This document shows positions 1-64,000 of a DNA stretch of 64,000 nucleotides, piece after piece. Source of the stretch: Bifidobacterium moukalabense DSM 27321 (lineage in GTDB: Bacteria; Actinomycetota; Actinomycetes; Actinomycetales; Bifidobacteriaceae); the NCBI RefSeq assembly GCF_000522505.1, contig NZ_AZMV01000004.1, positions 124,001 through 188,000 of the forward strand, in the 5' to 3' direction. The notes below the pieces were generated by a model, which did not search any database, was not told the origin of the DNA, and was given only the letters and a program-made list of their open reading frames with translations. Within the stretch, counting starts at the first letter, position 1; the number at the start of each line of letters is the position of its first letter. Both the position numbers and the translations under genes were made by a program.

Positions 1-245
1 TCATGATCGGCGCACTGGGCGGCGCGATCGGCATAGCGCTCGCCTCGCTGGCGATCCTCCCCTTCAGCACGCTGATCGGCAGGCAGTTGCAGCTGCCGTA
101 CCTGCAATCCGGTGTGTGGAACGTGATGCTGCTGATCGTGGTGAGCTTCGCATTCGCGGTGATCACCGGCGTGATCGCGTCCATCGCCACCGCGGTGAAA
201 CTGTCCGCACCGGAAACCTATCTGACGTTGAGGGAGGGGGAGTGA
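1..245 (+). CDS. FtsX-like ABC transporter permease, C-terminal end (partial)
   Basis: This is the last ~80 residues of a membrane protein whose start lies left of the window. Two hydrophobic segments are visible (roughly residues 5-25 and 40-66 of the visible part), followed by the short tail APETYLTLREGE. This is the usual ending of FtsX/MacB-type permeases that work with a LolD-like ATPase. The stop codon lies two bases before the start codon of the ATPase gene that follows, so the two are translated as a pair and should form one transporter. The substrate cannot be told from this fragment. The family call rests on topology, the tail and the neighbour. Confidence 0.7.
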   Translation, partial: MIGALGGAIGIALASLAILPFSTLIGRQLQLPYLQSGVWNVMLLIVVSFAFAVITGVIASIATAVKLSAPETYLTLREGE

Positions 246-247
246 GC

Positions 248-1057
248 ATGAACGTATTGGAGTTGCATGATCTGACCCGTGAGTTCACGCGCAGAGGCAA
301 ACCGTTCGCGGCGGTCGACCATGTGGATCTCATCCTGAGGGAGGGTGAGTTCATTGCCATCGTCGGGCGTTCCGGCAACGGCAAAAGCACGCTGCTCAAC
401 CTCATTACCGGGCTGTTGCGCCCTACCGGCGGCTCGATCATGCTTGATGGACGAGACATCGTCGCCCTACGCGACAGGCAGATGTCGGCGATACGCAACC
501 GGGTGATCGGATTCGTGACGCAGAGTCAGACCCTGCTGCCGAATCTCACCGTAATCGATAACGTGATTCTTCCGGCGGTACTTGAACCCGGCAATCACGC
601 GACCGATGACGATGATTCGCAGGAAACCGATGATGATGCAGAGGAGACGTCTTCGGACCAACCACCGGTGGATGACGGCCTGCCGGATGTGATCGCGGCG
701 GCACCCGTCGCTACGGATGCGGCCACCCGGTCTTCCGACCGTCTCGCCGGGCGTGCCCGCGAACTGTTGGAAATGCTTGAGGTCGCCGATCTGGCCGACT
801 GCTATCCGAAGGAGCTTTCCGGCGGCGAGATGCGCCGCGTCTCCATCGCACGCGCGTTGATGAATCGTCCGAAATTGCTCATCGCTGACGAGCCGACCGG
901 CGATCTGGACGCCGAAAGCACGGCGATCGTCATGCGATTGCTGAGAGATGTCGCGAACAGTGGTACCGCGGTGCTCATGGTCACTCATGATCCGGATGCC
1001 CTGGCGTACGTGGATTACGTATTCCGCATGGATAGGGGAGTGCTGAGCGAGGCATAG
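248..1057 (+). CDS. ABC transporter ATP-binding protein (LolD/MacB type) with acidic insert
   Basis: This is a 269-residue ATPase that would power the permease encoded just upstream. Walker A is GRSGNGKS (residues 40-47), the Q-loop is TQSQTL (91-96), the signature is LSGGE (190-194), Walker B with its glutamate is LLIADEPTGDLD (210-221), and the switch His is in MVTHDPD (244-250). The ATG at 248 is chosen because a GGGAGGGGG ribosome-binding site precedes it and it follows the permease stop closely. It is oddly long. Between the Q-loop and the signature, residues ~114-164 form a low-complexity Asp/Glu/Thr/Ala-rich insertion, where LolD-like ATPases of about 225-230 residues have only a short helical link. 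The core motifs are intact, so activity is expected. Confidence 0.9.
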   Translation: MNVLELHDLTREFTRRGKPFAAVDHVDLILREGEFIAIVGRSGNGKSTLLNLITGLLRPTGGSIMLDGRDIVALRDRQMSAIRNRVIGFVTQSQTLLPNLTVIDNVILPAVLEPGNHATDDDDSQETDDDAEETSSDQPPVDDGLPDVIAAAPVATDAATRSSDRLAGRARELLEMLEVADLADCYPKELSGGEMRRVSIARALMNRPKLLIADEPTGDLDAESTAIVMRLLRDVANSGTAVLMVTHDPDALAYVDYVFRMDRGVLSEA

Positions 1058-1173
1058 GACGAGACATGCCGAATAACATGGCTATCCTCGATAGTCCCGC
1101 CCCTATGTGTATCATTGACGATTGGTGTGCGCCTGATAGGGCGTATACCGTCTGGAGCCTTAGCCCATCAGTG

Positions 1174-1188
1174 GGTCGGCGGCCGACC
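1174..1188 (+). promoter_or_regulatory. Possible structured leader of rpsD
   Basis: The 255 bases between the ABC ATPase gene and rpsD hold no gene. Within them lies an interrupted palindrome, GGTCGGC-G-GCCGACC, followed by further GC-rich self-complementary sequence up to ~1275. A TTGACG hexamer at 1115-1120 could be a -35 box, although no good -10 follows at the right distance. S4 is a known autoregulator of its own mRNA in other bacteria, so a leader structure is plausible. That role is inference here. Confidence 0.25.
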
Positions 1189-1312
1189 TTGTTATGAGGT
1201 TGCCGTTCGCGCTTGCCGCGAGGGAAGCACTGGAGAGGCTGGCTCAGCGCGGGTCGAGCAATCGGCGCGCGTTCCGTTCAGACAACGACAGAACAAACAA
1301 AGGATTAAACCA

Positions 1313-1939
1313 ATGACGAACGTTCAGCGTTCTCGCCGTCAGGTGCGCCTTTCCCGCGCCCTCGGCATCGCTCTGACCCCTAAGGCTCAGCGCATCTTCG
1401 AAAAGCGTCCGTATGCTCCGGGTGAGCACGGCCGCACCCGCCGCCGCACTGAATCCGATTATGCAGTGCGTCTGCGCGAGAAGCAGCGTCTTCGCGCTCA
1501 GTATGGCATTTCCGAGAAGCAGCTTCGCGCAGCTTACGAGAAGGGCACCCACACCGCCGGCCAGACCGGTAACGCCATGCTGACCGATCTCGAAACCCGC
1601 CTTGACGCCCTGGTCCTGCGTGCAGGCTTCGCCCGCACCACCGCTCAGGCCCGTCAGTTCGTGGTTCACCGTCACATTCTCGTCGACGGCAACATCGTCG
1701 ACCGCCCGTCCTACCGCGTCAAGCCTGGCCAGACCATTCAGGTCAAGGCCAAGAGCCAGACCATGGTTCCGTTCCAGATCGCTGCCGAAGGTGTGCACCG
1801 CGATGTGCTGCCGGCGGTTCCGGGCTACCTGGACGTCAACCTGCCTTCCCTGAAGGCCACCCTGACTCGCAAGCCTGAAGCCGAGGAGATCCCGGTGCAG
1901 GTCAACATCCAGTACGTGGTCGAATTCTACGCCCGCTGA
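1313..1939 (+). CDS. rpsD: 30S ribosomal protein S4
   Basis: The product is 208 residues, the normal length for S4, a primary 16S rRNA-binding protein that starts assembly of the small-subunit body. It opens MTNVQRSRRQVRLSRALG and has the S4 RNA-binding fold in the middle (LETRLDALVLRAGFARTT, ~residues 92-109, followed by VHRHILVDGNIVD). The start at 1313 follows AAGGATT and matches the family N-terminus; upstream in-frame codons do not. The gene stands alone as a transcription unit, outside an S13-S11-RNA polymerase alpha operon, and ends at a strong hairpin. Confidence 0.97.
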   Translation: MTNVQRSRRQVRLSRALGIALTPKAQRIFEKRPYAPGEHGRTRRRTESDYAVRLREKQRLRAQYGISEKQLRAAYEKGTHTAGQTGNAMLTDLETRLDALVLRAGFARTTAQARQFVVHRHILVDGNIVDRPSYRVKPGQTIQVKAKSQTMVPFQIAAEGVHRDVLPAVPGYLDVNLPSLKATLTRKPEAEEIPVQVNIQYVVEFYAR

Positions 1940-1981
1940 TCTGGATTCACATACTGTAAGAACATACAGTATAAGGACATA

Positions 1982-2025
1982 CAGCAAGAGCCTCGCCGCC
2001 GTCATGGCCGCGAGGCTCTTTGCTG
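1982..2025. terminator. Bidirectional intrinsic terminator between rpsD and the holin-like gene
   Basis: CAGCAAGAGCCTCGC (1982-1996) pairs with GCGAGGCTCTTTGCTG (2010-2025) with a single bulged base and a 13-base loop. T-runs are present on both sides of the core stem. It sits between converging genes and should serve both. Confidence 0.85.
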
Positions 2026-2051
2026 TCTACGGGGATTCCGGCAGGTGCTGA

Positions 2052-2429
2052 TCAGTCCGCGACGATGCCTCCGACAATGCCGCCGACGATGGTGGATACG
2101 ATCGACATGATCAACGAACCGATGACGGACCACCAAAAGCCGTCGATGACGACACCTACGTCGAACAGACTCATGGCCAGCCAGGAGGCGAGCTGCATGA
2201 ACAGCCAGTTGATGATCAAGGCGATCAGACCGAACGACAGAATGGAGAACGGCAATGCTATGGCGTGCACGATCGGCTTGATCGATGCATTGATCAGCGC
2301 CATGAACAATGCGAACGCTCCGATGCCAAGAATCGGGGGTTCCCCGACGGCATGCATGCCAGGCAACAGGGCGACCATGACTGCGGCTGCGATGGTCAAA
2401 ACCAGCCAACGTGAAATGAAATGACTCAT
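2052..2429 (-). CDS. Phage-holin-family IV-like small membrane protein
   Basis: This 125-residue protein is almost wholly hydrophobic, with four predicted membrane helices (about residues 5-25, 33-52, 58-80 and 95-121). It ends in a glycine/isoleucine-rich segment (IVGGIVGGIVAD). The pattern fits the widespread four-helix 'mycobacterial holin / phage holin family IV' group. These are chromosomal, common in Actinobacteria, and of unproven function despite the name. No lysis genes or phage genes are nearby, so I would not infer a holin role. It converges on rpsD and diverges from the phosphatase gene. Confidence 0.75.
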   Translation of the reverse strand: MSHFISRWLVLTIAAAVMVALLPGMHAVGEPPILGIGAFALFMALINASIKPIVHAIALPFSILSFGLIALIINWLFMQLASWLAMSLFDVGVVIDGFWWSVIGSLIMSIVSTIVGGIVGGIVAD

Positions 2430-2482
2430 AATCCCAATCGTAATGCATGCGTTTCGCCCATCTCAACAGGTAGCATGAAAGC

Positions 2483-3157
2483 ATGTTGCTTCATCTCCAT
2501 CTTGTCCGCCATGGACAGACGTTTTTCAATCGGTACAACCGGCTGCAGGGTTGGTCGAATTCACCGCTGACGCAATCCGGCCTCGCCGACGCCGACAAGG
2601 CCGCAGCCAAGCTGTGCGGTTACGATTTTGCCGCCGCCTATTGTTCCGACACTACGCGCGCCCAGATTACCGCGCAGCGCATTCTCGATATGAATGAGCG
2701 GGCAGGGCATGCCCGCCCGGCATTGATCAGCGACATGCATTTCCGAGAACAGTTCTACGGATATTTCGAGGGGCAGGATATGGGCGTTGCATGGACGGCC
2801 GCCGGTGGACCCCATGAGGCCAAAGGATATAACGATATCGTGGCGAAGTTCGGTCTCGCCGCCACTCGTGACTTTCTGAAGGAAGCCGATCCGTTCCATG
2901 ACGCCGAGTCCGATGCCGAATACTGGGAACGTGTCGAAGGGGGATTTTCGCTGATCGCCGCAAATCCGTTGCTGAAGGACGGCGATCATGTGCTGCAGAT
3001 CTCGCACGGCAACACGTTGCTGAGCCTGATGCATCGTTATGCTCCCGAAGGCTACGATCTGAGCGAACGGCCGGCAAACGGGTCGGTCACCAGCCTTGAT
3101 TTCGACACGGAACGGCCAATCGATCAGGCCGTGACCGTCATTTCATATAACCAGTGA
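2483..3157 (+). CDS. Histidine phosphatase family protein (phosphoglycerate-mutase-like)
   Basis: This is a 224-residue cytosolic phosphatase-fold protein. The catalytic RHG motif is LVRHGQTFFNRYNRLQG, with R9, H10 and G11, and the second histidine lies in ISHGNTLLSL near residue 174. The region between (FREQFYGYFEGQDM) carries the glutamate that usually acts as acid. Family members remove phosphate from small molecules or, less often, move it in glycolysis. The gene is not in a glycolytic context, and the substrate cannot be assigned. It is divergent from the holin-like gene, with a short shared promoter region. Confidence 0.88.
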   Translation: MLLHLHLVRHGQTFFNRYNRLQGWSNSPLTQSGLADADKAAAKLCGYDFAAAYCSDTTRAQITAQRILDMNERAGHARPALISDMHFREQFYGYFEGQDMGVAWTAAGGPHEAKGYNDIVAKFGLAATRDFLKEADPFHDAESDAEYWERVEGGFSLIAANPLLKDGDHVLQISHGNTLLSLMHRYAPEGYDLSERPANGSVTSLDFDTERPIDQAVTVISYNQ

Positions 3158-3240
3158 ACGATTTGCCTTCCGTCGGGGCATTTGACTACTGTTAGCCGGG
3201 TATTGTGTTCGCGGGTCACCGTGGGACTGAAAAGAGGTAC

Positions 3241-3630
3241 ATGATGGGTGTTGGAGAGATCGCCGGTCTGATTGCGGCAATCGCGTTTGCGATTCTTGCC
3301 GGTTTCATGATCTACCCGTTGATCCGACTGGGCAAGCTGTTCGATCAGATCGCCCAGACCGTCAAGGACACCGGGGATCATGCGATTCCGGCGCTTGACG
3401 AAAGTGTGACCACCGTACAGCAGGTCAACAAGTCGCTGGAGGATGTCAACAAGATCTCCGAGGCAGCCTCGACCACGGCCAATAACGTCGGCGCCCTGAC
3501 CGATCTGTACGGGTCCTTCCTCGGCAAGCCGGTCATCAAGATCGCTTCGGCCGTCTATGCTCTGAAATCCACGGCACAGTCCTTCATGAACAATCGAACC
3601 GCCGACCGTGCCCAGAACAAGGGGGAGTGA
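3241..3630 (+). CDS. DUF948-type membrane-anchored coiled-coil protein
   Basis: This ~129-residue protein has one N-terminal membrane helix (about residues 6-24) and then a polar helical region rich in repeated V-T-T-V-Q-Q and N-K-S-L-E-D units, typical of DUF948 proteins. It is probably anchored in the membrane with the helix bundle on one face. Function is unknown. The start is taken at 3241 (MMGVGEI); AGAGG at 3233-3237 would space even better for the ATG at 3244. A GTG at 3205 would add 12 residues of no family likeness. It is translationally coupled to the next small gene and lies directly before alaS. Confidence 0.75.
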   Translation: MMGVGEIAGLIAAIAFAILAGFMIYPLIRLGKLFDQIAQTVKDTGDHAIPALDESVTTVQQVNKSLEDVNKISEAASTTANNVGALTDLYGSFLGKPVIKIASAVYALKSTAQSFMNNRTADRAQNKGE

Positions 3631-3866
3631 TGTTCAAGCGTCTCTTTTGGATGTCCCTTGGCGTGTGCATCGGAATCGTGGCCGTCACCAAGGCGCAGGC
3701 ATATATCAAAGCCAATACGCCCGACGTGGCGCGTCAGTTCCTGCTCGGCCCCGATCAGGACCACGTGACCGTGCGTACGCTTGAAGGACTGGTCAACGAG
3801 TTCAATGCCGCACGTCGAGCCCGTGAGGCTGAACTCAACGCCAAATATGCAGCCAAGGTCGATTGA
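3630..3866 (+). CDS. Small membrane-anchored hypothetical protein
   Basis: The product is 78 residues, with a hydrophobic helix at residues ~6-22 ([17 protein letters not shown]) and a charged tail ending in [18 protein letters not shown]. The start codon overlaps the previous stop (TGATG), a strong sign of coupling. Small proteins of this build occur between the DUF948 gene and alaS in related actinobacteria as far as I recall. I assign no function. The pair may form a membrane complex. Confidence 0.65.
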
Positions 3867-3954
3867 CCTTCGCGCTTCAGTCCGTTCAGGCAACATTTGT
3901 ACAAGACGTCCGGAGGGCATCGGGTCCTTCGGCAATAAAGGAGCTCAATCTCAT

Positions 3955-6633
3955 ATGCGCACTTCTGAAATCGCGAAGCGCTATCTTGATTATTTCCAGA
4001 AGCATGATCACCTTATCGTGCCTTCCGCGTCGCTGATCTCGCCGAATCCGACCACCCTGTTCACCATCGCAGGCATGGTTCCGTTCATTCCGTACCTCAT
4101 GGGCGAGCAGACTCCGCCGAAGAGCCGCATGGCCTCCAATCAGAAGTGCGTGCGTACCCTGGACATCGACGAGGTCGGCAAGACCACACGTCACGGCACC
4201 TTCTTCCAGATGCTCGGCAATTTCTCCTTCGGCGATTACTTCAAGGAGGAGGCCATTCACTATGCATATGAGCTGCTGACCACGCCACAGGACCAGGGCG
4301 GCTATGGCTTCGATTCGGAGAAGCTGTGGATGACCACCTTCACCGATGACGAGGAAGCACGATCGATGTGGAAGAACGAGGGCGTCGATCCCGAGCACAT
4401 CCAGATTATGGGCATGGAAGACAACTTCTGGACCACCGGCGGCCCCGGCCCCGGCGGCCCGTGCTCCGAAATCTACGTCGACCGCGGCCCCCAGTACGGT
4501 GTCGAGGGCGGCCCGATCGCCGACGAGAACCGTTACATCGAAATCTGGGATCTCGTGTTCGAAAACTACGAGGTCGACAACGTCAAGTCCAAGACCGACC
4601 TGCATATCGTCGGGGAACTCGAGAACAAGAACATCGATACCGGTGCCGGTCTGGAGCGTCTCGCCTACCTGATGCAGGGCAAGCAGAACATCTACGAAAC
4701 CGATGAGGTCTTCCCGGTTATCGAGGCCGCCCAGAAACTGTCCGGTCGTACCTATGGCGATGACGAGGCCATGGATGTCAAGTTCCGCGTGGTCGCCGAC
4801 CATGTGCGTTCCGCCCTCATGATCATGTCCGACGGTGTGCGCCCGTCCAATAATGGTCGTGGATACGTGCTGCGCCGACTGCTGCGCCGCACTGTCAAGG
4901 CCATGCGCGCCCTCGGCGTGACCGATCCGGTGCTGCCGACCCTGTTCCCCGTCTCCAAGGAGGCCATGGTTCCGAGCTATCCGGAGCTGGAGAGTACGTT
5001 CCACGAGGTATCCGAATCCGCCTATGGCGAGGAGGATGCATTCCGTCGCACCCTCGAGGCCGGCACCGAGATATTCGACCTGGCCGTGAGCAAGGCCAAG
5101 GAATCCGGCAAGACCATCGTCTCCGGAGATGACGCCTTCAAGTTGCACGACACCTACGGCTTCCCAATCGAGCTGACCCTCGAAATGGCCGAAGAGCAGG
5201 GAGTGAAGGTCGACGAGGCCAAGTTCCGTGAACTCATGGCCGAGCAGAAGAGCCGTGCCCGCGCCGATGCGCTGAAGAAGCGCCATAATGTGGATCTGTC
5301 CGTCTATGACGATTTCAAGAAGACGCTTGCCCGGCCGATCGACTTCCTGGGCTACACCGATATGTCGGCACGCGCCCGTGTGATCGGCATCATGCAGGAA
5401 GGCAAGGGCTCCGTGCCCGCGGTCACCGGTCCGGCCAACATCGAGGTCATCCTCGACCGCACCCCGTTCTATGCGGAGGCCGGTGGTCAGCTCGCCGATC
5501 AGGGTGAGATCCTCTCCGATGACGGCGCCGTGCTTGAAGTCGACGATGTGCAGAAGCCGATCAAGGACCTCATCGTGCATCAGTGCCGTCTGACTGAGGG
5601 CACGCTGGTCGTGGGCGCCGAAGTCAACGCCAACATCGACCTTGACCGTCGCGGCGCCATCGCACGATCCCACACCGCGACCCATATGGTGCATAAGGCG
5701 CTGCGCGAGGAGCTTGGCCCGCAGGCCACCCAGCGTGGTTCGGAAGACGCACCGAACCGTCTGCGTTTCGATTTCCAGTGGTCCAAGGCTCCGGCGAGGT
5801 CCGTGATGGATGCCGTCGAAGCCCGGGTGAACGACCGCATCCGCGACAATCTGTCCGTCACCACGCAGGAGATGAAGTTCGACGACGCCATTGCGTTGGG
5901 TGCCATGCACCTGTTCGGCGAGAAGTACGGCGATGTCGTGCGCGTGGTCTCCATCGGCGAGGATGGATGGAGCCGTGAGCTGTGCGGTGGCACGCATATC
6001 GATCACGTCGGCAAGATCGGTGCCGTCAACATCATGTCGGAAGCCTCCATCGGTTCCGGTGTGCGCCGTGTGGACGCGCTGGTCGGTCAGAGCGCCTACG
6101 AATTCAATGCCCGTGAGCATGCGTTGGTCTCCCAGCTTTCCGACCAACTCAACGCGCGTCCGGACGAACTGGCGGAACGCGTGAACACGCTGCTTGCCAA
6201 GCTTAAGGAATCCGACCGCCGTCTGGCCGCCATGTACGAGGGCCAGCTAGCCGCATCCGTGCCGGCCATCGTCGCCGATGCCAAGGCCTCTCAGGCTCCC
6301 GTCAAGGTGGCCTCCAAGAACGTGGAGCACTTCGGTTCCTTCGACGCCCTGCGCAAGACCGTGCTCGACATCCGGGGTCAGCTTGGCGAGGACGTCCCGG
6401 TCGTCGTGGCTCTCGCCGGTGTGAATGAGGACGGCAAGCCGATGGTCGCCGTGGCCACCAACGATGCCGCACGCAAGCAGGGCATCAAGGCGGGCGACCT
6501 GGTCCGTGGCGCTTCCAAGATCCTTGGCGGCGGTGGCGGCGGCAAGCCCGACTTCGCCCAGGGTGGTGGCTCCGATGCCACCAAGATCGACGCCGCTCTC
6601 GAGGCTCTGGTCAATCAGGCCATGAAGGGCTGA
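3955..6633 (+). CDS. alaS: Alanyl-tRNA synthetase
   Basis: This 892-residue enzyme charges tRNA-Ala. The class-II catalytic core fills the first ~260 residues ([22 protein letters not shown] and the [13 protein letters not shown] loop), followed by the tRNA-recognition helices. The editing domain has [12 protein letters not shown], and the SGV.R / CGGTH motif ([10 protein letters not shown]) provides zinc ligands. The C-Ala region with a glycine run ([15 protein letters not shown]) closes the protein. The ATG at 3955 follows AAAGGAG and gives [14 protein letters not shown], the standard family N-terminus. The ruvX and mltG genes follow in the same direction with short gaps, suggesting one operon. 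Confidence 0.97.
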
Positions 6634-6643
6634 AACTTCAGGC

Positions 6644-7099
6644 ATGGTATGGCTTGGAGTCGACTTGGGTGATGCTAGGGTCGGGCTTGCACTGTCCGAT
6701 CCTGAGCTCACCCTTGCCCACCCCGCGGGCAATATTCGGGTTTATGGGGATTCATTCCGCGCACTGGATGAGGTCATCAACGTCATTGAAGACGAATCGG
6801 TGGATCATGTGGTGGTCGGCCTGCCGTTGCTCTTGAACGGTGAGGCGGGGAAGAGCGCCAGGAAGGCGCGACGTTGGGCTGCTAATCTAGAGAAAAGAAT
6901 GCAGGAGGCGGCGCAGGACGGGCTGGAACCGCTCAATGACATTCCAACGATTGAACTAGTTGACGAACGATTGACCACGGTGACCGCACACCAGCAGCTG
7001 TTCGACGCACAGATCAGCGGGCGCAAGCATCGCCCGATGGTCGATCAGCAGTCTGCCGTGGTGATTCTGCAGACGGCGTTGGACCGCGCAGAAAGGTGA
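6644..7099 (+). CDS. ruvX: Putative pre-16S rRNA nuclease / Holliday junction resolvase-like (YqgF)
   Basis: This is a 151-residue RNase-H-fold protein. The first catalytic Asp is in LGVDLGDARVGLALSD (D7), the second acidic element is VVVGLPLLLNGE, and the C-terminal part has VDERLTTVTAHQQL followed by VDQQSAVVILQTALD. E. coli YqgF trims the 5' end of 16S rRNA; the Holliday-junction role is older and less secure. The gene starts 10 bases after alaS and ends 12 bases before mltG, the usual alaS-ruvX-mltG order. Confidence 0.93.
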   Translation: MVWLGVDLGDARVGLALSDPELTLAHPAGNIRVYGDSFRALDEVINVIEDESVDHVVVGLPLLLNGEAGKSARKARRWAANLEKRMQEAAQDGLEPLNDIPTIELVDERLTTVTAHQQLFDAQISGRKHRPMVDQQSAVVILQTALDRAER

Positions 7100-7111
7100 G
7101 AGGAACGATCG

Positions 7112-8293
7112 ATGGCCGAGCATCTTGATGACTTTTTCTCCGATAACGCACAGTGGGTCGAACCTGTGCAGGAGACCTTCGCATCGGCGTTGCCTCCGGA
7201 ACCGCCGAAATCTCGTCGTGCCATGCGCAGGCGCCGTACGGAACGCAAACGCCGTCGCATCATCACACTGATCGCGGTCATCGTAGTGGTCGCCCTGATT
7301 GCGGTCGGATCGTTCTTCGGCATTCGCATGCTGAAGCATTGGAAGGCGATCAACACCGCCGATGAGCAGATTCAGATAGAGGACTATTCGGGCCCTGGCG
7401 ATAAGGACGTGAGCTTTACCGTGGAATCCGGACAAGGCGCCCTTGAGATTGCTCAGAATCTCGTGAAGGCCGACATCGTGAAGTCCACCGCGGCCTTCAC
7501 CAATGCCGTGTCCGCCGGCAGCGCCACGCTGTATCCGGGAACATACTCGCTGAAGACGCATATGAAGGCCTCCGAAGTGGTGAAGATCCTTTCCGACCAA
7601 AGCCAGGCCGGTGGCTTCGTGGAGGTGCGTGCCGGCGAACGTGTATCCGATGTGATCGCCGCCGCCGCACAGGCCTCCGGCAAGGATGTCTCGGAATTCC
7701 AAAGCGTCATCGATGGCGGTGGCGATGGCATTCTGCCGAGCGAGGCGGGCGGTAAATTCGAGGGTTGGTTCGAACCGGGGACCTATGATGCCCAGAACAA
7801 ATCGGCCGAAGACATCATCAAGGCCATGGTGGAGGCACGTATAGCCAAGCTTGACAAGCTTGACGTGCCTACGGGAAGCGACCGTGAGCGCATCCTGATC
7901 ATCGCATCCATCGCCGAATCCGAAGTCGGCAGCGAAAAATACTACGGGCAGGTCGCACGGGTGATTCTCAACCGCATCGATGCCGGCATGCCGTTGGGCA
8001 TGGACACCACCGTCGCCTACGGTCTGGGCATTTCCGCCAGCCAGCTGACGGACGACCAGCTGAATGATTCCAGCAATCCGTACAACACGCGAATCAACAA
8101 AGGCCTGCCGCCGACTCCGATCAGCAATCCGGGAGACGGTGCCATCACCGCGGCCATGAACCCGCCGGAAGGCAAGTGGCTGTATTTCGTGACCACCAAT
8201 CTGAAGACCGGTGAAACGAAGTTCGTCGAAACCGAAGACGAGTTCTGGAAGATTCGCGACGAATACAAGAACAATAACGAGAACGCCAATTAA
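7112..8293 (+). CDS. mltG: Endolytic murein transglycosylase MltG
   Basis: This 393-residue membrane protein cuts nascent glycan strands and so ends peptidoglycan polymerisation. A basic cytoplasmic part (MRRRRTERKRRR) precedes one membrane helix at residues ~50-72. The extracellular part has a LysM-like lead domain and the YceG catalytic domain, with the conserved glutamate in ASIAESEVGS (about residue 269) and LNRIDAGMPLGMDTTV plus NPYNTRINKGLPPTPISNPG downstream. All hallmark blocks are present. It begins 12 bases after ruvX. Confidence 0.95.
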   Translation: MAEHLDDFFSDNAQWVEPVQETFASALPPEPPKSRRAMRRRRTERKRRRIITLIAVIVVVALIAVGSFFGIRMLKHWKAINTADEQIQIEDYSGPGDKDVSFTVESGQGALEIAQNLVKADIVKSTAAFTNAVSAGSATLYPGTYSLKTHMKASEVVKILSDQSQAGGFVEVRAGERVSDVIAAAAQASGKDVSEFQSVIDGGGDGILPSEAGGKFEGWFEPGTYDAQNKSAEDIIKAMVEARIAKLDKLDVPTGSDRERILIIASIAESEVGSEKYYGQVARVILNRIDAGMPLGMDTTVAYGLGISASQLTDDQLNDSSNPYNTRINKGLPPTPISNPGDGAITAAMNPPEGKWLYFVTTNLKTGETKFVETEDEFWKIRDEYKNNNENAN

Positions 8294-8307
8294 CCGCGGT
8301 CCGGGCG

Positions 8308-8804
8308 CTACAGCAGAGCGCAGACCATGACGCTGATCGCCCCGGCCGACACGATCGCCGGGGCGAACGGCGTTCTACCGGCATATCGTGTATGCCTCTG
8401 CGGGTCGAAGCGTGTCCAGAGGGCGATCCACAACAGACCGATGACGGCGATGAGCAGCCACCACAGCACCATGCATACAGGCCGGCCATGCCTACGCCCA
8501 ATCCCATGACCAGCGTGACGGTCACGTCGCCGAAACCGAGCGCGCCCGGCTTGATCAGGGCGAGTGCGCACTGCAGGACCGCGGCAAGTGCGGCGAACAG
8601 CAGGGATTGCAACGCGAGAAACAGCGAATTGACTGATAAGGCGTAGATGATGTTCACCATGATCTGCGCCGTGCAGCCCATGGCAATCCATGCGCGCGGA
8701 ATACGGCGCTCGTGAATGTCCTCAACGCTGACGGCCAGTCCACAAAGCAGACTCGGCAGGCAAATCATGTACCACATACCGTTAAGATAGTCCACTAGTT
8801 GCAT
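8308..8804 (-). pseudogene. Type IV/Tad prepilin peptidase (A24 family), frameshifted
   Basis: Read on the minus strand, the first frame encodes an A24 aspartic membrane peptidase: the first catalytic Asp is in SVEDIHERRIP and the second in the GFGDV signature (GALGFGDVTVTLVMGLG), within several membrane helices. After GVGMAGLYA, near base 8472, that frame becomes nonsense. Another minus frame, ending at 8308, continues with VLWWLLIAVIGLLWIALW and the family's final PFAP segment. A one-base loss (or two-base gain) there explains both. In other bifidobacteria I recall the Tad pilus peptidase TadV lying apart from the tad cluster. The start (8804 or 8777) is uncertain. It is either a real pseudogene or a sequencing error. 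Confidence 0.75.
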
Positions 8805-8824
8805 TCGGCAGAAAAGGAGAGGGC

Positions 8825-10018
8825 ATGTTGCGCTGGCAGACAGCAGGCGAATCGCACGGCGAAGCACTGGTCGCCATGATCGAAGGGCTGCCTGCGGGCA
8901 TCCACATCACCACCGAGGATATCGTCGGCGCACTGGCGCGCCGTCGTCTCGGCTATGGCCGTGGGGCACGTATGAAATTCGAGCAGGACAAGGTGCGCAT
9001 GCTCACCGGTGTGCGTTTCGGTGAGACCATCGGCTCCCCGGTGGCCATCGAGATCGCCAACACGGAGTGGCCGAAATGGACGGAAGTGATGAGCGCAGAC
9101 CCACTCGACCACGAGATTCCCCGAGAGGGACGCAATGCGCCGCTTTCGCGCCCGCGTCCGGGTCATGCCGATCTGACCGGCATGCGCAAATACGGCTTCG
9201 ACGACGCTCGACCGGTGCTGGAACGTTCCAGTGCACGTGAAACCGCATCCCGTGTGGCTTTGGGTGAGGTGGCTGGGCGGTTCCTCGAGCAGGCGCTCGG
9301 CATCCGTACCGTCTGCCATGTGCTGTCCATCGGCGGCGCCGGCATCACCGACCCACAGCAGGCCGCACTGCCCAAGCCGGAGGACTTGGAGGCGTTGGAC
9401 GCCTCACCGGTACGAACCCTCGACAAGACGGCCGAAGAGCGGATGGTCGCCCGCATCGACGAGGCCAAGAACAACGCCGACACCCTAGGCGGAGTGGTCG
9501 AAGTCGTGGTGTACGGCGTTCCGGCTGGTCTCGGCACCTATGTGGAGTCCGATCGCCGACTGGACGCGGCTCTTGCCGGCGCGATCATGGGCATCCAGGC
9601 CATCAAGGGCGTGGAGATCGGCGATGGCTTCCTTGAGGCCATGCGTCCGGGTTCCGAAGCCCATGATGAGATGGTGGTCGGTGAGGACGGTCGCATCGTG
9701 CGCCTGAGCAACCGTGCGGGCGGTATCGAGGGCGGCATGTCGAACGGCCAGCCGATTGTGGTGCGTGCCGCGATGAAGCCGATTCCATCCATTCCGAAGG
9801 CGCTGAAGACCGTTGACGTGACCACGGGAGAGGCCGCGCAGGCCATCAACCAGCGTTCCGACAACACCGCTGTGCCGGCGGCCGCGGTCGTGGCCGAGGC
9901 GATGGTGCGTCTGACCATCGCCACGTATGTTTTGGAGAAGTTCGGTGGCGACAACGTAGCCGAGACCAAACGCAACGCCGAGAACTACCTAGCCTCCTGG
10001 CCGGAACACATGAGGTGA
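8825..10018 (+). CDS. aroC: Chorismate synthase
   Basis: This 397-residue enzyme makes chorismate from 5-enolpyruvylshikimate-3-phosphate using reduced FMN. Family blocks visible: the N-terminal [50 protein letters not shown] with [18 protein letters not shown]-like sequence, and the C-terminal [19 protein letters not shown]. The start follows AAAAGGAGAGGGC. It is the first gene of an aroC-aroKB-aroQ shikimate operon, with a 6-base gap to the next gene. Confidence 0.97.
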
Positions 10019-10024
10019 TGCGTC

Positions 10025-11650
10025 ATGACGATGCATAGACCCGTTGCCGTGATCATCGGCATGATGGGCGCTGGCAAGACCCGCGTCGGCAGGGAGGTCG
10101 CGCAGATGATGGATCTGCCGTTCCTGGATGCCGATAGCGAGATCGAGCATGATGCCGGCATGAGGATTCCGGAATATTTCGAGCGCTATGGCGAACCTGC
10201 GTTCCGTGAACTTGAGAGTGACGTCGTACTCGATATTCTTGAGGATTTCGATGGCATCTTCTCGTTGGGCGGGGGCGCCCCGATGACCAAGTCCATTCAG
10301 GAGGGGCTTCGCGACTACATCGCCGACGGGGGTAAGGTCGTCTATCTGATGGCCGACCCCAAGGAGGCCATGGAACGAGCTAACCGCGGCGGAGGTCGCC
10401 CGATGCTCAACGGCGACGCCAACAAACGTTGGAAGAGGCTGTACAGGGAACGTGACCCGGTATTCAGACGGGTCGCGACCACGCATGTGCGCACGCATGG
10501 TCAGACGCCGCAGGCCGCGGCGAGAAAGCTGATGGATATGATCGCTCAACGAACCGTGCACGTCACCGGTGCCACGATCGAACCTTACGACGTGAGCATC
10601 GGCGAAGGTGCGATGAACCGGCTTGCACAGGTATTGGGGGACAAACCCTCCAAGGTGGCGCTTATCCATACGCAGCCGGTGCAGCGCCATTCCGATCGTG
10701 CACGCACCCTGTTGCGGCAGGGCGGCTACGATGTGTATGACATCGTGATTCCCGACGCCGAAGCCGGCAAGACCATCGAAGTGGCCAACGGCATCTGGCA
10801 GCGACTGGGAGACGAGGGATTCACCCGTTCCGACGCCATTGTCGGCTTGGGTGGCGGTGCGGCCACCGATCTGGCGGGTTTCGTGGCGGCCACTTGGATG
10901 CGCGGCATCCGTTACGTGAATTGCCCGACCTCGTTGCTGGCCATGGTGGATGCCTCCACAGGAGGCAAGACGGGTATCAACACCCCACAAGGCAAGAATC
11001 TGGTCGGTTCGTTCTACACTCCGGCCGGTGTGCTCGCCGACATGAGAACGCTCGCCTCCCTGCCGAATGACATCTTCATCGAGGGGTTGGGCGAGGTTGC
11101 GAAATCCGGTTTCATCAGGGATCCGGAAATCCTCGGCATTCTGGAAAGCCACGCCGATGAGCTGCGTTCCTTCGATGGCGCGAAGTTCATCGATTCCGGC
11201 ATGAAGGAAGTCGTCGCCGAGCTGATCGAGCGCACCGTGAGCGTGAAATCCTACCACGTGTCCGCCGATCTCAAGGAGGCGGGTCTGCGTGAGTTCCTCA
11301 ACTATGGGCATACGCTCGGCCATGCCATCGAGAAGCTGGAGCATTTCCGTTGGAGGCATGGCAACGCCGTCGCAGTCGGCTGCGTCTATGCCGCGGAGCT
11401 GTCGCATCTGCTGGGACACATCGACCGGGATCTGGTGGACTACCATCGTTCCCTGCTTGGCTCGCTAGGTTTGCCGACCTCGTGGAACAATGGTGCGTGG
11501 GATGACGTGCTCGCCCTCATGCACCGTGACAAGAAGGCCCGTGGCAACAAGCTGCGTTTTGTGATTCTCGACGGCATCGGCCATCCGATTCATCTTGAGG
11601 ATCCGCCGGCGGACGCCGTCGAGGAGGCCTTCCGCCGCATTCGGCAGTAG
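10025..11650 (+). CDS. aroKB: Bifunctional shikimate kinase / 3-dehydroquinate synthase
   Basis: This is a 541-residue fusion of two shikimate-pathway enzymes. Residues ~5-170 form the kinase, with Walker [12 protein letters not shown], shikimate-binding DADSEIE, and SLGGGAP. Residues ~180-541 form the synthase, with the NAD/metal region [21 protein letters not shown], the lysine-rich [17 protein letters not shown], the zinc glutamate in GLGEVAKSG, and [12 protein letters not shown] carrying the zinc histidine. The two steps are not consecutive in the pathway; the fusion is known from bifidobacteria. The start at 10025 overlaps nothing and lies directly after aroC. Confidence 0.95.
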
Positions 11651-11681
11651 CGTGGCAGGTAAGAATCGTAAGGAAGTGATC

Positions 11682-12131
11682 ATGACCAAAGTAGTGGTTG
11701 TCAACGGACCGAACCTCGGGCGCCTTGGTGTACGCCAACCTGACGTATACGGTAAGCAGGATCTTGACGCTTTGCGCAGGTTGTGCGCCGAATGGGGCAG
11801 GGATCTCGGCCTTGACGTGGAAGTGCGTCAGAGCGACGACGAGGCCGAGATGATCGGTTGGATGCATCAGGCGGCTGACGAGAAGACCCCGGTCGTTATG
11901 AATCCGGCCGCCTTCACGCACTACTCCTATGGCCTGGCCGACGCCGCGCACATGGTGATCGACGAAGGCCTGCCGCTTATGGAAGTGCACATCTCCAATC
12001 CATCCGCACGCGACGAATTTCGCAAACGTTCCGTAATCTCGCCGGTGGCCACCGGCACCATCACCGGCATGGGCTTCTACGGGTACAAGCTCGCCCTCGA
12101 CGCCGTCGCCCACCTGCTTGAAAGCGAATAG
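11682..12131 (+). CDS. aroQ: 3-dehydroquinate dehydratase, type II
   Basis: This 149-residue dodecamer-type dehydratase converts 3-dehydroquinate to 3-dehydroshikimate. It opens VVVNGPNLGRLGVRQPDVYG, with the catalytic loop Arg/Tyr pair in that block. It continues with RQSDDEAEMIGWMHQA, NPAAFTHYSYGLADA, and the catalytic histidine region MEVHISNPSARDEFRKRSV. The ATG at 11682 follows AAGGAAGTGATC and gives the family N-terminus. It is the last gene of the aro operon and is followed at once by a hairpin terminator. Confidence 0.96.
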   Translation: MTKVVVVNGPNLGRLGVRQPDVYGKQDLDALRRLCAEWGRDLGLDVEVRQSDDEAEMIGWMHQAADEKTPVVMNPAAFTHYSYGLADAAHMVIDEGLPLMEVHISNPSARDEFRKRSVISPVATGTITGMGFYGYKLALDAVAHLLESE

Positions 12132-12165
12132 GTCGTCTTCGATGCGGTCGCATGGCCGGTCGCAT

Positions 12166-12200
12166 GGCCGGATGCCGACGGAAACGGCATCCGGCCTTTT
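12166..12200 (+). terminator. Terminator of the aro operon
   Basis: GGCCGGATGCC (12166-12176) and GGCATCCGGCC (12186-12196) form a perfect 11-bp stem with a 9-base loop, followed by TTTT. A 12-base direct repeat (TCGCATGGCCGG, tandem) overlaps its left side. Confidence 0.88.
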
Positions 12201-12337
12201 ATGAAAAAGAACCGTGTTTGCGCAAATGTTGCAGGATATCACTGACCGGATTGCATAAACGGGGGGAGACCGTTTGTGACGGATTGCATGCGGGAGGTTC
12301 GGTTTCGGCTTACACCGCAACGGGTCACGCTGTTTCA

Positions 12338-12365
12338 TTGCCTTACGCAGCGTTTCCGCTACAAT
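12338..12365 (+). promoter_or_regulatory. Candidate promoter of the amylopullulanase gene
   Basis: TTGCCT (12338-12343) and TACAAT (12360-12365), 16 bases apart, form the best sigma-70-like promoter in the 389-base gene-free stretch between aroQ and the amylopullulanase gene. Transcription would then start near 12372, leaving a leader of about 150 bases that contains two inverted repeats listed separately. Confidence 0.45.
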
Positions 12366-12381
12366 TGGGCGCAACTTAGGA

Positions 12382-12440
12382 TGCAAACGTATGCACATTC
12401 ATCGCGGAGTGTGTCTTAGGTTATTCGTTATCTACGAATA
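12382..12440 (+). promoter_or_regulatory. Candidate operators in the amylopullulanase leader
   Basis: TGCAAACGTATGCA (12382-12395) is a LacI-like operator with one mismatched pair. TATTCGT-N5-ACGAATA (12422-12440) is a perfect interrupted repeat. Both lie just downstream of the candidate -10 box, where a repressor would block transcription. A third short palindrome, TTTGCGCAAA, lies upstream at 12217-12226. Starch-use genes of bifidobacteria are commonly under LacI-family control, so carbohydrate-responsive repression is a reasonable inference. Confidence 0.4.
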
Positions 12441-12520
12441 CAAATAACGCATACGTTGTCAAGTGGTGGGATTCTGCTGTGGAGCCCGTTCGCTGATCTC
12501 GATGATGAGAACGGAGAGTT

Positions 12521-14215
12521 ATGGTCGTCCAGAATCGACCGGCTGGCCGAGCAGTGGCGATTGGCGTCGCCATAGCCATGGCGTGCGCCGCACTTGTGGC
12601 GCCGACGTTGGCCCAAGCCCAGCCAGAAGCACGGACAAGCGCCAAGAAAGACGTGCAGGTCATCGCCTTCCAGCAAAGCTGGAACACGATCGCCAAGGAA
12701 TGCACCGACACCTATGGACCTGAGGGCGTGGCATACGTGGAGGTGTCGCCCCCGCAGGAGTCCATTCAAGGCACGCAGTGGTGGACGAGCTACCAACCGG
12801 TGAGTTACAAGCTTGATTCCAAACTCGGCACCGAGGCCGAATTCAAGAACATGATCAAGCAGTGCAATGCCGCCGGCGTGGATATCATCGCCGATGTCGT
12901 GATCAATCAGACCACCGGTTCCGACGTCGCCGCCGGAGACCAGAAAGGCGTGGCCGGCAGCGACTACAACGGTTCCACCGGAACCTATCCGGGATTCGCC
13001 ACCTCGCAATATCCGGGCGGTATCACCGATTCGGACTTCCATGGCTGCAAAAGGAACATATCCGACTACACCAACCAGCAGGAAGTGCAGGAATGCCGCT
13101 TGAGCTCCATGTGGGATTTCGATTCCGAAAGCGAGAAGGTGCAGGACATCCAATCCGACTATCTCGTATCGCTATGGAATGCCGGTGTGCGTGCATTCCG
13201 CATGGACGCCGTCAAGCACATCAATACCAACAGCATGAAGGCGCTCAAGGAGAAGTTCGCGCAGAAGATCGGCAAGAACGCGAATGACATCTATTGGATT
13301 CAGGAAGTCATCGGCAACTCTTCCGAAGCGTCCGGCATCCAGCCGAGCAACTACCTGCAGAACGGCACCGTGACGCAATTCGGCTTCAAAAGCGAGATGA
13401 ACCAAGCTTTCAAAGACAAAATCGCCAAGCTCAAGGGCCTGAAGGACCGTCTTGACAAGGACATCGACTCCGCGAACGCCAACGTATTCGTGACCAATTG
13501 GGACACCGCCCGCAACCAGGGCGCGCTCACATACAAGGACGGTTCCAGGTTCCAGTTGGCCAATGCGTTCATGCTCGCCTATGACTATGGCACTCCGCGA
13601 CTGCTGTCCGACTACAAGTGGGACGTCAACGACAACGGGGCACCCGGCGCCACCGACACCAAGGTGCCGGATGTCGACATGGGCAGCGCATGCTCCGCCA
13701 ATTCCTCCGATTGGAACTGCGAACAACGGTGGACCTCCACCCGCGGCATGATCGCCTTCCATAATTATGCGGGCGATGCCGCCGTGACCGACTGGCAGGA
13801 CGACGGCGACAGCAACATCGCGTTCTCCCGTGATGGCAAGGGCTTCATCGCCATCAACAATTCCAAGGACGACAAGAACGCAAGCTACACGACTTCCCTC
13901 GCCGATGGCGAGTACTGCGACGTGTATGCGGTCATGGACTGCTCCAAGACCGTAACCGTCAAGGGAGGCAAGGTCGAGACGAAGATTCCGGCGCATTCCG
14001 CCATCGCACTGTACGCCGGCGCCACCAAGACATCGCATCCACAGGCTTCCGCCGCCAAGGATCCTTCCGATCCGGACATCGGCCAGCAGGATGACGAGGT
14101 GAGCGCGACCGACAAGACCGTCACCATCTACTACAAGCCGGCGAATGCGACTGGAAGACCCCCAAGGTCCACTACGGTCTGGGCGATGACTGGAACCAGC
14201 CGGAAGCCGACATGA
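12521..14215 (+). CDS. apuB: Amylopullulanase, N-terminal amylase half (frameshifted gene, part 1)
   Basis: This is the secreted alpha-amylase half (GH13) of what should be one ~1704-residue amylopullulanase. A signal peptide (residues ~1-33, AVAIGVAIAMACAALVAPTLAQA) is followed by the TIM barrel: region I DVVINQ (D125-Q130), region II with nucleophile D229 in FRMDAVKH, region III with acid E262 in YWIQEVIG, and region IV NWD (D328). The usual histidines of regions I and IV are Gln130 and Trp327. The frame goes astray in a carbohydrate-binding domain just after YYKPANA (near 14146-14150), ending in ~20 unrelated residues. Restoring one base continues directly into the next reading frame. Confidence 0.88.
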   Translation: MVVQNRPAGRAVAIGVAIAMACAALVAPTLAQAQPEARTSAKKDVQVIAFQQSWNTIAKECTDTYGPEGVAYVEVSPPQESIQGTQWWTSYQPVSYKLDSKLGTEAEFKNMIKQCNAAGVDIIADVVINQTTGSDVAAGDQKGVAGSDYNGSTGTYPGFATSQYPGGITDSDFHGCKRNISDYTNQQEVQECRLSSMWDFDSESEKVQDIQSDYLVSLWNAGVRAFRMDAVKHINTNSMKALKEKFAQKIGKNANDIYWIQEVIGNSSEASGIQPSNYLQNGTVTQFGFKSEMNQAFKDKIAKLKGLKDRLDKDIDSANANVFVTNWDTARNQGALTYKDGSRFQLANAFMLAYDYGTPRLLSDYKWDVNDNGAPGATDTKVPDVDMGSACSANSSDWNCEQRWTSTRGMIAFHNYAGDAAVTDWQDDGDSNIAFSRDGKGFIAINNSKDDKNASYTTSLADGEYCDVYAVMDCSKTVTVKGGKVETKIPAHSAIALYAGATKTSHPQASAAKDPSDPDIGQQDDEVSATDKTVTIYYKPANATGRPPRSTTVWAMTGTSRKPT

Positions 14216-17200
14216 CCTTGGATGCACAGGGGTACTATACCGCCACCATCAACACCAAGGGCAAGAAGATCGACTTCGTGTTCCACGATGCCGACACCGA
14301 TGCTTGGGAGAATCCGAGCGGCGGCGGCAACTACCATGCCGACGCGGGCATCACCCATGTGGGCGTGGCCGGTCAGAACGCATCCGTAGGCAACCCCGAA
14401 TCCATGGAGGGCCAGACCCGGCTTGTCGTGCACTACAGGCCGGCCGACGCCGATGACCAGCGTGGCGTATACATCTGGGGCACCGACTCGAACGGCACCG
14501 GCATGAATGCCGAGCATCACGCCTTCGACGGTACCGACTGCTGGGGCAAGGTGGCATCGTTCACCTTCACCGGCAAATACGCCGATTTCGGTTTCATCAT
14601 CACCACCGATGGCTGGAACAAATATGGTGGCGACCGTAAGGCCGTGGTGAACGCCGACGGCACCGCGGAAGTGTGGATCGACGGCACGAAGAACGAAGAC
14701 AAGGGCGAGGCCACCACGGTGGAGACCCTCGACTCGGCTCCGGCCGACTACGCCTGTACCGCCAAGACGGTGAATGTGACCGTGCACTACTACCGCGACG
14801 ACGGACTCTATTTCAATGCAAACGATGCGGATGTCAAGAACCCGCAGTGGGATATCTGGACCTGGTCCTCCAACTGGGGAGGCGGGAACGCCACGTTCGA
14901 CTCCCATGACGATTGGGGCGAGATTGCGAAGTACTCGTTCACCAACTACACCTACTACAATGCCGGCGGAACCTCCGACATCGGCATGCTGCGCAGGTAC
15001 GGCGGTGACGCGTGGAGCGCCAAGGACCCCGACGACGCCGACCACAAGATCCCATCCGATGCCCTGGTGTTCGACACCGACGGCAATGCGTCGGCTGAAG
15101 TGTGGCTGATGAGCGGCGACGCCGTCGTGTACACATCCCGCCCGTCGTTGGGGGCGTCGATGAAGTCCGCCGAGATCTCCAAATACCGGGAGCTGTCGGC
15201 CAGACTGTCCAAGAAGGTCTCCGCGGACGATCTTCAGGGTGCGGTTTCCGTCAAGGACGCCAATGGCAAGGCCGTTGCGGTCGAGAGCATCGACGTCGAC
15301 GGCAACACTGTGAAGATCACGGTGAAGAAGGACCTTGACATGCGCGGCAGGTACACCGTCGAAATCGAAGGTTTCGGTTCGCAGAATGCCGTCGCGGGCT
15401 CCGTTGTCCGTACCGCCCGCTTCGACAAGGAGAACGCCTACGACGGCGATGATCTGGGAGCCGTCCATAAGTCCGAACGGACGTCCTTCAAACTGTGGGC
15501 GCCCACCGCGACCGATGTCAAGCTCATCACCTACAAGTCCGTCGACCCGAATGCCGAAGTCGACAGGACCATCGACATGACGAGTGGCGACAAGGGTGTA
15601 TGGAGCGCCAAGGTGAAGAACCTCGCCTCCGGCACGGCCTATGCCTATCAGCTCACCTTCGCCGACGGTACGGTGAACGTCTCCGCCGATCCGTACGCCA
15701 CTGCCGCGGTAGCCAACGGCGAACGCTCCGTCGTACTTTCCAAGAAGGACATGGGATCCGCAGGCGATCGCATGCCGGCCTTCGGCAAGACCACCGATGC
15801 CACCATCGCCGAGATGAACATCCGTGACTTCTCGATCAGTCCGGACTCCGGCATCTCCGCCGACAGGCAGGGCAAGTATCTCGGCGTCGTGCAATCCGGC
15901 ACGAAGACCGCCAAGGGTGCGACCTCCGGTCTGGACTATCTGAAATCCCTGGGTATCAGCCATGTGCAGATCATGCCGATGTACGACTACGGTTCCGTCA
16001 ACGAGACCGGCGACCTGAGCTACAACGCCGCCGGTGCGCAGAACTGGGGCTATGACCCGGAGAACTACAATGTGCCGGAAGGCTCGTACTCCTCCGATCC
16101 AGGCAACCCGAGCGCCCGTGTCACCGAAATGAAGCAGATGGTCAAGGAGCTGCACGGCAACGACATCCGCGTGATCATGGATGTGGTCTATAACCACGTC
16201 TACAACGCGGCCAGCCACTCGTTCAACAAGACGGTTCCGGGCTACTACTTCCGTTACGATGCCAACGGCTCGCTCGTCAGCAACTCCGGCTGCGGCAACG
16301 ATACCGCCTCCGAACGCAGGATGATGCGTAAGTATATCGTCGATTCGGTGACCTACTGGGCCAAGAACTACAACGTCGACGGCTTCCGGTTCGATCTCAT
16401 GGGCCTGATCGACATCGAGACGATGAAGGAGGTCCGTGCCGCGCTCGACAAGATCGACCCGTCCATCATCATCCTCGGCGAAGGCTGGGATATGAACACC
16501 ACGATGGACAAGAGCAAGATGACCATTCAGCCGAATGCCTATGAGGTGGCCTCCGACGGCAAGAACAACGGCATCGCCTTCTTCAACGATTCCATTCGCG
16601 ATGGGATCAAGGGTTCCGTGTTCTCCGACGCCGACACGGGTTTCGTCTCCGGCAAGACCGGTCAGGAGAATCTCATCGCGCATAATGCGCTCGGATGCCG
16701 CTATGAGGCGGATGCGACCACGACCTGTTGGAACGGCAATGCGCAGGATCGCTACGCGGATGCCGGTCAGGTGGTCAACTACGCCGAAATCCACGACAAC
16801 ATGACCCTGTACGACAAGCTGCGCGCCTCCGTCCCGACGGATGACGATGCCACCACCGTGGCCCGTGCCCAGCTCGCCGATTCCATCGTGTACCTGTCGG
16901 AAGGCGTTCCGGCCATTCAGCTCGGTCAGGAGTTCCTGCGCACCAAAGGCGGCAACGGCAACAGCTATAACACCGGTGATGCGATGAACGCCATCGACTG
17001 GGACCGCACCACGCAGTATGCCGGCTCCGTCGACTACGTCAAGGGCCTGATCAGACTGCGCAAGCAGATCAAGGCGCTACGGCTGACCAGCTACGACGAC
17101 ATCGACAGGAACGTCAGGCTGATCAAGTCCGCCGACGGTGTGGTGGCCTACCAGGTCAAGGACGAGAACGGCACGTATGTGGTGATTTTCAACGCCAATG

Positions 17201-17634
17201 CCGGTGCCGCCAAGATAGAGGGGCTCGACTCCGGTTCCTACAAGGCGCTGGTCGCAAATGGCAAGGTGAATGCCGATGCCGCCACCGTTACCGTGGACAA
17301 GGGCGGCTCGTATGCCGCCGGTGCACTATCGGCCACCGTATTGCAGCTCGATACGGCGAAGAAGCCCGACAATGGCAAGCCTGATAACGGTAAGACCGAC
17401 AATGGCAAGCCTGATAACGGTAAGACCGACAATGGCAATGCCGACAATGGCAAGCCCGATTCGGCCAAACCATCCGCCGACAAGCCGTCGTCCGGCAAGA
17501 AGAGCGCGTCCGCCGCGCCGAATGGAATCGCCGCGACCGGTGCCGACATATTCGGCATCATGCTGGTGGCGACGCTGTTGGCTCTCATTTCCGGGACCGT
17601 GCTGATTGTGCACGGAAAGGAGAACGGCCTATAG
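14212..17634 (+). CDS. apuB: Amylopullulanase, pullulanase half with wall anchor (frameshifted gene, part 2)
   Basis: The remainder of the amylopullulanase: the rest of a CBM25/26-like domain, two pullulanase-type binding modules (around RLVVHYRPADADDQRG and VNVTVHYYRDDG), a CBM48-like domain, and a GH13 pullulanase barrel. In the barrel the nucleophile Asp is at bases 16393-16395 (GFRFDLMG), the acid Glu at 16480-16482 (GEGWD) and the third Asp at 16795-16797 (EIHDNM). A D-N-G-K-P/T repeat linker leads to an IAATG sortase-like motif, a membrane helix and a short tail, so it is meant for wall display. This ATG overlaps the previous stop (ATGA) and has GGAAG before it, so restart is possible. 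A restarted protein would lack a signal peptide. Confidence 0.88.
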   Translation: MTLDAQGYYTATINTKGKKIDFVFHDADTDAWENPSGGGNYHADAGITHVGVAGQNASVGNPESMEGQTRLVVHYRPADADDQRGVYIWGTDSNGTGMNAEHHAFDGTDCWGKVASFTFTGKYADFGFIITTDGWNKYGGDRKAVVNADGTAEVWIDGTKNEDKGEATTVETLDSAPADYACTAKTVNVTVHYYRDDGLYFNANDADVKNPQWDIWTWSSNWGGGNATFDSHDDWGEIAKYSFTNYTYYNAGGTSDIGMLRRYGGDAWSAKDPDDADHKIPSDALVFDTDGNASAEVWLMSGDAVVYTSRPSLGASMKSAEISKYRELSARLSKKVSADDLQGAVSVKDANGKAVAVESIDVDGNTVKITVKKDLDMRGRYTVEIEGFGSQNAVAGSVVRTARFDKENAYDGDDLGAVHKSERTSFKLWAPTATDVKLITYKSVDPNAEVDRTIDMTSGDKGVWSAKVKNLASGTAYAYQLTFADGTVNVSADPYATAAVANGERSVVLSKKDMGSAGDRMPAFGKTTDATIAEMNIRDFSISPDSGISADRQGKYLGVVQSGTKTAKGATSGLDYLKSLGISHVQIMPMYDYGSVNETGDLSYNAAGAQNWGYDPENYNVPEGSYSSDPGNPSARVTEMKQMVKELHGNDIRVIMDVVYNHVYNAASHSFNKTVPGYYFRYDANGSLVSNSGCGNDTASERRMMRKYIVDSVTYWAKNYNVDGFRFDLMGLIDIETMKEVRAALDKIDPSIIILGEGWDMNTTMDKSKMTIQPNAYEVASDGKNNGIAFFNDSIRDGIKGSVFSDADTGFVSGKTGQENLIAHNALGCRYEADATTTCWNGNAQDRYADAGQVVNYAEIHDNMTLYDKLRASVPTDDDATTVARAQLADSIVYLSEGVPAIQLGQEFLRTKGGNGNSYNTGDAMNAIDWDRTTQYAGSVDYVKGLIRLRKQIKALRLTSYDDIDRNVRLIKSADGVVAYQVKDENGTYVVIFNANAGAAKIEGLDSGSYKALVANGKVNADAATVTVDKGGSYAAGALSATVLQLDTAKKPDNGKPDNGKTDNGKPDNGKTDNGNADNGKPDSAKPSADKPSSGKKSASAAPNGIAATGADIFGIMLVATLLALISGTVLIVHGKENGL
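17365..17460 (+). repeat. In-frame tandem repeat encoding the wall-spanning linker
   Basis: Bases 17371-17400 and 17401-17430 are identical 30-mers, built of two 15-base units that encode DNGKP and DNGKT. Degenerate copies continue to ~17460. The repeat codes for a flexible hydrophilic linker before the sortase motif. Identical copies make it prone to slippage and length change. Confidence 0.85.
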
Positions 17635-17673
17635 CCGACATGATTGGCTGACTGCATTCTTCCGTCTCCGTAG

Positions 17674-17710
17674 GGTGGGGTCGTCGTGACGAAAACGACC
17701 CCACCTTTCT
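17674..17710 (+). terminator. Terminator after the amylopullulanase gene
   Basis: GGTGGGGTCGT (17674-17684) pairs perfectly with ACGACCCCACC (17695-17705) across a 10-base loop, followed by TTTCTT. It isolates pyrG from the gene upstream. Confidence 0.85.
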
Positions 17711-17760
17711 TATGCGGGCGAAACACGCCGCGTCATGCGTCGATGATAGGCTGGAGTTCC

Positions 17761-19422
17761 ATGGTTAGAAGACAACATGGCAATTCTCAAGAGCACGTTA
17801 CCAAGCATATTTTCGTCACTGGCGGCGTTGTTTCCTCTCTCGGCAAAGGCCTGACCGCCTCCTCCCTCGGCCGTCTGCTCCGTAGCCGTGGCATCAAGGT
17901 TTTGCAGCAGAAGCTCGATCCGTACATCAATGTGGATCCGGGTACGATGAATCCGTTCCAGCATGGTGAGGTCTACGTCACCGAGGATGGTGCCGAAACC
18001 GATCTTGACATCGGCCATTACGAGCGTTTCCTCGACGTATACCTGAGCCAGAAGGCCAATGTCACCACCGGTCAGATCTATCAGGAGGTGCTGCGCAAGG
18101 AACGCGCTGGTGAGTACCTCGGTCAGTGCGTGCAGGTCATTCCGCACATCACCAATGAGATCAAGTCCCGCATGCGCGCCCAGGCCTCCGATGACGTCGA
18201 CGTGATCATCACCGAAATCGGCGGTACCGTCGGCGATATCGAATCCCAACCATTCCTGGAGGCCGCGCGTGAGGTGCGTCGTGATCTGGGCGCCGAGAAC
18301 TGCATGTTCGTGCATGTCTCCCTGGTGCCGTACATCGCCGCCGCCCATGAGCTCAAGACCAAGCCGACCCAGCATTCCGTGATGATGCTGCGCCAGCTCG
18401 GCATCTCCCCGGATGCCCTCGTGCTGCGTTCCGACCGTCCGCTCAACCAGTCCATCAAGGACAAGATCTCCCTGATGTGCGACGTGGACTCCGAGGGCGT
18501 GGTCAACTGCGTGGATGCCCCGAGCATCTACGATGTGCCGAAGACCCTGTTCGACGAGGGCCTTGACGCCTATGTCGTGCGTGAACTCGGCCTGCCGTTC
18601 CATGACGTCGACTGGGACGAGTGGGAGGATCTGCTCGAACGCGTGCATCATCCGAAGCATGAAGTCAACGTGGCCATCGTCGGCAAGTACATCGACCTGC
18701 CGGATGCTTACCTGTCCGTCACCGAGGCCATCAAGGCAGGCGGCTTCGCCAATTGGGCCAAGGTGAACGTCAAATGGGTGGCCGCCGACAAGTGCGCCAC
18801 CGAAGAGGGGGCTGCGGCCGCGCTCGATCAGGTCGACGGCATCGTCATCCCAGGTGGATTCGGCATCCGTGGCATTGACGGTAAGATCGGCGCCCTGCGC
18901 TACGCCCGTGAGAACAAGCTGCCGGCCCTAGGCCTGTGCCTCGGTCTGCAGTCCATGGTCATCGAATACGCCCGCGACGTACTCGGCATCGAGGACGCGA
19001 ATTCCTCCGAATTCGAACCGGACTGCGACAACCCGGTCATCGCCACCATGGAGGAGCAGAAGGATATCGTCGCCGGCAATGGCGATATGGGCCACACCAT
19101 GCGTCTGGGCTCCTATCCGGCCGAACTTGAGGAGGGCTCCATCGTCGCCGAACTGTACGGCACCACGCACGTCACCGAGCGTCACCGTCATCGTTATGAG
19201 GTGAATGTGGCCTACAAGGACCGCCTGCGTGAGGCCGGTCTGCGCATCTCCGGCCAGAGTCCGGATGGTGAGCTCACCGAGTTCGTGGAGCTGCCACGTG
19301 AGGTGCACCCGTTCTTCGTGGCCACTCAGGCCCATCCGGAGTTCAAGTCCCGCCCGACCAAGCCGCATCCGCTGTTCGCCGGTCTGGTCAATGCCGCGCT
19401 TGAACACCAGCAGGCACGCTGA
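17761..19422 (+). CDS. pyrG: CTP synthase
   Basis: This 553-residue enzyme aminates UTP to CTP using glutamine. The amidoligase half (about 1-290) has [44 protein letters not shown] and [17 protein letters not shown]. The glutaminase half has the nucleophile Cys in [16 protein letters not shown] and the His/Glu pair in HPEFKSRP near the C-terminus. The ATG at 17761 follows CTGGAG. The gene is its own transcription unit, between two hairpin terminators. Confidence 0.97.
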
Positions 19423-19436
19423 ATAAGCCGAATGTT

Positions 19437-19470
19437 CGGGGGAGTCGATTGATCGGCTCCCCCCGTTTTG
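19437..19470 (+). terminator. Terminator of pyrG
   Basis: CGGGGGAGTCGAT (19437-19449) pairs with ATCGGCTCCCCCCG (19452-19465) with one bulged base and one G-T pair, followed by TTTT. Confidence 0.75.
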
Positions 19471-19581
19471 TTATATACATCACGCCGGTGGGGAGCCGAA
19501 TTTCGAATGGGACACTAGTATTTCGCCATGCATTCTGTTAGGTTGTCATAGGTATTAATCAGTGAATGGAGGCAGCGTACG

Positions 19582-21078
19582 GTGGTAGAAAACCAAGCGC
19601 CCAACGCCGCGGCTGACGTGGAGATGAGTCAGTATGTGGCTGATCGTTCGCGTGTGAACGAAGACAAGATCAAACAGGATGACGAGATCATCCAGCAGTT
19701 CGGTGACTACACCTATGGCTGGCATGATACGGACTTCGCCGGCGAAGCGGCGAAGAAGGGCATCGACGAGAACGTGGTGCGTGCCATCTCGGCGGACAAG
19801 AACGAGCCGGAATGGATGCTGGAGAAACGGCTTGAAGGGTACCGTGACTTCATCAATCGTCCGATGCCGCAGTGGGGCGTCGATCTGAAGGATTTCGACG
19901 CGGATGATTTTAAGTACTATGTCAAGCCGATCGACAAGCAGGCCGCGACTTGGGATGATTTACCGGAGGAGATTCGCAGCACCTATGACAAGCTGGGTAT
20001 TCCGGAAGCCGAGAAGAGCCGTCTTGTTTCCGGCGTCGCCGCACAGTACGAATCCGAGGTCATCTACAACTCGATCCAGAAGGAGCTTGCCGATCAGGGC
20101 GTGATCTTCGTCGACACCGACACCGCCGTGCAGAAGTACCCGGAGATCGTCAGGAAATACTTCGGCAAGTGCATTCCGAGCAACGACAACAAGTTCTCGG
20201 CGCTGAACACCGCCGCATGGTCGGGGGGCTCTTTCGTATACGTGCCGAAGGGCGTGCACGTCGACATTCCGCTGCAGGCCTACTTCCGCATCAACACCCC
20301 GAACATGGGCCAGTTCGAACGTACGCTGATCATTGCGGACGAAGGCTCCTATGTGCATTACGTGGAAGGGTGCACCGCGCCGATCTATTCCACCGATTCG
20401 TTGCATTCCGGCGTGGTGGAGATCTTCGTGGAGCCACATGCCCGCGTGCGCTACACCACCGTGCAGAACTGGTCGAACAACGTGTACAACCTGGTGACCC
20501 AACGTGCCTACGTGCGTGAGGGAGGCACCATGGAATGGGTCGATGGCAACATCGGATCCAAGGCCACCATGAAATATCCGGCCTGCATCCTCGCCGAACC
20601 GTACGCCAAGGCCAGCACCATGTCGCTCGGTTTCGCCGGCAAGGGGCAGTATCAGGATACGGGCGCGAAGATGATCCACCTCGCTCCGCATACCAGCTCC
20701 ACAGTCGTCGCCAAGTCGATCTCCCGAGGCGGCGGCCGCTCCGCCTATCGCGGTCTGGTCAAAATCGTCGAAGGTGCGGAAGGCTCCTCGAACTCGACCG
20801 TATGCGACGCACTGCTGGTTGACGAGTTCAGCCGTTCCGACACCTATCCGCATGTGGATGTGCGTGAGGATGACGTGTCCATGGCGCACGAGGCTACCGT
20901 CTCCAAGGTCTCCGAAGACCAGCTGTTCTATCTGATGAGCCGTGGCCTTTCCGAAGACGAGGCCATGGGCATGATCGTGCGCGGCTTCGTGGAGCCGATC
21001 AGCCGTGAGCTGCCGATGGAATACGCGCTCGAACTGAACCGACTGGTGGAACTGCAGATGGAAGGATCGGTGGGCTGA
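19582..21078 (+). CDS. sufB: Fe-S cluster assembly scaffold protein SufB
   Basis: This is a 498-residue subunit of the SufBCD scaffold on which Fe-S clusters are built. Typical blocks are the N-terminal [49 protein letters not shown] with its conserved Cys, and [22 protein letters not shown], with the beta-helix following. The start is GTG at 19582, supported by GGAGG at 19568-19572. It is first in a sufB-sufD-sufC-sufS-sufU operon with tight spacing. No sufR regulator gene lies upstream. With no isc genes visible, this is likely the organism's main Fe-S pathway. Confidence 0.96.
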
Positions 21079-21083
21079 TCACC

Positions 21084-22307
21084 ATGGCACAGACTCAGGA
21101 AATCAACATTCCCGTTGCGGATCCGAATGATTCGTATGCGAATCCGGCGGCCATGCCGTCTTCGGCCGATCGCGCGCCGCGCTCCTTTGAAGTGAGCGCC
21201 TTCGCCAGGCCGGACCGCACTCAGGAGGATTGGCGCTATACGCCGGTCGAACGTGTCGAGGAATTCTTCGACGTATTCCGACCATCCAATGAAACCGATA
21301 TCTCCGTCAGCATGATCGACGGGTCGCCGTTGGCCGACGGCGTAACCGTTGACCGGGTCGCATTGGGCGATGCCGGCACGGGCATCGTCTCCAAACCGAA
21401 TGACCGTGTCTCCGCAGTGGAATGGAATTCCGGCGAACGGGCGACAGTGCTGAAGCTTGAAGGTGAGATCGGGCAACCGGTGCTGGTCAAGGTCCACGGC
21501 AACGGCTTTGCCATGGATGCCTTCCATCTGGTGGTCATCGCCGCGGACCATACGCATGCCGATGTGGTCGTGGAGCATGACGGCGACGCCCGTATCGCCG
21601 AAGGCGTGGAAATCTCCACCGGTAAGGATTCGCATATCTCCACCACGTTCATCCAGGAGTGGAACAAGGGGTCCAAGCAGATCGGCAATCAACGCATCCA
21701 CATGGGGGAGGGCGCTTCGCTGCGTCATTCCGTGGTGACGCTCGGCGGCGACGTGGTTCGTATCCGCATGGATCAGGACTTCGGTGGCGAGCAGGGTGAT
21801 CTCAACATGCTCGGCATCTACTTCGTGGATCCGGGCGAGCACATCGAACACCGTACCATGATCGTGCATAATCATCCCGAGTGCAGAAGCCGTGTGGTCT
21901 ACAAAGGTGCGCTCGATGGCAAGGATGCGCACTCCACGTGGGTGGGCAATGCCCTGATCGCACCGACCGCGCCGGGTACCGACTCCTACGAGCTCAACCG
22001 CAATCTGGTGCTTACCCCTGGCGCGATCGCCGATTCGGAACCGAATCTCGAAATCGAGAACGGCAACATCATCGGCGCAGGGCACGCATCGTCCGTTGGA
22101 CGCTTTGACGATGAGGAGCTGTTCTATCTGCAGTCCCGCGGCATTCCGGAGGTCGAGGCGCGCAAACTCGTGGTTCGCGGCTTCTTCGGGGAGCTCGTTG
22201 AGGAGATCGGCATCCCCTCCATCTCCGAACATCTGATGAACGTCATCGACAAGCGTCTGACGCGCGGCGAAAGCGACGCGGTGGCGCAGGTATTGGAAGA
22301 GAAGTAA
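21084..22307 (+). CDS. sufD: Fe-S cluster assembly protein SufD
   Basis: This is a 407-residue paralogue of SufB that completes the SufBC2D complex. It has RPDRTQEDWRYTPVERVEEFFD near the N-terminus (residues ~37-58). The SufB/D core follows, with the conserved histidine region HNHPECRSRVVYKGALDGKDAHSTWVGNALI, and it ends with the ESRGIPEVEARKLVVRGFF-like block (SRGIPEVEARKLVVRGFF) shared with SufB. It begins five bases after sufB ends, which indicates a shared transcript. Confidence 0.94.
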   Translation: MAQTQEINIPVADPNDSYANPAAMPSSADRAPRSFEVSAFARPDRTQEDWRYTPVERVEEFFDVFRPSNETDISVSMIDGSPLADGVTVDRVALGDAGTGIVSKPNDRVSAVEWNSGERATVLKLEGEIGQPVLVKVHGNGFAMDAFHLVVIAADHTHADVVVEHDGDARIAEGVEISTGKDSHISTTFIQEWNKGSKQIGNQRIHMGEGASLRHSVVTLGGDVVRIRMDQDFGGEQGDLNMLGIYFVDPGEHIEHRTMIVHNHPECRSRVVYKGALDGKDAHSTWVGNALIAPTAPGTDSYELNRNLVLTPGAIADSEPNLEIENGNIIGAGHASSVGRFDDEELFYLQSRGIPEVEARKLVVRGFFGELVEEIGIPSISEHLMNVIDKRLTRGESDAVAQVLEEK

Positions 22308-22327
22308 GGGAATCGTAGGAGCATAAC

Positions 22328-23107
22328 ATGTCAACTCTTGAAATTAAGGATCTTTACGCACACGTCGAAACCAAGGACGGCATCAAGCCGATCCTCAAGG
22401 GCGTGAATCTGACCGTCAACTCCGGTGAGACCCATGCCATCATGGGCCCCAACGGTTCCGGTAAATCCACACTGGCCTACACGCTGGCGGGCCATCCGAA
22501 GTATATCGTCGACTCCGGCCAGGTGCTGCTCGATGGCGAGGACATTCTGAAGATGACCCCTGATGAGCGCGCCAAGGCGGGTATCTTCCTTGCCATGCAG
22601 TACCCGGTCGAGGTACCGGGCGTGTCGATGACCAACTTCCTGCGCACCGCCAAGACCGAGGTCGATGGCAAGGCCCCGGCCATCCGCACATGGACCAAGG
22701 AACTGACCGAGGCCATGAAGCGCCTCAGAATGGATCCGAAGTTCGCCACCCGCTCCGTGAACGAAGGCTTCTCCGGCGGCGAGAAGAAGCGTGCCGAAGT
22801 GCTGCAGCTCGAACTGCTCAAGCCGAAGTTCGCCATCCTTGACGAAACCGACTCCGGTCTTGACGTCGACGCGTTGCGCATCGTGTCCGAAGGGGTGAAC
22901 CGTGCCAAAGAGGCCAATCAGTTCGGCATTCTCATGGTCACGCACTACACCCGGATCCTCAAGTACATCAAGCCCGACATCGTGCATGTGTTCGCAGCCG
23001 GGCACTTCGTCAAGACGGGTGGCCCGGAGCTTGCCGACGAACTTGAAGAGAACGGCTATGACGTATATCTGCCGGAGGATGCCGATCCCGAAAGCGCGCT
23101 GGCATGA
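22328..23107 (+). CDS. sufC: Fe-S cluster assembly ATPase SufC
   Basis: This 259-residue ABC-type ATPase drives conformational change in SufBD. Walker A is GPNGSGKST, the signature is FSGGEKKR, and Walker B with the D-loop is FAILDETDSGLDVDAL. The switch histidine is in MVTHYTRIL. It is cytosolic with no membrane partner, as expected for SufC. The start follows GTAGGAGCATAAC. Its stop overlaps the start of sufS by four bases (ATGA). Confidence 0.96.
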   Translation: MSTLEIKDLYAHVETKDGIKPILKGVNLTVNSGETHAIMGPNGSGKSTLAYTLAGHPKYIVDSGQVLLDGEDILKMTPDERAKAGIFLAMQYPVEVPGVSMTNFLRTAKTEVDGKAPAIRTWTKELTEAMKRLRMDPKFATRSVNEGFSGGEKKRAEVLQLELLKPKFAILDETDSGLDVDALRIVSEGVNRAKEANQFGILMVTHYTRILKYIKPDIVHVFAAGHFVKTGGPELADELEENGYDVYLPEDADPESALA

Positions 23108-24378
23108 CGGATTTCGCAACGATTCGCAAGGAGTTCCCGATTCTGGATCAGCGGATCCACGGGCATCCGCTGGTGTATCTGGATTCCGCGGCGACCGCGC
23201 AGAAACCGCAATGCGTGATTGATGCGGAAGCGGAATTCTATAGGACGATCAACGCCGGCGTGCACCGCGGCGCCCATGAGCTTGCCGCGCGCAGCACCAT
23301 GGCGTTCGAGGAGGCCCGTGCCAAGATGGCCCGGCTGGTCGGCGCCAACGCGACGGAAGGCGGGGAGGAGATCGTCGTCACCTCCGGCGCGACCGCCGGT
23401 CTGAATCTGCTGGCCACGGCCTTCGGCAATGCCTCGCTCGGGCGCGGAGGGGCGGCGGCCAAACGCTTCGCCCTGAAGCCGGGCGATGAGATCGTGGTAT
23501 CCAAGGCCGAACATCATTCGGTGCTGCTGCCGTTCCAAGAGCTGGCGGCCCGTACCGGAGCCATCCTGAAATGGTTCGATCTGGACGATGAGGGGCGTAT
23601 CCGTTCCGATAGCGCCGACGAGGTGATTACCGAACGTACGAGAATCGTCGCCGTCACGCATGTGGGCAACACCACCGGCGCCATCACCGATATCGCACCC
23701 ATCATCAGGCGTGCGCATGAAGTGGGTGCGGTGTTCGTGCTTGACGCATGCCAGTCCGTGCCGCATCTGAAGGTCGATTTCCATGCGCTGGATGTCGATT
23801 TTGCCGCATGGAGCGCGCACAAGATGTACGGTCCGACCGGCGTCGGTTTTCTATATGGCAGGCGTGACCTGCTCGAGGCCCTGCCGCCGGCGAATTTCGG
23901 CGGGTCCATGGTGGAACTTGCATGGATGGATCAGGAGGCGCAATACATGGAGCCTCCGGCGCGTTTTGAAGCCGGCACCCAGCCGGTCGCCCAGGTCGTG
24001 GCGGCCGGGGTGGCTGCGGATTGGCTGATGAACATCGGCATGGAGCGCCTCGAAGCGCATGAGAAGACCCTTACCGACGAACTGCTCAAGCTCGGTGACA
24101 TCGAAGGCGTACGCATTCTTGGACCTCGCGACAACGAGCATCGCATCGGGACGGTCGCGTTCGAAGTGGACGGCGTGCACCCCCATGACGTCGGCCAGTT
24201 CATCGATGCGCAAGGCATCGCCATCCGTGTCGGCCACCACTGCGCACAGCCGGTGCATCGGCATTTCGGCGTGTATGCCTCCAACCGTGCCTCCAGCGGC
24301 GTCTATAATGCCGTCGAGGATGCGCAGGCGCTCGTCGAGGCGGTGAAGCAGGTTCGTCCGTTCTTTGGAGTTAAGTGA
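23104..24378 (+). CDS. sufS: Cysteine desulfurase SufS
   Basis: This 424-residue PLP enzyme takes sulfur from cysteine to supply the scaffold. The PLP lysine is in WSAHKMYGPTGVGFLYG (K240), and the sulfur-carrying cysteine is in RVGHHCAQPVHRHF (C380). The N-terminus has PLVYLDSAATAQKPQCVIDA and the histidine block KAEHHSVLLPFQ. It is coupled to sufC by an ATGA overlap, and its dedicated sulfur acceptor SufU follows six bases later. Confidence 0.96.
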   Translation: MTDFATIRKEFPILDQRIHGHPLVYLDSAATAQKPQCVIDAEAEFYRTINAGVHRGAHELAARSTMAFEEARAKMARLVGANATEGGEEIVVTSGATAGLNLLATAFGNASLGRGGAAAKRFALKPGDEIVVSKAEHHSVLLPFQELAARTGAILKWFDLDDEGRIRSDSADEVITERTRIVAVTHVGNTTGAITDIAPIIRRAHEVGAVFVLDACQSVPHLKVDFHALDVDFAAWSAHKMYGPTGVGFLYGRRDLLEALPPANFGGSMVELAWMDQEAQYMEPPARFEAGTQPVAQVVAAGVAADWLMNIGMERLEAHEKTLTDELLKLGDIEGVRILGPRDNEHRIGTVAFEVDGVHPHDVGQFIDAQGIAIRVGHHCAQPVHRHFGVYASNRASSGVYNAVEDAQALVEAVKQVRPFFGVK

Positions 24379-24384
24379 ATCAGT

Positions 24385-24936
24385 ATGAATGATGTTGCAA
24401 TGTCCGGCGGCGATCTCGAGCAGATGTACCAGGAGGTCATTCTCGAAGCGGCACGGGATCCGCACGGTAAGGAGCATTTTGCGCCTGATCTGGCATCGGA
24501 AGGCGCCTCGCAGGCAGGGGAGTCCACCATACAGGCGAGCCACGAATACTGCACGCCGGGTGAATCCCACCAGTTCAATCCGACCTGCGGCGATGAGGCG
24601 ACCGTGCATGTCGAGGTCTCCGACAGCGAGCCGCATACCATCGAGCGTCTGGTATGGGACGGCCACGGCTGCTCCATTTCACAGGCCAGCCTGTCGGTGA
24701 TGGTCGACCTTGTCGAAGGCAAGAGCGTGGATGAGGCCATGCATCTGGCCGAAACGTTCCACAGGCTTATGGAATCCCGAGGCAAGGGCCTGGATGATGA
24801 GGCGGCTGAGGAGTCCCTGGAGGACGGCATCGTGTTCCAAGGCGTGTCCCGATACCCGATGCGCATCAAATGCGCGTTGCTCGGGTGGGAGGGCATGAAG
24901 GATTCCGTGGCCAAAGCCCTGGCGGCCAAAAGCTGA
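24385..24936 (+). CDS. sufU: SufU-type zinc sulfur-transfer protein
   Basis: This 183-residue protein accepts sulfur from SufS. The three conserved cysteines are in FNPTCGDEATVHV, GHGCSISQASLSVM and RIKCALLGWEGMKD. With the aspartate of the first motif they bind zinc in SufU proteins of Gram-positive bacteria. A middle stretch (residues ~106-133, HLAETFHRLMESRGKGLDDE) is the insertion that separates SufU from IscU. The N-terminus is longer than in Bacillus SufU (about 20 extra residues in the segment GKEHFAPDLASEGASQAGES). It is last of the tightly spaced suf genes. Confidence 0.93.
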   Translation: MNDVAMSGGDLEQMYQEVILEAARDPHGKEHFAPDLASEGASQAGESTIQASHEYCTPGESHQFNPTCGDEATVHVEVSDSEPHTIERLVWDGHGCSISQASLSVMVDLVEGKSVDEAMHLAETFHRLMESRGKGLDDEAAEESLEDGIVFQGVSRYPMRIKCALLGWEGMKDSVAKALAAKS

Positions 24937-25057
24937 CATGTCGATGCAGCGGCGTTTTGTCAGCCACGTTTGGCGATGGACGAAACACCGATGACAAACC
25001 GCCCCCGAAGCGATAATCTACTCAACAGCATTACCTGTAAGCGTAAATGGAGCGACA

Positions 25058-25648
25058 ATGAGCGAAAATCTGGTGCCCGAACCGCAGGCCTCCGTATTCG
25101 ATTCCGTGGCCAAGGCTTTGGATAACGACGAAGACGCCGCGCGTCGCGTCATGCTTAACCCCAATTTGGCCAAAGGATTCAAGGACGGTAAACCGGTGGA
25201 AATAGAACATAAGGAAGCCACGTCGCAGGATGCCTGTGGATGCGGTGGCCATGCCGGGGCCTGTGGCTGCGAGGACGGGCAGGATGATGGCATCGCGTTG
25301 AAGGCGGTCGACGACATCGGCCGCGCGACCGCTGCCGACGTGAAGGAAGCCCTGCATCAGGTCATCGATCCGGAGCTCGGCATCGACGTGATCGATCTGG
25401 GCCTGGTCTATGGCATTGAAATCGATGAACTTGGCCGCGCCATCATCACCATGACACTGACCACGCCGGCATGCCCATTGACCGATCTGATCGAAGACGA
25501 ATGCGCCAGCACCTTGGCGGGTCTGGTCGAGGAATTCCGCATCGATTGGACCTGGCAACCTCGCTGGACCATGGAGAAAATCACGCCGGAAGGTCGTGAA
25601 CAGCTGGCCGCCATCGGTTTCAGCTTCGATAATCTGCCGAAATACTGA
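25058..25648 (+). CDS. sufT: SufT-like metal-sulfur cluster assembly factor (MIP18/DUF59) with Cys-rich N-terminus
   Basis: This is a 196-residue protein. The C-terminal half is a MIP18/DUF59 domain (VKEALHQVIDPELGIDVIDLGLVYGIEI) with the conserved cysteine in TLTTPACPLTDLIEDE. These domains help load Fe-S clusters into client proteins. The N-terminal half is unusual: after a ~50-residue acidic segment there is a compact cluster, CGCGGHAGACGC (residues ~67-78), with four Cys and a His that could bind metal or a cluster. It lies 121 bases after sufU in the same direction. It may be read with the suf operon or from its own promoter. Confidence 0.88.
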   Translation: MSENLVPEPQASVFDSVAKALDNDEDAARRVMLNPNLAKGFKDGKPVEIEHKEATSQDACGCGGHAGACGCEDGQDDGIALKAVDDIGRATAADVKEALHQVIDPELGIDVIDLGLVYGIEIDELGRAIITMTLTTPACPLTDLIEDECASTLAGLVEEFRIDWTWQPRWTMEKITPEGREQLAAIGFSFDNLPKY

Positions 25649-25670
25649 TTTTCCGTCGGCTATATGATAT

Positions 25671-25710
25671 GACAAGGCGTGTTCCCGATAGTCCGGGAAC
25701 ACGCCTTGTC
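25671..25710. terminator. Bidirectional terminator between the suf region and glgC
   Basis: GACAAGGCGTGTTCCC (25671-25686) and GGGAACACGCCTTGTC (25695-25710) form a perfect 16-bp stem with an 8-base loop, between converging genes. Confidence 0.85.
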
Positions 25711-25724
25711 ATTGTGCGTTCATG

Positions 25725-26969
25725 TCAGTCGTCGACGACGGTGCCCTTCGGGACCACGGTGATGCCATCAGGCGTGACCGTGAAGCCACGGGCCAGATCA
25801 TGCTCGGTATCGATGCCCACCGTCGAATTCTCGGTCAGTACGACGTTCTTATCAAGTATGGCCTTGTATACGCGCGCACGGCGGTTGATGGTCACGTTGT
25901 CGAACAGAATCGAATCGACGACCTGCGACCACGAATGGATGCGCACGTTCGGCGACAGCACGGAATGGTGCACTTCGCCGCCGGAGACGATGACGCCAGG
26001 GGAGACAATCGAGTCGGTGGCGTGGCCGAGACGGTCGCGGCCGGCATGCACGAACTTCGCCGGCGGCAGATTGCCGGACAGCGTATAGATCGGCCATTCG
26101 GTGTTGTACAGGTTGAATTCCGGCACATAGGAGATCAGATCCATATGCGCATCGTAGAACTGCCTCAACGTGCCCACGTCGCGCCAGTAGGCGTGGTCGG
26201 TCGGCGTGGCTCCCGGAATCTCGTTGGAATTGAAGTCATAGACACCGGCCTCGTTACGGGATGCGAAGTACGGGGCGATGTCGCCGCCCATGTCGTGCTT
26301 GGTGTCTTCGGCCTTCTCGTCAAGCGACAGCGCTTCGAACAGGGCATCGGTGTTGGCCACGTAGTTGCCCATGGAGGCGAGGATGGAGTTCGGGTCGTCC
26401 GGCAGGCCGGTGGTGGTCTGCGGCTTCTCCTGGAAGCTCTTGATCATGTTCGGGTGTTCCGGATCGACCTCGATCACGCCGAACTGGTTGGACTGGCTGA
26501 TCGGCTGGCGGATGCCGGCCACGGTGAATTCCGCGCCGGAATCGATGTGTTGCTGCACCATCTGCTGGAAGTCCATGCGATACACGTGATCGGCGCCGAC
26601 GATGACCACAATGTCCGGCTGTACATCCTCGATGATGTTGATGGTCTGATAGATGGCGTCGGCCGAGCCCAGGTACCAGTGCTTGCCGAGACGCTGCTGA
26701 GCCGGAACGGGGGAGACATAATTGCCCAGCAGCGGCGAGAAACGCCACACCGTCGAAATGTGACGGTCAAGCGAATGCGACTTGTACTGGGTGAGCACGA
26801 CGGTCTGCATGTAGCCGGAATTGACCAGATTGCTCAATGGGAAATCAATCAGACGGAACACACCGCCAAACGGAACGGCCGGCTTGGCCCTGTCCCGGGT
26901 CAGGGGCATCAGGCGCGTGCCTTCGCCGCCTGCAAGTACGATGGAAAGAATTTTCGGATTCTTCGCCAT
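25725..26969 (-). CDS. glgC: Glucose-1-phosphate adenylyltransferase
   Basis: This 414-residue enzyme makes ADP-glucose, the committed step of glycogen synthesis. The nucleotide-binding start is [35 protein letters not shown], then [14 protein letters not shown], then [16 protein letters not shown] follow, and a left-handed beta-helix C-terminus ([22 protein letters not shown]) closes the chain. The start has a strong AGAGAGGAG ribosome-binding site. No other glycogen gene is adjacent. The 150 bases upstream are relatively AT-rich and probably carry its promoter. Confidence 0.95.
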
Positions 26970-27117
26970 GAGAACTCCTCTCTTAGAGCGTCATATCGAC
27001 ACCGCACATCTTCGGTCGGAATGCTTCTTCGCAAACCGCTTACGCACACAATAATTGCATATTTTCTGCAACTTGCAAGGCTTTTGCCCCGCGAGTCTCG
27101 AACTTTTTCAAGACTTT

Positions 27118-27984
27118 TCAGTGAATCGCGGTCGAATAGAAAGCCACGGCACTCGAAGCGGCCACGTTGAGACTGTCCACTCCGTGGCTCATGGGGATCT
27201 TCACGGTGAGATCCGCGCGGGATATCGTATGATGCGATAGGCTATCCCCTTCGGTGCCGAAGATCAGCGCCAGTCTGTCGATGTGATCGGGCTCGGACGG
27301 TCCGTTGTTGAGTCTGCGCACCAGTTCGTCCAGGGGAATGGAGTCATCCTCCAATGCCATGGCCACGGTGGTGAAACCGAGATCATGCAGCTCCTCCATG
27401 CCGGTGAACGGCCAGTAATGCTTGTTGTCGCCACCGATGCGGGTCCATGGAATCTGGAACACCGTGCCCATCGACACGCGTGCGGCCCGCCGATACAGCG
27501 GATCGCCGCAGGAGGGGGTGACCAGCACGGCGTCGACGTCAAGGGCCGCAGCCGAACGCATCAGCGCACCGACGTTCGTGTGGTCGACGATGTTCTCCAT
27601 CACCGCGATGCGTCGTGCCCCACGGCACACCTCCTCGACGCTTGGCAGGATCCAACGCTTCATGGCGGCCAGCGCGCCGCGGTGCAGACGATACCCGGTC
27701 AGCCGCCTGAGCTGTTCCGGAGACGCCACGTACACGGGGATGCCTTCGCCCCAACGCTCATCGATGAAGGCGAAGGTCTCCGACATGCCTTCGATCCACG
27801 GTTCCTCGACCAGCAGGGATATCGGCTCGCGATTGGCCGCCAGGGCACGGTCGATCACCTTGGGCGATTCGGCGATGAACAGTCCCTTGCTCGGTTCCAG
27901 TTTGTTGCGCAGCTGGATTTCGGTGAGATTGGTGTAGGCGGCGACGCGGTCGTCGTCGATGGAATCAAGATGGATGAACTGCAT
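27118..27984 (-). CDS. TrmH/SpoU-family RNA 2'-O-methyltransferase
   Basis: This is a ~288-residue SPOUT-fold methyltransferase. An N-terminal substrate-binding domain (RNKLEPSKGLFIAESPKVIDRAL) is followed by the knot domain, with motif 1 NVGALMRSAAALDVDAVLV, motif 2 LIFGTEGDSL and motif 3 IPMSHGVDSLNVAASSAVAFYST. Such enzymes methylate ribose in tRNA or rRNA; the target nucleotide cannot be inferred. The ATG at 27984 is preferred. An in-frame TTG at 28011 would sit inside the terminator hairpin that ends the tRNA gene upstream. The ribosome-binding site is weak. Confidence 0.85.
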   Translation of the reverse strand: MQFIHLDSIDDDRVAAYTNLTEIQLRNKLEPSKGLFIAESPKVIDRALAANREPISLLVEEPWIEGMSETFAFIDERWGEGIPVYVASPEQLRRLTGYRLHRGALAAMKRWILPSVEEVCRGARRIAVMENIVDHTNVGALMRSAAALDVDAVLVTPSCGDPLYRRAARVSMGTVFQIPWTRIGGDNKHYWPFTGMEELHDLGFTTVAMALEDDSIPLDELVRRLNNGPSEPDHIDRLALIFGTEGDSLSHHTISRADLTVKIPMSHGVDSLNVAASSAVAFYSTAIH

Positions 27985-28012
27985 TTCTTCGCCGGCTTTC
28001 GCTAGAGACAAG

Positions 28013-28037
28013 AAAACCCCTTGTTTCCAAGGGGTTT
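28013..28037 (-). terminator. Terminator of the tRNA-Leu gene
   Basis: On the minus strand AAACCCCTTG and CAAGGGGTTT form a 10-bp stem with loop GAAA, followed by TTCTTG. It lies 6 bases beyond the tRNA 3' end and immediately before the methyltransferase gene. Confidence 0.8.
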
Positions 28038-28043
28038 ATCCGG

Positions 28044-28131
28044 TGTCCGGAGCGGGACTTGAACCCGCACGCCTGTATAAAATAGGCACTAGCACCTCAA
28101 GCTAGCGCGTCTACCATTCCGCCACCCGGAC
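28044..28131 (-). tRNA. tRNA-Leu (anticodon GAG)
   Basis: The minus strand folds as a class-II tRNA. The acceptor stem GTCCGGG pairs with TCCGGAC (one G-T pair), the anticodon stem is CTAGC/GCTAG with loop TTGAGGT (anticodon GAG), a long variable arm TGCCTATTTTATACAGGCG follows, and the T-arm is GCGGGTTCAAGTCCCGC. The discriminator base is A, as in leucine tRNAs. The 3' CCA is not encoded (CCG follows), so it must be added after transcription. Confidence 0.95.
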
Positions 28132-28250
28132 AGGTGTCTGTTGCTCGCGGCAACGAATGAAAACTATAGCAGCTGATCCCAGTCATGCAAATCACGGCGT
28201 GTCGCCCTGTTTTGCAGGCGTTATATGGGGTGATGATAGGCTCGGAAGCT

Positions 28251-29048
28251 ATGACTGATGCCCTTTTTCTGCTTGACACGGAACATGATGACGTGCCGGT
28301 GAATAGCGACGAGCTCAATGCCGGTTGGAAGTTGACGCTACCCGCCTCGGTGCGGCGTCATGCGATTCAGGCCATGCGTTTGAAGGATGGCGACGAACTG
28401 CAGCTGTCCGACGGCAAGGGGCTTCGCATCCATGCCGTGTTGCGTGATGCGCAGCAGGGTATCGCGCAAGTGCTGCGATTCGGTAGGGAATCCCAGCCGA
28501 CCATCAGGCTTTCGTTGGTGCAGGCGTTGGCCAAGAGCGGCCATGACGAGCAGGCCATCGACACCGCCACGCAGATCGGTGTGGATGAGGTGATTCCGTG
28601 GCAGGCCGACCGTTCCATCGCCAAGTGGAAGGCGGGCCGTACGGACAGGAAATGGCGGCAGGTGCTCGAAGCCGCGACGGAGCAGTCGCGTCGTTCCTGG
28701 ACTCCCGAACTGGGGGAGTGCGTGACCAGCAGGCAGGTGGTCGCCATCTGCAGACGTGCCTGCGTGCACGGTGACCTGGTGGTCGTGCTGCATCAGGATG
28801 CCACGAAGACTTGGAACCAAATCGAGCAGAACATCGCCGATCTGTCGGACAGATGTCTGGAGGACGGCCGTCGGCGAACCGTCTACGTGGTGGTCGGTCC
28901 GGAAGGCGGCATCAGTGACACCGAGGTCGCATCCTTTACCGAGGCGGGTGCCGAAGCATGCGTGCTGGGGAGCAACATTCTGAGGGCCTCCACGGCCGGT
29001 CCCGTCGCGTTGTCGCTGCTGGCCCGCGCACTGGGCCGTTTCGTGTGA
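28251..29048 (+). CDS. rsmE: 16S rRNA m3U1498 methyltransferase
   Basis: This is a 265-residue SPOUT methyltransferase for U1498 of 16S rRNA. The N-terminal PUA-like domain has SVRRHAIQAMRLKDGDELQLSDGKG. The knot domain has LVQALAKSGHDEQAIDTATQIGVDEVIPW, then VVVGPEGGISDTEV, and ends LGSNILRASTAGPVALSLLARAL, the RsmE signature. The ATG at 28251 after GGAAGC gives a normal N-terminus. The HIT gene follows on the same strand. Confidence 0.94.
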   Translation: MTDALFLLDTEHDDVPVNSDELNAGWKLTLPASVRRHAIQAMRLKDGDELQLSDGKGLRIHAVLRDAQQGIAQVLRFGRESQPTIRLSLVQALAKSGHDEQAIDTATQIGVDEVIPWQADRSIAKWKAGRTDRKWRQVLEAATEQSRRSWTPELGECVTSRQVVAICRRACVHGDLVVVLHQDATKTWNQIEQNIADLSDRCLEDGRRRTVYVVVGPEGGISDTEVASFTEAGAEACVLGSNILRASTAGPVALSLLARALGRFV

Positions 29049-29122
29049 CGCCAATGCACGGGTTTATCCCGGTTGCGCAATAGCATGGAGGTGAAGGTCC
29101 GCAACCACAACGAAGGAGCGTC

Positions 29123-29458
29123 ATGAGCGATTCGGATTGCCTGTTCTGCAAGATCATTGCCGGTGAAATCCCAAGCGAGAAGGTGTATGAGGATGACACC
29201 ACCTATGCGTTCAAGGACATCAATCCGAAGGCCAGGGTGCACGTACTCATCGTGCCGCGCGCCCATTATGCGAACGTCGCCGAGCTGGCCACCGGCGATG
29301 CCGGTCAGCTGGCGCACATGGTCGAGGTCGCGCAACGAATCGCCGACGATGAATTCCATGGCGCCTACCGTCTGATCTTCAACACCGGCCTCGATGCGGG
29401 CCAGAGCGTATTCCATGTGCACGCCCATGTGCTGACCGGCGAAAAGCTCGACGAGTAG
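29123..29458 (+). CDS. HIT-family nucleotide hydrolase (HinT-like)
   Basis: This is a 111-residue histidine-triad protein. It opens [20 protein letters not shown], with the common N-terminal pair of cysteines. The triad is FHVHAHVL, with His98, His100 and His102. The family hydrolyses phosphoramidates such as aminoacyl-AMP; the cellular role is unclear. The start follows GAAGGAGCGTC, and phoH follows 41 bases later. Confidence 0.94.
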
Positions 29459-29499
29459 TCCTTTTTCGCTTTCCAACGTCAAATATAAGAAGAGGTTCT

Positions 29500-30642
29500 G
29501 TGGCCACCACTACACGCACCATCACGATTCCCCAACAACTTGACCCGGTGACGGTCCTCGGTCCGATCGACGAGGTACTCCGCGAGGTCGAAAGGGCATT
29601 CCCTGATCTGACCATCATCGTACGGGGCAACCGCATCGCGATCATGTCACGTTCCAAACAATCCGAAGCGCAGGCGGCGCAGGCCGAGGACGTGCTCGCC
29701 GACATCATTCAGGCCGCATACACGGCTCCGATGGATGCCGACACCGTGCGGCGCATGCTCGACCAGAACGTGCTGAAGAACCCTGTGCGGCAATCCCATC
29801 CCGGGCATGGACGCGTGGTGGAGGAATTACGCCTGCAGGAGCATGTGCAGGGCATGGCCGTCAACCGTGACGAAAGCGCCGACCGGCGCAAGCCGCATGT
29901 TCCGGGCGTCATCACGTTCGCCCTGGGCAAGCCGGTGCGTGCGAAGACGGCCGGGCAGATCGCCTACGTCAACGCCATCGAATCGCACACCATCACCTTC
30001 GCCATAGGCCCGGCGGGCACTGGCAAGACCTATCTTGCCGTGGCCAAGGCCGTGCGCGCCTTCCAGGACCGGCAGGTACGCCGCATCATCCTGACGCGGC
30101 CGGCCGTGGAGGCCGGCGAGAATCTCGGCTTCCTGCCCGGTACGTTGAACGAGAAGGTCGATCCATACCTGCGACCGCTATATGATGCGCTATCCGATAT
30201 GCTCGGAGCCGACCAGTTGAGACGCTACATGGATGACGGCGCCATCGAGGTCGCGCCGCTGGCCTATATGCGCGGCCGTACGCTCAACGATGCGTTCGTA
30301 ATCCTCGACGAGGCACAGAACACCACGGAACAGCAGATGAAGATGTTCCTTACGCGACTCGGCTTCAACACCAAGATGATCATCACCGGTGACGTGACGC
30401 AGGTCGACCTTACCGTACCCCGATCGGGGCTCGCCACCATCGAGCGCATTCTGAACGGCATCGACGGCATCGCCTTCGCCCATCTTCAGCCGGAAGACGT
30501 GGTGAGGCATGCCCTGGTGGGCAAGATAGTCGCGGCCTACGACCGGCACGCCGCCATCGCCGGCGATCACAGCCGACAAGGCCGTAAACGCCGCAATGAG
30601 ATCGAAACGACCGAAAGGAACGAATACGCCGATGAGCGTTGA
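29500..30642 (+). CDS. phoH: PhoH family protein
   Basis: This 380-residue P-loop protein has Walker [17 protein letters not shown] (Lys176) and Walker [25 protein letters not shown]. An N-terminal KH-like domain includes [13 protein letters not shown] and [10 protein letters not shown]. The segment [21 protein letters not shown] is diagnostic of PhoH. It is a cytosolic ATPase associated with RNA metabolism; the detailed function is not settled. The start is GTG at 29500 after AAGAAGAGG. Its 3' end overlaps ybeY by 11 bases, as in many Gram-positives. Confidence 0.94.
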
Positions 30643-31177
30643 AGTCACGAACGAAACCATCTGGCAGATCGACGGCAAGGTCTTTTCGGACCTTGGTATC
30701 TGGGTGATGGACCAGATGCGCGTCAGCACACAATCCGACCTGACCATCATGTTCGTGGATCCCGATCCCATCGCCCAGCTGCACATGCGCTGGATGAATC
30801 TCGAAGGCCCCACCGATGTGATGAGCTTCCCGATGGACGAACTGCGGCCGGGAGACGGAAGGACCGTCATGGAAGGCGTGCTCGGCGATATCGTGATCTG
30901 CCCGTGGGTCGCGGCGCAACAGGCGCTCGCGGCGGGTCACAGCACCATGGAGGAGATGATGTTGCTGACCATTCACGGTATCCTGCATCTGCTTGGATAC
31001 GATCATGTGACCCCGGAGCAGGAACGTCAGATGTTCGGCCTGCAGCGGCAATTGCTGCTTACGTTCTTCGCGCTTCGGCAAGGTGTCGGTTCACAGGCGA
31101 CGTTACCCGCCGGCGCATCGGATGCGCTGGCCGAATGGGACCGCGAGCACGGTTCGGGCCGGCAGATCGCCAAATAG
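30632..31177 (+). CDS. ybeY: Endoribonuclease YbeY
   Basis: This 181-residue zinc endoribonuclease takes part in 16S rRNA 3' maturation and 70S quality control. The metal site is in [11 protein letters not shown], with His115, His119 and His125. [11 protein letters not shown], the other family mark, lies upstream, and the [12 protein letters not shown] strand is conserved. The start lies inside the phoH 3' end. The C-terminal ~30 residues ([20 protein letters not shown]) exceed the E. coli protein. The corC/hlyC and era genes follow. Confidence 0.94.
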
Positions 31178-31209
31178 TCCATGCAAGCAGAGTGAGGTAT
31201 TGTCAAATC

Positions 31210-32631
31210 ATGGAAGGCATGACCATCGCCATCATCGCCGTTCTGGTCATCGTGGCGTTGCTGCTGGTATGGCTGTCGCTGTCGATGGCCGCCACCGAAG
31301 GCGCGGTGGCGCGTGTGACAAGGGCCAGCCTGAACAATCTCATCCTTGAGATTCAGACGGATTCCGAGATCTCGCCATTCATCAGAGACAAGAAAGTCAA
31401 ACGCATCCATAAGGTGCAGCGTCTGGTCTCCGACCGATATGCGACCGCCGGATCCTGCGCGTTCTTCCGCATCACCTGCAATGTGCTCGACGGCGTGCTG
31501 GTGGCATGCATCGCGGCGCTGCTCGATACCCCGCTGTGGTCCGAGCTGCTGTGCGGGTTCGTTTTCGCATTGATCGTGGCCGTGATTTCGTTGCTGGTGC
31601 GCCCACGAAGCGCCGGGGCATCCAAGCCGGTGGACATCATGCTTCAGCATGCCAATGCGGTGTCGGCCGCGACGATGCTGACGCCATTCGCCAAGATCGG
31701 AGGGCAGAAGGACACCAAACGCCGTAACGGCGATCTTTCCGACGACGAAGAGCTGGAGAAAATCCAACTCGAACAGGGGCGCGCAACCATCGACCGGCTG
31801 GTCGAGGCGAACGATTTCGATCCGGAGGTCTCCGAGATGCTGCGCAACGTGCTCATGCTCTCGGAGACCCTGACCCGCGAGATCATGGTGCCGCGTACCG
31901 ATATGATCTGCATCGAACGTGATGAGACGCTGGAAAACATGCTGAAACTCTGTTCACGTTCCGGCTTTTCACGCGTACCGGTCATCGGCGAGGACGTCGA
32001 CGATCTGGTCGGCATCGCCTATCTCAAGGATGCGGTGCGGGCGACCGCCTTCAACCCGGCCGCATTGTCCCGCGATGTGGAATCGATCGTGCGTGATCCG
32101 ATGCTGGTGCCGGAATCCAAGCCGGTCGACGATCTATTCCACCAGATGCAGCGCACGCGTCAGCATGTGGCGGTCGTGGTGGACGAATATGGCGGTATCG
32201 CCGGCATGGTCACCATCGAAGACACCATCGAGCAGATCGTGGGTGAGCTCGAAGACGAGCATGACCGTACCCAGCATGCCGAGCCGGAGAGACTGGGGGA
32301 GAAGAAGTGGAGCATGCCGGCCCGCACCCCGATCGCCGATCTCGAGGAGATCTTCGAGATCGACATCGACGAAGACGACGTCGACACGGTGTACGGCCTG
32401 CTGACCAAGTTGTTGGGGCGCGTGCCGATCGTCGGCGCATCCGCGGTGACCCGTGGTCTCAGGCTGACCGCAGTGGATTCCGCCGGACGACGCAAGAAGG
32501 TGTCCACCATTGTGGTGGAGCCCGCACACGTCGAGGGTGTGGACGAAACTGAACACCAGAACGAAGAACCAAGCGGCGACGCCGATCAGGCGTCGGATAA
32601 CGATAAGGATTCCAAGGACAAGCATGACTGA
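31210..32631 (+). CDS. CorC/HlyC-type CBS-domain membrane protein
   Basis: This is a 473-residue protein. An N-terminal membrane part (helix at 4-28 and hydrophobic segments ~85-125) is followed by a CBS pair (REIMVPRTDMICIERDETLENML and DDLFHQMQRTRQHVAVVVDEYGGIAGMVTIEDTIEQIVGELEDE) and the transporter-associated CorC_HlyC domain. The tail is acidic and low in complexity. The 'hemolysin' name is historical; relatives affect Mg/Co export. The start at 31210 is used; MTIAII at 31219 is possible. Its stop overlaps era by eight bases. Confidence 0.9.
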   Translation: MEGMTIAIIAVLVIVALLLVWLSLSMAATEGAVARVTRASLNNLILEIQTDSEISPFIRDKKVKRIHKVQRLVSDRYATAGSCAFFRITCNVLDGVLVACIAALLDTPLWSELLCGFVFALIVAVISLLVRPRSAGASKPVDIMLQHANAVSAATMLTPFAKIGGQKDTKRRNGDLSDDEELEKIQLEQGRATIDRLVEANDFDPEVSEMLRNVLMLSETLTREIMVPRTDMICIERDETLENMLKLCSRSGFSRVPVIGEDVDDLVGIAYLKDAVRATAFNPAALSRDVESIVRDPMLVPESKPVDDLFHQMQRTRQHVAVVVDEYGGIAGMVTIEDTIEQIVGELEDEHDRTQHAEPERLGEKKWSMPARTPIADLEEIFEIDIDEDDVDTVYGLLTKLLGRVPIVGASAVTRGLRLTAVDSAGRRKKVSTIVVEPAHVEGVDETEHQNEEPSGDADQASDNDKDSKDKHD

Positions 32632-33625
32632 CCCACACGATATGACCGACCCGACCTCCATTCCCGCGGATTCCGCGGCGCCAGTCCCATATCGTTCTGG
32701 ATTCGTCGCCGTGGTCGGACGCCCGAATGTAGGCAAGTCCACACTCATCAACGCGCTGATCGGCACGCAGATCGCCATCGCGTCATCGCGTCCGGAAACC
32801 ACGCGCAAGGCCATTCGAGGCATTCTTACCACTGACAACGCGCAGATCGTCTTGGTGGATACGCCCGGCATCCATCGCCCCCGTACTCTGCTCGGCCAGC
32901 GCCTGAATGATGTGGTCGACGAGTCCTTGGCTGATGTGGATGCCATCGCGTTCCTGCTGCCGGGCGATCAGGAGATCGGTCCCGGCGATAAGCGCATTCT
33001 CAGCCGGTTACGCTCCGAATTCGCGGTGAAGCGTGATGATGGTACGTTCAGGTGGAAGGTGCCGCTGATCGCCATCGTCACCAAGATCGACGAACTTTCC
33101 CGTGAAGGACTGATCGACAAGCTCATCGAAATCAACGAATTCGCCGATTTCACCGACATCGTACCTGTCAGCGCGCTGAAGAACGACAATCTGTCCGAAG
33201 TCAGGAACGTGCTTGTGGAGAACATGCCGGAAGGCCCGCAGATGTATCCGACCGAGCAGATCACCGAAGAACGTCCGGAAGACACCATCGCCGAACTGAT
33301 ACGTGGTGCGTTCCTGGAGGAACTGGACGACGAGTTGCCGCATTCGCTGGCCGTGGTCGTGGATTCCATCGAGTATCCGGAAGACAACGATAGCGGCATG
33401 GCCTATGACGGCAAGGCGCAGGTGATCGTATCCATCTATGTGGAACGTGATTCCCAGAAGCCGATCATCATCGGCAAGGGGGCGGAACATCTTGTACGCG
33501 TCAAGAAGAAGCTGCGCACACCGGTCAACCGCATCGTCGGCCAGAAGGCCAAGCTTGACCTGCACGTCAAGGTTGCCAAGGGCTGGCAGTCGGATCCCAA
33601 GCAGCTCGAGAAGCTGGGCTTCTGA
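32624..33625 (+). CDS. era: GTPase Era
   Basis: This is a 333-residue ribosome-assembly GTPase that binds the 3' end of 16S rRNA. The G motifs are GRPNVGKST (residues 32-40), DTPGIHRPR (G3), and TKID for base recognition, with SALKND for G5. The KH domain at the C-terminus has VVVDSIEYPED and IIGKGAEHLVRVKKKLR. About 25 extra residues precede the G domain; the ATG at 32642 would shorten them by six. It closes the phoH-ybeY-corC-era cluster. Confidence 0.95.
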   Translation: MTDPHDMTDPTSIPADSAAPVPYRSGFVAVVGRPNVGKSTLINALIGTQIAIASSRPETTRKAIRGILTTDNAQIVLVDTPGIHRPRTLLGQRLNDVVDESLADVDAIAFLLPGDQEIGPGDKRILSRLRSEFAVKRDDGTFRWKVPLIAIVTKIDELSREGLIDKLIEINEFADFTDIVPVSALKNDNLSEVRNVLVENMPEGPQMYPTEQITEERPEDTIAELIRGAFLEELDDELPHSLAVVVDSIEYPEDNDSGMAYDGKAQVIVSIYVERDSQKPIIIGKGAEHLVRVKKKLRTPVNRIVGQKAKLDLHVKVAKGWQSDPKQLEKLGF

Positions 33626-33755
33626 TCCGTTTGTGACCCGATTGGGATCCGCTTCGCGGCCCTCGGGCAAAGTGCCGCTTTCCCGCCGAAGAGCGTCGTT
33701 ATGTGCAGGAAATATGATGACGGCCTGCGCACAACGACGTTTCGAGATGCGATGA

Positions 33756-33802
33756 TGTCGTTCCGTCGCGATTCTCTTCGTATCTTTCGCAACGGAACGA
33801 CA
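33756..33802. repeat. Inverted repeat in the era-fadD gap
   Basis: TGTCGTTCCGT (33756-33766) and ACGGAACGACA (33792-33802) are perfect 11-base arms around a 25-base centre. They sit in a 241-base gap between converging genes that holds no other recognisable feature. No T-run follows, so a terminator role is only possible. Confidence 0.5.
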
Positions 33803-33866
33803 TTCCACGGCGATTGTTGCGTTGGGATGATCGATGGCAGACATCCCAACGCCATTCGGGGAACGG

Positions 33867-35903
33867 TTACTTCTTCTTGGTGTACATCTGGGTGTTGAGC
33901 AGGGTGGAGTAACGCTTGATCACCTTCGGACGAATCACCTTCATGGACGCGGTCATCAGACCATTCTCCTGGGTGAACTCTTCCGGAAGGATGATGAACT
34001 TACGTACGGATTCGGCCCGGGACACCCCTTCATTGGCCTGATCAACCCACTTCTGCACCTCGGCGCGCACCGCCGCGTTGTTCGCGGCCTCCTCAAGCGG
34101 CATGTCACGGTTGAGGCCTTTGCTTTCCAGCCACGGACGAAGCGCTTCCTCATCCAACGTGATCAGCGCGGAGATGAACGGGCGCTTGTCGCCAAGCACC
34201 AACGCCTGCGATACGAATTCGCAACGCTGAATGACCTCTTCGATCGGGCCGGGGGAGACGTTCTTACCGCCTGCGGTGATGATCAGATCCTTCTTACGGC
34301 CGATGATGTACAGGAAACCGTCGTCATCGATGCGACCGAGATCGCCCGTGGCATACCATCCGTCTTCGGTGAAGGAATCCTCGGAGGCCTCCTCGTTCTT
34401 GTGATAACGGAGGAATACCGCGGTGCCCCTGACCTGAATCTCGTCGTCTTCGGCGATGCGCAGCTCGAAGCCCGGGAACGCGATGCCGACGGAACCCTGA
34501 TGGTACGGCACGCCCACCGGATTGAAGGCGCACGGTGCGGTGGTCTCGGTCAGGCCATAGCCCTCATACACCGGCACGTTTGCGCCGCGGAAGAAGGCCA
34601 TCAGCTCCGGATCGAGCGGAGCGCCGCCGGCCACGATCCACTTGGCGCGGCCGCCGAGCACTTCGCGCAGCGAGGCATAGACCATCGGATCGAACGCCGC
34701 CCGGCGCGCCTTGGACAACGCTCCGGCCCTGCCCTTGGCGCTGACCTCTTTCATGTAGTTCTGCGCGGCGACCACGGCTGCGGCGAACGCCACACCCTTG
34801 GCTCCGTGACCGGCCTTCTGGGAAGCCGCGTTGTACACCTTCTCCAACACACGCGGGACCACGATCATCACGGTCGGCCTGGCCACCTGCAGGTCAGCGA
34901 TCAGCGTCTTGATGCCTTGCGCGATGTAGATGTGCAGCTGGCTGGCCACGCAGATGTAGTTGATGGCACGTGCGAAGGAGTGCGCCTGCGGCAGGAACAG
35001 CAGTACGGTGTGCTTGCTGTTGTGCAGCAGGTCGGGCATGTAGTCCGGCAGGTTCAACGCGGTGGTGCAGTAATGCTCGTGCGTCATCTCCACACCCTTG
35101 GGAGCCGCCGTGGAGCCGGAAGTGTATACGATGGAGCACAGGTCGGTCTTCTGGACGGAGTCGATGCGTGCATCGAGCTCCTCGTCGCTCACGCCGGAAC
35201 CATACGCCTTGATCTCATCCAGACCGCCGTTCTCGAAGCATACGATATGCTCCAACGTCGGGCATTCCTCTTCCGCGCCGTCGGCCTTGTCGCGCATGTC
35301 CTTGGTTTCGACGACCAGCAGACGGGCATCCGAATTGTTCACGATGTTGCGGATCTGCTCGGCCGAATCGGTATCGTAGATGGTCGCCAGCACGCCGCCG
35401 CAGGCCATGACCGCCGCGTCGAAGACATCCCACTGATAGGAGGTACGGCACATGAAGGCCACGCCGTCACCCTTCTTCAGCCCGTAGTGCAGCAGCCCCT
35501 TCGCGGTCTCGCGAATCTCGGCAAGCACCTCATTGCCGGTCTTGGTGACCCACTCGCCGTTCTCCTTATAGGTATAGAGAGGCGCGTCGCCCATGCGTTC
35601 GGCGCGGTCGGCGTAGATGTCGTAGATGGACATGCCGTCGTCCAACGGCGGGTTGCCCTCCGTCTTCGTGGTCAGCAGACCCGTCTCGGGGTCGAGGAAG
35701 GTCGTTGACGGGAAGCCTGGGCCCCACTCGGCGGTATGCGGCAGGTCGATGTGGCCGTCGGGGGAGATGAGGTTGTCGGGATCGTTGTAGTCGGGGGTGT
35801 TACCGGAGTCGTCGCTGACCGGATGGACGAAATCACCTCCCAGACGCAACGCCTTCTGCGTGAGATTGGCGGCTTGCTTGCTTAACGAGGTGATGACAGA
35901 CAC
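33867..35903 (-). CDS. fadD: Long-chain acyl-CoA synthetase (AMP-forming)
   Basis: This is a 678-residue ANL-family ligase that would activate fatty acids as acyl-AMP and then acyl-CoA. The P-loop is YTSGSTAAPKGVEMTHEH, the core motif is YEGYGLTETTAPCAFNPVG, the hinge is DGWYATGDLGRID, and the C-terminal lysine block is KNVSPGPIEEVIQRC. The start is GTG at 35903, which AAGGAG six bases upstream supports. Bifidobacteria lack beta-oxidation, so the product more likely feeds lipid synthesis or salvage of outside fatty acids (inference). Confidence 0.93.
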   Translation of the reverse strand: MSVITSLSKQAANLTQKALRLGGDFVHPVSDDSGNTPDYNDPDNLISPDGHIDLPHTAEWGPGFPSTTFLDPETGLLTTKTEGNPPLDDGMSIYDIYADRAERMGDAPLYTYKENGEWVTKTGNEVLAEIRETAKGLLHYGLKKGDGVAFMCRTSYQWDVFDAAVMACGGVLATIYDTDSAEQIRNIVNNSDARLLVVETKDMRDKADGAEEECPTLEHIVCFENGGLDEIKAYGSGVSDEELDARIDSVQKTDLCSIVYTSGSTAAPKGVEMTHEHYCTTALNLPDYMPDLLHNSKHTVLLFLPQAHSFARAINYICVASQLHIYIAQGIKTLIADLQVARPTVMIVVPRVLEKVYNAASQKAGHGAKGVAFAAAVVAAQNYMKEVSAKGRAGALSKARRAAFDPMVYASLREVLGGRAKWIVAGGAPLDPELMAFFRGANVPVYEGYGLTETTAPCAFNPVGVPYHQGSVGIAFPGFELRIAEDDEIQVRGTAVFLRYHKNEEASEDSFTEDGWYATGDLGRIDDDGFLYIIGRKKDLIITAGGKNVSPGPIEEVIQRCEFVSQALVLGDKRPFISALITLDEEALRPWLESKGLNRDMPLEEAANNAAVRAEVQKWVDQANEGVSRAESVRKFIILPEEFTQENGLMTASMKVIRPKVIKRYSTLLNTQMYTKKK

Positions 35904-36081
35904 GTAATGCTCCTTGGCCCTACTATATATATGAATGACTTGGTATCTGAGTAGGAATGATAATCCCTCAACCGCGACACGTCACCTTACGGTAGCGTAG
36001 GGAAGTGTTAGGATTGCGCCGTTTTGAGCCATATTCGACAGTCGCACCGTATTCGACAGGTGAAATTTCGCTTCTGGATAG

Positions 36082-36099
36082 GTGTGACCTACGTTACAC
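36082..36099 (+). promoter_or_regulatory. Inverted repeat ahead of the transhydrogenase operon
   Basis: GTGTGAC-CTAC-GTTACAC (one mismatch between the arms) lies 54 bases before pntAA and overlaps a TACACT box that could be a -10 element. Just upstream, TATTCGACAG occurs twice (36032-36041 and 36050-36059). This is the most likely control region in the 249-base divergent gap. Confidence 0.3.
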
Positions 36100-36152
36100 T
36101 GTTGCGCTGTATCTGTTCAATAGATTTCTTTAATGAGGAAGAAAGGGCATCT

Positions 36153-37298
36153 ATGGCTGAAACACCAGAAGCCACCGTGGCCTTCGGAGTGCTTAACGAA
36201 ACCTCCGAGCACGAGTCCCGTGTTGCTCTGACACCGGATATCGTAACGAGATTGCGTAAATCAGGCGTTGCCTGCCTGATCGAATCCGGTGCAGGGGTCG
36301 CGTCACATTACGTTGATGAGGATTACGCCAAGGCCGGTGCGCAGGTCGTCTCCGCCGCCGACGTGATTGCACGCGCCGATGCGCTCGGTTTCGTCGATCG
36401 CCCAAGCAATGAGCTGCTGAGCCACGTGAAGAGGGGTACGTGGATCATCGGCATGCTCGGATCGTTCACCGATGCCGGTTATGTGGCCGCGCTCGAGAAC
36501 GCCGGGTTGGTCGGCGTCGCCATGGAGAAGCTGCCGCGCCAGCTGAGTTCGGCGCAATCCATGGACGAGATGACGTCCCAGAACTCCGTGATGGGTTACA
36601 AGGCCGCCATCGCCGCCGCTGACGCATACGGTTCCTTCCTGCCGATGATGACCACCGCGGCCGGTACCGTACGTCCGGCCAAGGTGCTCGTTCTGGGCGC
36701 CGGCATCGCAGGTCTGCAGGCCATCGGCACCGCCAAGCGTCTTGGTGCGGTCGTGACCGCGTATGACGTCCGTCCGGCTTCCAAGGGTGAGGTCGAATCC
36801 TTGGGCGCCAAGTTCCTGGATCTCGGTCTTGATTTCTCCAAGGGTCAGGGCGAGGGCGGCTATGCCCGTGCGCTGAGCGCCGAGGAGCAGGCCCAGCAGC
36901 AGGCCGCCGTCGACCAGAAGGCCGCAGGGTTCGACATCGTCATCACCACCGCCAAGGTTCCGGGCCGCAAGCCTCCGGTCCTGCTGACCCGCGCCGGCGT
37001 GGCGGGGCTGCATCGCGGTGCCGTGATCGTCGACTGCGCTGCCAGCGATTTGGGAGGCAACGTCGAAGGTTCCGTCGTCGGCACCCAAGTGACCGAGGGC
37101 GGCGTGACCATCATCGGTGCGCCGTATCTGGCCAGTGGCGTGTCCACCACCGCATCCAACCTGTTGAGCCGCAATGTGGCCGACGTGCTTGCGCATTTCG
37201 TGCGTGACGGCGGACTCGCCATCGATCTCAATGAGGAACTTGACAACGCCATGGTCGTAGCCGGCCGTGGAGAGGAAGCCAAGAAGGAAGAAGAGTAA
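36153..37298 (+). CDS. pntAA: NAD(P) transhydrogenase, alpha subunit part 1 (NAD-binding)
   Basis: This 381-residue soluble dI component binds NAD(H). It begins AFGVLNETSEHESRVALTPDIVTRL and has the Rossmann motif VLVLGAGIAGLQAIGTAKRLGAVVTAYDVRP, then ITTAKVPGRKPPVLLTRAGV. The start at 36153 follows GAAAGGGC; in-frame codons upstream do not resemble the family. The transhydrogenase is split into three genes (AA, AB, B) with 9- and 0-base gaps, as in several actinobacteria. The complex uses proton motive force to make NADPH from NADH. Confidence 0.95.
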   Translation: MAETPEATVAFGVLNETSEHESRVALTPDIVTRLRKSGVACLIESGAGVASHYVDEDYAKAGAQVVSAADVIARADALGFVDRPSNELLSHVKRGTWIIGMLGSFTDAGYVAALENAGLVGVAMEKLPRQLSSAQSMDEMTSQNSVMGYKAAIAAADAYGSFLPMMTTAAGTVRPAKVLVLGAGIAGLQAIGTAKRLGAVVTAYDVRPASKGEVESLGAKFLDLGLDFSKGQGEGGYARALSAEEQAQQQAAVDQKAAGFDIVITTAKVPGRKPPVLLTRAGVAGLHRGAVIVDCAASDLGGNVEGSVVGTQVTEGGVTIIGAPYLASGVSTTASNLLSRNVADVLAHFVRDGGLAIDLNEELDNAMVVAGRGEEAKKEEE

Positions 37299-37307
37299 GG
37301 AGGAACG

Positions 37308-37613
37308 ATGGATATCGTCGTCGCAATCACGCTGTTCGTCCTCGCGCTGCTCATCGGCGTCGAGGTCATCGGCAAGGTGCCTGCCACCTTGCACACCCCG
37401 CTCATGTCGGGCGCCAACTCCATCCACGGCATCGTCATCGCCGGTGTCGTCATCGTCGCCGCACATGCCACCAGCCCGCTTGCCTGGGTGTTCATCTTCC
37501 TGGCGGCCGTGCTGGGCACCATGAACGTCGTCGGCGGCTACGTGGTCACCGATCGCATGTTGGAGATGTTCAAGTCCGACAAGGGCAAGAAGAAGGAAGA
37601 GGAGGCCAAGTAA
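37308..37613 (+). CDS. pntAB: NAD(P) transhydrogenase, alpha subunit part 2 (membrane)
   Basis: The product is 101 residues with three membrane helices: VVAITLFVLALLIGVEVI, then IHGIVIAGVVIVAAH, then WVFIFLAAVLGTMNVVGGYVV. It includes VPATLHTPLMSGANSIHGI-like sequence typical of the dII half from PntA. The start follows GTAAGGAGGAAC, an excellent ribosome-binding site. Its stop lies directly before the pntB ATG. Confidence 0.94.
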   Translation: MDIVVAITLFVLALLIGVEVIGKVPATLHTPLMSGANSIHGIVIAGVVIVAAHATSPLAWVFIFLAAVLGTMNVVGGYVVTDRMLEMFKSDKGKKKEEEAK

Positions 37614-39059
37614 ATGGGCACTCTGGCCGAAATGCTGAGCACTCCGCTCGGTGTCATCGAATGGTTCGTCTATCTGCTGGCCGCCGTGATGTTCGTCATC
37701 GGCCTGCATCTGATGAACTCCCCGAAGACCGCTCGCAAGGGCAACATGGTCTCCGCCATCGGTATGGTCATGGCAGTGGTCATGGCGTTCATCGTACTGT
37801 TCGCAGGTGAGGTCTCCAATGGATTCAAGCACTCCGTGGCCGTTGTCGTATTGATTGTCGGCATCGTCATCGGTGCCGTCGCAGGTGTGGTCTCCGCCAA
37901 GAAGGTGCAGATGACCGACATGCCGCAGCTGGTCTCCGTGTTCAACACCGTGGGTGGTGGCGCCGCCGCGCTCGTGGCGCTGAACGACATCCTGACCTCC
38001 GACGGCACGCCGTCCCTCGTGGTGCTGATCACCGCAGGTCTGGGCATCGTCATCGGTTCCGTCACCTTCTCCGGTTCGCTCATCGCCGCCGGCAAGCTGC
38101 AGGGCATCAAGTTCATCAAGAAGCTCACTTTGCCGGGCAAGAGCATCTGGAACGTCGTATTCATCGTCCTGACCGTCGCCTCCTTCGTGATGTTGTGCGT
38201 GCAGCCGGAGCAGCGTCTGCTGTGGTCGATTCTCGCCACCGTGTTCGCCCTGTGCTACGGACTTGTCTTTGTCATCCCGATCGGCGGCGCCGATATGCCG
38301 GTCGTCATCTCCGTGCTCAACGCCTGCACCGGTACCGCAGTGGCCATGTCCGGCCTTGCCATCAACAACATCGCCCTGATCGTGGCCGGCGCCCTCGTCG
38401 GCGCGGCCGGCGTGACCCTGTCCATCGCCATGTCCAAGGCCATGAACCGCCCGCTGCTGTCCGTGCTGGCCGGCGGCTTCGGCGGCTCCGACTCCGCCGC
38501 CGGTGCCGGGGAGGGCCCGGAAGGCACCATGAAGGAGACTTCCGCCGACGACCTTGCGGTGCAGCTGGTCTACGCCGAGAAGGTCATCTTCGTGCCGGGC
38601 TTCGGTCTGGCCCAGGCGCAGGCGCAGCGCGAGCTCGCCGATCTCGGCGTGCTTCTCAAGGACCACGGCGTCGAGGTCTCCTACGCCATCCACCCGGTGG
38701 CCGGCCGTATGCCGGGCCATATGAACGTGCTGCTTGCGGAAGCCAACGTGCCGTACGAGGAGCTCGTCGATCTGGATGACATCAATCCGCAGTTCCCGCA
38801 GGCCAACGTCGCCCTCGTCGTCGGTGCCAATGACGTGACCAATCCGGCCGCGCGCAAACCCGGCACTCCGGTCTCCGGCATGCCGATCCTCGACGTCGAC
38901 AAGGCGCAGAACGTGGTGGTCATGAAGCGTGGCCGCGGCACCGGCTACGCTGGCATCCAGAACGAGTTGTATTTCGAGGACAACACGCAGATGCTGTTTG
39001 GCGACGCCAAGGCGAGCCTGCAGGCGGTCGTCGCCGCGGTCAAGGAGCTGATCGACTAG
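37614..39059 (+). CDS. pntB: NAD(P) transhydrogenase, beta subunit
   Basis: This 481-residue protein has about eight or nine membrane helices forming the proton channel, then the cytosolic NADP-binding domain dIII. Dinucleotide and NADP contacts are visible in VIFVPGFGLAQAQAQRELADL, HPVAGRMPGHMNVLLAEANVPYE, VVGANDVTNPAAR and MKRGRGTGYAGIQNELYF. It directly abuts pntAB. A T-tailed hairpin 110 bases downstream ends the operon. Confidence 0.95.
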   Translation: MGTLAEMLSTPLGVIEWFVYLLAAVMFVIGLHLMNSPKTARKGNMVSAIGMVMAVVMAFIVLFAGEVSNGFKHSVAVVVLIVGIVIGAVAGVVSAKKVQMTDMPQLVSVFNTVGGGAAALVALNDILTSDGTPSLVVLITAGLGIVIGSVTFSGSLIAAGKLQGIKFIKKLTLPGKSIWNVVFIVLTVASFVMLCVQPEQRLLWSILATVFALCYGLVFVIPIGGADMPVVISVLNACTGTAVAMSGLAINNIALIVAGALVGAAGVTLSIAMSKAMNRPLLSVLAGGFGGSDSAAGAGEGPEGTMKETSADDLAVQLVYAEKVIFVPGFGLAQAQAQRELADLGVLLKDHGVEVSYAIHPVAGRMPGHMNVLLAEANVPYEELVDLDDINPQFPQANVALVVGANDVTNPAARKPGTPVSGMPILDVDKAQNVVVMKRGRGTGYAGIQNELYFEDNTQMLFGDAKASLQAVVAAVKELID

Positions 39060-39172
39060 GCGTCATGGCGGAACGTCATCGGCGTTGTTCCCCCGGGGCG
39101 CATCCTATGCGTCTCAGCCACACTCCTCGATGCCGCACATGCATCCAGCCGGTCGGCATGAGCCGATCATGC

Positions 39173-39204
39173 AAGGTCCTTCCCTGTGGGAAGGACCTTT
39201 TTCG
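39173..39204 (+). terminator. Terminator of the pnt operon
   Basis: AAGGTCCTTCCC (39173-39184) and GGGAAGGACCTT (39188-39199) form a perfect 12-bp stem with a 3-base loop, followed by TTTTT. Confidence 0.9.
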
Positions 39205-39227
39205 TGTCCGTACCGTTCGTGTCCGCG

Positions 39228-40478
39228 TTATGACTCGAGGTTGTCGAACATCGGACGCGCCATCACGGCGAACGGCAGAATCGCCAATGCCGAGCATACA
39301 AGAATCAGCCAGACCGGCAGCCATTCATGCAGCCAGCCGTACACCATCTGCCCGAGTGGCTGGGTGCATGTGGCCACGGAGGTGATCAGGGCCATCACCT
39401 TGCCGGTCATTGATTCGGGGGTTTTGAATTGAATGGTCGGGAAGATGATGAGGTTCAGGAAATCAACGGCGATCATGCCGGCCGCCAGACATCCGGTGAG
39501 CACCAGCAGTCGAGTCCATACGCTGACCGGCATCATGAATGAGACGGCTGGCGGCAGCATCAGAAGGCCTTCGAACCATAACGACATGGAAGCGTGCTGG
39601 GCATGCAGGCGTGTTGCGAACATGCCGGCGGCGAACGTGCCTGCGATGCCCGCAATGCCGACGATGCCATCGCAGGTGCCGTAGACGGCCGCGCTGAAAC
39701 CAAGTGTGGTACGTACGATAAACGGGAAGCTTATCGAACTGAAACCGACCAGAATGAAATTCAACCATGCACACAACGCAACCAGTCTGAACAACGCCGG
39801 TTGCTCATGGGTCAGGAACAGGAAGGCGTTTCTCAGATCCGCAATGGGCGAAGGCTGCCTTTCCCCATCGGATTCGGCATGCGGCGGCTCGAGGCGGATG
39901 CGGCATTCGACGATGGCCGCCGCCACGAAGCAGAGCACGGTGGCGGCCATCATGAGACGGATGCCGAAGAACGCATACAATATGCCGCCTATGAAACTGG
40001 GCATCAGGTTACTCAGCTGCTGCACCTGGTTGATGACGGCCATGCCTTGGCGCAGGGTCCCCGCACCATGGCGTTTGAACATCTGAGGGAGCGCCGCCTG
40101 TACGGTCGGTGTCTCCAAGGCATCCAGAACGGCCAGGATGATCTGCATACCCGCAATGACGGTGATGCTGAATCCCATTCGAGCGATCCAGATCAATGAG
40201 AGAAGGGTGACGATACCAGACAGTACGTCCAATCCCACCATCATGGTACGTCGGTTGATGCGGTCGGCCAGTACGCCACCGAACGGGCCGATGACGACCG
40301 TTGGCATGACGGAGATTGCGAGTATCGCTGCGAAGGCCGTTGAGGAGCCGGTTGCGTCCAGCACCCACATCGATATGGCGAAGCGCAGCATGGTGTTGCC
40401 GAATAACGAGATGCCCTGGCCAGCGACCAGTGCGACGAACGTGGCGGAGAGCAAGGGAGAGCGAGTGGTGCCAAGCAT
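39228..40478 (-). CDS. MFS transporter (putative exporter)
   Basis: This is a 416-residue major-facilitator protein with twelve hydrophobic segments. GPFGGVLADRINRRTMM is the loop-2/3 signature of the MFS_3 (enterobactin-exporter-like) group. The ATG at 40478 has GGAAAGG eight bases upstream; the frame remains open for 88 more codons that lack membrane character. A TetR regulator gene lies just upstream on the same strand. A 17-bp operator shared with that regulator lies 30 bases before this start, so expression is probably induced by the regulator's ligand, most likely a toxic or exported compound. Confidence 0.88.
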   Translation of the reverse strand: MLGTTRSPLLSATFVALVAGQGISLFGNTMLRFAISMWVLDATGSSTAFAAILAISVMPTVVIGPFGGVLADRINRRTMMVGLDVLSGIVTLLSLIWIARMGFSITVIAGMQIILAVLDALETPTVQAALPQMFKRHGAGTLRQGMAVINQVQQLSNLMPSFIGGILYAFFGIRLMMAATVLCFVAAAIVECRIRLEPPHAESDGERQPSPIADLRNAFLFLTHEQPALFRLVALCAWLNFILVGFSSISFPFIVRTTLGFSAAVYGTCDGIVGIAGIAGTFAAGMFATRLHAQHASMSLWFEGLLMLPPAVSFMMPVSVWTRLLVLTGCLAAGMIAVDFLNLIIFPTIQFKTPESMTGKVMALITSVATCTQPLGQMVYGWLHEWLPVWLILVCSALAILPFAVMARPMFDNLES

Positions 40479-40507
40479 GGGATGCCTTTCCGATGACGAT
40501 TTGATTA

Positions 40508-40524
40508 ATACCGACCGACGGTAT
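40508..40524. promoter_or_regulatory. Candidate TetR operator before the MFS gene
   Basis: ATACCGACCGACGGTAT differs at only two of 17 positions from the perfect palindrome in front of the tetR gene. It lies just upstream of the MFS start codon on the same strand. Confidence 0.65.
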
Positions 40525-40632
40525 GTATCATTGCGAGAATGAAGTCGTGTACTGTCGAAGAGGATATGCCGAATGCTGCGGTGGCTTTCCACCATTGATG
40601 GTGCCGTTCGCTGAAAATGCCGTTGTGGACGA

Positions 40633-41301
40633 TTATGGCTCGGTGCGGTGCTCCGGTTCGGCGCCGAGCAGGGCGATGCCTTCCGCCAACGTGTTGACTT
40701 CGGGGGAGTCGAGGTCGAACAGCGGCAGTCCGATCGCGGCAAGCATGGTCAGCAGGCATCGGACGCGATGCTTCAGTTCGGCTGCGGTGGCCGGATAGAA
40801 CATCGGTGCGAGCCAATAGTTGGATAGCAGTGCCAATAATTCGGAGGCCTCTCTTGGATATTGGGTGGAGATGGAGCCGTCCTTGATGCCGTCCTCGATG
40901 CATTGACGGAACATGCTCGCATTCGTGGTGCGCCAATATTTGAGGTTTTCGGATAGCATCTTCGGGTCGTTGAGCAGGGGGAACGCGTCCCTCAGCAACA
41001 GCATGTGCTCCCGATTGGCAACGGTGGCAAGCATCCAGTGCCGGATCTTCTGCAGCCCGGACAAGGAATCGTCGTCCAGGGGCAGGGCGGCATTGACCTG
41101 TGCTGTATCGGCTTCGGTGAGCGCATCGAGAATGGCGGCCTTGTTGGGGAAGTGGTGGTAGATTGCGCCCTTGCTCAGGTCGCCGAGCTCGTTGATGATG
41201 TCTTGGATGGAGGTGCGTTCGTAGCCATGCTTGGCGAACAGTTTTCGTGCCGCGTCGAGGATGCGCTGACGTGTCGCCTCGGGATGTGCGTTGCGTGCCA
41301 T
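40633..41301 (-). CDS. TetR-family transcriptional regulator
   Basis: This 222-residue repressor-type protein has the N-terminal DNA-binding domain RQRILDAARKLFAKHGYERTSIQDIINELGDLSKGAIYHHFPNKAAIL (about residues 11-59), the classic TetR helix-turn-helix. The rest is a ligand-binding helical domain without family-specific marks. The ATG at 41301 gives MARNAHPEATRQ. A perfect 17-bp palindrome sits 50 bases upstream, and a near copy sits at the MFS gene, so it very likely controls itself and the transporter. Confidence 0.92.
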   Translation of the reverse strand: MARNAHPEATRQRILDAARKLFAKHGYERTSIQDIINELGDLSKGAIYHHFPNKAAILDALTEADTAQVNAALPLDDDSLSGLQKIRHWMLATVANREHMLLLRDAFPLLNDPKMLSENLKYWRTTNASMFRQCIEDGIKDGSISTQYPREASELLALLSNYWLAPMFYPATAAELKHRVRCLLTMLAAIGLPLFDLDSPEVNTLAEGIALLGAEPEHRTEP

Positions 41302-41350
41302 ATATGCCGCCTTGCCGAACGATTGGTGCGTGATGTCGGTTCCATTATAC

Positions 41351-41367
41351 ATACCGACGGTCGGTAT
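41351..41367. promoter_or_regulatory. Candidate TetR operator before the tetR gene
   Basis: ATACCGACGGTCGGTAT is a perfect palindrome with 8-base arms and one central base, placed 50 bases upstream of the tetR start codon. It matches the site at 40508-40524. Confidence 0.7.
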
Positions 41368-41412
41368 TATGATGCAGGTGTTGCATCGATGATCGGAAGA
41401 GCGTGACACACG

Positions 41413-41444
41413 AATTGTAGCGCTACAATTATAGCGCTACAATT
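41413..41444. promoter_or_regulatory. Twin overlapping LacI-type operators before the GH31 gene
   Basis: AATTGTAGCGCTACAATT (41413-41430) is a perfect 18-bp palindrome with the central CG step of LacI-family operators. AATTATAGCGCTACAATT (41427-41444), with one mismatched pair, overlaps it by four bases, so their centres are 14 bases apart. They lie 46-77 bases before the GH31 start and probably bind the LacI protein encoded two genes later. Confidence 0.75.
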
Positions 41445-41489
41445 CGTATTGTGGCAATGAAGTGCGTGCGGCTTGTAAGGAGCGACATC

Positions 41490-43553
41490 ATGACACGCGA
41501 AAACACCGGAGTTAATTTCATCATCGACGATAACGCGCTGAATTGGACCGGCGACGGCGAATATCTTCGTATCGAACCGTGGGGAACGAACAGCGTGCGC
41601 GTCCGCTCCAGGCTCATGCAGCCTGTCATCGATGCCGATTGGGCGTTGCTGGAAGCGAAGGCCGACCCGCAAGAGGTGAAGATCGTCATCACCGGCAATC
41701 GAGCGGAATTGACGAACGGCCTCGTAACGGTACGGGCCGAGCAATACGAACAGTCCGCGGATGTCAGCATCTGCCGATTGACGTTCCTCAACACCGAAAC
41801 CGGTGAGAGTCTGCTCCGCGAATGCACTGATGGCGGCGCGTTACGTCTGCGTGCACGCGCGCACAATCCGCGTATGGACGGGGCGGAATCGCCCACCGTC
41901 ATGTTCGAAGCGAACGCGGGTGAACATATCTACGGCATGGGCGAATACCAGCAGCCGGTCATGGACCTCAAAGGCTCCACTTTGGAACTGGCGCACCGCA
42001 ACTCCCAAGTGTCCATCCCGTTTATGATTTCCAGCAAGGGGTACGGATTCCTGTGGCACAATCCGGCGATCGGCTCCGTGACCTTCGGTAACAACCGCAC
42101 CGAATGGAAGGCGGGAGTCGCTGACCAGATCGACTATTGGATCACTGTCGGAACCAATGCGCAGATTGAAAACCAGTATGCCGACGCCACAGGGCATGCT
42201 CCCGTCATGCCCGAATGGGGCCTCGGCTTCTGGCAATGCAAATTGCGCTACTGGAATCAGGAGGAGCTGCTGAATGTGGCGCGTACCTTCAGGAAGAGGC
42301 GCATTCCGATCGATCTGATCGTCATCGACTTCTTCCACTGGCCGCTTATGGGCGACTTCCGCTTCGACGAGGAATTCTGGCCCGATCCGAAGGCCATGGC
42401 CGACGAGCTGCACGAAATGGGCATCAGACTCATGGTCTCCATCTGGCCGCAGATCGACGTGCAATCCGAGAACTATGACGAGATGCGACACCACAACTAC
42501 CTCGCCAAAACCCGCCAAGGCAAGGACGTGGGCATGTGGTGGCCGCGTGATAGCCAGTTCTTCGACGCCACCAATCCGGCGGCACGTGACTTCGTATGGG
42601 GATTATGCCGTAAGAACTATGCCGATCTCGGCGTCGACGCATTCTGGCTCGACGAGGCCGAACCGGAATGGGGCGGTGACTATGATTACGCGCACTACCT
42701 GTACCATATCGGACCGGTGGGCAAGGTCGGCAACGTGTATCCGCAACTGTATAACAAGACCTTCTACGACGGGCAGCTTTCCATCGGCCGCGAGGGCGGC
42801 ATCGTGAACCTCACGCGTGCCGGATGGGCGGGCTCACAACGTTACGGATCGCTCATCTGGTCAGGTGACGTGCACTCCACCTTCGATGACCTGAGGGCGC
42901 AGATCACCTGTGCGATCCACATGGGTGCGGCCGGTATCCCATGGTTCACCACCGACATGGGCGGGTTCAACTACGGCGGTCTGGACGACGAGGAATTCAA
43001 GGAGCTGTACGCACGTTGGTGCGAATTCTCCTGTTTCTCGCCGGTCATGCGAAACCACGGCAATCGCGTGCCCTACACCAAAATCGAAGGCAAACCGACC
43101 GTCGACCGTATCGGCAACCCCATCGACCACATCACCACCGGTGCCGATAACGAACCGTGGAGCTATGGCGAGGACATCGAAAAGCTGATGGTCAAGTACA
43201 TCAAACTGCGCGAGGCCATGCGTCCCTATACGCGCCAGCTGTTTGCGGCGGCGCATGAGAGCGGCCAGCCGCTTGTGCGTGGTCTGTTCTTCGATTTTCC
43301 AGACGACGACAAGGCCGCAAACATCGCCGACGAATACCTGTTCGGGCCGGATCTCCTGATAGCGCCCGTCACCGAATCCGGTGTGCGTTCACGCGAAGTG
43401 TATTTGCCGGGTGGTCCGGAAACGACTTGGACAAACCTGCACGACGGCAACAACCACGAAGGTGGACGGACCGTCACCGTCGAAGCGCCGCTCGATGTGA
43501 TTCCGGTATTCGCGCGCAACGGCGCCGATCATGGGCTGAACGGTATGATCTGA
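41490..43553 (+). CDS. Glycoside hydrolase family 31 (alpha-xylosidase/alpha-glucosidase)
   Basis: This is a 687-residue cytosolic enzyme without a signal peptide. The beta-sandwich N-domain has GEHIYGMGEYQQPV and LAHRNSQVSIPFMISSKGYGFLW. The barrel has the nucleophile Asp388 in FWLDEAEPEWGG, and the acid Asp460 is in SLIWSGDVHSTFDD. The WLDEAEPE form is the one seen in alpha-xylosidase-like GH31 members, but substrate preference cannot be settled from sequence alone. The ATG at 41490 follows GTAAGGAG. It leads a cluster with lacI and a MATE gene under the twin operators. Confidence 0.9.
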   Translation: MTRENTGVNFIIDDNALNWTGDGEYLRIEPWGTNSVRVRSRLMQPVIDADWALLEAKADPQEVKIVITGNRAELTNGLVTVRAEQYEQSADVSICRLTFLNTETGESLLRECTDGGALRLRARAHNPRMDGAESPTVMFEANAGEHIYGMGEYQQPVMDLKGSTLELAHRNSQVSIPFMISSKGYGFLWHNPAIGSVTFGNNRTEWKAGVADQIDYWITVGTNAQIENQYADATGHAPVMPEWGLGFWQCKLRYWNQEELLNVARTFRKRRIPIDLIVIDFFHWPLMGDFRFDEEFWPDPKAMADELHEMGIRLMVSIWPQIDVQSENYDEMRHHNYLAKTRQGKDVGMWWPRDSQFFDATNPAARDFVWGLCRKNYADLGVDAFWLDEAEPEWGGDYDYAHYLYHIGPVGKVGNVYPQLYNKTFYDGQLSIGREGGIVNLTRAGWAGSQRYGSLIWSGDVHSTFDDLRAQITCAIHMGAAGIPWFTTDMGGFNYGGLDDEEFKELYARWCEFSCFSPVMRNHGNRVPYTKIEGKPTVDRIGNPIDHITTGADNEPWSYGEDIEKLMVKYIKLREAMRPYTRQLFAAAHESGQPLVRGLFFDFPDDDKAANIADEYLFGPDLLIAPVTESGVRSREVYLPGGPETTWTNLHDGNNHEGGRTVTVEAPLDVIPVFARNGADHGLNGMI

Positions 43554-43555
43554 CC

Positions 43556-44581
43556 ATGACTACTTTGGATGATGTGGCCCGTCTCGCCGGAGTCTCCCGC
43601 ATGACAGCCTCCAACGCGATGCGCGGCAAGGCGATTGTCAAACCCGAAACCGCAGCGCGTGTGCGGGCGGCCGCGGCGCAACTCGGCTACCGACCGAATC
43701 TGGCGGCGCGACAACTGAGTTCCGGCAAAAGCCACATCATCGGCGTCACCGTCTCCGATTTCGATCTGATCTTTCCAGCCGAGCTGGCCGCATGCGTCTC
43801 CGACATCGCACAACGTCATGACTATCAGACCGTACTGCAGCAAACCCGCTTCTCCAGCGACTTCGAAAAGCGCATGCTATCCAGCGCGGCCATGCAGGTG
43901 TGCGACGGTACCATCATCTGTTGGCCGAGTGGCACGGATGCGCCAATCGTCGAATTCGGCAAGACCCATCCACTGGTGGTCGTCGACGGATTCGGCCTTC
44001 GGGGAAGCGTCGACTGTGTGTTCACGCCATGCTTCGAAGGAACCGCGGCGGCCATCCGGCATCTGTATGCGCATGGGCGCTCGCGGATCCTTCTTCTCGG
44101 CTTGTGGCCCAACGGACTCGAGCGAATCGAGACGGCACCGAATTCCGCGGCGTTACGATTGCAGGGTTCAGTCGAGACGCTGAACGAGCTCTCGCTGGAC
44201 TGTGATCCTGCGAAGGATGTCATTCCATGCGCATGGAACCGGCAAGCCGGATATGAAACCATGCTTCGCGTACTCGGCGAGCGCGATGACTTCGACGCGG
44301 TGTTCTGCGCCACGGATCCGATCGCCATCGGTGCCATGCGTGCACTTGTCGAATGCGGGCTCGACGTGCCGGACGATGTTGCCATCATCGGCTTCGACGG
44401 TCTGGAGGATGGCGTCTACACCAACCCCGGACTGACCAGTGTGTCCGTCAGTCCGCAGGATATGGCGGCGGCGAGTCTGGATATGTTGTTCGGCAGGATC
44501 GAATCCGATTCGGAAGCGATTATCGAACCGCGATCGGTGACGGTCGATTTTCATATCATCGAACGGGGCAGTGCGGAGTAG
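43556..44581 (+). CDS. LacI-family transcriptional regulator
   Basis: The product is 341 residues. The N-terminal helix-turn-helix and hinge are TLDDVARLAGVSRMTASNAMRG and AAQLGYRPNLAARQLSSGKS, followed by a periplasmic-binding-protein-like effector domain ending in DVPDDVAIIGFDGLEDG and ATYTNPGLTSV-type sequence. It starts two bases after the GH31 stop, so it is co-transcribed and autoregulated. The effector is probably the sugar released or imported for the GH31 enzyme. Confidence 0.94.
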   Translation: MTTLDDVARLAGVSRMTASNAMRGKAIVKPETAARVRAAAAQLGYRPNLAARQLSSGKSHIIGVTVSDFDLIFPAELAACVSDIAQRHDYQTVLQQTRFSSDFEKRMLSSAAMQVCDGTIICWPSGTDAPIVEFGKTHPLVVVDGFGLRGSVDCVFTPCFEGTAAAIRHLYAHGRSRILLLGLWPNGLERIETAPNSAALRLQGSVETLNELSLDCDPAKDVIPCAWNRQAGYETMLRVLGERDDFDAVFCATDPIAIGAMRALVECGLDVPDDVAIIGFDGLEDGVYTNPGLTSVSVSPQDMAAASLDMLFGRIESDSEAIIEPRSVTVDFHIIERGSAE

Positions 44582-44710
44582 ATGCTGGAATCGGCCGCGT
44601 CGCTGAGAATACGTGTCACATAGTGGGCATGCAGGGCCGCCCGAGTTGACCGCATGACTGTTGAAGGGGCTAATCTGGCTGCTGGAAATCATGACGGCAA
44701 AGAGGGGCAT

Positions 44711-46051
44711 ATGGAGAAGAATCTGACCAGCGGCAGTGTGTTCAAAACCATCATTACGTTCGCCTTGCCGTACCTGCTGTCATACTTCCTGCAGACGCTG
44801 TACGGCATGGCCGACCTGTTCATCGCGGGGCAGTTCATCGGCGTGGACGGCATCACCGCCGTCGCGAACGGCAGCCAGGTGCTCTACATGCTCACCGTCG
44901 TCATCGTCGGGCTTGCCATGGGCGCCACCGTGACCATCGGTCGGGCCGTAGGCGCGAACCGGCTTGATCGGGCCGCTGAGGCCATCGGCAACACCATCAC
45001 GTTGTTTGCGGGTGTGGCTTTTGTGCTTACCGCCGTGCTGTTGCTCAGCGTCGATGGCATCGTCGCGATGATCGGCACGCCGACGGAGGCGGTGGACGGT
45101 ACCGCGCAATACCTGACGATCTGCTTCATCGGCATTCCGTTCATCGTCGCCTATAACATCATCAGTTCGATTTTTCGGGGCTTGGGTGATTCGAAAAGTC
45201 CCATGTACTTCATCGCCGTGGCCTGCGTATGCAACATCGCGCTTGACTACCTGTTCATAGGCTATTTCCAGCTTGGACCGTCCGGTGCGGCGCTCGGCAC
45301 CACGCTCGCGCAGACCATCAGCGTGATCGTGGCGTTCGTCGCCATCCGGTACAAGCGGACCGGCATCCACCTGCATGCGGGGAATCTGCGTCCGCATCGC
45401 GACATGCTCGGCGGCATCCTCACGATCGGCGTGCCGACCGCCGTGCAGGACGGCTGCATTCAGATCGCGTTCATCATCATCACCGTAATCGCCAACTATC
45501 GCGGTCTCAACGACGCCGCGGCCGTCGGGGTGGTCGAAAAGGTGATCAGCATGCTGTTCCTCGTACCATCTTCCATGCTCGCCACCGTTTCGGCGGTGTC
45601 TGCGCAGAACATCGGTGCCGGCAAACCGGAACGTGCGGTGAAGACGCTCAAATACGCCACGGCGATCACCGTTGCATACGGCATCATCATTGCCGTCATC
45701 GTGGAATTGACCGCGAGCTCCATCGTGGGCCTGTTCACCACTGACGCCACCGTGATTCTGCTTGGAACGCAATACATCCGCAGCTATATCGTCGACGCGA
45801 TCTTCGCCGGCGTGCATTTCTGCTTCTCCGGCTTCTTCGCTGCATACGGGCGTTCGTACATCGGTTTCATCCACAACATCATCGCCATCACACTGGTACG
45901 AGTGCCTGGTTCGTACATCGCCTCGAAACTCTTCCCGACCACGCTGTTCCCGATGGGTATCGCCGCTCCGGCCGGTTCGCTCCTGTCGGTGATCATCTGC
46001 CTCGGTTTCTATGCGTGGCTTAAGCGTCGAGGCGTATTCGCGGCGAAATGA
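44711..46051 (+). CDS. MATE-family efflux transporter
   Basis: This is a 446-residue protein with about twelve membrane helices. It opens LTSGSVFKTIITFALPYLLSYFLQTLYGMADLFIAG, a typical MATE N-terminus, and the second half repeats the pattern (ILTIGVPTAVQDGCIQIAF). These proteins export cationic compounds against Na+ or H+. The ATG at 44711 follows AAAGAGGGGC; the frame extends to 44654 without family likeness. It lies 129 bases after lacI on the same strand. Whether it belongs to the sugar operon is unclear. Confidence 0.88.
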   Translation: MEKNLTSGSVFKTIITFALPYLLSYFLQTLYGMADLFIAGQFIGVDGITAVANGSQVLYMLTVVIVGLAMGATVTIGRAVGANRLDRAAEAIGNTITLFAGVAFVLTAVLLLSVDGIVAMIGTPTEAVDGTAQYLTICFIGIPFIVAYNIISSIFRGLGDSKSPMYFIAVACVCNIALDYLFIGYFQLGPSGAALGTTLAQTISVIVAFVAIRYKRTGIHLHAGNLRPHRDMLGGILTIGVPTAVQDGCIQIAFIIITVIANYRGLNDAAAVGVVEKVISMLFLVPSSMLATVSAVSAQNIGAGKPERAVKTLKYATAITVAYGIIIAVIVELTASSIVGLFTTDATVILLGTQYIRSYIVDAIFAGVHFCFSGFFAAYGRSYIGFIHNIIAITLVRVPGSYIASKLFPTTLFPMGIAAPAGSLLSVIICLGFYAWLKRRGVFAAK

Positions 46052-46164
46052 AGGCCGGAAAGACCCGCCTCATTCGTATATGGCGGGTGCCCAGGGCATG
46101 GAACCGTCAAGGATGCGTCCGCATGGGTATGCCTGATGGATGGCCGGCATCCGCCGACGTATGC

Positions 46165-47190
46165 CTACCTGTGCTTGGGGGCGAGGGTGCCGGCCAGGGC
46201 GCGCTCGCCGGGGCGGGCCAGGGGGCCGACCAGCTCGTGTGCGGTATAGGGTTCCTCGATGTAGGCGATGTCTTCGGCGGTGAGCTGCACGTCGAGCGCG
46301 GCGATGGCGTCGTCCACGCGTTCCGTCTTTGAACAGCCGACGATCGGTGCGGTAATGCCCCTGGCCCAATGCCAGGCCAGCGCCACGCGGGCCATCGGCA
46401 CGCCGAGACGCTCGGCCACTTCGTGGACCCGCCTGATGATCGGCAGGTCCTGCTCCATGTCCCGGTCATATTTGCTGCGCATCGTATTATCCGTGATGCT
46501 TCGCTTGGAATCCGAATTCCATTTCGGCCTCGCCAGATGGCCGGAAGCCATAGGGGAGTAAGGGGTCAGCGCCACGTCATACTGGCGGCATACGGGAATC
46601 ATCTCGCGTTCGTCCTCACGGTAGAGCAGATTGTAATGGCATTGCATGCTGGTGAACTTCGTCCAGCCGTTCGCCTCCGCCGCGGCCTGCATGTTGTGGA
46701 ATTGGTAGGCGTACATCTCACTGGCGCCGAGCGCGCGCACCTTGCCGGACCTGACGAGCGAGTCCAACGCCTCCATGGTCTCCTCGATGGGCGTGCCATA
46801 GTCGAAGCGGTGGATGATGTACAGATCCAGATAGTCGGTGCCCAGTCGTCGGAGGGTGCCTTCGATCTCATGGGCGATGGCTTCCTTCGACAAATGACCA
46901 TCGTTGAAATACACCTTGCTGGCCAGAACCACCCTATCTCGACTGATGCCCAGGCGCTTCAGCGCGCGGCCGATGTACGTTTCGGAGGTACCGAACGCAT
47001 AGCAGTTGGCGGTGTCGATGAAATTGATGCCGCTGTCGATGGCATGCCCGACGACATGCTCGGTGGCATCCTGATCGATGGTCCACTGGTGGAAATCCGG
47101 TGATGCCTCACCGAAACTCATGCCGCCAAGGCAGACCTTGGAAACCTGGATGCCGGACCATCCCAAGGGTGCGTATCGCATATCGACCAT
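46165..47190 (-). CDS. Aldo/keto reductase
   Basis: This is a 341-residue NADPH-dependent reductase. The catalytic tetrad is visible: Asp and Tyr in DTANCYAFGTSETYIGRAL, Lys in VLASKVYF, and His in YIIHRFDYG. The cofactor region APIVGCSKTERVDDAIAALDV lies near the C-terminus. Length and sequence fit the AKR group related to YajO/IolS. The start follows AAGGAGCACGAT. The substrate is unknown; the gene is divergent from the cupin gene. Confidence 0.92.
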   Translation of the reverse strand: MVDMRYAPLGWSGIQVSKVCLGGMSFGEASPDFHQWTIDQDATEHVVGHAIDSGINFIDTANCYAFGTSETYIGRALKRLGISRDRVVLASKVYFNDGHLSKEAIAHEIEGTLRRLGTDYLDLYIIHRFDYGTPIEETMEALDSLVRSGKVRALGASEMYAYQFHNMQAAAEANGWTKFTSMQCHYNLLYREDEREMIPVCRQYDVALTPYSPMASGHLARPKWNSDSKRSITDNTMRSKYDRDMEQDLPIIRRVHEVAERLGVPMARVALAWHWARGITAPIVGCSKTERVDDAIAALDVQLTAEDIAYIEEPYTAHELVGPLARPGERALAGTLAPKHR

Positions 47191-47357
47191 ATCGTGCTCC
47201 TTCGCTCATAATCGAAACCGGTATGATTCGAAGCTAGCATGTTCGACCTGAGGAAACCAATGCCCTATATATCGTCGGTTTCCATGCAGAAACGGCATGG
47301 AAAAGCATGTCGGACACTCATTGGACATTCTTTTCGCGCAGGCGTTGAATACAAGAT

Positions 47358-47765
47358 ATGAACAATCCAAGTACATTCCCAATGGGCGAACCGAATGACG
47401 GTTTCGCACAGTATTTCGTTGGCCAAAGCTATCTGGCACCGGTGCTTGATGCCCCGGAAATCACCATCCACAACGTAACCTTCGAGCCTGGGTGCCGCAA
47501 TAACTGGCATATCCATCACGGTGGCGCGCAGGTGCTCATCGCAGTAGGCGGACGTGGCTATTACCAGATCGACGGGCAGGAGCCGAAGGAGCTCAAGGCC
47601 GGCCAGGCCGTGTGCATTCCGGCCGATACCAAGCACTGGCACGGCGCCGCTCCGGGTGAGGCATTCTCGCACCTCGCATTCATGGTGCCCGCCGGTGACC
47701 CTTCCACCATGAGCAACGAGTGGCTCGAACCGGTTGACGTTGCGTCGTACGAACGTCTTGCCTGA
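47358..47765 (+). CDS. Small cupin-domain protein
   Basis: This is a 135-residue single-domain cupin. Motif 1 is GCRNNWHIHHGGAQVLIAVGGRGYYQ, with the metal histidines and Glu/Gln position, and motif 2 is PADTKHWHGAAPGEAFSHLAFMV. The form resembles the cupins found beside carboxymuconolactone decarboxylase-like genes, but none is here. It probably binds a divalent metal. Function is not assigned. Confidence 0.85.
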   Translation: MNNPSTFPMGEPNDGFAQYFVGQSYLAPVLDAPEITIHNVTFEPGCRNNWHIHHGGAQVLIAVGGRGYYQIDGQEPKELKAGQAVCIPADTKHWHGAAPGEAFSHLAFMVPAGDPSTMSNEWLEPVDVASYERLA

Positions 47766-47946
47766 CCGCTTTCGTTCCTTTCCAGACCGAGCATTTCGTC
47801 ATTATGGAAGTCGTTCGGGGGAGATCCATTTTCGCACAACGCGAAATGTTCGCCTTTGAATGGCCCCCCTTTTACGTATTCGCCGACCCGGCCGGCACGT
47901 CCATGGGGGCCGGATCCCGGTCGGAGGCGTGACTATACTGGCGGGC

Positions 47947-48375
47947 ATGTCACGACGGCACATCATTCGACTGGATCTGATGGGCGTGGTGTTCGTCGGC
48001 GGATGCGTCGGCACCGGTCTACGGTACGCATGCTCATCCATCGCCGATTGCGGGACGTTCCACCTTGGCACGTTCACGGCGAACATGACCGCCTGCTTCA
48101 TATACGCGGCGCTATCCGCCTGGCTGGGCTGCTCCACACGGCTTACGGGCCGTGCCAAGGAATACGTGAACCGCGGCTTCGGCATGGGCATGTGCGGAGG
48201 GCTCTCCACCATGTCGACGCTCGCCCTGGAGCAGTTCACGTTGCTGCATGGAGGAGATGCACCCGGCGCCGCCATCTACTGCGCCGCGACGTTCCTTGTC
48301 GGATTCGCGCTCGCCTATGCGGGTTCCCGCGTCGGTTCGCATATCGCGAACAAGGAGAAGGGGGCCGTACGATGA
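47947..48375 (+). CDS. crcB: Fluoride ion channel CrcB/FluC, first subunit
   Basis: This is a 142-residue four-helix membrane protein of the FluC family, which lets fluoride leave the cell. It has the family pattern GGCVGTGLRYACSS near the start, FTANMTACFIYAALSAWL in helix 2, and GMCGGLSTMSTLALEQ in helix 3, where Ser/Thr and Phe residues line the pore. It overlaps the next gene by four bases (ATGA). Paired FluC genes usually encode a heterodimeric channel. Confidence 0.88.
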   Translation: MSRRHIIRLDLMGVVFVGGCVGTGLRYACSSIADCGTFHLGTFTANMTACFIYAALSAWLGCSTRLTGRAKEYVNRGFGMGMCGGLSTMSTLALEQFTLLHGGDAPGAAIYCAATFLVGFALAYAGSRVGSHIANKEKGAVR

Positions 48376-48743
48376 ATGCGATCCTACCGATTCTGGTATG
48401 CCTATGCGGTGGAATCGGCGCCTCCGCCCGCTACATCTGCGATGCATACATCAGGACGCTCTGGCATAGGGCATTCCCGATGTCCACATTCGTCATCAAC
48501 GTGGTGGCCGGTTTTCTGGCGGGAGTCGTCGCCGGGCTCTCCATGCGTTCCGTCGTGCCGCAGGCTTCCCGTCTGCTGCTCGCCACCGGTTTCCTTGGTG
48601 GGTTCTCGACCTTCTCGACCATGATGAACGAAGCCGTCACCCTGCTGCGCGGCGGCAGGATCGCGGCATTCGTCGGATACTTCGTGGCGTCCGCCATCGT
48701 TCCGGTGGTCGCCGTCGCCTGCGGATACATGATCGCCGAATGA
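48372..48743 (+). CDS. crcB: Fluoride ion channel CrcB/FluC, second subunit
   Basis: This is a 123-residue FluC protein. GGIGASARYICDAYI, STFVINVVAGFLAGVVAG and the pore signature ATGFLGGFSTFSTMMNEAVTLL are all present; the GGFSTFSTM block is closer to consensus than in its partner. It is translationally coupled to the first subunit. No fluoride riboswitch of the known kind was recognised before the pair. Confidence 0.92.
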   Translation: MNAILPILVCLCGGIGASARYICDAYIRTLWHRAFPMSTFVINVVAGFLAGVVAGLSMRSVVPQASRLLLATGFLGGFSTFSTMMNEAVTLLRGGRIAAFVGYFVASAIVPVVAVACGYMIAE

Positions 48744-48862
48744 TGCGGCGGGAGAGGCGGACGCATATTCAGGCCATGCGTCGCCGCCATCACAGTCGTC
48801 GCATATCCATTGGCGGCATGTGACCGTAGACCGCCTGTCCGCCCGTAGGGTGGGTGGCCGAC

Positions 48863-50026
48863 TTACATCATGTCCATCAGCATGAAGGCGAGCATCAGCT
48901 GCAGTCTGCTGTCAAGCCGGGACAGGTCCAAACACAGAATCTCCGAAGCCTTGGCGATTTTGTAGTTCACCGTATTGCGATGCACGAACAGTTCGTCGGC
49001 GGTCTCCTTCACGCTGCCGTTGTGATTGAGATAGCATCGCAGCACATCCAGCAGGTCGGAATCGGTCTCCTTGTCGTATTCGACCAACGGCCCCAGAATC
49101 TGTTCATAGTATTCCCGAGGGATTTCCGGATCCTCGATGCCGAGCAATACCCGGTACGCGCCGAGGTCGTCGAAGAAGTTGATGCGGTCCTTCAGTTTTT
49201 TCCGCGATTGCAGTTTCAGGATGGAAGCCGCCTGACGGTGGCTTTTGCTGACGCAGCGTATGCTTTTGGTAAGCTTGCCCACGCCGATGGAGGCGGTTTC
49301 CTGCCGGCGCAGCGCATGCTCGACGATCGTCAGCATGCCGCGTCCCCGATTGCGCAGCTGCTGCGGCTCGTCGCAGTGCATGACGATGACGATCTGTTTC
49401 CAGGCACTGAATACGGTGCTGAAACGTACATCCCTGTGCAGGTATTTCCTGATTTCCGTGGCGATGAGATTCAGCCGTGCATACGGGTCTCCCGCATAGT
49501 TCTCGACCTGTACGATCGCCACGGCATAGCGCCATTCGATTTCGAAATGGAATTCCGAAAGCGTCGCCGTATACAGTTCCTGCTGGTCGGGGAAGGAGAT
49601 GGCGTTTTGGAACGCCGCGCTTACCATGCGCTCCTTCGTCTCCTCCTCGACAAGGCGGCGGCATAACGGACGGGCGATGTTTTCGAACGGTGCGCTCTTC
49701 GGGATGGTGAACAGCGGAAAGCCGTGTTCCTCGCAAAAGGTCACCACATCCTCGGGTGGCTCCATGAAGAAATGACCGGTGTCAAGGGCGACGCCCGCCG
49801 CCTGATGCTCATACAGGGACTTGACATGGTTGAGCAGCGCGCCATCCTCCTGCAAGGCGATGCCGGTGACGAGGATCAGTTCGTCGCCCGCCAGATAATC
49901 GATCATCTGAGTGGACTCCAGCACATGTACCCAAGTGACGTGACGGCTGAGTCCGTCTTTGCCCGCGGTTGGATAAAGGGGGACATCCGGGCAGTCCTCA
50001 ATGAGCTCCCGTAACTCCAAAGTCAT
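48863..50026 (-). CDS. PucR/CdaR-type transcriptional regulator
   Basis: The product is 387 residues. An N-terminal PucR domain (VTWVHVLESTQMIDYLAGDELILVTG) leads to a GGDEF-like fold middle, and a C-terminal PucR helix-turn-helix (LRCYLNHNGSVKETADELFVHRNTVNYKIAKA, residues ~327-358). Members often control uptake of purines, GABA or other nitrogen compounds in response to the compound itself. It starts 313 bases from, and is divergent to, the aminotransferase gene, whose leader carries a 22-bp palindrome. It is therefore the likely regulator of that cassette. Confidence 0.9.
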   Translation of the reverse strand: MTLELRELIEDCPDVPLYPTAGKDGLSRHVTWVHVLESTQMIDYLAGDELILVTGIALQEDGALLNHVKSLYEHQAAGVALDTGHFFMEPPEDVVTFCEEHGFPLFTIPKSAPFENIARPLCRRLVEEETKERMVSAAFQNAISFPDQQELYTATLSEFHFEIEWRYAVAIVQVENYAGDPYARLNLIATEIRKYLHRDVRFSTVFSAWKQIVIVMHCDEPQQLRNRGRGMLTIVEHALRRQETASIGVGKLTKSIRCVSKSHRQAASILKLQSRKKLKDRINFFDDLGAYRVLLGIEDPEIPREYYEQILGPLVEYDKETDSDLLDVLRCYLNHNGSVKETADELFVHRNTVNYKIAKASEILCLDLSRLDSRLQLMLAFMLMDMM

Positions 50027-50099
50027 GTGTAATCTCCGTGAAATATAGCTTTTACAGTGTGTTTCGAGATGTCATGGACATCGCGTGCGCATGGTCGTG

Positions 50100-50128
50100 T
50101 TGGAGGGTCATCATAATGGCCTTATATT
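50100..50128 (+). promoter_or_regulatory. Candidate promoter of the aminotransferase cassette
   Basis: TTGGAG (50100-50105) and TATATT (50123-50128) are 17 bases apart, in an AT-richer part of the 312-base divergent gap between the PucR-type gene and the aminotransferase. The leader would be about 200 bases long and include the palindrome at 50187-50208. Confidence 0.4.
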
Positions 50129-50186
50129 ACCGTTCTTTACGAATCGTTCATCTTCTTTTCGGGGTCATGGTCATGTTACGACAAAT

Positions 50187-50208
50187 CGATTGTGCTCAAG
50201 CACAATCG
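50187..50208. promoter_or_regulatory. 22-bp palindrome in the cassette leader
   Basis: CGATTGTGCT-CA-AGCACAATCG has perfect 10-base arms around two central bases. It is the outstanding symmetric element between the PucR-type regulator and the aminotransferase. It is a candidate operator for that regulator (inference); in RNA it would form a short hairpin without a T-run, so it is not an obvious terminator. Confidence 0.6.
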
Positions 50209-50338
50209 GATTTGGGCTTGGACGACTGGAGAAACGGTTCCAAGGGGAAACATAATGAGTCCCAGTTCCGGCCCGGAAACGACGGCCGGGCGGGCCCCTT
50301 CCAGACCTTTCACCACAAGAAACAAGGAGAGCTGCACC

Positions 50339-51556
50339 ATGAGGCTGCAAGACACCGGACTGACGTTCGAAGACATCAAGAACAAGGTCGACACCTATAT
50401 GATCGAAACCTACGAGCGTTTCGACTTCCTCGCCGACCACGCCAAGGGCGTCTACATGTATGACGAGAACGACACCCCGTACCTCGACTTCTATGCGGGC
50501 ATTGCCGTCAATTCCGTCGGCAACTGCAATGAAAAGGTCGTCAAGGCGGTGCAGGACCAAGCCGCCACCCTGATGCAGACCTTCAACTATCCGTACACCG
50601 TGCCGCAGGTGCTGCTCGCCGAAAAGATCTGCAAGGCCATCGGCATGGACAAGATCTTCTACCAGAACTCCGGCACCGAATCCAACGAGGCCATGATCAA
50701 GATGGCACGCAAGTACGGCGTCGAGAAGTACGGTCCGAACAAGTACCATATCGTCACCGCCCGCGAATCCTTCCACGGTCGTACCTTCGGCGCCATGTCC
50801 GCGACCGGTCAGCCGGACAACGCCTGTCAGGTCGGCTTCGGTCCGATGACCGACGGCTTCTCCTACGCTCCGTTCAACGATCTTGAAGCCTTCAAGGCGG
50901 CCTGCAACGAGAACACCATCGGCATCATGGTCGAGCCGGTCCAGGGCGAAGGCGGCGTGCACCCGGCGACCAAGGAATTCCTGCAGGGACTGCGCGAGTT
51001 CTGCGATGAGAAGGGCATCCTGCTGCTGCTCGACGAAGTACAGTCCGGATGGGGCCGTACCGGCGCGCTCATGTCATACATGAACTACGGCATCAAGCCG
51101 GACATCGTCTCCATGGCCAAGGCCATGGGCGGCGGCATGCCGATCGGCGCGATCTGCGCCACGGAGGAGGTGGCCAAGGCCTTCACCATGGGCTCCCACG
51201 GCACCACCTTCGGCGGCCATCCGGTCTGCTGCGCCGCTTCGCTTGCCGCAGTCACCGAAATCATCGACCGCGACCTGCCGGGCAACGCCAAGAAGGTCGG
51301 TGCCTACTTCATCGATAAGCTTTCCAAACTGCCGCATGTCAAGGAAGCCCGTGGCCAGGGCCTATTCGTCGGCGTCGAATTCGACGGCACCATCAACGCC
51401 GTGGACGTCAAGCATGGTTGCCTCGACCGCAAGCTGCTCATCACGGCCATCGGCAAGGACGTCATCCGCATGGTCCCGCCGCTGATCATCACCGAAGAGG
51501 ATGCCGACAAGGCGACCGCCATCATCAAGGAAACCATCGAGGCGCTGTCCGAGTGA
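50339..51556 (+). CDS. toa: Class-III aminotransferase, probable taurine (omega-amine):2-oxoglutarate aminotransferase
   Basis: This is a 405-residue PLP enzyme. Conserved blocks are FYAGIAVNSVGNCNEKVVKA, YQNSGTESNEAMIKMARKYG, the pyridoxal Asp in LLLLDEVQSGWGRTG, and the Schiff-base Lys261 in VSMAKAMGGGMPIGA, then GTTFGGHPVCCAASLA. General likeness is to acetylornithine/GABA transaminases. Yet it sits in no arginine operon; it precedes a kinase-like gene and an amino-acid permease fused to an alcohol dehydrogenase. I recall a characterised taurine aminotransferase, Toa, from B. kashiwanohense with such a neighbour, hence the symbol. Substrate remains inference. The start follows AACAAGGAGAGCTGCACC. 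Confidence 0.72.
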   Translation: MRLQDTGLTFEDIKNKVDTYMIETYERFDFLADHAKGVYMYDENDTPYLDFYAGIAVNSVGNCNEKVVKAVQDQAATLMQTFNYPYTVPQVLLAEKICKAIGMDKIFYQNSGTESNEAMIKMARKYGVEKYGPNKYHIVTARESFHGRTFGAMSATGQPDNACQVGFGPMTDGFSYAPFNDLEAFKAACNENTIGIMVEPVQGEGGVHPATKEFLQGLREFCDEKGILLLLDEVQSGWGRTGALMSYMNYGIKPDIVSMAKAMGGGMPIGAICATEEVAKAFTMGSHGTTFGGHPVCCAASLAAVTEIIDRDLPGNAKKVGAYFIDKLSKLPHVKEARGQGLFVGVEFDGTINAVDVKHGCLDRKLLITAIGKDVIRMVPPLIITEEDADKATAIIKETIEALSE

Positions 51557-51606
51557 CCTGCCCGGCGGTTGCCGAAATCCAATACCCGTATGAAAGGAGG
51601 AGCTGT

Positions 51607-52197
51607 ATGAAGCACATGGTCATCACCATCGGCTGCGAATACGGCGCCGGTGGTCCGGAGATCGGAAGGATGCTCGCCAAGGCGCTTGGCATCGAATACT
51701 ACGACCGTGACCTCGTCGATAAGATCATCAACGATCTGGACGTGGACAAGGAGCTTGTGGAGAAGGCCGACAGGGGAACGAACGTCCCCTATACCTTCGA
51801 GACGACGCTCGGCCCGCGCTACGCGAACCTGACGAATAAGGTCATCTCCCTGCAATACCAGGCCATGCACAAGATGGCGGAGCAGTCATCCTGCGTCATC
51901 ATCGGCCGCAGCGCCAACTATCTGCTGCAGGACAGGGACGATCTGATCAACATCTTCATCTACGCGCCGGAGGAGGATCGCATTCGCGCGATCATGGAGA
52001 ACCAATCCGTGAGCGAAAAGAAGGCGCGCGAGATCGTCGGCTACAACGACGAGAAGAACCGCAGCAGGCATCAGTACATCACCGGCACCAATCGCGGCGA
52101 CCGGAGCCAGCGCGACCTGCTGATCAACAGCAGCCTGCTCGGCTGGGAGAAGACCTGCCAGTATCTGCTCATGCTCGTCGAAATGCTGAACGAATAA
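51607..52197 (+). CDS. Cytidylate-kinase-like family protein
   Basis: This is a 196-residue P-loop protein resembling the 'cytidylate kinase-like' group. The phosphate loop is ITIGCEYGAGGPEIGRMLAKALGIEYYDRDLV, where the usual GKS/T is degenerate (GAGGPEIG), a feature common in this group. Further on come VIIGRSANYLL and IFIYAPEEDRIRAIM. The family occurs widely in gut anaerobes and is not shown to phosphorylate CMP. The gene lies between the aminotransferase and permease-dehydrogenase genes with good AAGGAGGAG spacing, so it is part of the cassette. Its job there is unknown. Confidence 0.8.
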   Translation: MKHMVITIGCEYGAGGPEIGRMLAKALGIEYYDRDLVDKIINDLDVDKELVEKADRGTNVPYTFETTLGPRYANLTNKVISLQYQAMHKMAEQSSCVIIGRSANYLLQDRDDLINIFIYAPEEDRIRAIMENQSVSEKKAREIVGYNDEKNRSRHQYITGTNRGDRSQRDLLINSSLLGWEKTCQYLLMLVEMLNE

Positions 52198-52285
52198 CCG
52201 GACACAGGGGCCGTGACTCAGGGGAGCGCGGCCTCTTCGTCTCTTGAATCGCCATCGCAGAGCTTACGTGAGGAAGGAACTTTCG

Positions 52286-54958
52286 ATGGAAACGCCAACT
52301 AAGAAAACTTCGGAATTTAAAAAGTCATTCAGTTCCCTTGACATCCTGATGATCGCCTTCGGCGCGATGATCGGCTGGGGATGGGTGGTCTCCACCGGCG
52401 ACTGGATCGGAACGGCGGGCGTGATCGGCGCCATGCTCGGCTTCATCCTCGGTGGCGTGATGATCTTTTTCATCGGCATGACCTATGCCGAGCTGACGCC
52501 GGCAATGCCCGAATGCGGCGGTGAGCATGTGTTCAGCATGCGCGCCATGGGTCCGATCGGCTCGTTCGTCTGCACCTGGGCCATCGTGCTCGGTTATGTG
52601 AGTGTCGTCTGCTTCGAGGCGTGCGCCTTGCCGACCATCATCACCTATGTGTGGCCGGACTTCCTGCAGGGGTACCTGTACTCCGTCGCGGGATTCGACA
52701 TCTATGCCACATGGCTGGGCACCGCCGTGCTGTTCGCCGTCTTCATCACCGTCATCAACATCATGGGTGCGCAGATCGCGGCCAAGCTGCAGAACATTCT
52801 GACCCTGTGCATCGGCGCGGCCGGCATCCTGCTGATCGCGGCATCCGTGATCACCGGTGACGTCTCCAATCTGCAGGACCAGATGTTCGAAGGCTCGGGC
52901 ATGGGCGGCATGATGTCCACCATCGTCAAGGTCGCCGCCGTCAGCCCGTTCTTCTTCATCGGCTTTGATGTGATTCCGCAGGCCGCCGAGGAGATCAACG
53001 TGCCGCTCAAGAAGATCGGCAAGATTCTCATCCTTTCCATCGTTTTGGGCATCAGCTTCTATGCGTTGGTGATCTTCTCCGTGGGCTATGTGATGACCGG
53101 CGATCAGATTGCCGCCTCGGCCAACGGCACCGGCCTGGTCACCGCCGACGCCATGGCGGCGGCCTTCCACAGCAACATCATGGCGAAGGTGCTGATCCTC
53201 GCCGGCATGTGCGGCATCCTTACCAGCTGGAACTCCTTCATGATCGGTGGCAGCCGTGCCATGTACTCCATGGCCGAGTCCTACATGATTCCGCGTTTCT
53301 TCACCAAGCTGCATTCCAAAGCCAAGACCCCGTATGTCGCCATCATCGTCGTCGGCGTCCTGAGCGTGCTCGCGCCGTTCGCCGGACGTAAGATGCTCGT
53401 GTGGGTCGTGGACGCGGGCAACTTCGGATGCATCCTCGCATATTGCATGGTGTCGCTGTCCTTCATCATCCTGCACGTGAAGGAACCGGACATGGTGCGC
53501 CCATACCGGGTGAAGCACTGGAAGCTCATCGGCACCATGGCCGTGCTGATGTCCGGCATCATGATCCTGCTGTACGTCCTTCCGGGCACCGGCGTGACCC
53601 TGGCCCCGCAGGAATGGCTCATGGTCGCCGGCTGGTCCGCACTCGGCGTCGTGTTCTTCATCTTCAGCAAGATGGTGTACAAAGACAAGTTCGGCTATTA
53701 CGCGCAGCTGTACGTCAGCGAGCTCGACAACGGCGGCGAACAGGAAGAGGCGGTCATCGAATCCTCCGCCGTCGTCAACCTCGCCGCGACCGAAGCCAGC
53801 GCCCCGGACGAATGGGCGAACGGTTTCGGCTACTTCCTGCCGATCAATCTGGTGTTCGGCCAGGGCAAGGTGCAGGAGATCGGCAAGATCGCCTCCGCAC
53901 ACGGTACCACCGCAATGATCGTTACCGGCGGGCGTTCCGTGAAGGGCAACGGCACCTACGACAAGGTCCGCGGCCTGCTCGAGGGCGTGGGCATGACCAC
54001 CGTGCTCTTCGACAAGGTCACGCCGAACCCGCTGACCACCACGGTCGAAGAGGGTGCCCGACTCGCCAGGGACCGGCATGTCGATGTCGTGATCGGCCTC
54101 GGCGGCGGCAGCGCCATGGATGCGGCCAAGGGCATTGCGTTCATGGCCGAGAACGAGGGCGGCGTCAGCGAATACATCTATGGTGAGCGCACCTCCGACA
54201 AGGCCCTGCCCCTCATCCTCGTGCCGACCACCTTCGGCACCGGATCCGAAGCCAATGGCTTCGCCGTCATGACCAATCCGGAGAACGGCGACAAGAAGTC
54301 GTTGCGTAGCCCGGCGCTCGTGGCCACCGCATCCATCGTCGATCCCGACCTGATGCGCACGATGCCGAGCAGTGTGATCGCCGCCAACGGCTGCGACATG
54401 CTGTGCCACTGCATCGAAGCGTTCACCGCCAATAATGCGCAGCCGTTCACCGACGCGCTCGCCCTATATGCGATCCCGCTCATCGCCAACAACATCGTGA
54501 GCCTGTATCGCGGCGAGGGTACCGACGAACAGTGGTCCAAGGTCTGCCTTGCCGGCACCATCGGCGGCATGGTCATCAACACCGCCGGCATCACTCTGGC
54601 GCACGCCATGGAACATCCGGTCAGCGGTCTGAAGAACGCCACCCACGGCAAGGGCCTGGCCGCCATCGAACCGTTCGCCATCGAAGCGACCTATCAGTAC
54701 AACCGTTTCAAGTACGGTCGTATCGCGAGGGTCCTGGGCGGATTCACCGCCGAGGACTGCGCGCCACGAGTGAAGAGACTGCTCGCGGATCTTGATCTCA
54801 ACGTGACGCTAGGCGATCTCGGCATCGAGAAGAAGGACATCTCGTGGCTTGCGCAGAACGCCCAGAAGGTTTCGCCGGGCAATCTCGTGAACACTCCGGG
54901 CTCCAAGCTCGTCACCACGCAGGAATCGCTGGAGAAGCTGTACGAGTCAATGCTCTGA
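52286..54958 (+). CDS. APC amino-acid permease fused to iron-type alcohol dehydrogenase (TauF-like C-terminal domain)
   Basis: One uninterrupted 890-residue chain. Residues ~18-470 are an APC-superfamily permease of about twelve helices, opening LDILMIAFGAMIGWGWVVSTGDW and including MTYAELTPAMPECGGEHVF. A polar linker (~475-507) leads to an iron-dependent alcohol dehydrogenase at 508-890. That domain has GFGYFLPINLVFGQG, nucleotide-binding GGGSAMDAAKG, and all four metal ligands: Asp704 and His708 (NGCDMLCHCIEAF), His773 and His787. It would import an amine and reduce the aldehyde made from it by the aminotransferase. I recall TauF, a sulfoacetaldehyde reductase of this family from B. kashiwanohense. 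The start follows GAGGAAGGAAC. Confidence 0.88.
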   Translation: METPTKKTSEFKKSFSSLDILMIAFGAMIGWGWVVSTGDWIGTAGVIGAMLGFILGGVMIFFIGMTYAELTPAMPECGGEHVFSMRAMGPIGSFVCTWAIVLGYVSVVCFEACALPTIITYVWPDFLQGYLYSVAGFDIYATWLGTAVLFAVFITVINIMGAQIAAKLQNILTLCIGAAGILLIAASVITGDVSNLQDQMFEGSGMGGMMSTIVKVAAVSPFFFIGFDVIPQAAEEINVPLKKIGKILILSIVLGISFYALVIFSVGYVMTGDQIAASANGTGLVTADAMAAAFHSNIMAKVLILAGMCGILTSWNSFMIGGSRAMYSMAESYMIPRFFTKLHSKAKTPYVAIIVVGVLSVLAPFAGRKMLVWVVDAGNFGCILAYCMVSLSFIILHVKEPDMVRPYRVKHWKLIGTMAVLMSGIMILLYVLPGTGVTLAPQEWLMVAGWSALGVVFFIFSKMVYKDKFGYYAQLYVSELDNGGEQEEAVIESSAVVNLAATEASAPDEWANGFGYFLPINLVFGQGKVQEIGKIASAHGTTAMIVTGGRSVKGNGTYDKVRGLLEGVGMTTVLFDKVTPNPLTTTVEEGARLARDRHVDVVIGLGGGSAMDAAKGIAFMAENEGGVSEYIYGERTSDKALPLILVPTTFGTGSEANGFAVMTNPENGDKKSLRSPALVATASIVDPDLMRTMPSSVIAANGCDMLCHCIEAFTANNAQPFTDALALYAIPLIANNIVSLYRGEGTDEQWSKVCLAGTIGGMVINTAGITLAHAMEHPVSGLKNATHGKGLAAIEPFAIEATYQYNRFKYGRIARVLGGFTAEDCAPRVKRLLADLDLNVTLGDLGIEKKDISWLAQNAQKVSPGNLVNTPGSKLVTTQESLEKLYESML

Positions 54959-55027
54959 GTGTTCGATCGCGTCGATTCGTCGATGGACGGCCGATGAGGC
55001 CTCCCTGGGCGAGCGGGGAATGAGGTC

Positions 55028-55065
55028 GTGATGCCCCCCGCCGGGGAACCGGTGGGGGGCATCAC
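55028..55065. terminator. Hairpin ending the aminotransferase cassette
   Basis: GTGATGCCCCCCGCC (55028-55042) pairs with GGTGGGGGGCATCAC (55051-55065), with one G-T pair and an 8-base loop. No T-run follows, but the stem is very stable and lies between the cassette and the LysE gene. Confidence 0.7.
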
Positions 55066-55134
55066 GCTGTTCGCGTATGGAAAATGACTTTCCGTGATGG
55101 CATAGTGGAGTACGTCGTCAACGGGAGGAGTGCC

Positions 55135-55863
55135 ATGACATACATGCAGGCGTTGCTGGGATTCGCGGTGCTGGCGGGAGCCATGGCCATGGTTCCCGGT
55201 CTTGACATGGTGATGACCATGAACGAGGCGATTCACTACGGTCGCCGCAATGGCATCATGGCGGGATTCGGCATCCAGTGCGGCGTGCTCGTGTGGGCGG
55301 TCGCCGCTTCGCTTGGACTTGCCGCGCTGATCTCCGCATTTCCGCTGGCCTACGACATCATCCGTGTGATCGGCGGCCTGTATCTGTTCTACTTGGCGTG
55401 GAGCATGTCCGGCATGTCCGATTGGGTGAGGCGAAGGCTCGGGATCGTAACGGGGCGGGCTGCAAAGCAGACCCGGGAATCCACCGATGATCCAGCCGCA
55501 TCCACGGAATCCGCCGCACAGGCCTTGATCGCGCCGACGCCCAGGCCGAGCCTCTTCTCATCATGGTGGCGCGGATTCCTCACCGACTTTTTCAATCCGA
55601 AAATCGGCGTCTTCTACATAGCCGTCATCCCGCAGTTCCTCGTGTCCGGCGTCGGCAATCTCCAAATGGGTCTGTCGCTCGGCCTGATCCATGCCGTCGA
55701 AGGCGGCGTGATCCTCACCGTTGTGGCCTGTGCGGCCGCCACCTTCTCCGCCAAACTCACCAGTTCACGCGGCAAAAGCATCCTTTCCATCGTTACCGGT
55801 GGCGTCATGGCCCTGCTTGGCGGCGCAACCATCCTCGACGTGGTGCGAAGCCACACCGCCTGA
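55135..55863 (+). CDS. LysE-family amino-acid exporter
   Basis: This is a 242-residue membrane protein with about six helices. Early comes AMVPGLDMVMTMNEAIHYGRRNGIMAGFGIQCG, the LysE/RhtB signature region, and later FLTDFFNPKIGVFYIAVIPQF. A polar central loop (residues ~110-140, SAAQALIAPTPRPS) is longer than usual. It lies 177 bases after the permease-dehydrogenase gene, beyond a hairpin, and its 3' end overlaps the converging AraC-family gene by 99 bases. The exported compound is unknown. Confidence 0.9.
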   Translation: MTYMQALLGFAVLAGAMAMVPGLDMVMTMNEAIHYGRRNGIMAGFGIQCGVLVWAVAASLGLAALISAFPLAYDIIRVIGGLYLFYLAWSMSGMSDWVRRRLGIVTGRAAKQTRESTDDPAASTESAAQALIAPTPRPSLFSSWWRGFLTDFFNPKIGVFYIAVIPQFLVSGVGNLQMGLSLGLIHAVEGGVILTVVACAAATFSAKLTSSRGKSILSIVTGGVMALLGGATILDVVRSHTA

Positions 55864-56844
55864 CGGAAGATCACGGCTCATCCCATAATCGTCGTAACGG
55901 TCGGTATGTGGCGAAAGCGGATTCCCGCTGGTCGTATCGTCTCGTTGCATGGTGCGGAAAGCCCTTGGCGTCGCACCGCAGCGTCTGCGGAAGACGTTGG
56001 TGAAGTAGCTGGGTGAGGAAAAGCCGCAGGCTTTGGCGATCTCATTGATTCCCATACCGGTTTCGGCAAGCAGCGCACGTGCATGTTCGATGCGCTGCTC
56101 GATGAGATATTCGTTTGGCGTGCTGCCTACGTACCTGCGGAACAGCATGCAGCACTGGCTTCGACTGATCGAGGCCGCCGAGGCGATATCATCCAGCGTG
56201 AGTGGGTCGCTGAAGCGCTGTTGAATCAGACCGGTCATGGCGAGCACTGCGAACCGGTTGCGCTGCTCGCAAGCATATTCCGGCGTACCCGCATCGTCGA
56301 CAAGGTGGAAATGCTCCAGGGCGGTGTCGCATAGGGCGATCGCTTGGGCGACCGCCTGTAGCGGGCTGGCATCGGTGGCGTTCGGCATCAGCGCGACGAT
56401 ATCGTCGATGGATTGCAGGGCCTTGCGCTGCCATGCCGTCTCGTTGGTCAATGTGATGTAGTCATCCATGTTCTGTGCGGTCCGCCGCTCAACACGCCGT
56501 GCGATGTCGGGGGAGAGCCGTTCGAATAGGGCAGGACCTGCCACCACGCAGGTGAACCAGGATTCGCGCCGGTCCGGGCAGAAGGTGTAGTGCAGCCGGC
56601 TTGAATTGACCATGATGCCCTCTCCGGCCCGCAGCGCCACGATGCGCCCGTTGATGAAATAGGAGATCTCGCCCGTGATGACGTGCAGGAATTCCAGGTC
56701 ACGATGCCAGTGGCGCGAACAGCGGAAATCCCGATAGCGCGACATCGGGTCACGATGCGCGTACAACGGCAGGCCGGGCAGGTTGTAGTGCACCTGTTCG
56801 GACAGGTCCGAGAACACGGTGATCGGTTGGAAATCCTCGCTCAT
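55765..56844 (-). CDS. AraC-family transcriptional regulator with unusual tail
   Basis: The product is 359 residues. A cupin-like N-terminal sensing domain (HWHRDLEFLHVITGEISYFINGRIVALRAGEGIMVNS, ~residues 45-81) is followed by two helix-turn-helix units near residues 215-305 (LTLDDIASAASISRSQCCMLFRRYVGSTPNEYL and INEIAKACGFSSPSYFTNVFRRRCGATPRAFR). Regulation by a small molecule, often a sugar, is typical. After the DNA-binding domain the frame runs on ~55 residues (from RDDTTSGN) with no family likeness. It overlaps the LysE gene end antisense for 99 bases. A lost stop or a frameshift could explain the tail. Confidence 0.88.
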   Translation of the reverse strand: MSEDFQPITVFSDLSEQVHYNLPGLPLYAHRDPMSRYRDFRCSRHWHRDLEFLHVITGEISYFINGRIVALRAGEGIMVNSSRLHYTFCPDRRESWFTCVVAGPALFERLSPDIARRVERRTAQNMDDYITLTNETAWQRKALQSIDDIVALMPNATDASPLQAVAQAIALCDTALEHFHLVDDAGTPEYACEQRNRFAVLAMTGLIQQRFSDPLTLDDIASAASISRSQCCMLFRRYVGSTPNEYLIEQRIEHARALLAETGMGINEIAKACGFSSPSYFTNVFRRRCGATPRAFRTMQRDDTTSGNPLSPHTDRYDDYGMSRDLPSGGVASHHVEDGCAAKQGHDATGNDGKDAFAA

Positions 56845-56887
56845 GGTAGGAATCCTACGCCGACCTCATGATGATGGATGCACGATT

Positions 56888-56918
56888 TTGATAGTACGGC
56901 AATCGGAAACGATATAAA
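56888..56918 (+). promoter_or_regulatory. Candidate plus-strand promoter in the AraC-GNAT gap
   Basis: TTGATA (56888-56893) is followed by GATATAAA (56911-56918), which gives a 17-base spacing to GATATA or 19 to TATAAA. The 440-base gap between the AraC-type gene and the GNAT gene otherwise holds only a possible small ORF. Confidence 0.35.
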
Positions 56919-57064
56919 TGCATGCCATGAAACAGTAATGGATTGTACGATAATAGGTATCTTCAGCTGCAGCGACGAAGATCAAACGAATACCAAAATC
57001 CGACAGTGACAGTGCGATACCTCAATTGCCTGCACTCGGCCGTTTTTGATTGGAGCTGATTGCC

Positions 57065-57193
57065 ATGCATGGTTTCACCATGATCTGTGACCGACTGCTG
57101 AACCATTATCTCGCCTGCGTACATGGTTGGATGCTTGAACGTGGAGCCGGTTGGGATGACGGTATGTGGTTCGCCCGTTGGTACCGTGCGTAG
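57065..57193 (+). CDS. Possible small ORF, 42 residues, Trp-rich
   Basis: ATG at 57065 with TTGGAG about nine bases upstream opens a 42-codon frame ending TAG. The peptide has an amphipathic start (MHGFTMICDRLLNHYLACV) and a tryptophan-rich end (GWDDGMWFARWYRA). I recognise no family. The placement between a plausible promoter and the GNAT gene, plus a usable ribosome-binding site, make it worth listing. Chance occurrence is quite possible. Confidence 0.3.
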   Translation: MHGFTMICDRLLNHYLACVHGWMLERGAGWDDGMWFARWYRA

Positions 57194-57288
57194 GGGCATT
57201 GATTCCCTCCATGCCTTCCAGTCATGACAGGTTCCGCATATTAGGACGGTAATGCCCCCTTAACGATATGCGCGCTATCGTTCAGGCT

Positions 57289-57702
57289 ATGCAGATTACG
57301 TATACCGATGAGAAGAAGTTCACCAAGGAACAGACGCAACGGTTGTTCCGTTCCGTCGGTTGGGTGTCGGGAGAGTATCCGGAGCGCCTGCACAAGGCGC
57401 TGATGGGCTCGTCCACCGTATTCACGGCTTGGGACGGCGACCGTCTGGCAGGGCTGATACGCGTGCTCGACGATACCGAGATGGTGGCCTACATGCACTA
57501 CGTGCTTGTGGATCCGGAATATCAGGGTCACGGCATCGCCGGGCATCTGGTCGGCATGGTCAAAGACAGGTATCGTGATTACCTGTATATCGAGGTCATG
57601 CCCGAGGAGAGCAAAAACGCCACGTTCTACCAGAGGCACGGATTCCGGATCATGGAGGACGGCGTGGCCATGCAGATCTGCAATCCCGGCGAAAGGCGCT
57701 GA
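57289..57702 (+). CDS. GNAT-family N-acetyltransferase
   Basis: This ~137-residue acetyl-CoA-dependent transferase has the acetyl-CoA-binding core VLVDPEYQGHGIAGHLVGMVKDR (motif A, Q/RxxGxG/A), followed by IEVMPEESKNATFYQRHGF, the usual end of the fold. The start is taken at 57289 (MQITYTDE), as small GNATs normally begin this way. The ATG at 57268 adds seven residues; neither has a clear ribosome-binding site. The substrate is unknown. Confidence 0.88.
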   Translation: MQITYTDEKKFTKEQTQRLFRSVGWVSGEYPERLHKALMGSSTVFTAWDGDRLAGLIRVLDDTEMVAYMHYVLVDPEYQGHGIAGHLVGMVKDRYRDYLYIEVMPEESKNATFYQRHGFRIMEDGVAMQICNPGERR

Positions 57703-57714
57703 AACAGGCGGATC

Positions 57715-58713
57715 CTACAGTTTGAACGTTCGTCTGACGAATCGTTCGACCTTGCGCCAGTATAGGTCCGGCGCCACTGCCGAACTCATCACATGGTCGG
57801 CGCCGGGCACCAGCACCTTCTCACGGTCGAGGCTTGAGCAGGCGTTGAAGTTCATATCCAGAAAGCGTGGGGATACGAATGTGTCGGCGTCGCCATGGAT
57901 GAACAGCATCGGAATCGTCGCATGACGGAGCTGCTCCATGCTTGACGCATCGTTGAAGTCGTAGCCGGCCTTGTATTTGCAGACGAGTCCGGCGGCATCC
58001 ACGCACATCGCAGCGAGCAGCCTCGGCAGATGAAACATCGCACGGACCGTATCGATGAACTGCAGTCTTACCGACGCATAGCCGCTGTCCTCGATGGCGG
58101 AAACCACATTACGGGGCAGTCTGGGGTCGCCGACGGTCATCATCACCGTCGCGGCGCCCATCGAATTGCCGTGCAGCAGGATGCGTGCCTCCGGGTCGCT
58201 TTCGATGATCAGATGAATCCAATTGAGCAGGTCATTGCGCTCCAGCCAGCCCATGCCGGTATAACGTCCCTCACTCATCTCATGCGCGCGTTGGGCCGGG
58301 ACCAGAACCGTGAAACCGAGACGTGCAAAACGATGCGCCCACTTCGCCATCTCCGCGGGTTCGCCGGTGTATCCATGGCAACAGATCGCATAGAGATGCG
58401 GTTTCGGGTTCACGCAATCCGGGTCGAACAGCCAGCCATGCAGCGTAAACCCATCGAAACTCGTGATGGTGACCGGCTGCTTGGTCTCCGCGAACCACAT
58501 GCCGGCCTCGCGCGCCTCACCGGAATTCATCAGGCGCCCACGCTCCGGATCATCCGAGGGTGACTGGCGGAGCATGGACTTCCCGTACTGCGAATCCAAG
58601 GCGAACCTGAACAATGTATTCGCGGAAACAGCCAGTGCTCCGGCGAACACCGCGGTCGCGGCCCCCGCCGCAATGCAGATGGTACGGGCGATGTCAGAAT
58701 GGGTGCGCCTCAT
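57715..58713 (-). CDS. Membrane-anchored alpha/beta hydrolase
   Basis: The product is 332 residues. An N-terminal hydrophobic helix (ARTICIAAGAATAVFAGALAVSA, residues ~7-29) anchors the protein with the catalytic part outside. The alpha/beta-hydrolase core has the oxyanion region CCHGYTG, the nucleophile serine in LLHGNSMGAATVMM, the Asp in FIHGDADTFVSP and the His in VPGADHVMSS. It resembles the group often called 'alpha/beta hydrolase, DUF1749/BD-FAE-like' in Gram-positives. The ATG at 58713 is preferred after CGAGGCAGC. The substrate is unknown. Confidence 0.88.
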   Translation of the reverse strand: MRRTHSDIARTICIAAGAATAVFAGALAVSANTLFRFALDSQYGKSMLRQSPSDDPERGRLMNSGEAREAGMWFAETKQPVTITSFDGFTLHGWLFDPDCVNPKPHLYAICCHGYTGEPAEMAKWAHRFARLGFTVLVPAQRAHEMSEGRYTGMGWLERNDLLNWIHLIIESDPEARILLHGNSMGAATVMMTVGDPRLPRNVVSAIEDSGYASVRLQFIDTVRAMFHLPRLLAAMCVDAAGLVCKYKAGYDFNDASSMEQLRHATIPMLFIHGDADTFVSPRFLDMNFNACSSLDREKVLVPGADHVMSSAVAPDLYWRKVERFVRRTFKL

Positions 58714-58974
58714 TGCTGCCTCGATTCCTTGATTCCGTGTATTCGTTCCGCGTTCGCGTATGATGATCACTGTTTTCGATTGTACGTGCGTTCCGCGGTT
58801 TTCCGGTGTCGAACACGCGTTGTCAGATCGATGTGTATACTTAAGGACTGTTGTCTTGGCGAGGGAAGCATATGGCTTCCGTAATCGACTCGGCGTGTGA
58901 GTTCACTCCCTGAGTGTCTTCGCGGCTCGTTGATGCGCCGAAACAGAAGAAACGAACATCAAGGAGTTTTGATC

Positions 58975-59580
58975 ATGGCTACCACCATTACCCTCGAAGG
59001 CGCCGCTCGTACCGAGTTCGGCAAGGGCGCTGCCCGCCGTCTGCGCGTCGCCAAGCTGATCCCGGCCACCGTGTACGCCGGCGGCGAAGACCCGGTCTTC
59101 GTGCAGCTGCCGATGAAGGAGACCACCCTGTCCCTGCGCCACACCAACGCCCTGTTCACCATCAAGTACGGCGATCAGACCAAGATGGCCATCGTCAAGG
59201 ACGTGCAGCGCAACCCGGTGAAGCGTATCGTCGAGCATGTTGATTTCTATGAGGTCAAGGCCGGCGAGAAGATCGACGTCGAGGTGCCGGTGTTCGTCGA
59301 AGGTACCCCGAAGGGTGCCGCCGTCGCATTCGTCGACATTCAGGAGCTCAAGGTTCGCGCCGATGTCGCCAACCTGCCCGAGAAGATCGTGGTCAACGTC
59401 GATGGCCTGACCGACGGTGCCAAGGTCTTCGCCAAGGATGTCGTGCTGCCGGAAGGCGTCGTGCTCGACGTTGACGATCCGGAAGAGTCCGTCGTCACCG
59501 TCGAGGTGCCGGAAGACGCCGCAGCCGAGGTCGCTCCGGCCGCCGCCGATGCCGCGGCCGAGTCCGCCGACGCTGAGTGA
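58975..59580 (+). CDS. rplY: 50S ribosomal protein bL25 (general stress protein CTC form)
   Basis: The product is 201 residues, the long CTC form: an N-terminal 5S-rRNA-binding L25 domain (GAARTEFGKGAARRLRVAKLIPATVYAGG) plus a C-terminal beta domain (HVDFYEVKAGEKIDVEVPVFVEGTPKGAA), then an Ala/Glu-rich tail. The ATG at 58975 follows AAGGAGTTTTGATC. A TATACT box lies at 58836-58841. It is a single-gene unit ending in a strong terminator. Confidence 0.95.
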   Translation: MATTITLEGAARTEFGKGAARRLRVAKLIPATVYAGGEDPVFVQLPMKETTLSLRHTNALFTIKYGDQTKMAIVKDVQRNPVKRIVEHVDFYEVKAGEKIDVEVPVFVEGTPKGAAVAFVDIQELKVRADVANLPEKIVVNVDGLTDGAKVFAKDVVLPEGVVLDVDDPEESVVTVEVPEDAAAEVAPAAADAAAESADAE

Positions 59581-59607
59581 GACGGCTCTTTCATAAACAT
59601 CTGAAAA

Positions 59608-59648
59608 AAAGGAGTCCGCGCGTGTAGATAACATGCGCGGACTCCTTT
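59608..59648 (+). terminator. Terminator of rplY
   Basis: AAAGGAGTCCGCGC (59608-59621) and GCGCGGACTCCTTT (59635-59648) form a perfect 14-bp stem that can extend inward by four more pairs, with a T-rich tail (TTTGTTT). Confidence 0.9.
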
Positions 59649-59804
59649 GTTTCCGTATCATTTCGTGCCATCTCATATCGCGAACGATGGTTATCGATTG
59701 AGATTGCGGTGTGAGAGAGTACTAACCAGAGCCGGTGCCACAAGCGCCGGCATATCACCATCCGCATGCCGTGAAAGCGGCTGATGCACAAGAAGAAGTG
59801 AAGA

Positions 59805-60932
59805 ATGACTGAACAGAATCATCATGATCCGGCGGAGCTCGACAAGCTCGCCGAGAAGTTCACCGTGCTCCCGAACGACAACCCGGCATCCGACGCCAAG
59901 CGCGCCGAGCTCATCGACAAGCCGGCCTTCGGCCAGGTGTTCTCCGATAACATGGCCCACATGACCTGGACCAAGGGTGAGGGTTGGAGCGACCGTCGCA
60001 TCGAACCGTACGCGCCGCTGAAGATGGATCCGGGCGCATCCGTGCTGCATTATGCGCAGGAATGCTTCGAAGGCCTCAAGGCCTACCGCCATGCCGATGG
60101 CTCCACCTGGCTGTTCCGTCCGGATGCGAACGCCGAGCGTTTCCAGAACTCCGCCAAGCGTCTGTACCTGCCGGAACTGCCGATCGACGATTTCATCGGT
60201 TCCGTGGCCGCTCTCGTCAAGCGTGATGTGAACTGGGTTCCGTCCCGCCGTGAATACACCCTGTACATGCGTCCGTTCATGTTCGCTTCCGAGCCGTTCC
60301 TCGGCGTACGTGCGCCTCATGAGGTGGACTACTGCGTAATTGCCTCCCCGTCCGGCCCGTACTTCCCGGGCGGTGTGAAGCCGGTCAGCATCTGGGTTGA
60401 AGACAAGTGGTTCCGCACCGGCCCAGGCGGCACCGGTTTCGCCAAGTGCGGCGGCAACTATGCGGCCTCCCTGCTCGGCGAATATACCGGCATGGACCAC
60501 GGCTGCGAGCAGGTCTGCTTTGTGGATGCCGCGACCAAGACCTACCTTGAGGAGCTCGGCGGCATGAACATGATGGTCGTACACAAGGACGGCCACGTGG
60601 AGACCCCGTCCCTGACCGGCAACATCCTGCCGGGCGTGACCCGCCGCTCCCTGATCCAGCTCATCCAGGACAACGGCCACGACGTGGTCGAGACCATGAT
60701 CGCCCTGGAACAGCTGCTCGAAGACATCAAGTCCGGCGAGGTCACCGAAGTGTTCGCCTGCGGCACCGCGGCCATCATCACCCCGATCGGTCGTTTCAAG
60801 TCCGAGAAGTTCGACGTGACCGTCGCGGACGGCGGCTCCGGCGAATTCACCGTCGCCCTGCGCGACCAGCTGCTTGGCATCCAGCTCGGCGAGATCGAGG
60901 ATCCGCACAACTGGATGTGGAAGGTCTGCTGA
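59805..60932 (+). CDS. ilvE: Branched-chain amino acid aminotransferase
   Basis: This is a 375-residue fold-type IV PLP enzyme for the last step of valine, leucine and isoleucine synthesis. Blocks are HYAQECFEGLKAYRHADGS, LYMRPFMFASEPFLGV, the Schiff-base lysine Lys214 in GTGFAKCGGNYAASLLGEY, EELGGMNMMVV, and FACGTAAIITPIG. Size and motifs match the class II IlvE (BCAT2-like) enzymes. The gene is alone; a large inverted repeat follows. Confidence 0.95.
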   Translation: MTEQNHHDPAELDKLAEKFTVLPNDNPASDAKRAELIDKPAFGQVFSDNMAHMTWTKGEGWSDRRIEPYAPLKMDPGASVLHYAQECFEGLKAYRHADGSTWLFRPDANAERFQNSAKRLYLPELPIDDFIGSVAALVKRDVNWVPSRREYTLYMRPFMFASEPFLGVRAPHEVDYCVIASPSGPYFPGGVKPVSIWVEDKWFRTGPGGTGFAKCGGNYAASLLGEYTGMDHGCEQVCFVDAATKTYLEELGGMNMMVVHKDGHVETPSLTGNILPGVTRRSLIQLIQDNGHDVVETMIALEQLLEDIKSGEVTEVFACGTAAIITPIGRFKSEKFDVTVADGGSGEFTVALRDQLLGIQLGEIEDPHNWMWKVC

Positions 60933-60968
60933 TCTTCGACAAGACCGTTTTTTGACGGTGCGTAGACC

Positions 60969-61063
60969 GCCGGAGGGCGGGATATACGTCAATGCAACAC
61001 GCTCCGGTCCACTCAGGCCGAGGTTGTGCGGTTGCACGGCGCATATCCCGCCCTCCGGCTCTT
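60969..61063 (+). repeat. Long-armed inverted repeat with T-run after ilvE
   Basis: GCCGGAGGGCGGGATAT (60969-60985) and ATATCCCGCCCTCCGGC (61043-61059) are perfect 17-base arms 57 bases apart, with CTCTTTT next. Inside, TGCAAC and GTTGCA can pair as well. In RNA it could be a branched terminator of ilvE or a leader structure of the TRIC gene 80 bases on. Confidence 0.8.
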
Positions 61064-61139
61064 TTGCAGTGAACGCCACCTTTGCGGCTATGGTATTTTT
61101 ACAGTTGATCGAAAGAACTTCGCGAGGGAAGGAAAGGGC

Positions 61140-61877
61140 ATGGAAGTGGCGCTGGAGAGCAATGGGTTCTTTGTCGGAATCGAATATCTGGCGACCTTCT
61201 TCTGCGGCATGGTCGGAGGATTGGCGGCCGTGCGTAAGGGGTACGACATCTTCGCCATTCTCGTTACGACCTGGCTGACCGCATTGGGCGGCGGCATCAT
61301 CCGCGATGTGCTGCTTGGCGAGCTGCCACCGGTGGGCGTTTCCGACAAGGGATTGGTGCTTACGGCGCTGCTTGCCGCCGTTACCGTGGCCATCGCGCAT
61401 CCGGAGATCAACAGGCTCAAATGGTCCATGCTGTCGTTGGACGCGCTGGCGCTGGGACTCTATGCCGTCAATGGCACCAGCAAAGCCATGATGTACCACA
61501 TGTCCGGCACCACGTCGATCTTCCTGGGTATGTTCACCGCATTGGGCGGTGGACTGATCCGTGACATGCTCATCAACGAAGTGCCGGTGGTGATTCGCGA
61601 CAAGCACTGGTACGCAGTGCCATCCGCCGTCGGATGCGTGCTCACCGTGCTGGTATGCAAAGGCGTGAACGCCGGCATCGTCGGTTTCCCGGCGGAGGTT
61701 GTGCTTGATGTGCTTATCGTCTTGCTTGTGGTCGGTATGCGTCTGGTGTCCGAAATCTTCGATATCCAGCTGCCAGGGGCGCTCATACGCCACAATACCT
61801 ATCTCCCGGGTGAATCGAAGTACCTGAAGCGGCCCGTCGTCCATCCGGACGAGGACGACAAGAGCGAACGCCGGTAG
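61140..61877 (+). CDS. TRIC-family cation channel (UPF0126)
   Basis: This 245-residue membrane protein has seven hydrophobic segments arranged as two repeats, each carrying the diagnostic glycine/arginine motif: TALGGGIIRDVLLGE and TALGGGLIRDMLINE. Prokaryotic TRIC proteins are trimeric monovalent-cation channels. The ATG at 61140 follows GGAAAGGGC. A polar C-terminal tail of ~25 residues ends the protein. It converges on rpsT. Confidence 0.92.
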   Translation: MEVALESNGFFVGIEYLATFFCGMVGGLAAVRKGYDIFAILVTTWLTALGGGIIRDVLLGELPPVGVSDKGLVLTALLAAVTVAIAHPEINRLKWSMLSLDALALGLYAVNGTSKAMMYHMSGTTSIFLGMFTALGGGLIRDMLINEVPVVIRDKHWYAVPSAVGCVLTVLVCKGVNAGIVGFPAEVVLDVLIVLLVVGMRLVSEIFDIQLPGALIRHNTYLPGESKYLKRPVVHPDEDDKSERR

Positions 61878-61990
61878 TGCGTGATTCCCGATCTTCCTCC
61901 GCCAGGCCCATGGCACTTTCCTCTTCATCAGAGAGAGGATGATAAGGGGATCGCCGATGGAGCCGACCTCATGAGGGACCCATACAATAA

Positions 61991-62029
61991 CGGAGAAGCC
62001 CCACAGGGTTGTCCTGTGGGGCTTCTCCG
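61991..62029. terminator. Bidirectional terminator between TRIC and rpsT
   Basis: CGGAGAAGCCCCACAGG (61991-62007) and CCTGTGGGGCTTCTCCG (62013-62029) form a perfect 17-bp stem with a 5-base loop. On the minus strand TTATT follows. Confidence 0.88.
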
Positions 62030-62050
62030 TTAGCTGTTGGCTGATGCGGC

Positions 62051-62311
62051 TCAGAGAGCGTTGATGGCCACGGCGAGACCGGACTTGCGATTGGCAGCCT
62101 GGTTCTTGTGGATCACGCCAGCGCCGGCAGCCTTGTCGAGCTTCTGGGCTGCGACCTTGTAGGCGGCCTCGGCGGCGGCCTTATCTCCGGCGGCGATGGC
62201 TTCGCGGGTGGCGCGAACGGCGGTCTTCAGACCGGACTTCACTGCCACATTACGCTTGTGGGCCTTCTCGTTGGTGAGAACGCGCTTCTTCTGCGACTTG
62301 ATGTTTGCCAC
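62051..62311 (-). CDS. rpsT: 30S ribosomal protein S20
   Basis: The product is 86 residues, all-helical and basic: [20 protein letters not shown] at the start and [20 protein letters not shown] near the end, both hallmarks of S20. It binds 16S rRNA at the body. The start is GTG at 62311 with GGAG upstream. It is divergent from lepA, the common arrangement in actinobacteria. Confidence 0.97.
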
Positions 62312-62467
62312 TATTACTCCAAACGACGTTTTCTATAAGGACATACAAACGAAGATGATAACATAGCGCGCGGATAAATCGCCAGCGGACCTAGGAGTGT
62401 CGCAGCGTCCACTGCCGATACTAGCAGTTAGAATCGTTTGCGTCACGTATTTCAGGAGGAGGATGGC

Positions 62468-64000
62468 GTGGGCCAGCAGCACAACCAGCCCGGTTTCACC
62501 GATCAGTCGCTGATCCGCAATTTCTGCATCATCGCGCATATCGATCACGGCAAGTCGACGGTGGCGGACCGCATTCTGCAGCTGAGCGGCATCGTGCCGG
62601 AACGTGAGATGCGCGATCGATTCCTCGATCGCATGGACATCGAGCAGGAGCGCGGCATCACCATCAAATCGCAGGCCGTGCGCGTGCCATGGGCCTTCGA
62701 CGGTACCGAGTACACGCTGGGCATGATCGACACCCCGGGCCACGTCGATTTCACCTACGAGGTCTCTCGCGCGTTGGCCGCATGCGAGGGTGCCGTACTG
62801 CTCGTCGACGCCACGCAGGGCATCGAAGCGCAGACGTTGTCCAATCTGTACATGGCCATCGACCATGATCTGGCCATCATTCCGGTGTTGAACAAAATCG
62901 ACCTGCCGAGCGCCGAACCCGACAAGCATGCCGAAGAGATCGCCGGACTGATCGGCTGCGATTCATCCGATGTGCTGCGCGTCTCCGGCAAGACCGGCGA
63001 GGGCGTGGCCGAGTTGCTTGACCGCATCGTCACCGATATACCGGCCCCGAAGGGGAATCCGGACGCTCCTGCCCGCGCGCTGATCTTCGACTCCGTCTAC
63101 GACTCCTACCGTGGCATCGTCACGTATATCCGTATGGTCGATGGCGAGCTGCATTCCCGTGAGAAGCTGCACATGATGGGTATCGGCATGACCCACGATC
63201 CGATCGAAATCGGCGTGATCAGCCCCGATATGATGCCGACCAAGGCCCTTGGCGCCGGGGAGGTCGGCTACGTGATCACCGGCGCCAAGGACGTCAGCCA
63301 GTCCAAGGTCGGCGACACCATCACCTCCGCAGCGAACCCGGCCACCGAACCGCTGGAAGGCTACCGCGATCCGCAGCCGATGGTCTATGCCGGTCTGTTC
63401 CCCATCGATAACGCCCAGTTCCCGGAACTGCGTGAGGCACTCGACAAGCTCAAGCTCAACGATGCGGCCCTCATCTATGAGCCGGAGACCTCCGTGGCCC
63501 TGGGGTTCGGCTTCCGCTGCGGCTTCCTCGGCCTGCTCCACATGGAAATCGTGACCGAACGATTGAGCCGTGAATTCAACCTCGATCTGATCTCCACCGC
63601 GCCGAACGTGCCGTATGAAGTCACCGCCGAAGACGGCAGCGTGCACCGCGTGACCAATCCGAGCGAATTCCCGGATGGCAAGATCAAGAGGATCGTCGAA
63701 CCGATGGTCGCCGCCGACATCATCACACCGAAGGAGTTCATCGGTGCCGTGATGGACCTGTGCCAGGACCATCGTGGCCAGATGGGCACCATGGAATATA
63801 TTTCCGCCGATCGTGTGGAGATGCATTACCGTATTCCGCTCGCCGAAATCGTGTTTGACTTCTTCGACCAGTTGAAGAGCCGCACCAAGGGCTACGCTTC
63901 GCTTGATTACCATGAGGACGGCGAGCAGGCCGCCGATCTGGTGAAGGTCGATATCCTCATCCAGGGCGAGAAGGTCGACGCCTTCAGCGCCATCGTGCAC
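62468..64000 (+). CDS. lepA: Elongation factor 4 (LepA), C-terminally cut by window end
   Basis: The first 511 residues of a ribosome-associated GTPase. The G domain has [14 protein letters not shown], the switch [29 protein letters not shown] and [12 protein letters not shown]. Domain II follows, and the EF4-specific part has [21 protein letters not shown] and [17 protein letters not shown]. The start is GTG at 62468 after AGGAGGAGG. The frame is open to the last base of the window, so roughly the final hundred residues lie outside. Confidence 0.95.

Follow-up and report, generated by a model that had tools for sequence, protein, structure and literature searches.

The window, a stretch of 64,000 nucleotides from Bifidobacterium moukalabense, carries a cassette that probably imports a small omega-amino compound, removes its amino group and reduces the remaining aldehyde, and that would operate as an inducible nitrogen-scavenging operon. 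This assessment refers to the mechanism and not to taurine as the substrate. The cassette is unusual in that its permease is fused to a reductase, its kinase-like protein has other residues at two loop positions that are basic in solved relatives, a palindrome is conserved, and the fused domain has a broken metal site in Megasphaera.

Organization of the locus

As the earlier note had described, a PucR-type regulator diverges from genes for a class-III aminotransferase, a cytidylate-kinase-like protein and a permease–iron alcohol dehydrogenase fusion; open frames, Pfam and NCBIfam concordantly confirm these gene calls. The features are as follows.

48863–50026, minus strand: PucR-family regulator, divergent from the operon (Pfam PF07905, PF17853 (GGDEF_2) and PF13556 (HTH_30))
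50187–50208, no strand: perfect inverted repeat in the intergenic, divergent region, candidate operator
50339–51556, plus strand: class-III (ArgD-like) aminotransferase, 405 aa (PF00202, 369 bits)
51607–52197, plus strand: Cytidylate_kin2 protein, 196 aa (PF13189, 162 bits)
52286–54958, plus strand: permease–iron alcohol dehydrogenase fusion, 890 codons in one frame (Pfam, open frame)
52286–53728, plus strand: APC-superfamily amino acid permease domain of the fusion, residues 1–481 (PF13520, PF00324; AlphaFold2 helices up to residue 481)
53729–53818, plus strand: linker of the fusion, residues 482–511, probably disordered (pLDDT below 50)
53819–54958, plus strand: iron-type alcohol dehydrogenase domain of the fusion, residues 512–890 (PF00465), proposed aldehyde reductase

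The aminotransferase starts with ATG, and AAGGAG is found just upstream. An Rfam scan of 46000–57500 gave no match reaching the gathering score.

In the proposed pathway the permease half of the fusion would import the amine. The ArgD-like aminotransferase would use it to aminate a 2-oxoacid, either 2-oxoglutarate or pyruvate, so that the cell gains nitrogen and an aldehyde remains. This aldehyde would be converted to the alcohol with NAD(P)H by the other half of the membrane-bound fusion, the iron-type dehydrogenase. The alcohol would exit as waste and thereby also dispose of reducing power. Presumably the PucR protein senses the amine, and it probably acts at the palindrome. What the analysis shows is gene content, conservation, linkage, the replaced loop residues, the metal ligands and the conservation of the palindrome; each reaction, direction and ligand of this scheme is inferred.

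Conservation in related loci

The fusion is carried by 10 of 112 Bifidobacterium genomes. Related loci were compared in a set of the best 80 of 158 relatives, mostly Lachnospiraceae; the two patterns used for the search come from the permease part, so that the set represents relatives with a permease and not those with the reductase only. Of the 80 loci, 52 encode permease and reductase in one frame and 25 have a separate reductase gene; 77 contain the kinase-like gene. An ArgD-like aminotransferase alone occurs in 35 loci, together with a GabT-like one in 19, and a GabT-like enzyme alone in 12. Seven loci have an OCD-family protein with a DAO-type flavoprotein, a set resembling an amine oxidase, and in seven, several of them at contig edges, no deaminating gene was seen; contig ends cut some loci (e.g. 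L028, L031, L039, L060, L077, L081, L084), so that counts of loci with no such gene or no reductase are upper limits. The amine-to-aldehyde step is thus the swapped part of the cassette; kinase-like protein, permease and reductase are retained.

OCD homologues on two proteobacterial plasmids (2 regions) adjoin an APC permease, a Rid hydrolase and an FAD oxidoreductase. The taurine dehydrogenase TauX may be an ornithine-cyclodeaminase-like protein. A literature search gave no support for this relation, and the passages of PMC5320631 and PMC11423573 concerned name TauXY without calling TauX ornithine-cyclodeaminase-like. Consequently, the OCD-type loci were left out as evidence for taurine. A query with LysE had no match in the 80 loci at 1e-5. 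Among the neighbouring genes that were inspected, a TauE-type exporter is found downstream in one locus (L024) and in one Toa cluster (L141).

Comparison with Toa/TauF and GabT/Hbd cassettes

The closest known system is the Toa/TauF cluster for taurine nitrogen assimilation in Bifidobacterium kashiwanohense, whose reductase BkTauF is PDB entry 6JKO (PMC6616044). A cluster of this type was located (L143), and its reductase is identical to 6JKO. Both systems, from gut Bifidobacterium, place a PucR-family regulator, a class-III aminotransferase and an iron-type dehydrogenase next to each other, and the proposed logic of transamination and reduction is common to both. Transport is represented by ABC-transporter genes in L143 and by the APC permease joined to the reductase in the window; the Cytidylate_kin2 protein is a further feature of the window. 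The alignment that the earlier note had suggested gave 25.9% identity (129 bits) between the window aminotransferase and that beside BkTauF, and 28% between the reductase domain and TauF, in which F252, T257 and F265 correspond to I, I and H in the window. These low identities and the absence of the TauF substrate residues rule out orthology. Three GabT-like aminotransferases score higher against the window enzyme (171–182 bits) than does the one beside BkTauF. TauF is found in none of the ten fusion carriers and in 15 of 112 genomes of the genus, an exclusion that is not significant (p=0.22).

The regulator had been thought undescribed. A regulator with PF07905 and HTH_30, 33% identical, also adjoins Toa/TauF, and its type is not special to this locus. 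Four Toa-cluster regulators match that of the window with about 33% identity and 219–223 bits, six GabT-cassette regulators with 53–63 bits. In the tree it groups with the Toa/TauF side, with a support of only 86/87, below the starred level. By sequence, the window regulator thus appears nearer to those of the Toa/TauF clusters than to those of the GabT cassettes.

The intergenic palindrome is a perfect 10-2-10 inverted repeat, CGATTGTGCT-CA-AGCACAATCG, at 50187–50208, 152 bp upstream of the aminotransferase start. It occurs once in the window (0.02 matches expected), with no second exact copy in the genome. The loci of B. merycicum and B. pongonis have it at equal distance with one arm mismatch, and B. 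erythrocebi has a weaker form with 8-base arms and one mismatch.

Besides Toa/TauF, the genus has GabT/Hbd as a further cassette of regulator, aminotransferase and iron-type dehydrogenase with like logic. One lies in the same genome on another contig (C2, L111) and comprises a GabT, an APC-type permease, its own PucR-like regulator and a hydroxybutyrate-dehydrogenase-like enzyme, for which Cvir-Hbd2 is the best match among solved structures. It resembles the window in these four components, which include a class-III aminotransferase and an iron-type dehydrogenase, but the identities are only 35% for the aminotransferase and 25% each for dehydrogenase and permease, the permease is unfused, the regulator belongs to a distant clade, and a carbon–nitrogen hydrolase and TenA are found where the window has the kinase-like protein. 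Six of the eight GabT-like regions tested (L111–L113, L116, L118, L119) contain GabT, PucR and an Hbd-like gene; this set is absent from the other two (L114 and L115).

Substrate of the cassette

The conversion of taurine to isethionate is our leading single guess, a tentative one, derived from the linkage to bile salt hydrolase and the kinship of the regulators; otherwise, GABA, beta-alanine and 5-aminovalerate come into question. The earlier note had proposed import, transamination and reduction of an omega-amine, probably taurine. The class is supported by the anatomy of the locus and the comparison of the 80 loci; taurine in particular is plausible, not established.

In 7 of the 80 loci, the flank that was retrieved contains a gene for a bile salt hydrolase (NF038245). 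NF038245 exceeds its cut-off in all ten Bifidobacterium fusion carriers compared with 23 of 102 other genomes; since these carriers fall in few lineages, p-values for the genus overstate independence. It was found in four of six further fusion carriers. Among Lachnospiraceae, 8 of 14 carriers (at least 63% permease identity) have it compared with 79 of 285 others (p=0.023); of all 21 permease matches, 9 have it over the cut-off. In this family the link is weak. Gut habitat may be a common cause of cassette and hydrolase.

The same machinery could instead handle a carboxylated omega-amino acid (GABA, beta-alanine or 5-aminovalerate) and not taurine, with 4-hydroxybutyrate, 3-hydroxypropionate or 5-hydroxyvalerate as products. 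We consider this a serious possibility, though short of probable; it opposes the taurine guess and not the mechanism, with which its likelihood overlaps. Class-III aminotransferases are established to act on omega-amines, and GabT-like members are found in 31 of the 80 loci; the one in L033 passes the GABA-transaminase model TIGR00700 (520, cut-off 506.65). An Hbd-like dehydrogenase lies near the aminotransferase in L085 and L091, a name that rests on kinship to the L111 gene, and the L091 gene has no NCBIfam match over the cut-off. These findings in L033, L085 and L091 speak for GABA. Furthermore, nine of the ten Bifidobacterium carriers also have a GabT-like aminotransferase, compared with 3 of 102 other genomes. 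The window aminotransferase, however, is ArgD-like and reaches only 212 bits on NF005692 (cut-off 724), the sole GABA-transaminase model among the matches listed (best 25 of 70). A second GABA route would also be redundant, because the genome already has the GabT/Hbd-like cassette on another contig.

The permease–reductase fusion

Pfam assigns AA_permease_2 to residues 16–450 of the fusion and the iron-type dehydrogenase to residues 520–687 and 699–861. The permease part exceeds the cut-offs for APC permeases (PF13520, 124 bits; PF00324, 115 bits). PF00465 (171 bits) and the metal ligands D704, H708, H773 and H787 place the reductase part among the iron-type alcohol dehydrogenases. AlphaFold2 predicts two confident domains (mean pLDDT 85.8) with a low-confidence linker at residues 482–511. 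A frame artefact or chance joining is ruled out by the single open frame in 10 of 10 carrier genomes as well as in the related loci mentioned above. With Foldseek, the reductase domain matched solved iron-type dehydrogenases including 6JKO at 27% identity, which ranks tenth by sequence and ninth by fold.

A rather unlikely alternative is that the fused domain chiefly serves the permease as a sensor or gate, reporting the level of NADH or aldehyde, and is not the bulk reductase. In favour of this, three Megasphaera loci keep the domain in spite of a broken metal site, and its best NCBIfam model is the ADH-like regulatory protein ErcA, but with 226 against a cut-off of 550. Against it, 73 of 79 aligned rows have all four metal ligands (contig ends truncate 3 of the remaining 6), and the reductase also occurs as a separate gene.

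The kinase-like protein

By sequence the window protein belongs to the same family, PF13189 (cut-off 28 bits), as the solved 3HDT ('putative kinase') and 3FDI ('uncharacterized protein'). In the alignment its P-loop is altered, with C10 and P17 where these two have R and R/H. None of the 77 scored members of the window subgroup keeps the basic residues: C10 occurs in 77 of 77 rows and K or R at position 17 in none, though in 15 rows, the window protein not among them, K or R is found nearby, at position 15. The normal mode of phosphate transfer may be lost in this protein, which may be an accessory or regulatory subunit of the permease–reductase. The earlier note had called this member undescribed; in our literature searches, no title or beginning of an abstract among the papers listed described the cassette.

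A bolder and rather improbable idea is that a single membrane-bound machine is made up of permease, reductase and a kinase-like protein without catalytic activity. The aldehyde would meet the reductase at the inner opening of the transporter and be reduced there before it diffuses, and the alcohol or NADH state would gate uptake, perhaps with amine being exchanged for alcohol. Nucleotide sensing would fall to the kinase-like protein, and the fused reductase of Megasphaera would have decayed to a purely regulatory domain.

The aminotransferase

K261, D232, R148 and E199 are invariant in 23 aligned rows, of which the other 22 are 71–95% identical; the enzyme keeps its catalytic residues. Like the ArgD/AstC acetylornithine–succinylornithine aminotransferases it belongs to subfamily TIGR00707 (429 bits, cut-off 410; the highest score in the genome), and its closest solved chains are acetylornithine aminotransferases. 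Nevertheless, a biosynthetic acetylornithine enzyme with incidental neighbours, which the earlier note had named as a finding that would refute its reading, is very unlikely: the enzyme fails the acetylornithine transaminase equivalog NF002874 (383, cut-off 457), argC, argJ, argB, argD, argF, argG and argH lie together elsewhere in the genome with an argD that reaches 593 bits on this model, and ArgD-like aminotransferases accompany the kinase–permease–reductase core in 54 of 80 loci.

Implications

According to PMC6616044, no gut strain has been isolated that converts taurine to isethionate, on which hydrogen-sulfide producers feed. The cassette names candidate strains with assemblies: B. merycicum, Fusicatenibacter saccharivorans and Bilifractor porci, in which bile salt hydrolase is present, and Megasphaera cerevisiae, in which none was found. 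Whatever the amine, this is the third cassette of PucR regulator, aminotransferase and dehydrogenase in one genus. The fusion provides a test case for whether joining a transporter to the final enzyme of its pathway improves their performance, and the cassette as a whole one for the role of a conserved kinase-like protein after replacement of two loop residues.

Cassette organization and distribution

The gene set described in the earlier note was borne out, with the open frames and domains as proposed. Within the 2.52 Mb genome the window spans C4:124001-188000, and the cassette consists of:

48863-50026, minus strand: regulator with PucR, GGDEF_2 and HTH_30 domains
start at 50339: class-III aminotransferase, AAGGAG upstream of the start
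start at 51607: kinase-like gene (Cytidylate_kin2), AGGAGG upstream of the start
start at 52286: permease-reductase fusion

Between the divergent regulator and aminotransferase genes lies a perfect palindrome, CGATTGTGCT-CA-AGCACAATCG (50187-50208), of which no second exact copy was found in the genome. Copies differing by a single arm mismatch lie 152 bp upstream of the aminotransferase at the B. merycicum and B. pongonis loci, and a weaker version is present at the B. erythrocebi locus. Two overlapping CrcB-family genes (47860-48743) immediately precede the cassette region. After the fusion follows a LysE-type exporter gene (55132-55863), which overlaps a convergent AraC-type regulator (55765-56844).

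The closest named relatives of the fusion are from B. merycicum, B. pongonis and B. erythrocebi (85%), and it occurs at 96% in another Bifidobacterium genome. Altogether it is present in 10 of 112 Bifidobacterium genomes; the kinase-like gene is found in the same ten, with a marginal match in one more. When genomes were scanned with six aligned fusions as query, 158 relatives emerged, the best 80 of which were kept. These come mostly from Lachnospiraceae, with further loci in Megasphaera, Selenomonas, Succinatimonas and Pseudoscardovia. Permease and reductase form one full-length frame in 52 of the 80 loci, a count that leaves out L084, which is fused in its remaining part and cut by a contig end. 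The kinase-like gene is present in 77/80. Used as a BLAST query, the LysE-type exporter had no match among the 80 loci. The cassette is a conserved module.

Its deaminating enzyme is interchangeable, while the kinase-like protein, permease and reductase are the constant part. An ArgD-like aminotransferase alone is encoded at 35 of the 80 loci, a GabT-like (GABA-transaminase-like) one alone at 12 and both together at 19; seven loci have an ornithine cyclodeaminase (OCD)-family protein with a DAO-type flavoprotein, and at seven no deaminating enzyme was seen. The reductase is of two subtypes: one, fused or separate, shares 51–64% identity with the window domain once the closest Bifidobacterium are set aside, and the other is a separate gene with about 30% identity. 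Mainly because the deaminating enzyme varies while the core stays, we favor a reading in which an amine would be imported and converted to an aldehyde, which would leave as the alcohol. The proposed import, transamination and reduction of an omega-amine is therefore supported as a class of pathway. No description of such a cassette was found in literature search listings, which were incomplete for the broadest query.

In the permease tree four window-type rows group with eight Lachnospiraceae rows (100/99), seven of them carrying the OCD set and the eighth, L027, an ArgD-like aminotransferase; seven other Bifidobacteriaceae rows form a distinct clade. This split suggests that Bifidobacteriaceae received the cassette in separate acquisitions by lateral transfer.

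AstE/AspA-like hydrolase genes lie near the cassette in L033, L083 and L089, and a circularly permuted ATP-grasp gene in L033 and L089. Possibly the hydrolase provides an amide-hydrolysis step feeding the cassette.

The fusion and the kinase-like protein

An AlphaFold2 model of the fusion, based on an alignment of 38 fused proteins, had a mean pLDDT of 85.8 and a low-confidence linker at residues 482–511. The best 50 of 421 Foldseek matches (E <= 0.001) were all structures of the iron-type dehydrogenase family; 6JKO, the reductase of the Toa/TauF taurine cluster of B. kashiwanohense (BkTauF), ranked ninth. Three Megasphaera loci have an intact fusion frame:

L066:7989-10631: fusion with Lys at the second metal ligand position
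L070:7992-10613: fusion with Gln at this position
L071:7992-10613: fusion with Gln at this position

TauF likewise has Gln there. The three Megasphaera domains lack the metal-site Asp and both later His, and are the only uncut rows without the metal site among 79 aligned. Since this site is lost while the fusion is intact, their sequences suggest a non-catalytic role of the fused domain in Megasphaera.

The window kinase-like protein belongs to PF13189. Where solved relatives have the loop REYGSGGR or REFGSGGH, it has CEYGAGGP. The first loop position is Cys in all 77 scored rows, and none has Lys or Arg at the last position. At position 15, within the same loop, Lys or Arg occurs in 15/77 rows (Gly in the window), so the subgroup is not uniformly devoid of a basic loop residue. 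In L069, L075, L083, L093 and L095, loci with the separate second reductase subtype, the loop contains GAKGN or GARGN, placing Lys or Arg two residues away from the substituted position. Two carriers encode a second PF13189 member with the loop SRQYASGGR, adjoining transporter genes of multidrug type as read from sequence:

L133:6575-7222: second Cytidylate_kin2 gene, beside two large transporter-like genes
L134, ~7250-7770: second Cytidylate_kin2 gene, copy split over frames

Possibly the window protein no longer performs ordinary phosphotransfer, and its role may be tied to the transporter. That permease, reductase and a non-catalytic kinase-like protein form one membrane machine is improbable; the basic residues at position 15 lowered our already small expectation slightly.

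Candidate substrates

Taurine is a serious candidate, if somewhat short of probable. A bile salt hydrolase (BSH, NF038245) is encoded in the fetched flank of 7/80 loci, three of them Bifidobacterium, and 42 kb downstream of the cassette in B. moukalabense. BSH exceeds the cut-off in 10/10 carriers of the genus vs 23/102 other genomes (Fisher 1.6e-6, ignoring relatedness), and was found in four of six other carriers looked up. The window regulator is also nearer to Toa/TauF regulators than to those of GabT cassettes (support 86/87). However, the BSH link is weak in Lachnospiraceae (8/14 carriers vs 79/285 others, p=0.023), and GabT-like aminotransferases, one exceeding the NCBI GABA cut-off, are common partners of the cassette. 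They too occur in 9/10 genus carriers vs 3/102 others, and L085 and L091 contain a dehydrogenase resembling hydroxybutyrate dehydrogenase (Hbd). A carboxylated omega-amino acid, all such compounds taken together, is likewise plausible without being the probable answer.

Orthology to Toa/TauF, which the earlier note had brought in, is refuted. BkTauF was located in the genus through L143 (genome G041), whose reductase is identical to 6JKO over 375 residues and lies beside a class-III aminotransferase, a PucR regulator and ABC-transporter genes. Identity to the window is 26% for the aminotransferase, 28% for the reductase and 33% for the regulator, which rules out the known taurine cluster. TauF Phe252, Thr257 and Phe265, probed by mutation in PMC6616044, are replaced by Ile, Ile and His in the window domain. 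The same paper describes a sulfoacetaldehyde reductase, BwSarD, that lacks these residues, so the window domain may still act on sulfoacetaldehyde in their absence. BkTauF homologues (at least 75% DNA identity) occur in 15/112 Bifidobacterium genomes; no fusion carrier is among these 15, which is not significant (p=0.22).

The cassette is also distinct from the GABA (GabT-like/Hbd-like) set of the genome, which sits separately on contig C2:

L111 (C2:170000-188500), 6240-14119: PucR-like regulator, carbon-nitrogen hydrolase, APC-type permease, GabT-like aminotransferase, dehydrogenase (best solved match Cvir-Hbd2, 361 bits) and TenA

Biosynthetic ArgD is ruled out, because the window aminotransferase scores 383 on NF002874 (cut-off 457) and a separate argD (593 bits) lies in one run with argC, argJ, argB, argF, argG and argH. 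Given this argD and the C2 cassette, the window cassette probably handles another compound than these two systems, or a broader set. The locus is a real and widespread variant of the known scheme by which omega-amines are transaminated and reduced.
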